In this document: piece after piece, positions 1-23,141 of the stretch
How the letters are laid out: each line of letters begins with the position of its first letter
Numbering within the stretch: position 1 is the stretch's first letter
DNA from: a virus
Length of the DNA stretch: 23,141 nt
Virus record (IMG/VR): IMGVR_UViG_3300046462_000630
Span: 1-23,141 of that record
Reading direction: 5' to 3' (one strand)
Program-made: the position numbers and the translations under genes
The notes under the pieces: generated by a model
The model's database searches: none
What the model was told of the DNA's origin: nothing
The model's input: the letters and a program-made list of their open reading frames with translations, nothing else

Positions 1-1
1 A

Positions 2-136
2 GCCTTTAAATACGCGGCTTACGGCCAATTACAGGGAGTTGAAGAAAAGGGACTTGGTCCCGCCAACAGGAATCAAATTATCAATAAAATCAATGACATA
101 AAAAACAAATATGCAAAAAATGGGGAGGTGGATTAG
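2..136 (+). CDS. 3' end of an unidentified CDS (partial)
   Basis: An open frame runs from the left window edge to a TAG at 134-136, giving the last 44 residues of a protein whose start lies outside the window. The tail is hydrophilic and lysine/asparagine rich (for example NQIINKINDIKNKY), with no recognisable domain. Base composition is AT-rich like the defence-type genes that follow, so it probably belongs to the same accessory block. The fragment is too short to assign a family, and chance openness of an AT-rich frame cannot be excluded. Confidence 0.4.
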   Translation, partial: AFKYAAYGQLQGVEEKGLGPANRNQIINKINDIKNKYAKNGEVD

Positions 137-187
137 AAAATCTACAAAATCATCTTCCGTTAAATTTCTAAGCTTGTTTCATCGGCT

Positions 188-955
188 ATGATTGCTGTTC
201 AATCCACTAATCGAGCCGCTATGGACAATGCCCTGGGACTTCTTATAACTATATTGGGCGCGGGCGGCGGAGGCGCGCTAGTAGCATATTTGCTCTGTAA
301 ATCCTTGGGTGAAAAATGGATAGACAGCAAATTTTCTAAAGCACTGGAAAAGCAAAAATATCATCAGTCACTTGAATTGCAAAAACTAAAAATCCAAATT
401 GATGCTCTATTGAGTGGGCGGCTAAAGATGCAGGAACATGAGTTCCAAATCCTGCCAGAGTTGTGGAATGCACTGTACGAAATGCAAATGAGCCTAGGTC
501 ATCTTGTATCGGACTTCAGGATCGAGCCGACTTTGCGGGGACTAACGCACGAAGAATTGGAAAATTTTTTAGAGCAATCATCGCTAAATGCTTATCACAA
601 GCAACAAATGCGCGAGAGTTCCGATAAGGTCGCGTGCTTTAGGTCTATCGTCTACCAACTCGATTTTCTGAGAACAAATACCTTGGTTAGAGATTTCGAC
701 CAAGTGCTTGCCAAAGGAGGCATATTTTTGCCTCCAGACGTGAAAGAGAAATGCAAGAAAATATCGTTCGAAGCAAATAGCATTATGTTTCGCCGCCACC
801 TGGGGTACGATCCAAACGGAACGAATCTTGAGGATAAATGCAAATCAAATTTCGATAGTAAGATAGTCCCGCTCTTTGATGAGGTTGAGCGAGACATTCA
901 GTCGCGCTTGGTTTCTCACGGACAGGCGGTAGATTCAATACTTTCAACGTCGTAA
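188..955 (+). CDS. Membrane-anchored coiled-coil protein, unknown function
   Basis: 255 residues. A hydrophobic, glycine-rich segment at about residues 15-36 looks like one N-terminal transmembrane helix or signal anchor. A charged helical stretch follows (about 40-80, rich in K, E, Q and L) that probably forms a coiled coil, then a soluble, mostly helical domain with no catalytic motif I can identify. From memory, proteins of this layout (TM anchor, KxLEKxK helix, then an EFxxLPE-type motif; here HEFQILPELW near residues 84-93) are common hypotheticals in defence islands and prophage cargo. The ATG at 188 has no clear ribosome binding site, and an in-frame ATG at 221 would still keep the TM segment. 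It stands alone, 76 bases before the AbiJ-like gene, and could be a membrane effector or a sensor. Function unknown. Confidence 0.75.
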   Translation: MIAVQSTNRAAMDNALGLLITILGAGGGGALVAYLLCKSLGEKWIDSKFSKALEKQKYHQSLELQKLKIQIDALLSGRLKMQEHEFQILPELWNALYEMQMSLGHLVSDFRIEPTLRGLTHEELENFLEQSSLNAYHKQQMRESSDKVACFRSIVYQLDFLRTNTLVRDFDQVLAKGGIFLPPDVKEKCKKISFEANSIMFRRHLGYDPNGTNLEDKCKSNFDSKIVPLFDEVERDIQSRLVSHGQAVDSILSTS

Positions 956-1031
956 TATTTGGCAGGTAGCGGAGCGTGCAAATTAATGTCTATCTCCTGG
1001 CCTTCAAAGGAACAAGCAATATTCAATACGA

Positions 1032-2456
1032 ATGACCAAAAAAACAACCCCTCTTGAGACGTGGCGATCGGCGATTGCCGATGCCTTGTGGGCGAACACG
1101 AGCGCCACTAGCCTTCCGACCGTCTGCGTTGGACTGGGCTTGGCAAACGGTGACGTCGACGAAGCGCTTGCAAGCAAGCGTAAATACGTGAGAACTCGCA
1201 TACAGTTGTATAAAGGGCCGGAACTCATTAAATTGGCTGAAGCAGTTCTCGAGGAATTTGATGCCCCTGGATTACAAGACCTGCTATCGGAAGTCAACTT
1301 CCACTCTACCCACCGTATCAGCGACTTCACTCGTCGCGAAGTTTTAAAAAAACTTATCCCACTCGACCCGTTGTTTGGAGAGCTAGGTTTAAATCAGCTC
1401 AACAACAATTTGAATGTCATTGCTCCACCCTGGGATCAGCCAAGCGAATTCGGAGGCGTCTACCGCGGCGTCCCGAAGACCTTCACCGATGATGTCGACA
1501 AGCACTACGTCAACGAGACAGATTGGGATAACTTTCAGCTTTTGGAAAAATGCGGTGCATTAACGTGTACACAAGACCGTTTTTTTGCGCTCCTCCAACG
1601 GCTGCTCGATCCAATTATTCGAAAAGGAAAAGAACAGCAATCTTTAGCCGAAGAATTATCCACCGTGCTACGTCCTGACGGATTTGGTGTAGTTGTAACG
1701 GAACAAGTGTCAGGCCAATCTGTGTACGGTGTACAACGATTGGGAAATGGCGTTGCAGGTGCTGTAAAGAATTTAATCTTCGCTTCCGTTGGTAAAAAAC
1801 CTGAATTGATATTGCGCGATGCTGTCAGCAATGATGTGGAAATCATCAAGCACGGCGACAAATGTCTCATCTATGACCAGCCGCTACCTTCCACTGGCTT
1901 GCCATGGGTAACTATAGCCAAGTGGTGGATGGAGCGTGAGGGCTTCGATGATTTAAAAGTCGCACGGAAGGGTCTAGGCGAAAGATTGCTTCGATCCGTT
2001 GAACTAACGCGCTCACCCGGTGAATATGCGATTTTCCGTACTTATTATGAGGTCTTCGGACCAAGGTTGGGCGAAAAGCTGCCTGCATTAATTCCACAGG
2101 TCTACTTGCACTATGACCCGATGACAGCCGCGCAACGTGGAAACGCAAAGATCCTGGAGCGCCAGCGCATGGATTTTCTGTTGCTGCTGGATAACCACGT
2201 AAGGGTTGTTGTTGAAGTTGATGGAAGACAACACTACGCAGAGGGAGATCAAGCATCGCCAAGACTATACGCAGCCATGGCCGCTGAGGATCGCCGACTT
2301 CGTTTAAAGGGATATGAACTTTATCGATTTGGCGGCGCAGAATTTTCCGATTGCCAGATAGAATCTGACCACAGGTACACCATAGGACCCATCTCGCATG
2401 ATGTGGTGACAGAATTCTTTGAACGACTGTTCCTCAATCATAATCTGAAACTATGA
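1032..2456 (+). CDS. AbiJ-NTD3-type protein with C-terminal PD-(D/E)XK nuclease domain
   Basis: 474 residues. The middle region (about 95-235) resembles the AbiJ N-terminal domain 3 family: FTRREVLKKLI near 99-109, a DRFFALLQRLLDPIIR helix near 182-197 and LRPDGF near 213-218. AbiJ-type proteins are linked to abortive infection in Lactococcus and to defence islands. The C-terminus (about 370-435) has the layout of a Vsr/DUF559-like PD-(D/E)XK nuclease: RMDFLLLLD with D381, VVVEVDGRQHY with E395 and D397, and RRLRLKGYELYRF with K426. An AbiJ-type sensor fused to a nuclease effector is consistent with a single-gene anti-phage protein, though function is inferred. The first 90 residues are helical and unassigned. 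Start is the ATG at 1032; a purine-rich AAGGAA lies some 20 bases upstream, so the ribosome binding site is weak. Its AT-rich codon use contrasts with the phage core genes. Confidence 0.8.
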   Translation: MTKKTTPLETWRSAIADALWANTSATSLPTVCVGLGLANGDVDEALASKRKYVRTRIQLYKGPELIKLAEAVLEEFDAPGLQDLLSEVNFHSTHRISDFTRREVLKKLIPLDPLFGELGLNQLNNNLNVIAPPWDQPSEFGGVYRGVPKTFTDDVDKHYVNETDWDNFQLLEKCGALTCTQDRFFALLQRLLDPIIRKGKEQQSLAEELSTVLRPDGFGVVVTEQVSGQSVYGVQRLGNGVAGAVKNLIFASVGKKPELILRDAVSNDVEIIKHGDKCLIYDQPLPSTGLPWVTIAKWWMEREGFDDLKVARKGLGERLLRSVELTRSPGEYAIFRTYYEVFGPRLGEKLPALIPQVYLHYDPMTAAQRGNAKILERQRMDFLLLLDNHVRVVVEVDGRQHYAEGDQASPRLYAAMAAEDRRLRLKGYELYRFGGAEFSDCQIESDHRYTIGPISHDVVTEFFERLFLNHNLKL

Positions 2457-2670
2457 ATAACCAAGTCACTAACCTGCTTACAACCGCACCTATCCGCAAG
2501 TTCACGGCGTGGAATGAGAGCGAAACCCCGCATTAGCTCTACCTCTCTCTATTTGCTGTAGCAAATTCGAAGCACGCGACTTTCGTCGAATGCGGTTCCG
2601 GTTTTTCCCCTTAGAAATCTGTCCTTGGCTCAACGAGCTATCCATTGCACGCGGGATTACTGTCACTGCA

Positions 2671-2698
2671 TTGCCATTCTAGCTATATTCTGTAGAAT
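2671..2698 (+). promoter_or_regulatory. Candidate sigma70 promoter for the ATPase-PIN-ligase operon
   Basis: TTGCCA at 2671-2676 and TAGAAT at 2693-2698 are separated by 16 bases, close to the -35/-10 consensus. It is the best promoter-like pair before the small ORF at 2728 and the operon starting at 2909. Transcription would begin near 2705 and cover both. Called by eye. Confidence 0.4.
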
Positions 2699-2727
2699 TG
2701 ATTCAGCGCAATTGTTAGGGGGCAAGC

Positions 2728-2823
2728 ATGGCATTACGAAAAATAATCAAGGTGAGCGATAAGACAACTACCATCGAAGCGGCGCTGCCAAGCGGTATTG
2801 CTGGATACCCATTATGCAAGTGA
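2728..2823 (+). CDS. Small ORF (31 codons) leading the ATPase operon, possible gene remnant
   Basis: ATG at 2728 to TGA at 2821-2823, beginning MALRKIIKVSDKTTT. AGGGGGC lies five bases upstream of the ATG, stronger than most ribosome binding sites in this block. The opening residues remind me, from memory only, of small prophage proteins that begin MALRKII and run to about 95 residues; if so this copy is cut off after some 20 residues. Alternatively it is a genuine leader peptide or a small partner of the ATPase operon, whose GTG start is 85 bases downstream. No function can be assigned. Confidence 0.35.
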   Translation: MALRKIIKVSDKTTTIEAALPSGIAGYPLCK

Positions 2824-2908
2824 GATACGATTGAGGGAAATTGTGAGAACACGTCGCTATAGCTAGCACTTCAATCTCAAGTTGTAATAATAATTTAGGA
2901 TAAATATA

Positions 2909-4300
2909 GTGCTGACCAAATTGCGTTTCCAGAATTTCAAAGCTTGGAAAGATACGGACCAAGTCCGACTAGCGCCCCTTACAATTATTTTTGGAGCCAA
3001 TAGCGCCGGAAAAAGTAGTTTAGGGCATCTCCTTCTCGCCCTCAAACAAACTGCGTTGTCTTCGGATCGCCGACGAGCATTACATTTGGGAGACGAAAAT
3101 TCTCTGGTCGATCTTGGGACCTACGACGAGCTCATTCACGGTCATAATTTAGGAAAAAATATGACGTTTGGCTTGGAGTGGAAGCTTCCGCGTCCGTTAG
3201 AGGTCAAGGATCCCCTCCAGTTAGAGCGAAGCCGCGGCGACATACTACAACTTGTAGTTCAACTGGCTACTGCAAAATCGGGGCAGCCCGAAGTGACATC
3301 TTTGGAGTACCGTCTAAGTGACGATGGACATAAAGATATCATCAAAAGTGATTACAAGAGAAATAAAGCTGGGCAATTTGAGCTTACCGCAACGCCATAC
3401 AAGTTGATACGCACAGCTGGGCGGGTATGGCCTTTAGAAGAACCTGAGAAATTCTATAGGGTGTCAGAACAGTCTCGAGCAAGATTCCAAAACGCTGCGT
3501 TTCTATCGGATTTTGCATTGTCAACCGAAGAGATGCTGAGCAAGGTTTACTACCTTGGCCCACTTCGTGAATATCCAAAACGGAGCTATCAGTGGTCAGG
3601 GGATACACCTGAGGATGTAGGGCAAAGAGGCGAGTTCGCAATTGCAGCTATCTTGGCCGCGCAGAGTCAGGATAGAAAATTAAATCGAGGTCCCAGAAAG
3701 AAGCAGCAGCCATTCGCTGAATTTATCGCAAATTGGTTGCAAGATCTTGGCATCATACATAGCTTCCGTGTAAAGCCAGTATCTGAAGGCCGCCGAGACT
3801 ATGAGGTTTTAGTAAAAACCCACGCGACCAGTGCCGAGGTCAAAATAACTGATGTGGGATTTGGCGTTTCCCAAGTGCTCCCGGCAATTGTTCAGGCATT
3901 TTATTGTGAGCCTGATTCGGTCATATGGATGGAGCAGCCTGAAATTCATTTGCATCCACAAGTTCAGGCAGAACTCGCAGACGTTTTTATTTCTGCCATC
4001 AAGGCGCGAGAAAACGGGGTAACGAGAAATGTCCAACTCATCATCGAAAGCCACTCCGAACACTTCTTGAATAGAATTCAAAGGAGAATTGCAGACGAAA
4101 CGCTTTCTCCTAAAGATGTTGCTATCTATTTCGCGAGGAATACTAGTCCTGGGGGTGCTACGCTCGAACCTCTGAAGGTTAACGAGTACGGGGATATTGA
4201 AAATTGGCCTGAGAATTTTTTCGGTGACGAAATGGCTGACCTTACTGCCCGCACAGTTGCCGCGATGAAAAGAAAAAAAGAAAATAAGCAAAAAATATAA
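2909..4300 (+). CDS. AAA/ABC-type ATPase, DUF3696 family (putative defence ATPase)
   Basis: 463 residues. Walker A is FGANSAGKSS at about 28-37, right after an N-terminal beta strand of the SMC/RecF type. The Walker B region is VIWMEQPEIHLHP (about 337-350), where the usual IDEPE reads MEQPE; I recall EQPE as normal for DUF3696 relatives. The switch histidine follows in IIESHSEHFLNRIQRRI, and the DUF3696-like C-terminus has the NEYGDIENWPENFFGDE pattern. Relatives are the ATPase subunits of two-component systems such as Septu and PARIS, where the ATPase senses phage and controls a nuclease partner. The start is GTG 2909: an in-frame TAA at 2891 rules out earlier starts, and TAGGA lies about ten bases upstream. 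The stop overlaps the next ATG by one base (TAATG), so translation is coupled to the PIN gene. I infer that it regulates that nuclease. Confidence 0.88.
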   Translation: MLTKLRFQNFKAWKDTDQVRLAPLTIIFGANSAGKSSLGHLLLALKQTALSSDRRRALHLGDENSLVDLGTYDELIHGHNLGKNMTFGLEWKLPRPLEVKDPLQLERSRGDILQLVVQLATAKSGQPEVTSLEYRLSDDGHKDIIKSDYKRNKAGQFELTATPYKLIRTAGRVWPLEEPEKFYRVSEQSRARFQNAAFLSDFALSTEEMLSKVYYLGPLREYPKRSYQWSGDTPEDVGQRGEFAIAAILAAQSQDRKLNRGPRKKQQPFAEFIANWLQDLGIIHSFRVKPVSEGRRDYEVLVKTHATSAEVKITDVGFGVSQVLPAIVQAFYCEPDSVIWMEQPEIHLHPQVQAELADVFISAIKARENGVTRNVQLIIESHSEHFLNRIQRRIADETLSPKDVAIYFARNTSPGGATLEPLKVNEYGDIENWPENFFGDEMADLTARTVAAMKRKKENKQKI

Positions 4301-4812
4301 TGCAGACTATCAAAATTGTTGATACCAACGTAATTTTGGTCGCAAATGGTCAGCACGAAAACGTAGAACCGGACTGCGTTTCCACTTGCGCATTGGCGCT
4401 TCAAGACCTGATGAAAAATGGAAAACTTGCTCTCGACGGTGGCTATTTAATACTTAACGAATATCAGAATAAAACACAGCCGAAGAAAGGTAATCGTCCA
4501 GGTGACGCTTTTGTGAAATGGGCATTACAAAACTCTGGGAATCCAACTCGTTGTGACCAAGTAGAGCTGCAAGCACATGCGACTCGCAAATTTGAGAGTT
4601 TTCCAGATCACGTCGACCTGCAGAATTTTGATGAACCAGATAGGAAATTTGTTGCCGTTTCAATGGCGCATCCGGATCACCCAGAAATTTTGCAAGCTGC
4701 AGATTCAAAGTGGCTAGACTGGGCTCCTGCTCTTAAAGAAAATCAAGTATTAGTTAATTTTTTATGTATTCGTGACGTGAAAAAATTTCATAAGAGAAAA
4801 TTTGGAAAATGA
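4300..4812 (+). CDS. PIN-domain ribonuclease
   Basis: 170 residues, the length of a single PIN domain plus a basic tail. The acidic quartet is readable: D8 in KIVDTNVIL, E54 in LILNEYQNK, D114 in FDEPDRKFVAVS and D135 in LQAADSKW. The second half has the classic PIN order: DxxFVAVA-like helix, strand, then the Asp-containing turn. PIN enzymes are metal-dependent RNases (VapC toxins, for example, cut tRNA or rRNA) that leave 3'-OH and 5'-phosphate ends. There is no antitoxin gene of the VapB kind beside it. Instead the gene starts on the last base of the ATPase stop codon and ends by an ATGA overlap with the RNA ligase gene. It is probably the effector of an ATPase-controlled system. The substrate is unknown, and the tail KKFHKRKFGK could bind RNA. 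Confidence 0.82.
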   Translation: MQTIKIVDTNVILVANGQHENVEPDCVSTCALALQDLMKNGKLALDGGYLILNEYQNKTQPKKGNRPGDAFVKWALQNSGNPTRCDQVELQAHATRKFESFPDHVDLQNFDEPDRKFVAVSMAHPDHPEILQAADSKWLDWAPALKENQVLVNFLCIRDVKKFHKRKFGK

Positions 4813-5501
4813 ACAATTTTTTCCGCTTTCCTCATACTCCGCACATTGCTTGGCTAGCTGCCCAAGCGCCGCGGGACGACAAAGTCCTAAGTTGTGCAGA
4901 AGCAGAATTAATTCTTAAAAATGAAGTAAAAATAGAAGAAAAAATCGATGGCGCAAATCTGGGTATATCAATATCTCGTTCAGGCGAATTAGTTGCTCAA
5001 AATCGAGGTCAATATTTGACCCATCCCTACAGTGGCCAATTCAGAAAACTGACAACCTGGCTTGAAGTGCATCAAGATAAATTCTTCGATTGCCTGGGAG
5101 AAGACTTGATGCTGTTTGGCGAATGGAGTCTCGCTCGTCATTCACTTGATTATGAAAATTTACCCGATTGGTTTCTTCTTTTTGACGTCTATGATCGTTA
5201 TGAAAAGAAATTCTGGTCTACTAGCCGTCGAGATGCATTGGCTGCGGCATTGAATCTTGCAACAGTTCCTATCCTGTTTAGCGGCCATATAACACTACTA
5301 GAACTCAAAGCATTTTTGATGAAGTCAAAAAGTAAATTTCGGCGGGGATCGCTTGAAGGGTTAATTATTAGGCAGGAAACGTTAGAATGGCTTACCGTAC
5401 GAACCAAGCTAGTGCGACCGGATTTTATTCAAGGTATCGAAGATCATTGGACCCGCCGTCCGATTGAACAAAATAGAGTATCTAGCAAACGGCATCGCTA
5501 A
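4809..5501 (+). CDS. ATP-dependent RNA ligase (Rnl2-like nucleotidyltransferase)
   Basis: 230 residues with the ordered motifs of covalent nucleotidyltransferases. Motif I is EEKIDGAN, with K45 as the probable AMP-accepting lysine. R66 lies in AQNRGQYL, motif III is LFGEWSLARHSLDY (about 102-115), motif IIIa WFLLFDVYDRY (121-131), motif IV SLEGLIIRQE (181-190) and motif V VRTKLVRPDF (197-206). This matches the RNA_ligase family of T4 Rnl2-like enzymes, which join 3'-OH to 5'-phosphate ends using ATP. It lacks most of the C-terminal domain of T4 Rnl2 (334 residues), as many short family members do. The ATG at 4809 overlaps the PIN stop codon (ATGA), so the two are translationally coupled. Coupling a ligase to an RNase suggests repair or antidote activity. 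An anti-defence tRNA-repair role is an alternative. Confidence 0.88.
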   Translation: MNNFFRFPHTPHIAWLAAQAPRDDKVLSCAEAELILKNEVKIEEKIDGANLGISISRSGELVAQNRGQYLTHPYSGQFRKLTTWLEVHQDKFFDCLGEDLMLFGEWSLARHSLDYENLPDWFLLFDVYDRYEKKFWSTSRRDALAAALNLATVPILFSGHITLLELKAFLMKSKSKFRRGSLEGLIIRQETLEWLTVRTKLVRPDFIQGIEDHWTRRPIEQNRVSSKRHR

Positions 5502-5555
5502 AACTGAGAACATACCCCAGGATTGAGGTTCAATTTACCTGTGCGGAATAGGCTA

Positions 5556-6221
5556 ATGGAAAAACAAGGCGACGAGATCAAAGCCTATTGCAACGTTTGT
5601 GCAGGTGAACGCGACCATGAGGTTCTGTTTGCTGTAATGCGCGAATGGCATGAGGACGATGGCTCCTACGATGAATTCGAGCAGTGTTTGGTAGCCGCAT
5701 GCTGCGGATGCAAGCATCGCATTTTTCTGAAACGTTGGCAGAACAGCCCCCAAGTCGAGGTCACTCAATATCCACCGAAGACGATTCGGAAAACACCTGA
5801 TTGGCTCTTTAATCTTTTCTTGAGCAATACAGCTAATTCGACCAAGAACGAACTTATCACTGAAATTTACGCTGCATTGGGAGCGAACTGCACAAGGCTT
5901 GCTGTCTTGGGTATCCGCGCGTTGCTAGAACATATCATGATCGAGAAAATTGGTGATCAGGGAAGTTTCGAAAACAATTTGGCTGCGTTTCAGGCAGATG
6001 GGTTTATTTCGTCAGTGCAGCAATCTGCAATGTCGCCTGTTATTCAGGCGGGACATGCCAGCATGCACCGGGCTTATAACCCACCCTTGGACGATGTTAT
6101 GCACTGCCTTGATGTCACAGAAAATCTCATATTAGCAATATACATTCATCCAAATCGCTCGGCACAAATGTACATTCCCGAACGCGCCAAACTGGCAAAA
6201 AAGGTAAAAGCCCGTTCCTAA
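5556..6221 (+). CDS. DUF4145 domain protein with N-terminal zinc-ribbon-like cysteines
   Basis: 221 residues from the ATG at 5556, which has GGAATAGG just upstream; a TTG at 5523 would add 11 residues and is less likely. The N-terminus carries CNVC (C12, C15) and CCGC (C49, C50, C52), a probable zinc ribbon, followed by a beta-rich stretch. The C-terminal half (about 95-205) is the helical DUF4145 domain, with ALGANCTRLAVLGIRALLEHI and a PPLDDVMHCLDVTENLI region. DUF4145 is distantly related to HEPN-type helical domains and appears in restriction enzymes and defence genes, but I see no clear RxxxxH active site in the expected place. It lies 54 bases after the ligase gene on the same strand, so it may be a fourth member of that operon or an independent cargo gene. 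Confidence 0.72.
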   Translation: MEKQGDEIKAYCNVCAGERDHEVLFAVMREWHEDDGSYDEFEQCLVAACCGCKHRIFLKRWQNSPQVEVTQYPPKTIRKTPDWLFNLFLSNTANSTKNELITEIYAALGANCTRLAVLGIRALLEHIMIEKIGDQGSFENNLAAFQADGFISSVQQSAMSPVIQAGHASMHRAYNPPLDDVMHCLDVTENLILAIYIHPNRSAQMYIPERAKLAKKVKARS

Positions 6222-6243
6222 CCACTGGCTATTATGTTTTCGA

Positions 6244-6918
6244 TTAGAACAGAGTGCCATTAGGCTCGGCTTTCTTTTTTGTCGTCGACTTCGGCGCCGG
6301 TCGGGCGGTCATCAACGTAGCAGGATAGAGTTGCAGGTATGACCTAGCGCGCTCTGGGTCCCTGCACTCAAGCCAGTCCACGTACTCAGACGGCGGCACA
6401 ATCACTAGTGATCGCTTTTCGTCGTCAGGCTTATGGAACCGATTCATCAATGGATGATCGTCAGCATTGACCGTGATCTGCGTGAAGGAGCGAGTTGTCG
6501 TGCCGTCGGGTTCGCTCCAGGAACGCCACAGGCCGGCGACTGCAAACGATGTTTGATCAGCCATTCCTATGCTCCAGCGGACGGCAGCGCCTGTCTCGTA
6601 GCATGGCTCGTAAAACGACTCCATGAGAACCAGACAAAGCTGGCCTTCGCGCCATGGCTTAGAATAATTTCGCTTTTCGCCAATTGTCTCAGCGCGGGCA
6701 TTCATCGTTGAAAATTTTTTGACACCAGGCGGGATATGCCGCTTCGGCACCATCGCATAGCTGGCCAGGATGATTTCGGGGCCGTCCTCTCCAATTCGAA
6801 TGATTGGCGCGGAGTAATCGTTATATATTTCATGCGGCCAGTCCGTTTCCGGCGGGCGCATGGCCGAGGCTATCGACGGTAGCCTGTCTCGCGGCGTCGC
6901 ATTGTAATTTGTACACAT
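6244..6918 (-). CDS. SRAP/YedK-HMCES family protein (SOS response-associated)
   Basis: 224 residues starting MCTNYN, so Cys2 becomes the N-terminal catalytic cysteine after Met removal, as the family requires. I use the ATG at 6918: a longer frame to 7008 would bury the cysteine and overlap the upstream gene. Other family landmarks are N73 in TMNARAET, E104 in ESFYEP (family GFYEW) and H162 in PLMNRFH (aligned with YedK His160). SRAP proteins form a thiazolidine crosslink with abasic sites in single-stranded DNA and shield them. The C-terminal tail is lysine rich. It is the last gene of a three-gene leftward operon whose promoter overlaps a LexA box (7709-7728), which fits a DNA-damage role. 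It runs convergent to the DUF4145 gene with a 22-base gap. Confidence 0.9.
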   Translation of the reverse strand: MCTNYNATPRDRLPSIASAMRPPETDWPHEIYNDYSAPIIRIGEDGPEIILASYAMVPKRHIPPGVKKFSTMNARAETIGEKRNYSKPWREGQLCLVLMESFYEPCYETGAAVRWSIGMADQTSFAVAGLWRSWSEPDGTTTRSFTQITVNADDHPLMNRFHKPDDEKRSLVIVPPSEYVDWLECRDPERARSYLQLYPATLMTARPAPKSTTKKKAEPNGTLF

Positions 6919-6947
6919 AATTCGGGCCTCGCTAGTGCGGTCCCGAT

Positions 6948-7289
6948 CTAGTCTACCCGTGCGGCGACTTTTTGTTGTGTCATCGGCTCCAATATCTCTA
7001 CCCGCCAACTCTGCACAAACGTCTGGTGCGATACTTCATCCTTCTGAAGGCCGACTATCAACATGTGGTCCTTGGCAATTCCAACGACGACGGCATCCTG
7101 AAGCGGTGGCATTGAATCAAATCCCCCATTTATGAGCCGTGCTACCTGGCTTGTACGCTCCGCCAGGTAGTCGCTTTGTTGACGCTGCAGGCGCAACTCT
7201 CCGCATAGACAATTCATTTTGCGCATAGCAAGGACTTTAGTGTCAATCGGGCGCCCCTCGTCCCAAAGACATTCCACTCTGACAAACAT
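6948..7289 (-). CDS. Hypothetical protein of the SOS operon
   Basis: 113 residues from the ATG at 7289, preceded by TTGGGGGCAGAT, a strong ribosome binding site. A TTG at 7364 would add 25 residues and has no such site. The protein starts MFVRVECLWDEG and has a short basic helical middle (LRLQRQQSDYLAERTSQVARLI), then a beta-rich end with VVVGIAKDHMLIVGLQK and SWRVEIL. The sequence suggests a small mixed alpha/beta protein; I recognise no family motif and no catalytic set. It lies 29 bases upstream of the SRAP gene and 88 bases downstream of another small gene, all leftward, so it should be co-expressed on DNA damage. Confidence 0.65.
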   Translation of the reverse strand: MFVRVECLWDEGRPIDTKVLAMRKMNCLCGELRLQRQQSDYLAERTSQVARLINGGFDSMPPLQDAVVVGIAKDHMLIVGLQKDEVSHQTFVQSWRVEILEPMTQQKVAARVD

Positions 7290-7377
7290 ATCTGCCCCCA
7301 ATATTTGATGTATAGAAATATGGAAAAATTGGCCCTGCAGCAGTTGACTACGCAGACCCGACAATGCGTCGAGAGAA

Positions 7378-7686
7378 TCAATGGACCCTGTGGAACGCTT
7401 CGTAGATCATTGAAAACGCGCAGGCAATTGCACTTGATTTACCAAAATCCACGGGATCGTCATTAAGTGGGTAATTGAACACGCCAGAGTGCTTAATTAA
7501 ATTGATATAAGCAGGCTGCAGATCATTTGAGCGGTTCAATTCGTCCAGGACTTCAGTTTCTATCGAATGAATTAGCCGCCAGGTGAGGGGCAATCCTGCA
7601 GTGCGATGGCGGACGACTATCGTATGGATAATTGGCTCTGCGCGTGCAATTACCGCGTCAAATTCGTTCATATCGGTGAGGCGCAT
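7378..7686 (-). CDS. Hypothetical protein, first gene of the LexA-controlled operon
   Basis: 102 residues from the second of two adjacent ATGs (7689 and 7686). TGGAGA lies just upstream, and the 7686 ATG gives six bases after GGAG, the better spacing. A longer open frame to 7785 runs through the promoter and LexA operator and is rejected. The product is a soluble, mostly helical protein, beginning MRLTDMNEFDAVIARAEPII and including HSIETEVLDELNRSN and SSAIACAFSMIYEAFHRVH. No family recognised. As the promoter-proximal gene of an SOS-type operon ending in SRAP it probably acts in DNA damage or prophage induction, but nothing in the sequence says how. Confidence 0.6.
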   Translation of the reverse strand: MRLTDMNEFDAVIARAEPIIHTIVVRHRTAGLPLTWRLIHSIETEVLDELNRSNDLQPAYINLIKHSGVFNYPLNDDPVDFGKSSAIACAFSMIYEAFHRVH

Positions 7687-7708
7687 CATATTCTCCAGAG
7701 TGCAAATA

Positions 7709-7728
7709 TACTGTATGCATGTACAGTA
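7709..7728. promoter_or_regulatory. LexA (SOS) operator
   Basis: TACTGTATGCATGTACAGTA is a perfect 20-base palindrome built on CTG-N10-CAG, the proteobacterial LexA box (E. coli consensus TACTGT-N8-ACAGTA). It lies about 20 bases upstream of the ATG at 7686 and overlaps a minus-strand -10-like TATACT (plus-strand positions 7725-7730). LexA binding would block the leftward operon until DNA damage. There is no rightward gene nearby for it to control. Confidence 0.85.
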
Positions 7729-7754
7729 TAAACGCTTATCGGATTTTTGCTGAA
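7725..7754 (-). promoter_or_regulatory. Candidate promoter of the SOS operon
   Basis: On the minus strand TATACT (7730-7725) is a good -10 hexamer embedded in the LexA box. The -35 is weak: TTCAGC at 7754-7749 with 18-base spacing. The overlap of operator and -10 is typical of LexA-repressed promoters. Exact hexamers are a by-eye call. Confidence 0.45.
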
Positions 7755-7881
7755 ATTCCGCGCAAAGTGCGTTATTTTGCGTCACGCTGACGCAGCCAAC
7801 TTCTCCGCGAACCCCGCCAGGCCTGGAAAGTTGGCGTTTTTGCGAACTGCGTTAAAAGCAGTGCCTTTAACGAAGCCGGCA

Positions 7882-7900
7882 GGCGTGGGGGGGACTGCGA
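7882..7900 (+). other. Candidate cos site
   Basis: GGCGTGGGGGGGACTGCGA resembles the 19-base cohesive ends of P2-group phages as I remember them (P2 GGCGAGGCGGGGAAAGCAC, 186 GGCGTGGCGGGGAAAGCAT), matching the 186 version at 14 of 19 places without gaps. It has the expected orientation and sits beyond the 3' end of the leftward portal gene, where P2 has cos. It is flanked by inverted repeats GCCGGCAG (7875-7882) and CTGCCGGC (7912-7919). The comparison relies on recall. Confidence 0.5.
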
Positions 7901-7906
7901 ATTAAA

Positions 7907-7927
7907 GGCCGCTGCCGGCCAGTTTTT
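7907..7927 (+). terminator. Terminator-like hairpin, rightward
   Basis: GGCCG-CTGC-CGGCC (7907-7920) is followed by AGTTTTT, the form of a short rho-independent terminator on the plus strand. No rightward gene precedes it in the preceding 1.6 kb, so it may instead be part of the cos-region structure. Confidence 0.35.
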
Positions 7928-7954
7928 CATGGCAAGGCAACAATGTCAGGACGA

Positions 7955-7977
7955 TAAAAAAGCCGCACAGGGCGGCT
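7955..7977 (-). terminator. Rho-independent terminator of the Q/P leftward transcript
   Basis: On the minus strand the sequence reads AGCCGC-CCTGT-GCGGCT followed by TTTTTT: a perfect 6-bp GC-rich stem, a 5-base loop and a U-run. It lies 52 bases after the stop of the Zn-finger gene, the last gene of the leftward terminase-portal unit. Confidence 0.82.
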
Positions 7978-8029
7978 CAGATCGATACAGGCGCTGCCGT
8001 TACAACATGGCAGCGGGTTGGGTATACCG

Positions 8030-8239
8030 TCAGCGTCCGGCGCGCCTGTGCGCCTCCTGCTCCTTCTCGTAATCATCCCGGCAATCCGTATTGCAGAACA
8101 GCGCGCCATGGGCGACACGTTCGTCACAGTAATGGCACCGGCCATCGGCTTCCAGCTTAGGCGTGCGGCGCGCATGCGCCATGGCTGCCTTGATGTCCTG
8201 GGCAATGCGCCAGTCGGCGCGGTCGGCTACGTCGCTCAT
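8030..8239 (-). CDS. Small zinc-finger protein downstream of the portal gene
   Basis: 69 residues. An N-terminal helix (DVADRADWRIAQDIKAAM) is followed by CHYC (C35, C38) and CNTDC (C49, C53) within a compact treble-clef-like finger, then a charged tail (DDYEKEQEAHRRAGR). Small zinc-finger proteins of this kind are known in prophages of Burkholderiales, and the finger also recalls DksA/TraR-like and FCS-type fingers, but no function is established to my knowledge. Its ATG overlaps the portal stop codon (ATGA), so it is translationally coupled to gpQ and expressed as a late gene. The terminator at 7955-7977 closes the unit. Confidence 0.75.
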   Translation of the reverse strand: MSDVADRADWRIAQDIKAAMAHARRTPKLEADGRCHYCDERVAHGALFCNTDCRDDYEKEQEAHRRAGR

Positions 8240-9291
8240 GCTGCTTTCCCTTCCATGTTCCCCAATGCGTATTCGCTAAATTTCACTACCTCTTCCCCCA
8301 TCCATTCATTGATCGTTAAGAACTGCGATTGCAGCGGCACCAGCTCGTTGCGGGCGAACACGCGCGCCGCCGGCTCGACCGCGCCGAAGCCGCCGGCATT
8401 GCTGGGCATGATCCCCATCAACTGCGGCGGCACGCGGTGCGCCGCCAGCAGGTCGTCCCTGGTCACGCCCTTGATGTTAAAAAATTCGTCCTTCGCGGCG
8501 ACCTCGGACACCGGCAGGATCTGAATGCCGTCTTTCTTGCCCCCTGGTGCGTACATGAAGACGTTGCGAAAATTGCCCGGCCCCTTGCTATCCCGTAGCG
8601 CCGTGCGCAGCTTGTCCACGTCCTTGATGTCCTGGGCGGCATCGGTCATGTAGAGAATGAAGCCGGCGTGAGAGCCGTTCTTGTAATACTTGCGTCGGAA
8701 CAGCGTGGCCGATTCGTTGAGCCAGGCCGACTGCAAGGCGGACAGGTATTGCGGCAGGCCGTACACCTCCTGGTTCACATCGGGATCCATCAAGTGAAAT
8801 ACCGTCCCCCTGGGGAAGGCGTGTTCTTGCTTCCATCCCTGCACAAAGAAATAGTTATCCAGCTCCTGTCCGCGCCGCGTGTACTTGGCGAGCGAATGGG
8901 TCAACTGCACCAGTCGACCCGTGCGGCTGCTGCGCTGTTCAGGGTAGGCGTTGCCAAAAGTCAGGAAATCCAGCGCCAGGCGTTTAAACGTATCCCGCGA
9001 CAGGTATTTGTTCGGCAGGAAGGTCGAGGTCAGAATATTGGTTTTGAAATAGATCGCGCTGCTATGGTGGACGCTGGCGTTAAACGATTTCGCCAGGCCC
9101 TGCCAGCTGACTGGCGGCTCGTACCAGCGGCCATTGAGCCAGCATTCCAGATTCTCCATGATGTCGGCCTGGTCCAGCACCGGCATCGGGTCGCCGAACG
9201 AGAACGCCTCCATGGACGGCGCCGGCGGCGCTACTTGGTCGGACGGAGCCATGGTCCCTTGTTGGGTCCGCTTAAAACGTTGTTTCTTCAT
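8236..9291 (-). CDS. Q: Portal protein gpQ
   Basis: 351 residues, the size of P2 gpQ (344). It shows the PBSX/P2 portal pattern: CWLNGRWYEPPVSWQGLAK near 51-69, NAYPEQRSSRTGRLVQL near 114-130, then the stem/crown region with GGKKDGIQILPVSE and the conserved HRVPPQLMGIMPSNAGGFG near 285-303. Twelve copies form the ring at one head vertex through which DNA is packaged by the terminase and to which the tail attaches. Its ATG overlaps the terminase stop codon (ATGA), and it is followed by the coupled Zn-finger gene. Confidence 0.96.
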   Translation of the reverse strand: MKKQRFKRTQQGTMAPSDQVAPPAPSMEAFSFGDPMPVLDQADIMENLECWLNGRWYEPPVSWQGLAKSFNASVHHSSAIYFKTNILTSTFLPNKYLSRDTFKRLALDFLTFGNAYPEQRSSRTGRLVQLTHSLAKYTRRGQELDNYFFVQGWKQEHAFPRGTVFHLMDPDVNQEVYGLPQYLSALQSAWLNESATLFRRKYYKNGSHAGFILYMTDAAQDIKDVDKLRTALRDSKGPGNFRNVFMYAPGGKKDGIQILPVSEVAAKDEFFNIKGVTRDDLLAAHRVPPQLMGIMPSNAGGFGAVEPAARVFARNELVPLQSQFLTINEWMGEEVVKFSEYALGNMEGKAA

Positions 9292-11123
9292 CCCGTAAAA
9301 ATCTCCATAAATGAGGTGGTGGCTTTCGATATGCCCTCAATCGGTTCGTGATCGAGCGCGTGCATGCAGGCCCAGGCCAGGTCGGCATGGCCGGTTTCGT
9401 CGGTGCGGCCAGCGTCATACGTGACCTGCCTGCCGCTGGCCGTAATGGTTTTGCGGATCGCCATGAATGCCTGGGCCAGGTCGGTGGCGCCGGCGTCGAA
9501 TTCCAGGCGCCCCTTGCTGATCACGTCCTTGGCCTTCAAGACCATGCGAACCTTGACCTCGGCGGAATAGTTGATGGCGGTCGCGTTCGGAAAGAACTGC
9601 TTCACAATCGGAAAGACACCAATACCCATGCCGGTCGTGTCGATGCCGATATAGTCGACCTGGTAGCGCAGGGTCATTTGCCGGATGGCTTCGGCCTGAG
9701 CCGCGAAATCCATGCCCCGCCATTGGTGTCGCTCCAGGACACGGAACTTGCCGCCGGCGACCAGCGGCGGCGCCAGCACCACACAGCCGGCGCTGTCGCC
9801 TGTCAGCGAGGGGTCGTAGCCGATCCAGACCGAGCGGTAGCCGAAGGGGCGCGCCGCAAACGGTTTGACGTCGTCCCAAGCTTCCCAGGAATCGACCATG
9901 CAGCGCTGCAGCTCGGCCAGCGGGAATATCGATGTGGTGTCATCGATAAAATTGCACATCAGGAGGTTTTCGAACTGGTCGGGGCTGTATTCGAAATTGC
10001 GCAGCTCATCGATGTCGAACAGATTGCAGCCGCCGCGCTCGGCATCCAGGATGGTCACGATCTGGCGCCAGATCTTGTCCTGTCCCGTAAAACCGCTCAT
10101 CAGCTTCGCATGGCTGATATCAATCTTGACCTGGTCGGTTTTGGGACGGCGCTTGTTGAACAACTCGCCAGTCCAGAATGGATACGCCTGGTGTGTGGTC
10201 GATGATGGCGTCGAAAAATAGGTCTTGCGCCATTGCTTGTGCAGCGCCATACCGGAGGCGACTTTGTTCAATTCCTGGAAATTGTGGGTCCAGAAGAATT
10301 CGTCAAAGTAGAAGTTGCCGTGATAGCCCTGGGCTGTTCTCGCATTGGTCCCCAGGAAATACAGGTGCGCGCCGTTCGGCAGCACAATCGGGTCGCCCGA
10401 CAATTCCACGCCGGCTGCTTCCTTAGCGAACTGGACGATGTACTGCTTGAAGACATGGGCCTGCGCCTTCGATGCCGACAGAAAAATCTGATTGCGACCC
10501 GTCGCCAGGGCGTCGGCCAGCGCTTCGCGGGCAAAGTACCAGGTCGCGCCGATCTGGCGCGATTTCAGAATGACCCGCGTGCGCTCATGGCCGTTGCGAT
10601 ACCAGACCTTTTGATAGTCGAACAGCGAATCGCGGAAGGCATCGAGTAACTGGCTTTGCTGTTCTTCGCTGAAATCGTTGCGGGTCGGCTTCTTCTTCGG
10701 GCCGGCATTGCGCTTATCCAGGTTCGGATTGAGATCCGCCTCATTGCCGCCGCCGTCATAGCGGCGCTTGCGCGACATCTGCACCAGGGAGCGCGTCAAT
10801 AAATCGATTTCCTTGAAATCGCTGCCGGTCTTGACCTCCTTGCCGACCAGCTGCACCATGCGCGCCTCAATCGTGCCCTCTACACGGTCGATGGCCGTCG
10901 ACAAGTGCCATTTGTCGCGCTCCTTCCAGCTGGCGACCGTGCTGCGCTTGATCTTTAGATGCTTGGCAATCGAGGAAATGCGCCAGCCCTGCCAGTACAG
11001 GCTGCGGGCGGCGTCGCGCATGGCGGCCGGATCGTCGACAACGGCTGTGAACTTTGCGGGTATGCCTGGCGCGCGCGTGGAGCTGCGTTTGGCTGATTTG
11101 GATTGGACGGGCTTGATTAACAT
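9288..11123 (-). CDS. P: Terminase large (ATPase) subunit gpP
   Basis: 611 residues from the ATG at 11123, giving MLIKPVQ; a frame extension to 11273 would run into the divergent promoter region and the opposing gene O. An N-terminal helix-turn-helix (about 40-68, YWQGWRISSIAKHLKIKRST) is typical of gpP. The motor has a Walker A-like KSRQIGAT (187-194) and a Walker B FYFDEFFW (271-278). The C-terminal RNase H-like nuclease carries acidic motifs in VWIGYDPSLTGDSAG, YIGIDTTGMGIG and GHADLAWACMHAL. It cuts cos concatemers or circles and pumps DNA through gpQ with the small subunit gpM. It is divergent from gene O, with which it shares a 140-base promoter region. Confidence 0.96.
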   Translation of the reverse strand: MLIKPVQSKSAKRSSTRAPGIPAKFTAVVDDPAAMRDAARSLYWQGWRISSIAKHLKIKRSTVASWKERDKWHLSTAIDRVEGTIEARMVQLVGKEVKTGSDFKEIDLLTRSLVQMSRKRRYDGGGNEADLNPNLDKRNAGPKKKPTRNDFSEEQQSQLLDAFRDSLFDYQKVWYRNGHERTRVILKSRQIGATWYFAREALADALATGRNQIFLSASKAQAHVFKQYIVQFAKEAAGVELSGDPIVLPNGAHLYFLGTNARTAQGYHGNFYFDEFFWTHNFQELNKVASGMALHKQWRKTYFSTPSSTTHQAYPFWTGELFNKRRPKTDQVKIDISHAKLMSGFTGQDKIWRQIVTILDAERGGCNLFDIDELRNFEYSPDQFENLLMCNFIDDTTSIFPLAELQRCMVDSWEAWDDVKPFAARPFGYRSVWIGYDPSLTGDSAGCVVLAPPLVAGGKFRVLERHQWRGMDFAAQAEAIRQMTLRYQVDYIGIDTTGMGIGVFPIVKQFFPNATAINYSAEVKVRMVLKAKDVISKGRLEFDAGATDLAQAFMAIRKTITASGRQVTYDAGRTDETGHADLAWACMHALDHEPIEGISKATTSFMEIFTG

Positions 11124-11199
11124 GCCGCCAGCGTAGAGGGCAACGCGGGTAAAAGCCCTTGTCAGGAAGTCGGTAAGACAGTTATCAACCCGCTGCCGA

Positions 11200-11218
11200 T
11201 TGTTGAGCGGCGCAACAA
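11200..11218. promoter_or_regulatory. Palindrome in the P/O divergent promoter region, candidate late-activator site
   Basis: TTGTTG-AGCGGCG-CAACAA is a perfect 6-bp-arm inverted repeat placed between the divergent starts of P (11123) and O (11264). P2 late promoters are switched on by Ogr at TGT-N12-ACA dyads; here the spacing is TGT-N11-ACA, so the match is close but not exact. A related TTG-N13-CAA dyad lies before gene V (19095-19113). Confidence 0.35.
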
Positions 11219-11263
11219 ACCGGACCATGGCGGTATTCGAACTTTGTGAGTATCGCCGCCACC

Positions 11264-12124
11264 ATGTCCACACCGACCGCCAAGCCCGTAGCAGGTAAGC
11301 AATCCAAATTCTTCCGCGTCGCCGTCGAAGGCGCCACCACCGATGGCCGCGTGATTGACCGCAGCTTTATCGAGCAGATGGCCGCTACCTTCAATCGGCA
11401 ACTCTATGGCGCCCGTGTCTGGCTGGAACACCTGCGCAGCACCTTGCCGGACGGTCCATTTAAAGCCTATGGCGATGTGCTGGCGGTGAAGGCCGAAGAG
11501 GTGGTACTGGGCGGCGCAAAAAAACTGGCACTGTTCGCGCAGATCTCCCCTACCCCTGAACTGGTCGCCATGAACCAGGCGCGCCAGAAGATCTATACCA
11601 GCATCGAGATCAATCCGAAGTTTGCCGACACCGGCGAGGCTTACCTGGTCGGCCTGGCTGTCACCGACAGCCCCGCCAGTCTGGGCACCGAAATGTTGTC
11701 GTTCGCCGCGCAGCACCCCGACAGCAATCCGCTTGCCAGCCGCAAGCAAGATCCCGACAACCTGTTTACGGCGGCGATTGAGGTCGCGCTGGAATTCGAG
11801 GATATCCCCCCACCTGAACCCGAAGGAATCAAATTGTCCGACACCCTCAAAAACCTGTTGAAACGCTTTTCCACAAAGACCGCCGGCGACGATGCGCGTT
11901 TCGGTGAACTGGTCGACGCCGTCGAGACCCTGGCAACGCATGCGAATCTGAGCGCGGACGAATTCGCGGAAGAAAAGAAGCGCGTCGACACCCTGGAAGC
12001 CGCGTTGCAAAAGACGAATGACGAATTTGCAGCATTCAAGCAACAGGTCGAGACCACCGACGCGAACCCGACGCACCGCCCCGCTGCGACCGGCGGCGCC
12101 GGCGACCTGGAAACCGAATTCTAA
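11264..12124 (+). CDS. O: Capsid scaffolding protein/protease gpO
   Basis: 286 residues from the ATG at 11264, giving MSTPTAKPVAGKQSKFFRV; a GTG at 11246 would add six residues. P2 gpO is 284 residues. The N-terminal half is the serine protease, with the likely triad D27 (TTDGRV), H56 (WLEHLR) and the serine in SPASLGTE (136-143). The C-terminal half is helical and charged, with a coiled-coil stretch (about 215-265) that acts as internal scaffold for gpN. It self-cleaves and trims gpN, gpO and gpQ during maturation. It opens the rightward head operon, 58 bases before gpN. Confidence 0.94.
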   Translation: MSTPTAKPVAGKQSKFFRVAVEGATTDGRVIDRSFIEQMAATFNRQLYGARVWLEHLRSTLPDGPFKAYGDVLAVKAEEVVLGGAKKLALFAQISPTPELVAMNQARQKIYTSIEINPKFADTGEAYLVGLAVTDSPASLGTEMLSFAAQHPDSNPLASRKQDPDNLFTAAIEVALEFEDIPPPEPEGIKLSDTLKNLLKRFSTKTAGDDARFGELVDAVETLATHANLSADEFAEEKKRVDTLEAALQKTNDEFAAFKQQVETTDANPTHRPAATGGAGDLETEF

Positions 12125-12179
12125 GCGCCGCTCCCGTTCACAACGATCACAGACCTCACATAGTCAGGAGTAACCCCGC

Positions 12180-13184
12180 ATGAAAAAACATACCCGCTTA
12201 GCCTTCGATAAATACGCCCAGCGCCTGGCGCAATTGAACGACACCGCCAGCGTCGCCCAAACCTTCGGCGTCGACCCGAGCATCCAGCAGAAGCTGGAAA
12301 CCAAGATCCAGGAGTCCAGCGAATTCCTGGGCAAGATCAACGTCATTGGCGTGACCGAACAGGAAGGTGACAAGCTGGGCCTGGGCATTTCCGGCCCGAT
12401 TGCCGGTCGCACCAATACCGACAAGGGCGACCGCAAGACCCGGGATTTGGCGTCCCTGGACGACCAGCGCTACCGCTGCGAAAAAACCAATTTCGACACC
12501 CACATCAAGTATCAGACCCTGGACGCCTGGGCCAAATTCCCCGATTTCCAGCAACGCATCGCCAATGTGATCTTGCAGCGCCAGGCGCTGGACCGCATGG
12601 TGATCGGCTTCCATGGCACCAGCGTTGCCGCCGATACCGACATTGTGAAATATCCCATGCTGGAAGATGTCAATATCGGTTGGCTGGAACACTACCGCCG
12701 GCAGGCGCCGCAGCGCGTGCTGCATGAAGGTAAGACGCCTGGCAAAGTGGTCATCGGCGCCGGCGGCGACTATGCCAACCTGGACGCGACCGTGTTCGAC
12801 GCCCTCAACCTGCTCGATCCCTGGTATCAGAAAGATGCCGGCCTGGTCGCCATCGTAGGCCGGGCACTGTTGCACGATAAATATTTCCCGCTGGTGAACA
12901 CCAAGCAGGCGCCGACCGAGACCCTGGCCGCCGACATCGTCATCAGCCAGAAACGGATCGGCGGCCTGCAGGCGGCGACGGTTCCGTATTTCCCCGACAA
13001 CACCATCCTGATTACCCGTTTCGACAATCTGTCGATCTACTGGCAGGAATCGGCGCGCCGGCGCCGGGTGGTTGACGAAGCCAAGCGCGACCGTATCGAA
13101 AACTACGAATCGTCCAATGATGCCTATGTGATCGAAGACTACGGCCTGGGCGCCATGATCGAAAACATCGAACTGGTGGCCTGA
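12180..13184 (+). CDS. N: Major capsid protein gpN
   Basis: 334 residues (P2 gpN 357). The N-terminus, MKKHTRLAFDKYAQRLAQLN, is the segment removed by gpO in P2. The HK97-fold body follows with the family signature LGLGISGPIAGRTNT near 64-78, the ALDRMVIGFHGTSVA stretch near 139-153, and a C-terminal FDNLSIYWQESARRR and ENYESSNDAYVIEDY. It forms the icosahedral shell with gpO as scaffold. AGGAG lies about 11 bases upstream of the ATG. Gene M follows after one base. Confidence 0.96.
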   Translation: MKKHTRLAFDKYAQRLAQLNDTASVAQTFGVDPSIQQKLETKIQESSEFLGKINVIGVTEQEGDKLGLGISGPIAGRTNTDKGDRKTRDLASLDDQRYRCEKTNFDTHIKYQTLDAWAKFPDFQQRIANVILQRQALDRMVIGFHGTSVAADTDIVKYPMLEDVNIGWLEHYRRQAPQRVLHEGKTPGKVVIGAGGDYANLDATVFDALNLLDPWYQKDAGLVAIVGRALLHDKYFPLVNTKQAPTETLAADIVISQKRIGGLQAATVPYFPDNTILITRFDNLSIYWQESARRRRVVDEAKRDRIENYESSNDAYVIEDYGLGAMIENIELVA

Positions 13185-13185
13185 C

Positions 13186-13899
13186 ATGGCGGAACTCTCT
13201 CCCGCCCAGCGCCATAAGGCCCGCGTCCTGGCCGAGCGCGCCGCCGCCGACGCCCAGCCGGGCGGTATGACCGGCGGCACTGCCTACGAAATGATGATGT
13301 ACAAGCTGGCGAACGACTGCAGGAGCCTAGGTAGCATCCAGTCGGTGGCGCGCAAGATCGAAGTCAAGGCCAAGCTGCTGCCGGAGTACCAGGACTGGAT
13401 CGACGCGGTGCTGTCCGCCGGCAAGGGCGGCCAGGACGATGTCTTTACGACGCTCCTGGTCTGGCATATCGACACCGGGGACTATGCGCGAGCGGTCGAC
13501 ATGGCCCGTTACGCGATCCAGCACAAGCTGGCCCTGCCGGACCAATACAGCCGCGACATCCCGACCATGCTGCTCGATGAGTTCTCTACAGCGTATGCCA
13601 GCGGCAAGCTGGCCGAGGATCCGGCACTGGCTATCGACATCCTGGCGCAGGTCCAGCTGTTGACGGAACACTGCGACGCGCCGGACCAGGCGCGGGCCAA
13701 GCTGTTCAAGGCCGCTGCCTACGCGATGATCGCGGTCCTTGACCAGGCCGGCAACGAATTGTTGACAGCTTCCCAGCTTCCGCAGGCGGAGGCCGCCCAC
13801 CAGCTGATGGAGCGCGCTGTGGCGTTGTTCCCTGGCGTTGGAGTGAAACAGGTTATGGACCGGCTGCGCACGCGCATTTTAAAGGCCGTACCCGGCTAA
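13186..13899 (+). CDS. M: Terminase small (endonuclease) subunit gpM
   Basis: 237 residues (P2 gpM 247). The helical protein starts MAELSPAQRHKARVLA and contains the gpM-type VLSAGKGGQDDVFTTLLVWHIDTGDYARAVDMARYAI region (split here over about 84-120), then a C-terminal helical repeat-like part ending RTRILKAVPG. In P2, gpM recognises cos and with gpP makes the staggered cut. It starts one base after the gpN stop. The substrate should be the candidate cos at 7882-7900. Confidence 0.93.
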   Translation: MAELSPAQRHKARVLAERAAADAQPGGMTGGTAYEMMMYKLANDCRSLGSIQSVARKIEVKAKLLPEYQDWIDAVLSAGKGGQDDVFTTLLVWHIDTGDYARAVDMARYAIQHKLALPDQYSRDIPTMLLDEFSTAYASGKLAEDPALAIDILAQVQLLTEHCDAPDQARAKLFKAAAYAMIAVLDQAGNELLTASQLPQAEAAHQLMERAVALFPGVGVKQVMDRLRTRILKAVPG

Positions 13900-13995
13900 A
13901 CGAGCACCCCTGGCGCACGGCGGCGCGGGTCGATGAACAAATCATTGCGCTGTCGTTCTGACGCCCGCCCACCGCCGATTTTTAAGAAATGACTT

Positions 13996-14487
13996 ATGAG
14001 CTTTATAGCCGTCGAATCGTCGACACCCATTCATCCGCCATCGCCCGCTGCCGCCATTGTCGAAAACGATGGTTTCTACGTGGACATCCAGCTATCCCAG
14101 ATGCGCGACGCGGAACGCCTGGACGGCACCGTGACCGATGTACGGCTACGGCAAGCGGTCATTGCCGCCGTCCTGCACGTCAACAACGAGCTGCGGGACT
14201 GGAAGCTGGGGCAAGTCGCCGCCGGCTATGCCTCGCTGGCAGCCGTGCCGGCAGACCGGATCGACCGGGAAAGCATTCTCATTGCCCACTACCGGCGCGC
14301 CGTCTATTGCTGGGCCAAGGCAGATCTGACCGAGAGATATCGTGATTTCGACAGCACCGCGTCGTCCCTGAACGACAAGAAGACCATGGAAGCGCTGGAC
14401 TTGGCGCCAAGTGACCAGCGCCGTAACGCCCATTGGGCCATCGCCGACATCATCGGTCGGCCCCATGTCACGGTGGAGCTGATCTGA
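13996..14487 (+). CDS. L: Head completion/stabilisation protein gpL
   Basis: 163 residues (P2 gpL 169). It has the family's IVENDGFYVDIQLSQMRDA opening and helical middle (VRLRQAVIAAVLHVNNEL), plus the HYRRAVYCWAKADLTERYRD segment. gpL plugs the portal after packaging so the tail can attach. The 96-base gap before it holds no visible gene or clear promoter. Its stop overlaps the gpX start (TGATG). Confidence 0.94.
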   Translation: MSFIAVESSTPIHPPSPAAAIVENDGFYVDIQLSQMRDAERLDGTVTDVRLRQAVIAAVLHVNNELRDWKLGQVAAGYASLAAVPADRIDRESILIAHYRRAVYCWAKADLTERYRDFDSTASSLNDKKTMEALDLAPSDQRRNAHWAIADIIGRPHVTVELI

Positions 14488-14696
14488 TGCAGGTTCGCGC
14501 CCAACAGCATGACACGCTCGATTTGTTGTGCTGGCGTCACCTGGGCGCCACCGCCAATGTGGTCGAGACGGCCCTGGAAATGAATCCCGGCCTGGCCGAC
14601 TACGGGCCGGTCCTGCCGCACGGCCTCCTGGTCACCCTGCCAGAACCTACTGCAACCCCTACTAAAACCGCCCAGGTCATCAACCTGTGGGACTAA
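14487..14696 (+). CDS. X: Tail protein gpX
   Basis: 69 residues (P2 gpX 67) from the ATG at 14487 that overlaps the gpL stop; a longer frame from 14433 lies inside L and is rejected. The small domain, with DTLDLLCWRHLGA, ALEMNPGLADYGPVLPHGL and a VINLWD end, has the LysM-like pattern of gpX proteins. In P2 it is essential for tail assembly, probably near the tail tube or baseplate. It is followed directly by the lysis genes. Confidence 0.93.
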   Translation: MQVRAQQHDTLDLLCWRHLGATANVVETALEMNPGLADYGPVLPHGLLVTLPEPTATPTKTAQVINLWD

Positions 14697-14710
14697 CCGG
14701 AGCATCCCCT

Positions 14711-15067
14711 ATGGCAGAACCCAGCACTACCACCCTCGTCGTCACCACCGCCGCCGGCATTGGTCTGTCGTCGCTATTTCCCGGTATCGACGGCAATGCG
14801 CTGATCGGCGCGTTCGCCGGCGCCACCCTGGTGGCGATATCCAGCAAGAACCTGCCGGTCCTACAACGCCTGGCCTATATGGCGATCTCGCTGGCTATCG
14901 GCTACCTGGCCGCGCCCGAGGTCATCAACAACACGCCGCTGAAACAATCGGGCGTGGCCGCCTTCTTCGCGTCGGCGGCGGCCATCGCCCTGACTCTGCA
15001 CGGCATCGATCTCATTAAAACCATCGAGCTGCCGGCGTGGATCCGCAAGGGAGGCGACCATGACTAA
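14711..15067 (+). CDS. Holin-like membrane protein
   Basis: 118 residues from ATG 14711 (CCGGAG upstream). At least three hydrophobic segments are visible: about 8-25, 30-45 plus 55-75, and 85-105. A short cytosolic-looking basic/acidic tail follows (IRKGGDHD). The LFPGIDGNALIGAFAGA motif resembles putative holins found in betaproteobacterial P2-like phages (Phage_holin_8 type, from memory). It occupies the place of holin gene Y in P2 and overlaps the next membrane protein by eight bases. Holins permeabilise the inner membrane at lysis; which of the two is the true holin cannot be told here. Confidence 0.8.
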   Translation: MAEPSTTTLVVTTAAGIGLSSLFPGIDGNALIGAFAGATLVAISSKNLPVLQRLAYMAISLAIGYLAAPEVINNTPLKQSGVAAFFASAAAIALTLHGIDLIKTIELPAWIRKGGDHD

Positions 15068-15329
15068 CGCCTTGACCATGCTGGCGCTGTTCTCCTATGC
15101 CAGCTCCTGCCTGCGGTTGCTGTGCTATCGGCGCGGCCTGGCTAATCACCGATTGCATATTTCCGTGGTGGCGTGGTTGCTGATTGTGGCGACCGGCACC
15201 AGCGCCCTGGAAATCTTGCTCGATCATGGCCGCGCCTCCTTCGGCGAGGCTGGCATCGCCTTGACCTTGTGTTACCTGGTGCATCGCGCCCAGGGCAACG
15301 TCGCCAATATCATCAGGAACATGCAATGA
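15060..15329 (+). CDS. Phage holin-like protein (putative 3-TM holin)
   Basis: 89 residues with three hydrophobic helices (about 5-20, 33-52, 62-76) and a short amphipathic C-terminus (HRAQGNVANIIRNMQ). Size, topology and position fit the Phage_holin_3_7 type of small lysis membrane protein. The ATG at 15060 overlaps the previous gene and its stop overlaps the endolysin start (ATGA), so the lysis cassette is translationally chained. It could be the holin itself or an antiholin partner of the preceding protein. Confidence 0.8.
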   Translation: MTNALTMLALFSYASSCLRLLCYRRGLANHRLHISVVAWLLIVATGTSALEILLDHGRASFGEAGIALTLCYLVHRAQGNVANIIRNMQ

Positions 15330-15790
15330 CTGTATCGACACCACTTACTGAGCATTTCACGCTGGAAGAATTCACGCGCAGCGACAAGGCGCGTGATTTG
15401 AGCATCAACAATACGCCGGCGCCGGCCATCGTTGCCAACCTGCGGCGCCTGGCGAAATTTAACGAGCTGGTGCGCCTGGAGTTGAAAGGCGCGGCGATAG
15501 TGATTTCCAGCGGCTACCGTTGCCCGGCGCTGAACCGGGCAGTCGGCGGCGCTGCCAACAGCGCGCATCTGGATGGTCTGGCGTGCGACTTCAAGGCGCC
15601 GGCATTCGGCACACCGATGGCGATCTGCCAGGCGCTGGAAAAGTCATACCTGCAGTTCGACCAGCTGATTATGGAACGGGTCGGCGGCGCAGTGTGGGTC
15701 CACCTAGGCATTGCGGCTGAGGGCAAGACACCGCGCCGGCAGGTGTTGACCATCGACAGCCGCGGCACTCGGATCGGCCTATGGAACTGA
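15326..15790 (+). CDS. Endolysin, M15 D-Ala-D-Ala carboxypeptidase-type
   Basis: 154 residues from the ATG at 15326 overlapping the holin-like stop. The peptidase M15A zinc site is clear: SSGYRCPALNRAVGG (61-75), then H81 and D88 in NSAHLDGLACDF, and H126 in VWVHLGIA. There is no signal peptide, so it needs a holin for release. It cuts peptide bonds of peptidoglycan stem peptides, replacing the muramidase-type endolysin K of P2 in the same map position. Its end overlaps the Rz-like gene by ten bases. Confidence 0.93.
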   Translation: MTVSTPLTEHFTLEEFTRSDKARDLSINNTPAPAIVANLRRLAKFNELVRLELKGAAIVISSGYRCPALNRAVGGAANSAHLDGLACDFKAPAFGTPMAICQALEKSYLQFDQLIMERVGGAVWVHLGIAAEGKTPRRQVLTIDSRGTRIGLWN

Positions 15791-16203
15791 TCGTCAAAAG
15801 CCTGATATCAGCCTTGTTTGTCGGCGCGCTGGGCCTGGTGATCTATGTGCAGCGCGACCGTCTGGACGCTGCCCAGGAGCGCGTCGAGCGTGCAGAACAA
15901 GCCACCCACGACCGAGACGGCACCATCAAGACGCTGACGGACACGGCGGCCAGGAACAAGTGGGCCGCCGCCAAGCTGCAAGACGACCGAGACCGCATCG
16001 CCGCCACGCTCAACGAACGAGAAAACCTGATTGAAAGTCTCCAACATGACAACGCCACTATCCGCAGCTGGGCCGATACTCCTTTGCCTGACGCTATTGC
16101 CAGGTTGCGGGACCGTCCCGCAGCCACCGGCGCCGACAATCGTCCTCAACGCCTGCCCGCCAGTGACACGTTGCCGACTGCCGGCGGCGGCGCCCAAGAC
16201 TAA
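15781..16203 (+). CDS. Rz-like i-spanin (LysB-type)
   Basis: 140 residues: an N-terminal transmembrane anchor (about 4-24, LIVKSLISALFVGALGLVIY) and a long periplasmic coiled coil (about 27-105, rich in R, E, D, A and Q). A Pro/Ala-rich tail follows. This is the structure of inner-membrane spanins, which with an outer-membrane lipoprotein partner fuse the two membranes in the last step of lysis. The partner gene is embedded in its 3' half in another frame, the usual Rz/Rz1 arrangement. Confidence 0.9.
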   Translation: MELIVKSLISALFVGALGLVIYVQRDRLDAAQERVERAEQATHDRDGTIKTLTDTAARNKWAAAKLQDDRDRIAATLNERENLIESLQHDNATIRSWADTPLPDAIARLRDRPAATGADNRPQRLPASDTLPTAGGGAQD

Positions 16204-16321
16204 CGGCGCCATGCATCTCACCCTGGAACGCACAGAAGCTGCCTGGCAAACCTGCGCCGCCGAAGTCGACATGATTTACTTTTGCCAGCAGGCCGCCGAT
16301 GTACAAGCCAACAAGCCTTAG
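16046..16321 (+). CDS. Rz1-like o-spanin lipoprotein (LysC-type)
   Basis: 91 residues starting MTTPLSAAGPILLCLTLLPGC. The hydrophobic signal with LLPGC is a lipobox, so Cys21 would be lipidated and the protein anchored in the outer membrane. The mature start is proline-rich (GTVPQPPAP), as in Rz1. It starts inside the Rz-like gene in a shifted frame and extends 118 bases past it, so it is partly embedded. An ATG at 16031 in the same frame would add five residues. Its end overlaps gene R. Confidence 0.88.
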   Translation: MTTPLSAAGPILLCLTLLPGCGTVPQPPAPTIVLNACPPVTRCRLPAAAPKTNGAMHLTLERTEAAWQTCAAEVDMIYFCQQAADVQANKP

Positions 16322-16787
16322 GGCACATCTCAAAGCCGCCATTGCCGACTTGACTCAGAACCCCGACAAGCTGCTGGTGTTCGCCGATGAAGGCAATACG
16401 GTTGCCACCGGCACCGGCTCTTTGTCGTTTGAATATCGGTACAAGCTCAACATCATCATTACCGACTATAGCGGCGATGCCGACGCCATCATGGTGGCGC
16501 TGCTGGCTTGGGCCGAAGTCCACCAGCGTGACTTGCTGGACAATGCGGACCTGCGAAAAACCGGTATTGGCTTTGATGTCGACTTCAATAACCATCAAAC
16601 GATTGATCTGTCGGTCAAGCTGGCGCTGACTGAGCGCGTAGTCGTCAAGCCTGGTAATGATGGCCGGCTGGACGTGCGACATCCGGCGGAACCGCAACTC
16701 ACCCCGGTCTATACGGACCAATTCTGGCAAGCCTACGCGGGAGATTCGTTGATCGCTGAGTGGCACACGCCGGCAGATCCGCAATGA
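16299..16787 (+). CDS. R: Tail completion protein gpR
   Basis: 162 residues (P2 gpR 155). The family pattern is visible: MYKPTSLRAHLKAAI opening, KLLVFADEGNTVATG (about 24-38), the FEYRYKLNIIITDYSGD strand region and LLAWAEVHQRDLL. gpR caps the tail tube end together with gpS for joining to the head. It overlaps Rz1 at its start and gpS at its end (ATGA). Confidence 0.93.
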   Translation: MYKPTSLRAHLKAAIADLTQNPDKLLVFADEGNTVATGTGSLSFEYRYKLNIIITDYSGDADAIMVALLAWAEVHQRDLLDNADLRKTGIGFDVDFNNHQTIDLSVKLALTERVVVKPGNDGRLDVRHPAEPQLTPVYTDQFWQAYAGDSLIAEWHTPADPQ

Positions 16788-17257
16788 GCGACGATCTGCA
16801 CGCCATCGAGCAATGGGCCGGCGCGTTGCTGGCCCAGCTCCAACCCGGCCAGCGTCGCGTGATCACGCGCAAGATTGCCCAGGACTTGCGACGTAGTCAG
16901 GCGCGACGCATCGCCAGCCAGCAGGCGCCGGACGGCACACCTTATGCGAAACGCAAACAGCGCAAGAACCTGCGCGGCAAGAAGGGACGCGTCAAGCGTC
17001 AGAAAGCGGCGATGTTTGAGAAGATCCGTACACAAAAAAATCTCAAAATCGAACAAGATGAAAACCAGCTATCGGTCGGCTTCTTCGGACGCGTGGCACG
17101 GATCGCCCGCGTCCACCAGGAGGGATTGACAGACAAGGTCGACAAACAAAGAGGGCCGGCGTATCACTATCCGGCCCGGCCTTTACTTGGGTTCAGCGCT
17201 ACCGATCAGACGCTGATACGCGATGCGCTGATACGACATTTGAGTAGCACCTTTTAG
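16784..17257 (+). CDS. S: Tail completion protein gpS
   Basis: 157 residues (P2 gpS 150) from the ATG overlapping the gpR stop; a frame from 16760 lies within R. It starts MSDDLHAIEQWAGALLAQL and has the virion-morphogenesis pattern: RRVITRKIAQDLRRSQARRI, PDGTPYAKRK, a basic stretch, and RIARVHQEGL with ARPLLGFS. gpS completes the tail end. It is intact even though a foreign gene ends only two bases after its stop codon, on the opposite strand. Confidence 0.93.
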   Translation: MSDDLHAIEQWAGALLAQLQPGQRRVITRKIAQDLRRSQARRIASQQAPDGTPYAKRKQRKNLRGKKGRVKRQKAAMFEKIRTQKNLKIEQDENQLSVGFFGRVARIARVHQEGLTDKVDKQRGPAYHYPARPLLGFSATDQTLIRDALIRHLSSTF

Positions 17258-17259
17258 GC

Positions 17260-18948
17260 TCAATTCCATCTCCAGTCGGTGCTAAGCTCCTTTGCGATAA
17301 GGTGCTTTTGTAATTTGGCATTAAACGCTTCGATGCTAGTAGTCAAAATAGAGGTATCGCCAGACAACAATTTTGTGTACGTTTCTATTATCTTTTTTCC
17401 CTCTTCCGAATCGCTGTCGGCAATAGCGGAAATTGCATTATCAACTTTACCGAACGTTAAATCGTCATTGAAAAATTCACTCTCAAAATTTTGGAATTGA
17501 GTAAATATTTTGCTTCCAGGTGAGCCAGAAACAGCGACACGAATAGCCTCGTTTATACTCCACATCGGGTTCCCGACGATCTTTTCCTTTCGTTTGCACA
17601 TTGGGGTATCGGAATCGTGAATGACCGTATATACAACTTTGAACTGATTTAGGATTCTAGCGAAAAGCGGTATATTTGCTTTACCGATGCAATTTATAAC
17701 ATGCACGTCGATACCTAGTTGATCAGCAACATATTTCACAATGACTTGCTCTGTGTCCCCTTCCACTAGAACGATGTTGTCGTAAAAAAAGAATTCATTG
17801 ACTATCGGATTGCAAGAACGAACCATTTGCAATCTCTTCTTTTCATCGGCATCAAACGACGCTTTGTCGGTAGAAATATATCTTTGCTTCCCAGACGATG
17901 CATCAACTCGGACGATCGTTGTATGGTCTTTTGAGAGATCAATAAAAACAGGGGAATGAGTTGTTGCAATTACCTGCCAATCCGAATTATCCAGAGCAAA
18001 CTGATATAGAGATTCTCTTGCGCTACGAATAGTAGGAGGATGCAAAAAAGCCTCTGGTTCGTCTATAAGCAGAATTTTTCCTGCGTCACTGGATGTCTTC
18101 GTTTTTTTCTTGCCGGTAATGGGTTCTGACATTACCGAAAGTGCGGACCACAATAGTGCGCGCTGAAGACCAGTTCCTTGAAGCGCCAAAGGAGTATTGC
18201 CTCCGTCAACTGTCGCAACACGCAAATATGAATCCGCCGCTATTACTTTCTCATCAATCGTATCTTTAGAACGAGGAACTACTTCGATAGTGGCTCCGGG
18301 AAAAACTTCCGATACATTCTCAGTAATTTTTGTCGATATCTCATCAAGCATTACTTTTGATTGTGCAAAGAGTTTTGCCGCTAGTCGTTCAATCTCATCA
18401 AATGCGTCCTTAGTACTCCCTGATTCTGCCTTTAATTGTTGCTTTACATGTTCTTTAAGCATTGCAACAATTTTTGTTTGAGTAATATCGACAGGGTCCG
18501 TTGGTCTAATACGAATGGGTTGAGGAATCCGGCTTTTAATCAAAGAGTCCCACCCACCAGAGCCTCCATCAATGAAATCCCCTATTGTCGGATCAAATGA
18601 TTGCTTTTTCCCCTTTTCTCCCGCCTGACTCCAGACCCATCGAACCTTTATACACGTACCATAATCACAATCTTCATGCGCCCATTTCTCACCGATTACA
18701 TCCAGATCATCTTTGGTAAGAGAATCAAAAATACCTGTAATTTCAACTGGCATTTTCTGATCCTCATTATGAAAATGTGATACTTCAAGCTCTGCCCCCG
18801 ACGAGGCAAATGCCTCGTAGGCGTCCAAAATTGTAGACTTCCCCGCATTATTGGGGCCAATTAAGACGACAATTTCGTCTATTTTGATTTGACAACCGAG
18901 ATTGCCGATTCGGCGGTAGTTTTTTACCAACAGTCCTGCAAGTCTCAT
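17260..18948 (-). CDS. OLD-family ATP-dependent endonuclease (AAA + Toprim)
   Basis: 562 residues from the ATG at 18948, preceded by AAGGGGGG (strong ribosome binding site); an extension to 19023 lacks one. Walker A is GPNNAGKS (31-38), the ABC-like signature region LQGTGLQRALLWS (256-268), Walker B ILLIDEPEAFLHP (292-304), with switch H331 in IATTHSP. The C-terminal Toprim domain has E396 in VLVEGDTE and D445/D447 in VIHDSD. OLD proteins are nucleases; P2 Old blocks lambda, and the class also includes Gabija GajA. No helicase partner lies next to it, so it is a lone (class 1-like) OLD. The gene is AT-rich and antisense to the late operon, separated from S by two bases: a cargo gene that can be expressed in the lysogen. 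Confidence 0.92.
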   Translation of the reverse strand: MRLAGLLVKNYRRIGNLGCQIKIDEIVVLIGPNNAGKSTILDAYEAFASSGAELEVSHFHNEDQKMPVEITGIFDSLTKDDLDVIGEKWAHEDCDYGTCIKVRWVWSQAGEKGKKQSFDPTIGDFIDGGSGGWDSLIKSRIPQPIRIRPTDPVDITQTKIVAMLKEHVKQQLKAESGSTKDAFDEIERLAAKLFAQSKVMLDEISTKITENVSEVFPGATIEVVPRSKDTIDEKVIAADSYLRVATVDGGNTPLALQGTGLQRALLWSALSVMSEPITGKKKTKTSSDAGKILLIDEPEAFLHPPTIRSARESLYQFALDNSDWQVIATTHSPVFIDLSKDHTTIVRVDASSGKQRYISTDKASFDADEKKRLQMVRSCNPIVNEFFFYDNIVLVEGDTEQVIVKYVADQLGIDVHVINCIGKANIPLFARILNQFKVVYTVIHDSDTPMCKRKEKIVGNPMWSINEAIRVAVSGSPGSKIFTQFQNFESEFFNDDLTFGKVDNAISAIADSDSEEGKKIIETYTKLLSGDTSILTTSIEAFNAKLQKHLIAKELSTDWRWN

Positions 18949-19008
18949 GATCCCCCCCTTGATATACAAGCCCAACGATATGCATTTGGTTCGAGATGTG
19001 GCAATTTC

Positions 19009-19036
19009 ATAGTAGAGCGTCAATCAAATTCCTCAA
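19009..19036 (-). promoter_or_regulatory. Candidate promoter for the OLD-family gene
   Basis: On the minus strand TTGAGG (19036-19031) and TACTAT (19014-19009) are spaced by 16 bases, each matching four of six consensus bases, some 60 bases before the ATG at 18948. A promoter of its own is expected for a lysogenic cargo gene set against the late operon. Called by eye. Confidence 0.3.
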
Positions 19037-19094
19037 AGCAATATTTTGTGCCAATAAGCACTACCAATAACTCTTACACCAAGCTCGACAGCGG

Positions 19095-19113
19095 TTGGTA
19101 TGCCGCATAGCAA
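19095..19113. promoter_or_regulatory. TTG-N13-CAA dyad before gene V, candidate late-activator site
   Basis: GGTTG (19093-19097) and CAACC (19111-19115) form an inverted repeat centred about 57 bases before the V start, close to the distance (55) between the similar dyad at 11200-11218 and the O start. P2 has an Ogr-dependent promoter before V. The spacing differs from the textbook TGT-N12-ACA and this arm reads GTTG rather than TTGT, so the assignment is tentative. Confidence 0.25.
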
Positions 19114-19160
19114 CCCACTACCAGGTGCGCCGATTGCGGCAACCCGGCAACATGCATCGC

Positions 19161-19808
19161 ATGACTGCCGACCACTCCGAATTGCTGCGCTTACTCCTGA
19201 ATCTGATCCGGTTCGGCATCATTGCCGACATCGATCACGACACCCAGCGCGTGCGCGTGCAGGTCGGTAAGAACACCACTACATGGCGCCCCTGGATCAG
19301 CATGCGCGCCGGCGATGCACAAACCTGGTTTCCGCCCTCCTTGGGTGAACAGGTCATCGTGTTGTCGCCCGAGGGCGATTTCACCCAGGCCGCGATCCTA
19401 CCGGCGATCTATTCCGACAAATCCCCAACGCCGTCCACCAACCCGGCGCACCACGCGATCCGCTACGCCGATGGCGCCGTGGTCCAATACGACCGCGAGA
19501 GCCACACATTGAGCGCGACACTGCCGGACGGCACCAGCGTGATCGCAGCGCCTGGCCTGGTCACCTCCAATGCCGAAGATACCGTCTGCACAGGCAACCT
19601 GACCGTTAAAAAGAACCTGACGGTCGAAGGCTTCGCGGCGTTGAACGCTGGCATGAATGTGCAAGCCGGCAAGGAAGGCGGTCCCGCTGCCGTGGTGCAA
19701 GGCGTGATCCAAGCCACAATGGACATGATTGCCGCTGGCATCAGCTTGGTAAAACATCCGCACGGCGGCGTTAAAAAAGGCGACGAAGATTCAGGGACAC
19801 CGAAATGA
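19161..19808 (+). CDS. V: Baseplate spike protein gpV
   Basis: 215 residues from the ATG at 19161 (P2 gpV 211); an ATG at 19152 is equally possible, and a GTG-type extension to 19095 has no homology logic. The OB-fold start (LLNLIRFGIIADIDHDTQRV), the WRPWISMRAGDAQTWFPPSLGEQV stretch (about 47-70) and VLSPEGDFTQAAILPAIYS are typical. A C-terminal beta-helix and HPHGG near residues 199-203 end the spike. The trimer punctures the outer membrane. It opens the second tail operon, just beyond the OLD insertion. Confidence 0.93.
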   Translation: MTADHSELLRLLLNLIRFGIIADIDHDTQRVRVQVGKNTTTWRPWISMRAGDAQTWFPPSLGEQVIVLSPEGDFTQAAILPAIYSDKSPTPSTNPAHHAIRYADGAVVQYDRESHTLSATLPDGTSVIAAPGLVTSNAEDTVCTGNLTVKKNLTVEGFAALNAGMNVQAGKEGGPAAVVQGVIQATMDMIAAGISLVKHPHGGVKKGDEDSGTPK

Positions 19809-20149
19809 TGAACGCCCGCACTGGCCGCGCCTTATCAACCCTGGCCCACATCCGCCAGTCGCTGGCCGATATTCTCACCACCCCCATCGGCAGCCGCGTC
19901 ATGCGCCGGAACTATGGTTCCGAAGTCCCCGAGCTAATCGACCAACCCTTACACGGCGCGACCGTCCTGCGCATCTACGCTGCGACCGCGCACGCCGTCA
20001 TGCTGTGGGAACCACGCATTGCCTTGACCGGCCTGCAACTTGAGCGCGGCACGGACGGCTCCGCTGCGCTGATCCTGGACGGCGTCACGAGTGAACAGGC
20101 GGTCCAGCTGGCGGTGCCGGTCGGAAGTTCGTCGGGGGCATTGGCATGA
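19805..20149 (+). CDS. W: Baseplate assembly protein gpW
   Basis: 114 residues (P2 gpW 115), of the T4 gp25-like fold: IRQSLADILTTPIGSRVMRRNYGSEVPEL (about 17-45) holds the conserved wedge motif with TPIGSR and YGS. It joins sheath to baseplate. The start overlaps the V stop (ATGATG; the second ATG is equally usable), and its stop overlaps J (ATGA). Confidence 0.94.
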   Translation: MMNARTGRALSTLAHIRQSLADILTTPIGSRVMRRNYGSEVPELIDQPLHGATVLRIYAATAHAVMLWEPRIALTGLQLERGTDGSAALILDGVTSEQAVQLAVPVGSSSGALA

Positions 20150-21027
20150 GCGGCATTGATTTATCGCGCCTGCCGGCGCCCAATGTCATCGAGCCGCTGG
20201 ATTTCGAAACGATCCTGGCCGAGCAGTTGGCCGACCTGGAGGAACGCGATACCGAATTCGTCGGCTTGCAGGAATCCGATCCAGCCATGAAGGTATTGCA
20301 GGTCACTGCCTACCGCGAATTAAAGGTGCGTCAGCGCATCAACGAAGCTGCACGCGCCGTCATGCTGGCCTATGCGATGGACGACGATCTGGATCATCTG
20401 GGCGCGCTGATGGACGTACCACGCCTGCAAATCTGGCCAGCGGATCCCGACAAGGGAACCGCTGCCGTCATGGAGCAAAACGAGGACTACCGCCGGCGCA
20501 TCCAGTTGGCGCCGCAGGGACTGTCTGTCGCCGGCCCGGAAGGTGCTTATATTTTCCACGCACTCAGCGCGGACGGTCGCGTGCGCAATGCGACGGCGAC
20601 CAGTCCGGCGCCTGGGCATGTCGTCGTCACGATCCTGTCGCATGAGAGAGACGGAACGCCCTCCCAGGAGCTGCTGGACATCGTCGCCGCCCACCTGGCG
20701 CAAGACGGCATTCGTCCGCTGACTGACTATGTCCTGGTGAGAGCGGCGCAAATCGAGCACTACCAGGTGCACGCTGTCCTCTACAGCTTCTCGGGACCGG
20801 ATTCGACTGTGGTGGTGGCGGAAGCGCGTAAGCGCATGCAGCAATACGCCAAGGACGCGCACCAGCTGGGCCGCGTACCGACCCATTCCGGCATCGAAGC
20901 GGCATTGCATGTGCCAGGTGTGGAACGTGTCGCGCTGGCAACGCCGACTAGTGACCCCGATATCTCGAAGCTGCGGGCGTACTACTGCGACGACATCGCC
21001 ATTACCTATGGTGGTGTGCATGAATAA
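20146..21027 (+). CDS. J: Baseplate assembly protein gpJ
   Basis: 293 residues (P2 gpJ 302). It has the gpJ/T4 gp6-like pattern: IDLSRLPAPNVIEPLDFE, LQVTAYRELKVRQRINEAARAVMLAYAMDDDLDHLG (about 48-83, two helices), then the GPEGAYIFHALSADGRVRNATATSPAPGHVVV domain and a C-terminal HVPGVERVAL segment. It forms the baseplate wedge. The start overlaps W by four bases, and gene I starts within its last codons. Confidence 0.95.
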   Translation: MSGIDLSRLPAPNVIEPLDFETILAEQLADLEERDTEFVGLQESDPAMKVLQVTAYRELKVRQRINEAARAVMLAYAMDDDLDHLGALMDVPRLQIWPADPDKGTAAVMEQNEDYRRRIQLAPQGLSVAGPEGAYIFHALSADGRVRNATATSPAPGHVVVTILSHERDGTPSQELLDIVAAHLAQDGIRPLTDYVLVRAAQIEHYQVHAVLYSFSGPDSTVVVAEARKRMQQYAKDAHQLGRVPTHSGIEAALHVPGVERVALATPTSDPDISKLRAYYCDDIAITYGGVHE

Positions 21028-21583
21028 GCCTGTTCGCTCTTTGCTGCCGCCGAATACCACGCCCCAGGAACGGGCGCTGGAAGCCACCCTATCTCGGATC
21101 TCGGACGTAACCGTGCCGCTGCGCTCGCTCTATCGACCAGGCGAGATACCGCTCGACCAGCTGCCCTGGCTGGCCTGGCAATTGTCGGTCGAGAGCTGGA
21201 AGCCGTACTGGACCGAAGAGGTGCGGCGCGCCCGCGTGCGCAACGCCATGAAGATCCACCGCCAGAAGGGAACCGCTAAGGCCGTCAAGGATGTCGTTGC
21301 TGCTTTCGGTGGTGCCATCCTTTTGCGCGAGTGGTGGCAAAAGACCCCCATGGGGGAGCCGCATACGTTTGACCTAGTCATGACATTGACCGGCGCCGGC
21401 GGCCAGTCCGCTACCGCCGAGTTTGTGGACGACGTTATTGCCGAGGTCACCAGGACAAAGCCTGTGCGTAGCCACTTTACATTTACCCAGGGGATCGAGA
21501 CGCAAGCCGCAATTGCTGTTGTCACCGCCGTGCGCCCGGTGATCTATGGCCGCCTCAATTTGACAGAACCATTCACAACCTGA
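21020..21583 (+). CDS. I: Baseplate protein gpI (tail formation)
   Basis: 187 residues (P2 gpI 176) from the ATG at 21020 overlapping the J stop; the longer frame from 20909 is inside J. Family landmarks are LLPPNTTPQERALEAT, DQLPWLAWQLSVESW (about 47-61), and NAMKIHRQKGTAKAVKDVVAAFGG (76-99). gpI links the baseplate wedge to the tail fibre. Gene H follows after three bases. Confidence 0.95.
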   Translation: MNKPVRSLLPPNTTPQERALEATLSRISDVTVPLRSLYRPGEIPLDQLPWLAWQLSVESWKPYWTEEVRRARVRNAMKIHRQKGTAKAVKDVVAAFGGAILLREWWQKTPMGEPHTFDLVMTLTGAGGQSATAEFVDDVIAEVTRTKPVRSHFTFTQGIETQAAIAVVTAVRPVIYGRLNLTEPFTT

Positions 21584-21586
21584 CTT

Positions 21587-23032
21587 ATGCCCGGACTCCA
21601 AATCATCACCACCAAGGCAGGCCGCGCCGCCCTGGTCAACGCGGAACACAACGGTACGGCGCCGCTCACCATTGCCGAGATCGGCATTACCTCAGCGGTC
21701 TTTACGGCGGATGCCGACATGGTCGCCTTGCCTGGTGAGCTCAAGCGCATTCGCACCATTTCCGGCGAGGTAGTGGCGCCCGATACCATGCACGTCACCA
21801 TCCGCGACGATGGCAGCGACACCTATACGGTGCGCGGCATCGGCTATTGGCTCAGTAATGGCGTGCTGCTCGGCGTCTATAGCCAGCCAGACCCAATCCT
21901 GCAAAAGTCCTCGCAGTCGATGCTACTGCTGGCCGCCGATACCGTATTTACGACGATTTCCGCCACCTCACTGACCTTCGGCGACGCCAATTTTACGAAC
22001 CCGCCGGCCAGTACTGAACGCCAAGGCGTGATCGAGCTGGCGACCGTCGGTGAAACACAAGCCGGGACGGATGCGGTGCGTGCCATCACGCCAGCGACCT
22101 TGTCGGCGCGCATCGCCACCGAGGCGCGTACCGGCTTGGTCTCCATCGCCACCCAGGCCGAAGCGGACGCCGGCATGGACGACCAGCACGCGATCACGGC
22201 AAAGAAGCTGGCGCAGCGCTTGACCCGGTTCGCCCCGCTCGATAGTCCTGCCTTCATCGGCACGCCGACAGCGCCAACACTGGCCAATGGTGACAACTCG
22301 CCCAAGCTTGCCAATACAGCCTTTGTACAAAAGGCTATTGCTCAAGCGGCAATCGGACAAATCGTGTTTGAGGCGCGCACCAGCGCTCGCGCAGGTTTCC
22401 TGAAACTCAACGGCGCGCTGGTCAATCGCACCGATTATCCCGATCTCTGGGCCTACGCCCAGGCAAGCGGCACGCTCATAGCGGAAGCGACTTGGGCGAA
22501 CGGCAACTGGGGTTGCTTCTCCTCCGGCGACGGCGCCAGCACTTTCCGCATTCCCGAATTGCGAGGGGAAATGCTGCGTTGCTGGGACGATGGGCGCGGC
22601 GTCGATGCCGCACGCGGTATCGGCACTTGGCAAGATAGTCAGAACCGAACCCACGGTCACACCGCCAGCGCGGCGGTGGTCGGCGATCACATCCACAGCG
22701 GCTGGACCGATGCCCAGGGTTGGCACGGCCATCATGGCGGTACAACCTGGGCGGGCGATCACTCGCACACCGTCAGCAGTTCCCCAGGTAACGGTCAGGG
22801 TGCCTCCGGCGGTAATACCGTGCAGCAAAGCGGCGGTGCGATGGGCACCAACGTCGCCGGCGGCCATTCTCACGCGTTCGACACCGAAGGCGCCGGCAAT
22901 CACGCGCACAACATCGGTATCGGTGGCGCCGGCAATCACACTCATGCCATCACGGTCAACCTCGACGGCGGCAACGAAGCCCGCCCGCGCAACCTCGCCA
23001 TGCTGGCGATGATTCGCGCCTATTCAGTTTAA
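21587..23032 (+). CDS. H: Tail fibre protein gpH with collar-type, histidine-rich tip
   Basis: 481 residues, shorter than P2 gpH (669). The N-terminus (MPGLQIITTKAGRAALVNA, about 1-160) is the conserved baseplate-attachment part. Middle repeats such as GVIELATVGETQAGTDAVRAITP and LVSIATQAEADAGMDDQHAITAKKL (about 148-205) form fibre shaft motifs. From about residue 255 a tail-collar domain follows (FLKLNGALVNRTDYPDLWAYA; FRIPELRGEMLR). The last 125 residues carry seven HxH motifs (HGH, HIH, HGHH, HSH, HSH, HAH, HTH), like the metal-binding needle of T4 gp37. It determines receptor binding. No fibre invertase or second cassette is visible in the window. Confidence 0.94.
   Translation: MPGLQIITTKAGRAALVNAEHNGTAPLTIAEIGITSAVFTADADMVALPGELKRIRTISGEVVAPDTMHVTIRDDGSDTYTVRGIGYWLSNGVLLGVYSQPDPILQKSSQSMLLLAADTVFTTISATSLTFGDANFTNPPASTERQGVIELATVGETQAGTDAVRAITPATLSARIATEARTGLVSIATQAEADAGMDDQHAITAKKLAQRLTRFAPLDSPAFIGTPTAPTLANGDNSPKLANTAFVQKAIAQAAIGQIVFEARTSARAGFLKLNGALVNRTDYPDLWAYAQASGTLIAEATWANGNWGCFSSGDGASTFRIPELRGEMLRCWDDGRGVDAARGIGTWQDSQNRTHGHTASAAVVGDHIHSGWTDAQGWHGHHGGTTWAGDHSHTVSSSPGNGQGASGGNTVQQSGGAMGTNVAGGHSHAFDTEGAGNHAHNIGIGGAGNHTHAITVNLDGGNEARPRNLAMLAMIRAYSV
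22889..22939 (+). repeat. Short direct repeat encoding the GAGNHxH tip motif
   Basis: GGCGCCGGCAATCAC occurs at 22889-22903 and 22925-22939, in frame inside the fibre gene, encoding two copies of GAGNH followed by A-H or T-H. It reflects duplication of an HxH metal-site module in the fibre tip. Confidence 0.75.
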
Positions 23033-23043
23033 GGAACAAAAAC

Positions 23044-23141
23044 ATGTTGATTCATCAATACGACAATCACAACGGCCAATATCACAGCAGCCGTCTGGCC
23101 GATGCCGATCCGCGTCACCCCGACCGCTGGTTGATGCCGGC
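23044..23141 (+). CDS. Start of tail fibre assembly/accessory protein (gpG position, partial)
   Basis: An ATG at 23044, eight bases after AAGGAA, opens a frame that runs to the window edge (MLIHQYDNHNGQYHSS...). The first 32 residues match, from memory, small tail proteins encoded after the fibre gene in P2-like prophages of Oxalobacteraceae, with the LADADPRHPDRWLMPA pattern. Position fits P2 gene G, the fibre assembly chaperone. The C-terminal part is outside the window. Confidence 0.7.
   Translation, partial: MLIHQYDNHNGQYHSSRLADADPRHPDRWLMP

Follow-up and report, generated by a model that had tools for sequence, protein, structure and literature searches.

An operon of an ATPase, a PIN-fold nuclease and an RNA ligase as a candidate reversible RNA-cutting module

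The window analysed here (the whole stretch of 23,141 nucleotides) contains an operon of three co-directional genes, for an ATPase, a PIN nuclease and an RNA ligase, and an open reading frame is present for each (Table 1). The genes overlap as described in the initial annotation of this DNA: the ATPase/PIN junction reads TAATG, with one base shared at position 4300, and the PIN/ligase junction reads ATGA, with four bases shared, 4809–4812. The same annotation placed the operon beside an AbiJ-type gene in a prophage, and this agrees with the Pfam match of the upstream gene and with the P2-like genes found downstream. The operon sits past the portal end of the P2-like head block.

Table 1. The operon and its surroundings in the window
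Feature	Position	Strand	Remarks
AbiJ_NTD3 gene (context, not component)	1032..2456	+	PF18860, 1.2e-37
Intergenic stretch 5' of ATPase gene	2457..2908	+	Presumed promoter region
DUF3696/AAA_15 ATPase, HEC-03B-like	2909..4300	+	463 aa, GTG start; presumed sensor and gate
PIN-fold nuclease, HEC-03A-like	4300..4812	+	170 aa; HEC-03A match, fold, acidic residues
Minimal Rnl-type RNA ligase	4809..5501	+	230 aa, nucleotidyltransferase domain only; presumed nucleophile K45
DUF4145 gene (context)	5523..6221	+	PF13643, 2.1e-14; TTG start; 21 bases 3' of ligase
P2-like head block (context)	8236..14487	mixed	Portal and terminase large subunit on −; scaffold, major head, terminase small subunit and head-tail adaptor on +

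No Rfam match was found in positions 1–9000 of the window, which include 2457–2908, and the flanks of the operon gave no BLAST match to those of other triads (the upstream stretch being compared with 57 others). Comparison of those other triads with one another gave matches for 48 of 1653 pairs of upstream flanks and for 19 of 1770 pairs of downstream flanks; where matching loci were inspected, most of the upstream flank proved to belong to an adjacent coding gene. On the strength of the Rfam search and the BLAST comparison of the window flanks, the idea of an RNA encoded next to the triad was rejected. Pfam or PHROGs scans of 26 window ORFs revealed no end-healing enzyme, and none of the three flanking proteins scanned has a PADLOC match.

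The ATPase matches the Pfam families AAA_15 (E = 4.4e-24) and DUF3696 (8.9e-10). Its Walker A motif is intact (GANSAGKSS), and a stretch resembling Walker B is also seen in the ATPase alignment. The best PADLOC family is HEC-03B, with E = 4.5e-137 over residues 1–460 of 463, followed by NsnB (1.8e-61) and PDC-M55A (1.3e-56).

The nuclease has no Pfam match at E ≤ 1 and no NCBIfam match, and a search of 50,697 phage records found no match to it. It does match the PADLOC family HEC-03A (E = 1e-18, 66 bits), more weakly than the corresponding proteins of loci L118 (1.5e-74) and L119 (8.2e-51). Its structure is predicted with a pLDDT of 95.5. A Foldseek search with this model finds PIN, VapC and Fit structures among the best matches, the top eleven having probabilities of 0.84–0.99, with E-values no better than 0.012, which is weak; the twelfth is the HARP structure 7og5, with a probability of 0.66. 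The catalytic acidic residues D8, D46, E54, D111 and D114 are kept in all 78 aligned PINs, and D135 in 75 of the 78. The modelled fold and the acidic cluster together indicate that the protein is a member of the PIN superfamily.

The third protein matches RNA_ligase (PF09414) with E = 1.8e-30 and has an RNA ligase fold in structure comparison. Nine catalytic positions (K45, D47, R66, G67, E105, D126, E183, R198 and K200) are invariant in 61 of 61 aligned ligases; the nucleotidyltransferase motifs and the active-site lysine of the Rnl2-like superfamily (PF09414) are present. The ligase is without the C-terminal domain of full-length Rnl2, Rnl3 or Rnl5, and ends 30 residues past K200; solved full-length RNA ligases among the best matches have 319–381 residues. 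Truncated T4 Rnl2 seals 5'-phosphate ends poorly. No PADLOC family matches the ligase. In the ligase tree, which like the PIN tree below is a quick one with long branches, the window protein lies near those of L100 and L101, both of which have divergent-type PINs. The initial identification of a DUF3696-type ATPase with an intact Walker A, a PIN nuclease with acidic residues and an RNA ligase with nucleotidyltransferase motifs is thus borne out.

The ATPase–PIN part of the operon is, by its sequence matches, not new: it corresponds to the PADLOC candidate HEC-03, which is said to be an Hma-embedded candidate (PADLOC-DB 2.0.0) from a 2024 preprint by Payne et al. The window resembles HEC-03 in having a HEC-03B-like ATPase and an adjoining HEC-03A-like PIN, and differs from it in the third gene, HEC-03 being seen here only as the families HEC-03A and HEC-03B. 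Nor is the setting that of Hma, with AbiJ upstream and P2-like phage genes downstream. PMC13356809 lists HEC-03, and activity is claimed for several HECs (PMC12988326, in part). The earlier view that the trio belongs to no named system therefore holds for the ligase and fails for the other two genes: the PADLOC scan that the annotation had proposed, counting a match to a named system against novelty, left the ligase unmatched and assigned the ATPase to HEC-03B and the PIN to HEC-03A. Its suggestion of a new defence system survives in so far as the three genes form a real module that recurs and frequently lies in a defence-type setting, although its ATPase–PIN part is already catalogued.

The operon is found in bacteria of several phyla. 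When 84,980 species genomes were scanned, 174 PIN relatives were obtained, of which the best 80, a set biased towards the window's type, were analysed. The ligase gene lies directly 3' of the PIN gene in 76 of these best 80 of 174 and is missing from four; all three genes are present in 60, and the ATPase is absent from 16 (one at a contig edge). None of the best 80 has the PIN alone, the ATPase, the ligase or both always being there, as if a restraint or antidote were needed. PIN and ligase overlap by four bases in 40 of the 76 loci, with starts chosen by script.

To offset that bias in three phyla, HEC-03A-like loci were sampled there at E 1e-8, which divergent PINs would escape; these loci span about 3–3.5 kb, and "no ligase" means none within roughly 0.9–1.5 kb past the PIN. 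The ligase is present in 16 of 23 such loci when the centre genomes are excluded, and 7 of 26 are without it, including the two that come closest to the HEC-03A model among the Pseudomonadota sampled (L118 and L119). ATPase and PIN without ligase occur at L118, L119, L128, L162–L164 and L171. On the PIN tree the eight ligase-less rows require at least five changes, and tblastn finds no decayed ligase in any of the eight ligase-less loci.

In a sample of 299 genomes of one family, the centre of which was picked for having the pair, close ligase and PIN co-occur with a Fisher p of 6e-14 (1.4e-12 without the centre genome). All 11 close ligases adjoin a PIN, two of these PINs being too divergent for the PIN search to detect. 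Chance adjacency of PIN and ligase was rejected on the basis of the 76 of the best 80 of 174 and of the Fisher p. The initial annotation had reckoned with ATPase–PIN pairs that nearly always lack the ligase, and with a ligase found beside unrelated neighbours; the counts above show neither. Its treatment of the trio as a unit is right in that the three genes recur in order, and needs amending in that PIN and ligase are more tightly linked and exist without the ATPase. Over 65 triads (loci whose ATPase is short or missing were left out), the distance correlation is 0.83 for PIN and ligase, 0.60 for PIN and ATPase, and 0.61 for ligase and ATPase; the PIN–ligase value drops to 0.50 once divergent PINs are included. 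We read these comparisons as pointing to a nuclease–ligase pair as the core, PIN and ligase forming a tighter unit than either does with the ATPase.

One Burkholderiales lineage keeps PIN and ligase alone, among housekeeping genes, and such an ATPase is absent genome-wide from all four genomes tested. Housekeeping neighbours are present in all four ATPase-less loci scanned, and at 13 of 15 loci the pair adjoins general-secretion-type genes, recognised by motif. Where dS is at least 0.25, four pairs give dN/dS of 0.03–0.08 for the PIN and 0.015–0.05 for the ligase (low-dS pairs, with values that scatter from 0 to 0.73, were left out), which indicates that the ATPase-less pair is under purifying selection.

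Several of the surroundings favour a role in defence. Four of ten large neighbours match PADLOC strongly. Searches by phmmer, with two type IIG-like methyltransferases as queries, place such a gene just upstream of the operon in 9 of the 64 loci that have the ATPase (55 of these 64 extend at least 1 kb upstream), and a regular expression for the methyltransferase C-terminus matches in 4 of the 64. Helicase and N-6 DNA methylase genes adjoin the locus at L006. Triads occur on plasmids and in a prophage. Viral contigs scanned with each window protein singly gave no relative, and alignment scans of them gave two triads (L173, L174) and a single ligase at the edge of a contig (L175). On an 80-kb viral contig (L176) a related ligase lacks any PIN within 4 kb, and viral contigs L179–L216 carry distant ligase relatives with no PIN within reach.

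From the observed gene order, catalytic residues, PIN–ligase co-variation and ATPase-less lineage we infer an activity, a substrate, a direction and a role in defence. We hypothesise that the operon encodes a module which cuts RNA reversibly and whose likeliest role is that of an anti-phage or toxin–antitoxin-type system, and consider the chances of this to be about even. The ATPase would sense infection and restrain or free the PIN, by analogy with PARIS and other ATPase–nuclease pairs, and the PIN, with its metal-dependent nuclease fold, would cleave an essential RNA such as tRNA or rRNA. Judged by the fold and by the end chemistry of PIN nucleases, the cuts would leave 5'-phosphate and 3'-hydroxyl ends. 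An Rnl-type ligase can join such ends without prior healing, so the partner ligase may reseal the PIN's own cuts, which would guard against leaky PIN activity and let survivors recover. Rnl ligases require 5'-P and 3'-OH (PMC7824862, in part).

A fuller version, which we put forward tentatively and at less than even chances, is a self-reversing RNA immune or toxin–antitoxin module in which the operon-encoded cognate ligase is an enzymatic antidote that reseals exactly the bond cut by the RNase. The ATPase-gated triads would then be the defence form and the Burkholderiales PIN and ligase the stand-alone form, and phages with the ligase alone would use it for counter-defence. If the ligase does reseal PIN cuts, RNA-cleavage defence need not lead one way to dormancy or death, and wound and cure would lie in one operon; the operon would also lend itself as a model for the pairing of PIN nuclease and RNA ligase, which recurs without explanation and of which HARP–Rnl3 is the published case. 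Against a reversible module it must be said that the ligase is dispensable, being missing from 4 of the best 80 (of 174) PIN loci and from 7 of 26 HEC-03A-like loci, and that the housekeeping genes around the pairs without ATPase do not resemble a defence locus. Also counted against it were the missing second ligase domain, along with the poor sealing by truncated T4 Rnl2, the weak E-value of the PIN fold, the drop in correlation to 0.50, the placement near L100 and L101 in the ligase tree, and the PIN-less viral ligase of L176.

The closest published idea is the partnership of HARP (TIGR03875, "RNA_lig_partner") and Rnl3 (TIGR01209), which likewise joins a PIN-superfamily RNase to an ATP-dependent RNA ligase, and for which a toxin–antitoxin reading has been raised and circularisation proposed (PMC12153264, in part). 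The HARP and Rnl3 genes are reported there to be mostly non-tandem, whereas those of the window are co-directional and overlapping, and genes of this kind are mostly accompanied by the ATPase. The window PIN has no HARP signal with Pfam or NCBIfam (TIGR03875), and hhalign of the 78-PIN alignment against 21 HARPs gives a probability of 0.3%, so that the two are not detectably related; HARP identity was rejected at profile level. The window ligase scores 27.5 bits against TIGR01209, under the cut-off of 136.9.

This precedent, with its circularisation proposal, favours a different reading, that PIN and ligase cut and join a specific RNA in order to mature, circularise or rearrange it, the ATPase-gated triads being a defence variant. 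The general-secretion-type and housekeeping neighbours of the ATPase-less pairs, and their low dN/dS, fit this. We nevertheless think it unlikely, given that Rfam and BLAST found no known or shared RNA beside the window triad, that triads occur on plasmids and in a prophage, and that HARP and the window PIN are not detectably related. It is more doubtful still that the ligase carries out general repair, mending host RNA that phage enzymes or foreign ribotoxins have cleaved, while the PIN trims or regulates and its own cuts are not the substrate. The viral ligases of L179–L216 would suit such a role, and such ligases have been described as phage RNA repair (PMC7824862, in part), but the PIN partner is near-constant for the ligase clade (11 of 11 in the 299 genomes), and the scans of window ORFs showed no end-healing enzyme.

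An ordinary HEC-03-type ATPase–nuclease defence, with the ligase as a passenger without a role, is favoured by the lack of a PADLOC family for the ligase and by the ATPase–PIN loci that do without it. It is very improbable in view of the retention of the ligase in 76 of the best 80 (of 174) and 16 of 23 loci, the tight overlaps, the invariant catalytic residues, and the existence of PIN and ligase without the ATPase. We give least credence to an offensive ligase, which would adenylylate or mis-join the PIN-made ends and so put the RNA beyond rescue by phage repair enzymes. A protein of 230 residues with the nucleotidyltransferase domain only, set against the longer solved relatives, is in keeping with this, as is the strong adenylation and weak ligation of Palaeococcus Rnl3 (PMC12153264, in part). 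However, none of the 61 aligned ligases departs from the motif residues examined, and ATPase-less pairs among housekeeping genes are hard to square with a phage poison.

For the reversible module preferred here, a partial parallel is offered by MazF and RtcB, although RtcB is an unrelated ligase and is not the toxin's operon partner. RtcB is reported to revert the RNA cuts of the toxin (PMC5408214, in part), and acts on other RNA ends than Rnl-type ligases (PMC7824862, in part). PARIS similarly combines an ABC-type ATPase (AriA) with a metal-dependent RNase (AriB), which leaves 3'-OH and 5'-PO4 products; AriB is however a Toprim protein and not a PIN, and the system is described as two proteins, with no ligase (PMC12409363, in part). 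In Pnkp1-Rnl-Hen1 and T4 Pnkp/Rnl1 an Rnl-type ligase also reverses ribotoxin damage (PMC4411300, in part), but these systems include end-processing enzymes, whereas the window ligase partners a nuclease whose products should not require such processing. The PIN system DS-5 of DefensePredictor was judged probably not to be a toxin–antitoxin pair (PMC13092281, in part), and a PIN partner therefore need not be an antidote.

For annotation, the third gene should be sought in HEC-03 calls. Many of the loci are MAG contigs; one of them, L081, titled Chloroflexota, is probably mis-binned, being near-identical to a locus of a genome from the family sample of Aquabacterium commune.

The triad comprises three co-directional genes, for an ATPase, a PIN nuclease and an RNA ligase (see the table). 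The overlaps claimed in the initial annotation, TAATG between ATPase and PIN and ATGA between PIN and ligase, are seen directly in the sequence. A Pfam scan of the PIN protein gave no match. Against PADLOC, the ATPase matches HEC-03B at 4.5e-137 (runners-up NsnB, 1.8e-61, and PDC-M55A, 1.3e-56) and the PIN matches HEC-03A at 1e-18, while no family matched the ligase. The ATPase-PIN pair is therefore already a candidate system, HEC-03, and the proposal that the operon lies outside any named system fails for the pair and stands for the ligase, which is absent from PADLOC. HEC stands for Hma-embedded candidate, and some HECs are stated to be active (accessible parts of PMC12988326 and PMC12111858). 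The sole relevant paper found to name HEC-03 merely lists it in the part available (PMC13356809). A search covering part of the literature, on HEC-03, DUF3696 and PIN-ligase, returned no title or abstract describing the triad, and no paper that treats DUF3696 together with an RNA ligase. We conclude that the triad is real and recurrent and partly catalogued, with a predicted function, and that what is new is the PIN-ligase unit, used both with and without the ATPase. The ATPase also matches PHROG 21420 (3.9e-73), a 654-position phage family with no annotated function, mainly in the C-terminal part.

Features of the window and of related loci
Feature	Source	Position	Strand	Remarks
ATPase	window	2909-4300	+	GTG start, 463 aa; AAA_15 and DUF3696 matches
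PIN	window	4300-4812	+	170 aa
Ligase	window	4809-5501	+	230 aa; PF09414 match
DUF4145 gene	window	5523-6221		TTG start, 21 bases 3' of ligase
587-aa gene	window	17260-19023	-	phrog_4747 match, 1.1e-82
Portal, large terminase	window		-	P2-like
Scaffold, major head, small terminase, head-tail adaptor	window		+	P2-like
GpR, GpV-type, gp25-type, P2 I-type tail genes	window			after head block
HNH_2 gene	L006 (Acinetobacter)	6526-7281		occupies ligase's position
HNH_2 gene	L055	7223-7984		3' of ligase
ORF	L098 (Verrucomicrobia)	1444-2142	-	
Related ligase	L176 (80-kb viral contig)	3998-4663	+	44% identity
Divergent PF09414 ligase	L158 (Acidobacteriota)	816-1592	-	KLDG motif; 3' of HEC-03A-like PIN
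Divergent PF09414 ligase	L159 (Acidobacteriota)	1954-2628	+	KLDG motif; 3' of HEC-03A-like PIN

An alignment of seven PINs was scanned against one genome per species (84,980 species), which gave 174 PIN relatives, and the best 80 were kept for analysis. The co-occurrence suggested for the three genes is upheld: among these best 80 of 174, 60 have ATPase, PIN and ligase, 16 have PIN and ligase, four have ATPase and PIN, and none has the PIN alone. For 15 of the 16 the available sequence confirms that the ATPase is missing; the other locus (L030) begins at a contig edge. In the same 80, the ligase starts between -8 and +43 bases relative to the PIN stop (-4 in 40/76), and the PIN starts at -4 relative to the ATPase stop in 51/64. 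Rows of the PIN tree name six phyla in addition to Pseudomonadota, one of them doubtful since its Chloroflexota row is probably mis-binned; Actinomycetota is added by a Rhodococcus plasmid. Nine plasmid records carry a ligase of at least 41% identity, all with a PIN close by, and the remaining three PIN records, from Acinetobacter, have no ligase match. On the Aeromonas caviae plasmid NZ_AP022111.1 (~67773-70366) the best-placed ligase match covers just part of the gene and lies 1.6 kb beyond the PIN; this ligase is probably interrupted.

Pairwise distances across 65 triads correlate at 0.83 for PIN and ligase, 0.60 for PIN and ATPase and 0.61 for ligase and ATPase. Adding the divergent PINs gives 92 PIN-ligase pairs and a correlation of 0.50, whereas none of 1000 permutations exceeded 0.23. 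The ATPase-less pairs form one group of 16 rows on the PIN tree (SH-aLRT 99), and a genome-wide search at E 1e-20 found no ATPase of this kind in the four ATPase-less genomes tested. The eight ligase-less rows need at least five changes on the tree, and the ligase has thus been lost or gained repeatedly. ExeA/GspB-like genes, recognised by motif, flank 13 of the 15 ATPase-less loci, and eight neighbours from four such loci are cyanophycin-synthase-like, GspA-like, a cation antiporter, M20 peptidases and a histidine kinase. In four ATPase-less pairs with dS of at least 0.25, dN/dS is 0.03-0.08 for the PIN and 0.015-0.05 for the ligase; one pair with dS of about 0.1 gives 0.25 and 0.12. Five loci (L099, L100, L101, L106 and L108) have very divergent PINs and a more distant DUF3696-type ATPase, yet closely similar ligases; here the PIN partners appear to have been exchanged and the plan retained.

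Samples less biased towards the window were also analysed. In a sample of 299 genomes from the Aquabacterium commune family, the centre genome among them, a close ligase (E ~1e-98 or better) occurs in 11 and a PIN match in 11, and nine have both, adjacent (Fisher p 6e-14; 1.4e-12 without the centre). The other two close ligases, for which no PIN match was obtained, each adjoin a very divergent PIN and an ATPase, so that all 11 are paired. Two genomes have a PIN and an ATPase without a close ligase. In a further 17 the ligase matches are all distant (E 1e-11 to 1e-40), and the nine of these inspected (L109-L117) have no adjacent PIN. A search with HEC-03A found 11/398 genomes in Pseudomonadota (eight with ligase), 9/297 in Acidobacteriota (six) and 6/230 in Verrucomicrobiota (five); in the order of genome G320 it found 1/61, the same locus as L119. 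Excluding the three centre genomes, the ligase is present in 16/23 HEC-03A-like loci, and the ATPase in 26/26 with centres included. Two loci counted as having a ligase, L158 and L159, have in that position a PF09414 ligase of very divergent sequence, and the ligase slot may therefore have been filled twice. Of these, L158 matches the HEC-03A model closely (3.4e-47).

The catalytic positions examined are invariant apart from D135 (75/78). The PIN model resembles SMG6, VapC and FitB, and less so HARP structures, with weak E-values. Structures similar to the ligase model include archaeal Rnl3-type ligases, Naegleria Rnl, T4 Rnl2 and the trypanosome editing ligase; the full-length ligases among them have a second domain that the model lacks. 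PIN enzymes are metal-dependent and are expected to leave a 5'-phosphate and a 3'-hydroxyl. These are the ends that Rnl-type ligases require (PMC7824862, in the part available), so the pair should work without a kinase or phosphatase, and the 26 window ORFs scanned include neither. The two-metal enzyme AriB is reported to leave the same ends (available part of PMC12409363). Mainly because PIN ends and ligase needs agree with no kinase or phosphatase required, we infer that the ligase would reseal the cuts of its partner PIN without an end-processing enzyme.

Triads of another branch lie on two viral contigs (L173 and L174). A third contig, L176, carries a related ligase whose 4-kb flanks on both sides contain neither PIN nor ATPase, and the tree gives this ligase no firm position; it may be a phage counter-defence against PIN cuts, or an ordinary phage repair ligase.

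The HARP family offers a precedent. According to Seshadri and Gopalan, 89% of HARP-positive genomes have an Rnl3 ligase, and the ideas discussed in the part available include a toxin-antitoxin reading, judged unlikely at least in one archaeon (PMC12153264). HARP-Rnl3 is likewise a PIN with an RNA ligase, but the window PIN is from a different family: Pfam, NCBIfam and profile comparison rule out a HARP identity. The PIN-ligase pairing therefore seems to recur with different families.

PADLOC scanning of the flanks covered ten of the first 12 full-length triad loci, with a single ORF for each, picked from among the largest but not in every case the largest. Four gave strong PADLOC matches (L017, L019 and L024 methyltransferase/type IIG-like, L023 PsyrT-like), two gave weak ones (L013, L055), and four had no match at E 1e-10. 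A type IIG-like methyltransferase lies at most 1.5 kb upstream in 9/64 ATPase-bearing loci, in eight within about 50 bases, and in 0/16 ATPase-less loci. L006 comes after helicase and N-6 methylase genes; its ATPase splits into two ORFs and may be broken. The L098 ORF appears to be a decayed chimera: at its N-terminus it is similar, by eye, to the HNH_2-type neighbours, and at its C-terminus it holds part of a ligase, lacking motif I.

The window, a virus record of 23,141 bases, carries P2-like genes. The triad is located past the portal end and is preceded by an AbiJ_NTD3 gene, in agreement with its description as prophage cargo beside an AbiJ-type gene. In P2, old and tin sit near this portal-side end, and such ends are defence hotspots. 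The 587-aa gene is probably OLD-like; phrog_4747 has a weak match (3.4e-11) to the triad's ATPase as well. Flanked by the P2 tail gene R and the V-type gene, the 587-aa gene is probably a second cargo insert of the same prophage. The DUF4145 gene matches a phage 'DNA binding protein' family.

Follow-up and report, generated by a model that had tools for sequence, protein, structure and literature searches.

We find that the late region of a P2-like phage carries an antisense gene of the OLD family between late genes S and V. We put at about 80% the probability that this gene is a horizontally acquired Class 1 OLD moron residing in the orf30 slot of a P2-like betaproteobacterial phage and probably excluding other phages.

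An OLD-family gene lies between S and V

The sequence analysed, hereafter the window, is a 23,141-base virus record (IMG/VR) in which the P2 late genes stand in P2 order, with Q and P on the minus strand followed by O, N, M, L ... R, S, V, W, J, I and H on the plus strand. S, which overlaps R by 4 bp in the window and relatives alike, closes the upstream late operon and forms the left border of the slot; V, with an alternative ATG at 19161, opens the downstream one. The features of the junction are as follows.

16784–17257, plus strand: P2 gpS homologue, tail completion (Phage_tail_S PF05069, 4e-37; phrog_26)
17258 to about 19085: insert without significant similarity to other S–V gaps examined (blastn against all other gaps, GC drop)
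17260–18948, minus strand: OLD-family ABC ATPase plus Toprim gene, 562 aa (profile and motif matches)
18949–18963, minus strand: Shine–Dalgarno-like purine-rich AAGGGGGGG, just 5′ of the OLD ATG (minus strand read directly)
19086–19151, plus strand: conserved region upstream of V, right border of the slot (77–92% identity over 46–69 bp in 18 relatives)
19094–19114: dyad GTTGGTATGC-C-GCATAGCAAC with one mismatch, kept in relatives (25 upstream regions aligned)
19152–19808, plus strand: P2 gpV homologue, baseplate spike (Phage_base_V PF04717, 2.6e-19; GpV Apex motif PF18946, 2.4e-7)

An earlier note on this DNA had described an antisense, AT-rich gene of 562 residues stopping two bases past the S stop between intact neighbours, and both points agree with our analysis. 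The S stop occupies 17255–17257 and the OLD stop begins at 17260, leaving a 2-base spacer; GC content is 0.40–0.44 within the gene versus about 0.60 on either side; and S and V give full-length Pfam matches to Phage_tail_S, Phage_base_V and GpV Apex. The minus-strand ORF read from a TTG codon encodes up to 587 aa, and its ATG form (17260–18948) 562 aa. Comparison of the window gap with all other S–V gaps by blastn returned matches only from about 19085 on. The stretch from 18949 to about 19085, upstream of the OLD ATG, thus lies within the insert and directly meets the conserved region before V, as the same note had proposed for the V promoter region. This 66-bp region, dyad included, is intact to the right of the OLD insert and common to 18 relatives. 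By analogy with P2 it would be the V-operon promoter, and the dyad, whose position matches that of the annotated pV activator site in the P2 record, is probably the activator site of that promoter.

The product resembles Class 1 OLD proteins

Assignment to the OLD family, first suggested from the DNA letters, was borne out by matches beyond chance: the 562-aa protein matched the PADLOC Old model (2.5e-78), Pfam AAA_15 (PF13175, 1.2e-32) and OLD-like_TOPRIM (PF20469, 1.8e-14), and, among solved structures, the Class 1 OLD from Thermus scotoductus (6P74, 5e-17). The ATPase motifs are present (Walker A GPNNAGKS, residues 31–38; Walker B LLIDEPE, 293–299; H-loop TTHSP, 329–333), as are the Toprim residues E396 and D445/D447, and the Walker A lysine, E396, D445 and D447 are invariant across four aligned OLD proteins. 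On these domains, a homing-endonuclease reading of the gene was ruled out. OLD classes are defined by gene context (review PMC10568477). Since the gene stands singly, its neighbours S and V being neither a UvrD-like helicase (Class 2/Gabija, GajB) nor a retron reverse transcriptase (Class 3), the context-based scheme of that review places it as a stand-alone Class 1 OLD. Class 1 also differs from Class 2 in that its Toprim domain has no helical insert of about 50 aa; the length of 562 aa fits Class 1, and the structural model, built from a three-sequence alignment, was poor (AlphaFold pLDDT 47, pTM 0.34).

The closest phage homologue, EVB59_017/018 of Rhizobium phage RHph_Y3_1, is 61% identical over the whole length; it lies in a non-P2 setting near an integrase, unlike the window gene at S–V. 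The RHph_Y3_1 annotation divides the homologue (locus L001, 5695–7393) into an ATPase ORF and a Toprim ORF, which may reflect either a frameshift or a real split. Among 294 Oxalobacteraceae-type genomes, OLD matches at E ≤ 1e-30 occurred in seven; because all seven are divergent (31–56% identity), no recent chromosomal donor was found in this set.

The S–V junction is a known cargo slot

The earlier note had proposed the S–V junction as a further cargo slot, differing from the Z/fun and tin/old sites. The difference holds. In the literature orf30 is named separately among the three loci of P2-like phages with horizontally acquired genes, namely the tin/old region, the Z region and orf30 (PMC3091744). 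That S–V is a cargo slot also holds, but it is not an unrecognised one, because P2's own orf30 and the OLD gene of Burkholderia phage KS5 already occupy it; the window OLD adds to a known site. P2 orf30 (NC_001895, 9439–10224, minus strand), annotated as non-essential, lies between S and V, flanked by the terminator of the O operon and the activator site of pV. It was described as an insertion at S–V that WPhi and L-413C lack, with a different ORF at its position in phiCTX (PMC2771037), and phage R18C carries a 741-bp ORF at S–V (PMC6823313). Like the window OLD, orf30 is antisense in the S–V slot, but its 261-aa product falls outside the OLD protein cluster.

In Escherichia coli, 1,570 of 5,426 genomes match the P2 S–V stretch, and 454 hold at least 80% of it, including orf30. 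In most of the remaining matches sampled, S and V are almost adjacent, that is, the slot is empty, and a few carry other genes there (for example, 1,044 bp antisense or 741 bp sense).

In KS5 an OLD gene occupies precisely the S–V junction (table in PMC3091744); it is recorded as gp28, an OLD-type ATP-dependent endonuclease on the sense strand (NC_015265). It shares slot and family with the window OLD (PADLOC Old, 9e-57) and clusters with the window protein, but is 626 aa long, lies on the strand of S and V and is only 25–29% identical to the antisense, 562-aa window OLD. This divergence would fit either separate acquisition or an ancient split. With the window, the S–V slot has a second OLD gene, from a phage lineage other than that of KS5 and on the opposite strand, and because the two differ in lineage and strand, the OLD family probably reached this slot more than once.

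Most S–V junctions of related phages carry cargo

Relatives were gathered through V, so that sampling was independent of cargo. Among 106 distinct S–V junctions, 21 were empty (≤100 bp) and 85 filled (≥500 bp), with none between; filled gaps had a median of 1,685 bp and a maximum of 5,968 bp. The control junctions R–S, V–W and W–J overlapped or were at most 2 bp apart in every measurable close relative. Cargo GC averaged 0.46 versus 0.63 in the flanks and was lower in 86 of 87 loci. The junction comparison called for in the earlier note thus turned up much other cargo; the relatives do use the site, and they do not all share OLD there. OLD as a core gene of the phage lineage was ruled out, no close relative having OLD at S–V. 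On one 75-kb contig (IMGVR_UViG_2687453619_000001), two P2-like S–V regions with different cargo (loci L012 and L080) lie about 43 kb apart and represent two side-by-side prophages.

The 179 cargo ORFs of at least 90 aa, some of the shorter of which may be spurious, formed 133 clusters, 111 of them singletons. Recognisable cargo comprised AbiTii (two), PtuA/PDC-M01A, AriA/PtuA-like, LmuB-like, TIR and SLOG proteins, DNA methyltransferases and the KS5 OLD; the majority had no recognisable defence function. This majority is consistent with a reading in which the window OLD is itself non-defence cargo, either a selfish, toxic gene or an ATPase expressed in the lysogen that modulates the host's DNA or RNA metabolism. 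OLD proteins outside defence do exist, an archaeal one being a cell-cycle factor (PMC12796447). Against this stand the active-site residues kept in the window protein and the fact that the sole phage-borne Class 1 OLD in review PMC10568477, P2 Old, excludes lambda. We regard the non-defence reading as unlikely, and favour a phage-excluding moron.

Methyltransferase genes and S fragments in the nearest clade

Every junction (23 of 23) in the clade closest to the window is filled; several come from Collimonas genomes. Besides the window, this clade has 22 members, and in 16 of them an antisense DNA methyltransferase gene lies near V, often accompanied by a Mu-Com-like zinc-ribbon gene (PF10122); in the window OLD takes this place. 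In Collimonas-type P2-like phages, three S–V methyltransferase types occur (D12 class, N6/N4 and C5), all antisense, and at several loci the methyltransferase lies directly downstream of the Mu-Com-like gene, pairs that suggest a possible mom/com-style control in P2-like phages. Antisense S–V methyltransferases include the following.

L005, 4861–5962
L007, 4802–5933
L009, 4801–5905
L013, 4802–5957
L016, 5831–6592

The frequency of these cassettes in close relatives would suit a slot that serves modification of phage DNA, with OLD substituting for, or deriving from, a Com–methyltransferase cassette, for example as part of a self/non-self DNA mark. Yet OLD and the cassette share no sequence link, the window insert is unlike the other gaps, OLD has no methyltransferase domain, and six close relatives carry neither OLD nor cassette, which together make such a role very improbable beside that of an acquired exclusion gene.

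At least five close relatives, and the more distant L137, hold fragments of the 3′ end of S inside the gap.

L003, 3147–3231
L008, 4362–4464
L016, 5773–5862
L017, 3231–3489
L081, 4641–4786

Where close relatives allowed a comparison, the fragment usually matches the S of another phage at least as well as it matches the intact S of its own phage. Because the fragments resemble the S of other phages, new cargo may have been brought in by recombination within S, and the fragments are likely scars of such exchange, the old S end being left behind. A search of the window insert gave no S-gene remnants.

Proposed role of the S–V OLD protein

The slot follows the last gene of one late operon (..R, S) and precedes the promoter, probably activator-dependent, of the next (V, W, J, I..), and because of this position gain or loss of cargo should harm neither operon. 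Being antisense, OLD is out of reach of the late promoters; most likely a promoter of its own drives it in the lysogen. A promoter scan gave no significant sigma-70-type promoter for OLD (three predicted versus 3.7 expected by chance).

For the window protein we infer expression in the lysogen, a trigger, a target and an anti-phage effect. The protein would probably exclude competing phages in the manner of P2 Old: an infection-linked cue, which for P2 Old is inhibition of host RecBCD, would act as the trigger, and the Toprim nuclease would then stop the infected cell. P2 Old responds to RecBC inhibition and reportedly cleaves host tRNA, as summarised in PMC13261556, and P2 old-tin confers anti-phage immunity (PMC9122126). 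In YbjD, also a Class 1 OLD, activity depends neither on RecBC nor on the Toprim domain (PMC13261556), so the P2 Old trigger and nuclease step may not transfer to the window protein. The low identity to P2 Old (~25%), the lack of a recognisable defence function in most of the cargo, the archaeal OLD that serves the cell cycle rather than defence and the chance-level promoter predictions all count against Old-type exclusion.

The arrangement of OLD and S could also act in its own right, antisense reading from OLD into S tuning the late genes while the protein is secondary. The two genes are convergent and 2 bases apart, a terminator scan gave no clear hairpin of terminator type at the end of S, and 13 surveyed loci have antisense ORFs (≥90 aa) that terminate no more than 100 bp from the S stop codon. 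Survey-wide, however, cargo ORFs lie on both strands (99 plus, 80 minus) and the KS5 OLD is in sense, so cargo orientation is not fixed, and of the readings weighed here convergent transcription seems to us the least probable. Exclusion by the OLD protein itself remains our preferred reading.

Comparison with known systems

Past the portal gene Q, away from S–V, the window contains a second AT-rich cargo block (188–6221) with the following genes.

1032–2456: AbiJ_NTD3 protein
2909–4300: HEC-03B/DUF3696 ATPase
4300–4812: HEC-03A
4809–5501: RNA ligase
5523–6221: DUF4145 protein

This block is likely the cos-proximal region of tin/old type, and on its predicted gene content the phage carries defence-type cargo at two sites. 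The block in the first 6.2 kb was ruled out as part of the S–V insert, lying beyond the portal gene and about 11 kb away.

As described by Rousset et al. 2022 (PMC9122126), the P2 tin/old hotspot is a variable moron site of P2-like phages with many defence genes; S–V resembles it in being a variable moron site. The hotspot lies between A and Q beside cos, unlike S–V; the available part of that paper does not name S–V, and the paper makes no mention of orf30. Roughly 80% of the relatives sampled have cargo in the S–V slot, mostly single genes unmatched within the sample, and cloning of S–V gaps should therefore offer a cheap search for new anti-phage genes, of the kind carried out at tin/old. 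Going further, S–V might rank beside the cos-proximal tin/old site as a third, broad hotspot of defence in P2-like phages, one so far unexploited for discovery, with orphan genes that include new anti-phage systems and with Collimonas-type layering through recombination in S that leaves S 3′-end fragments; we advance this tentatively, at somewhat less than even odds.

Two P2 features provide the nearest points of reference. At the junction itself, P2 has an annotated terminator after S, whereas none is evident there in the window. P2 Old is, like the window OLD, a stand-alone, phage-borne Class 1 OLD, with 25% identity over 80% of the protein; exclusion activity is known experimentally for P2 Old and is predicted for the window OLD. 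The P2 gene lies in the tin/old region adjoining cos, and the window gene lies at S–V.
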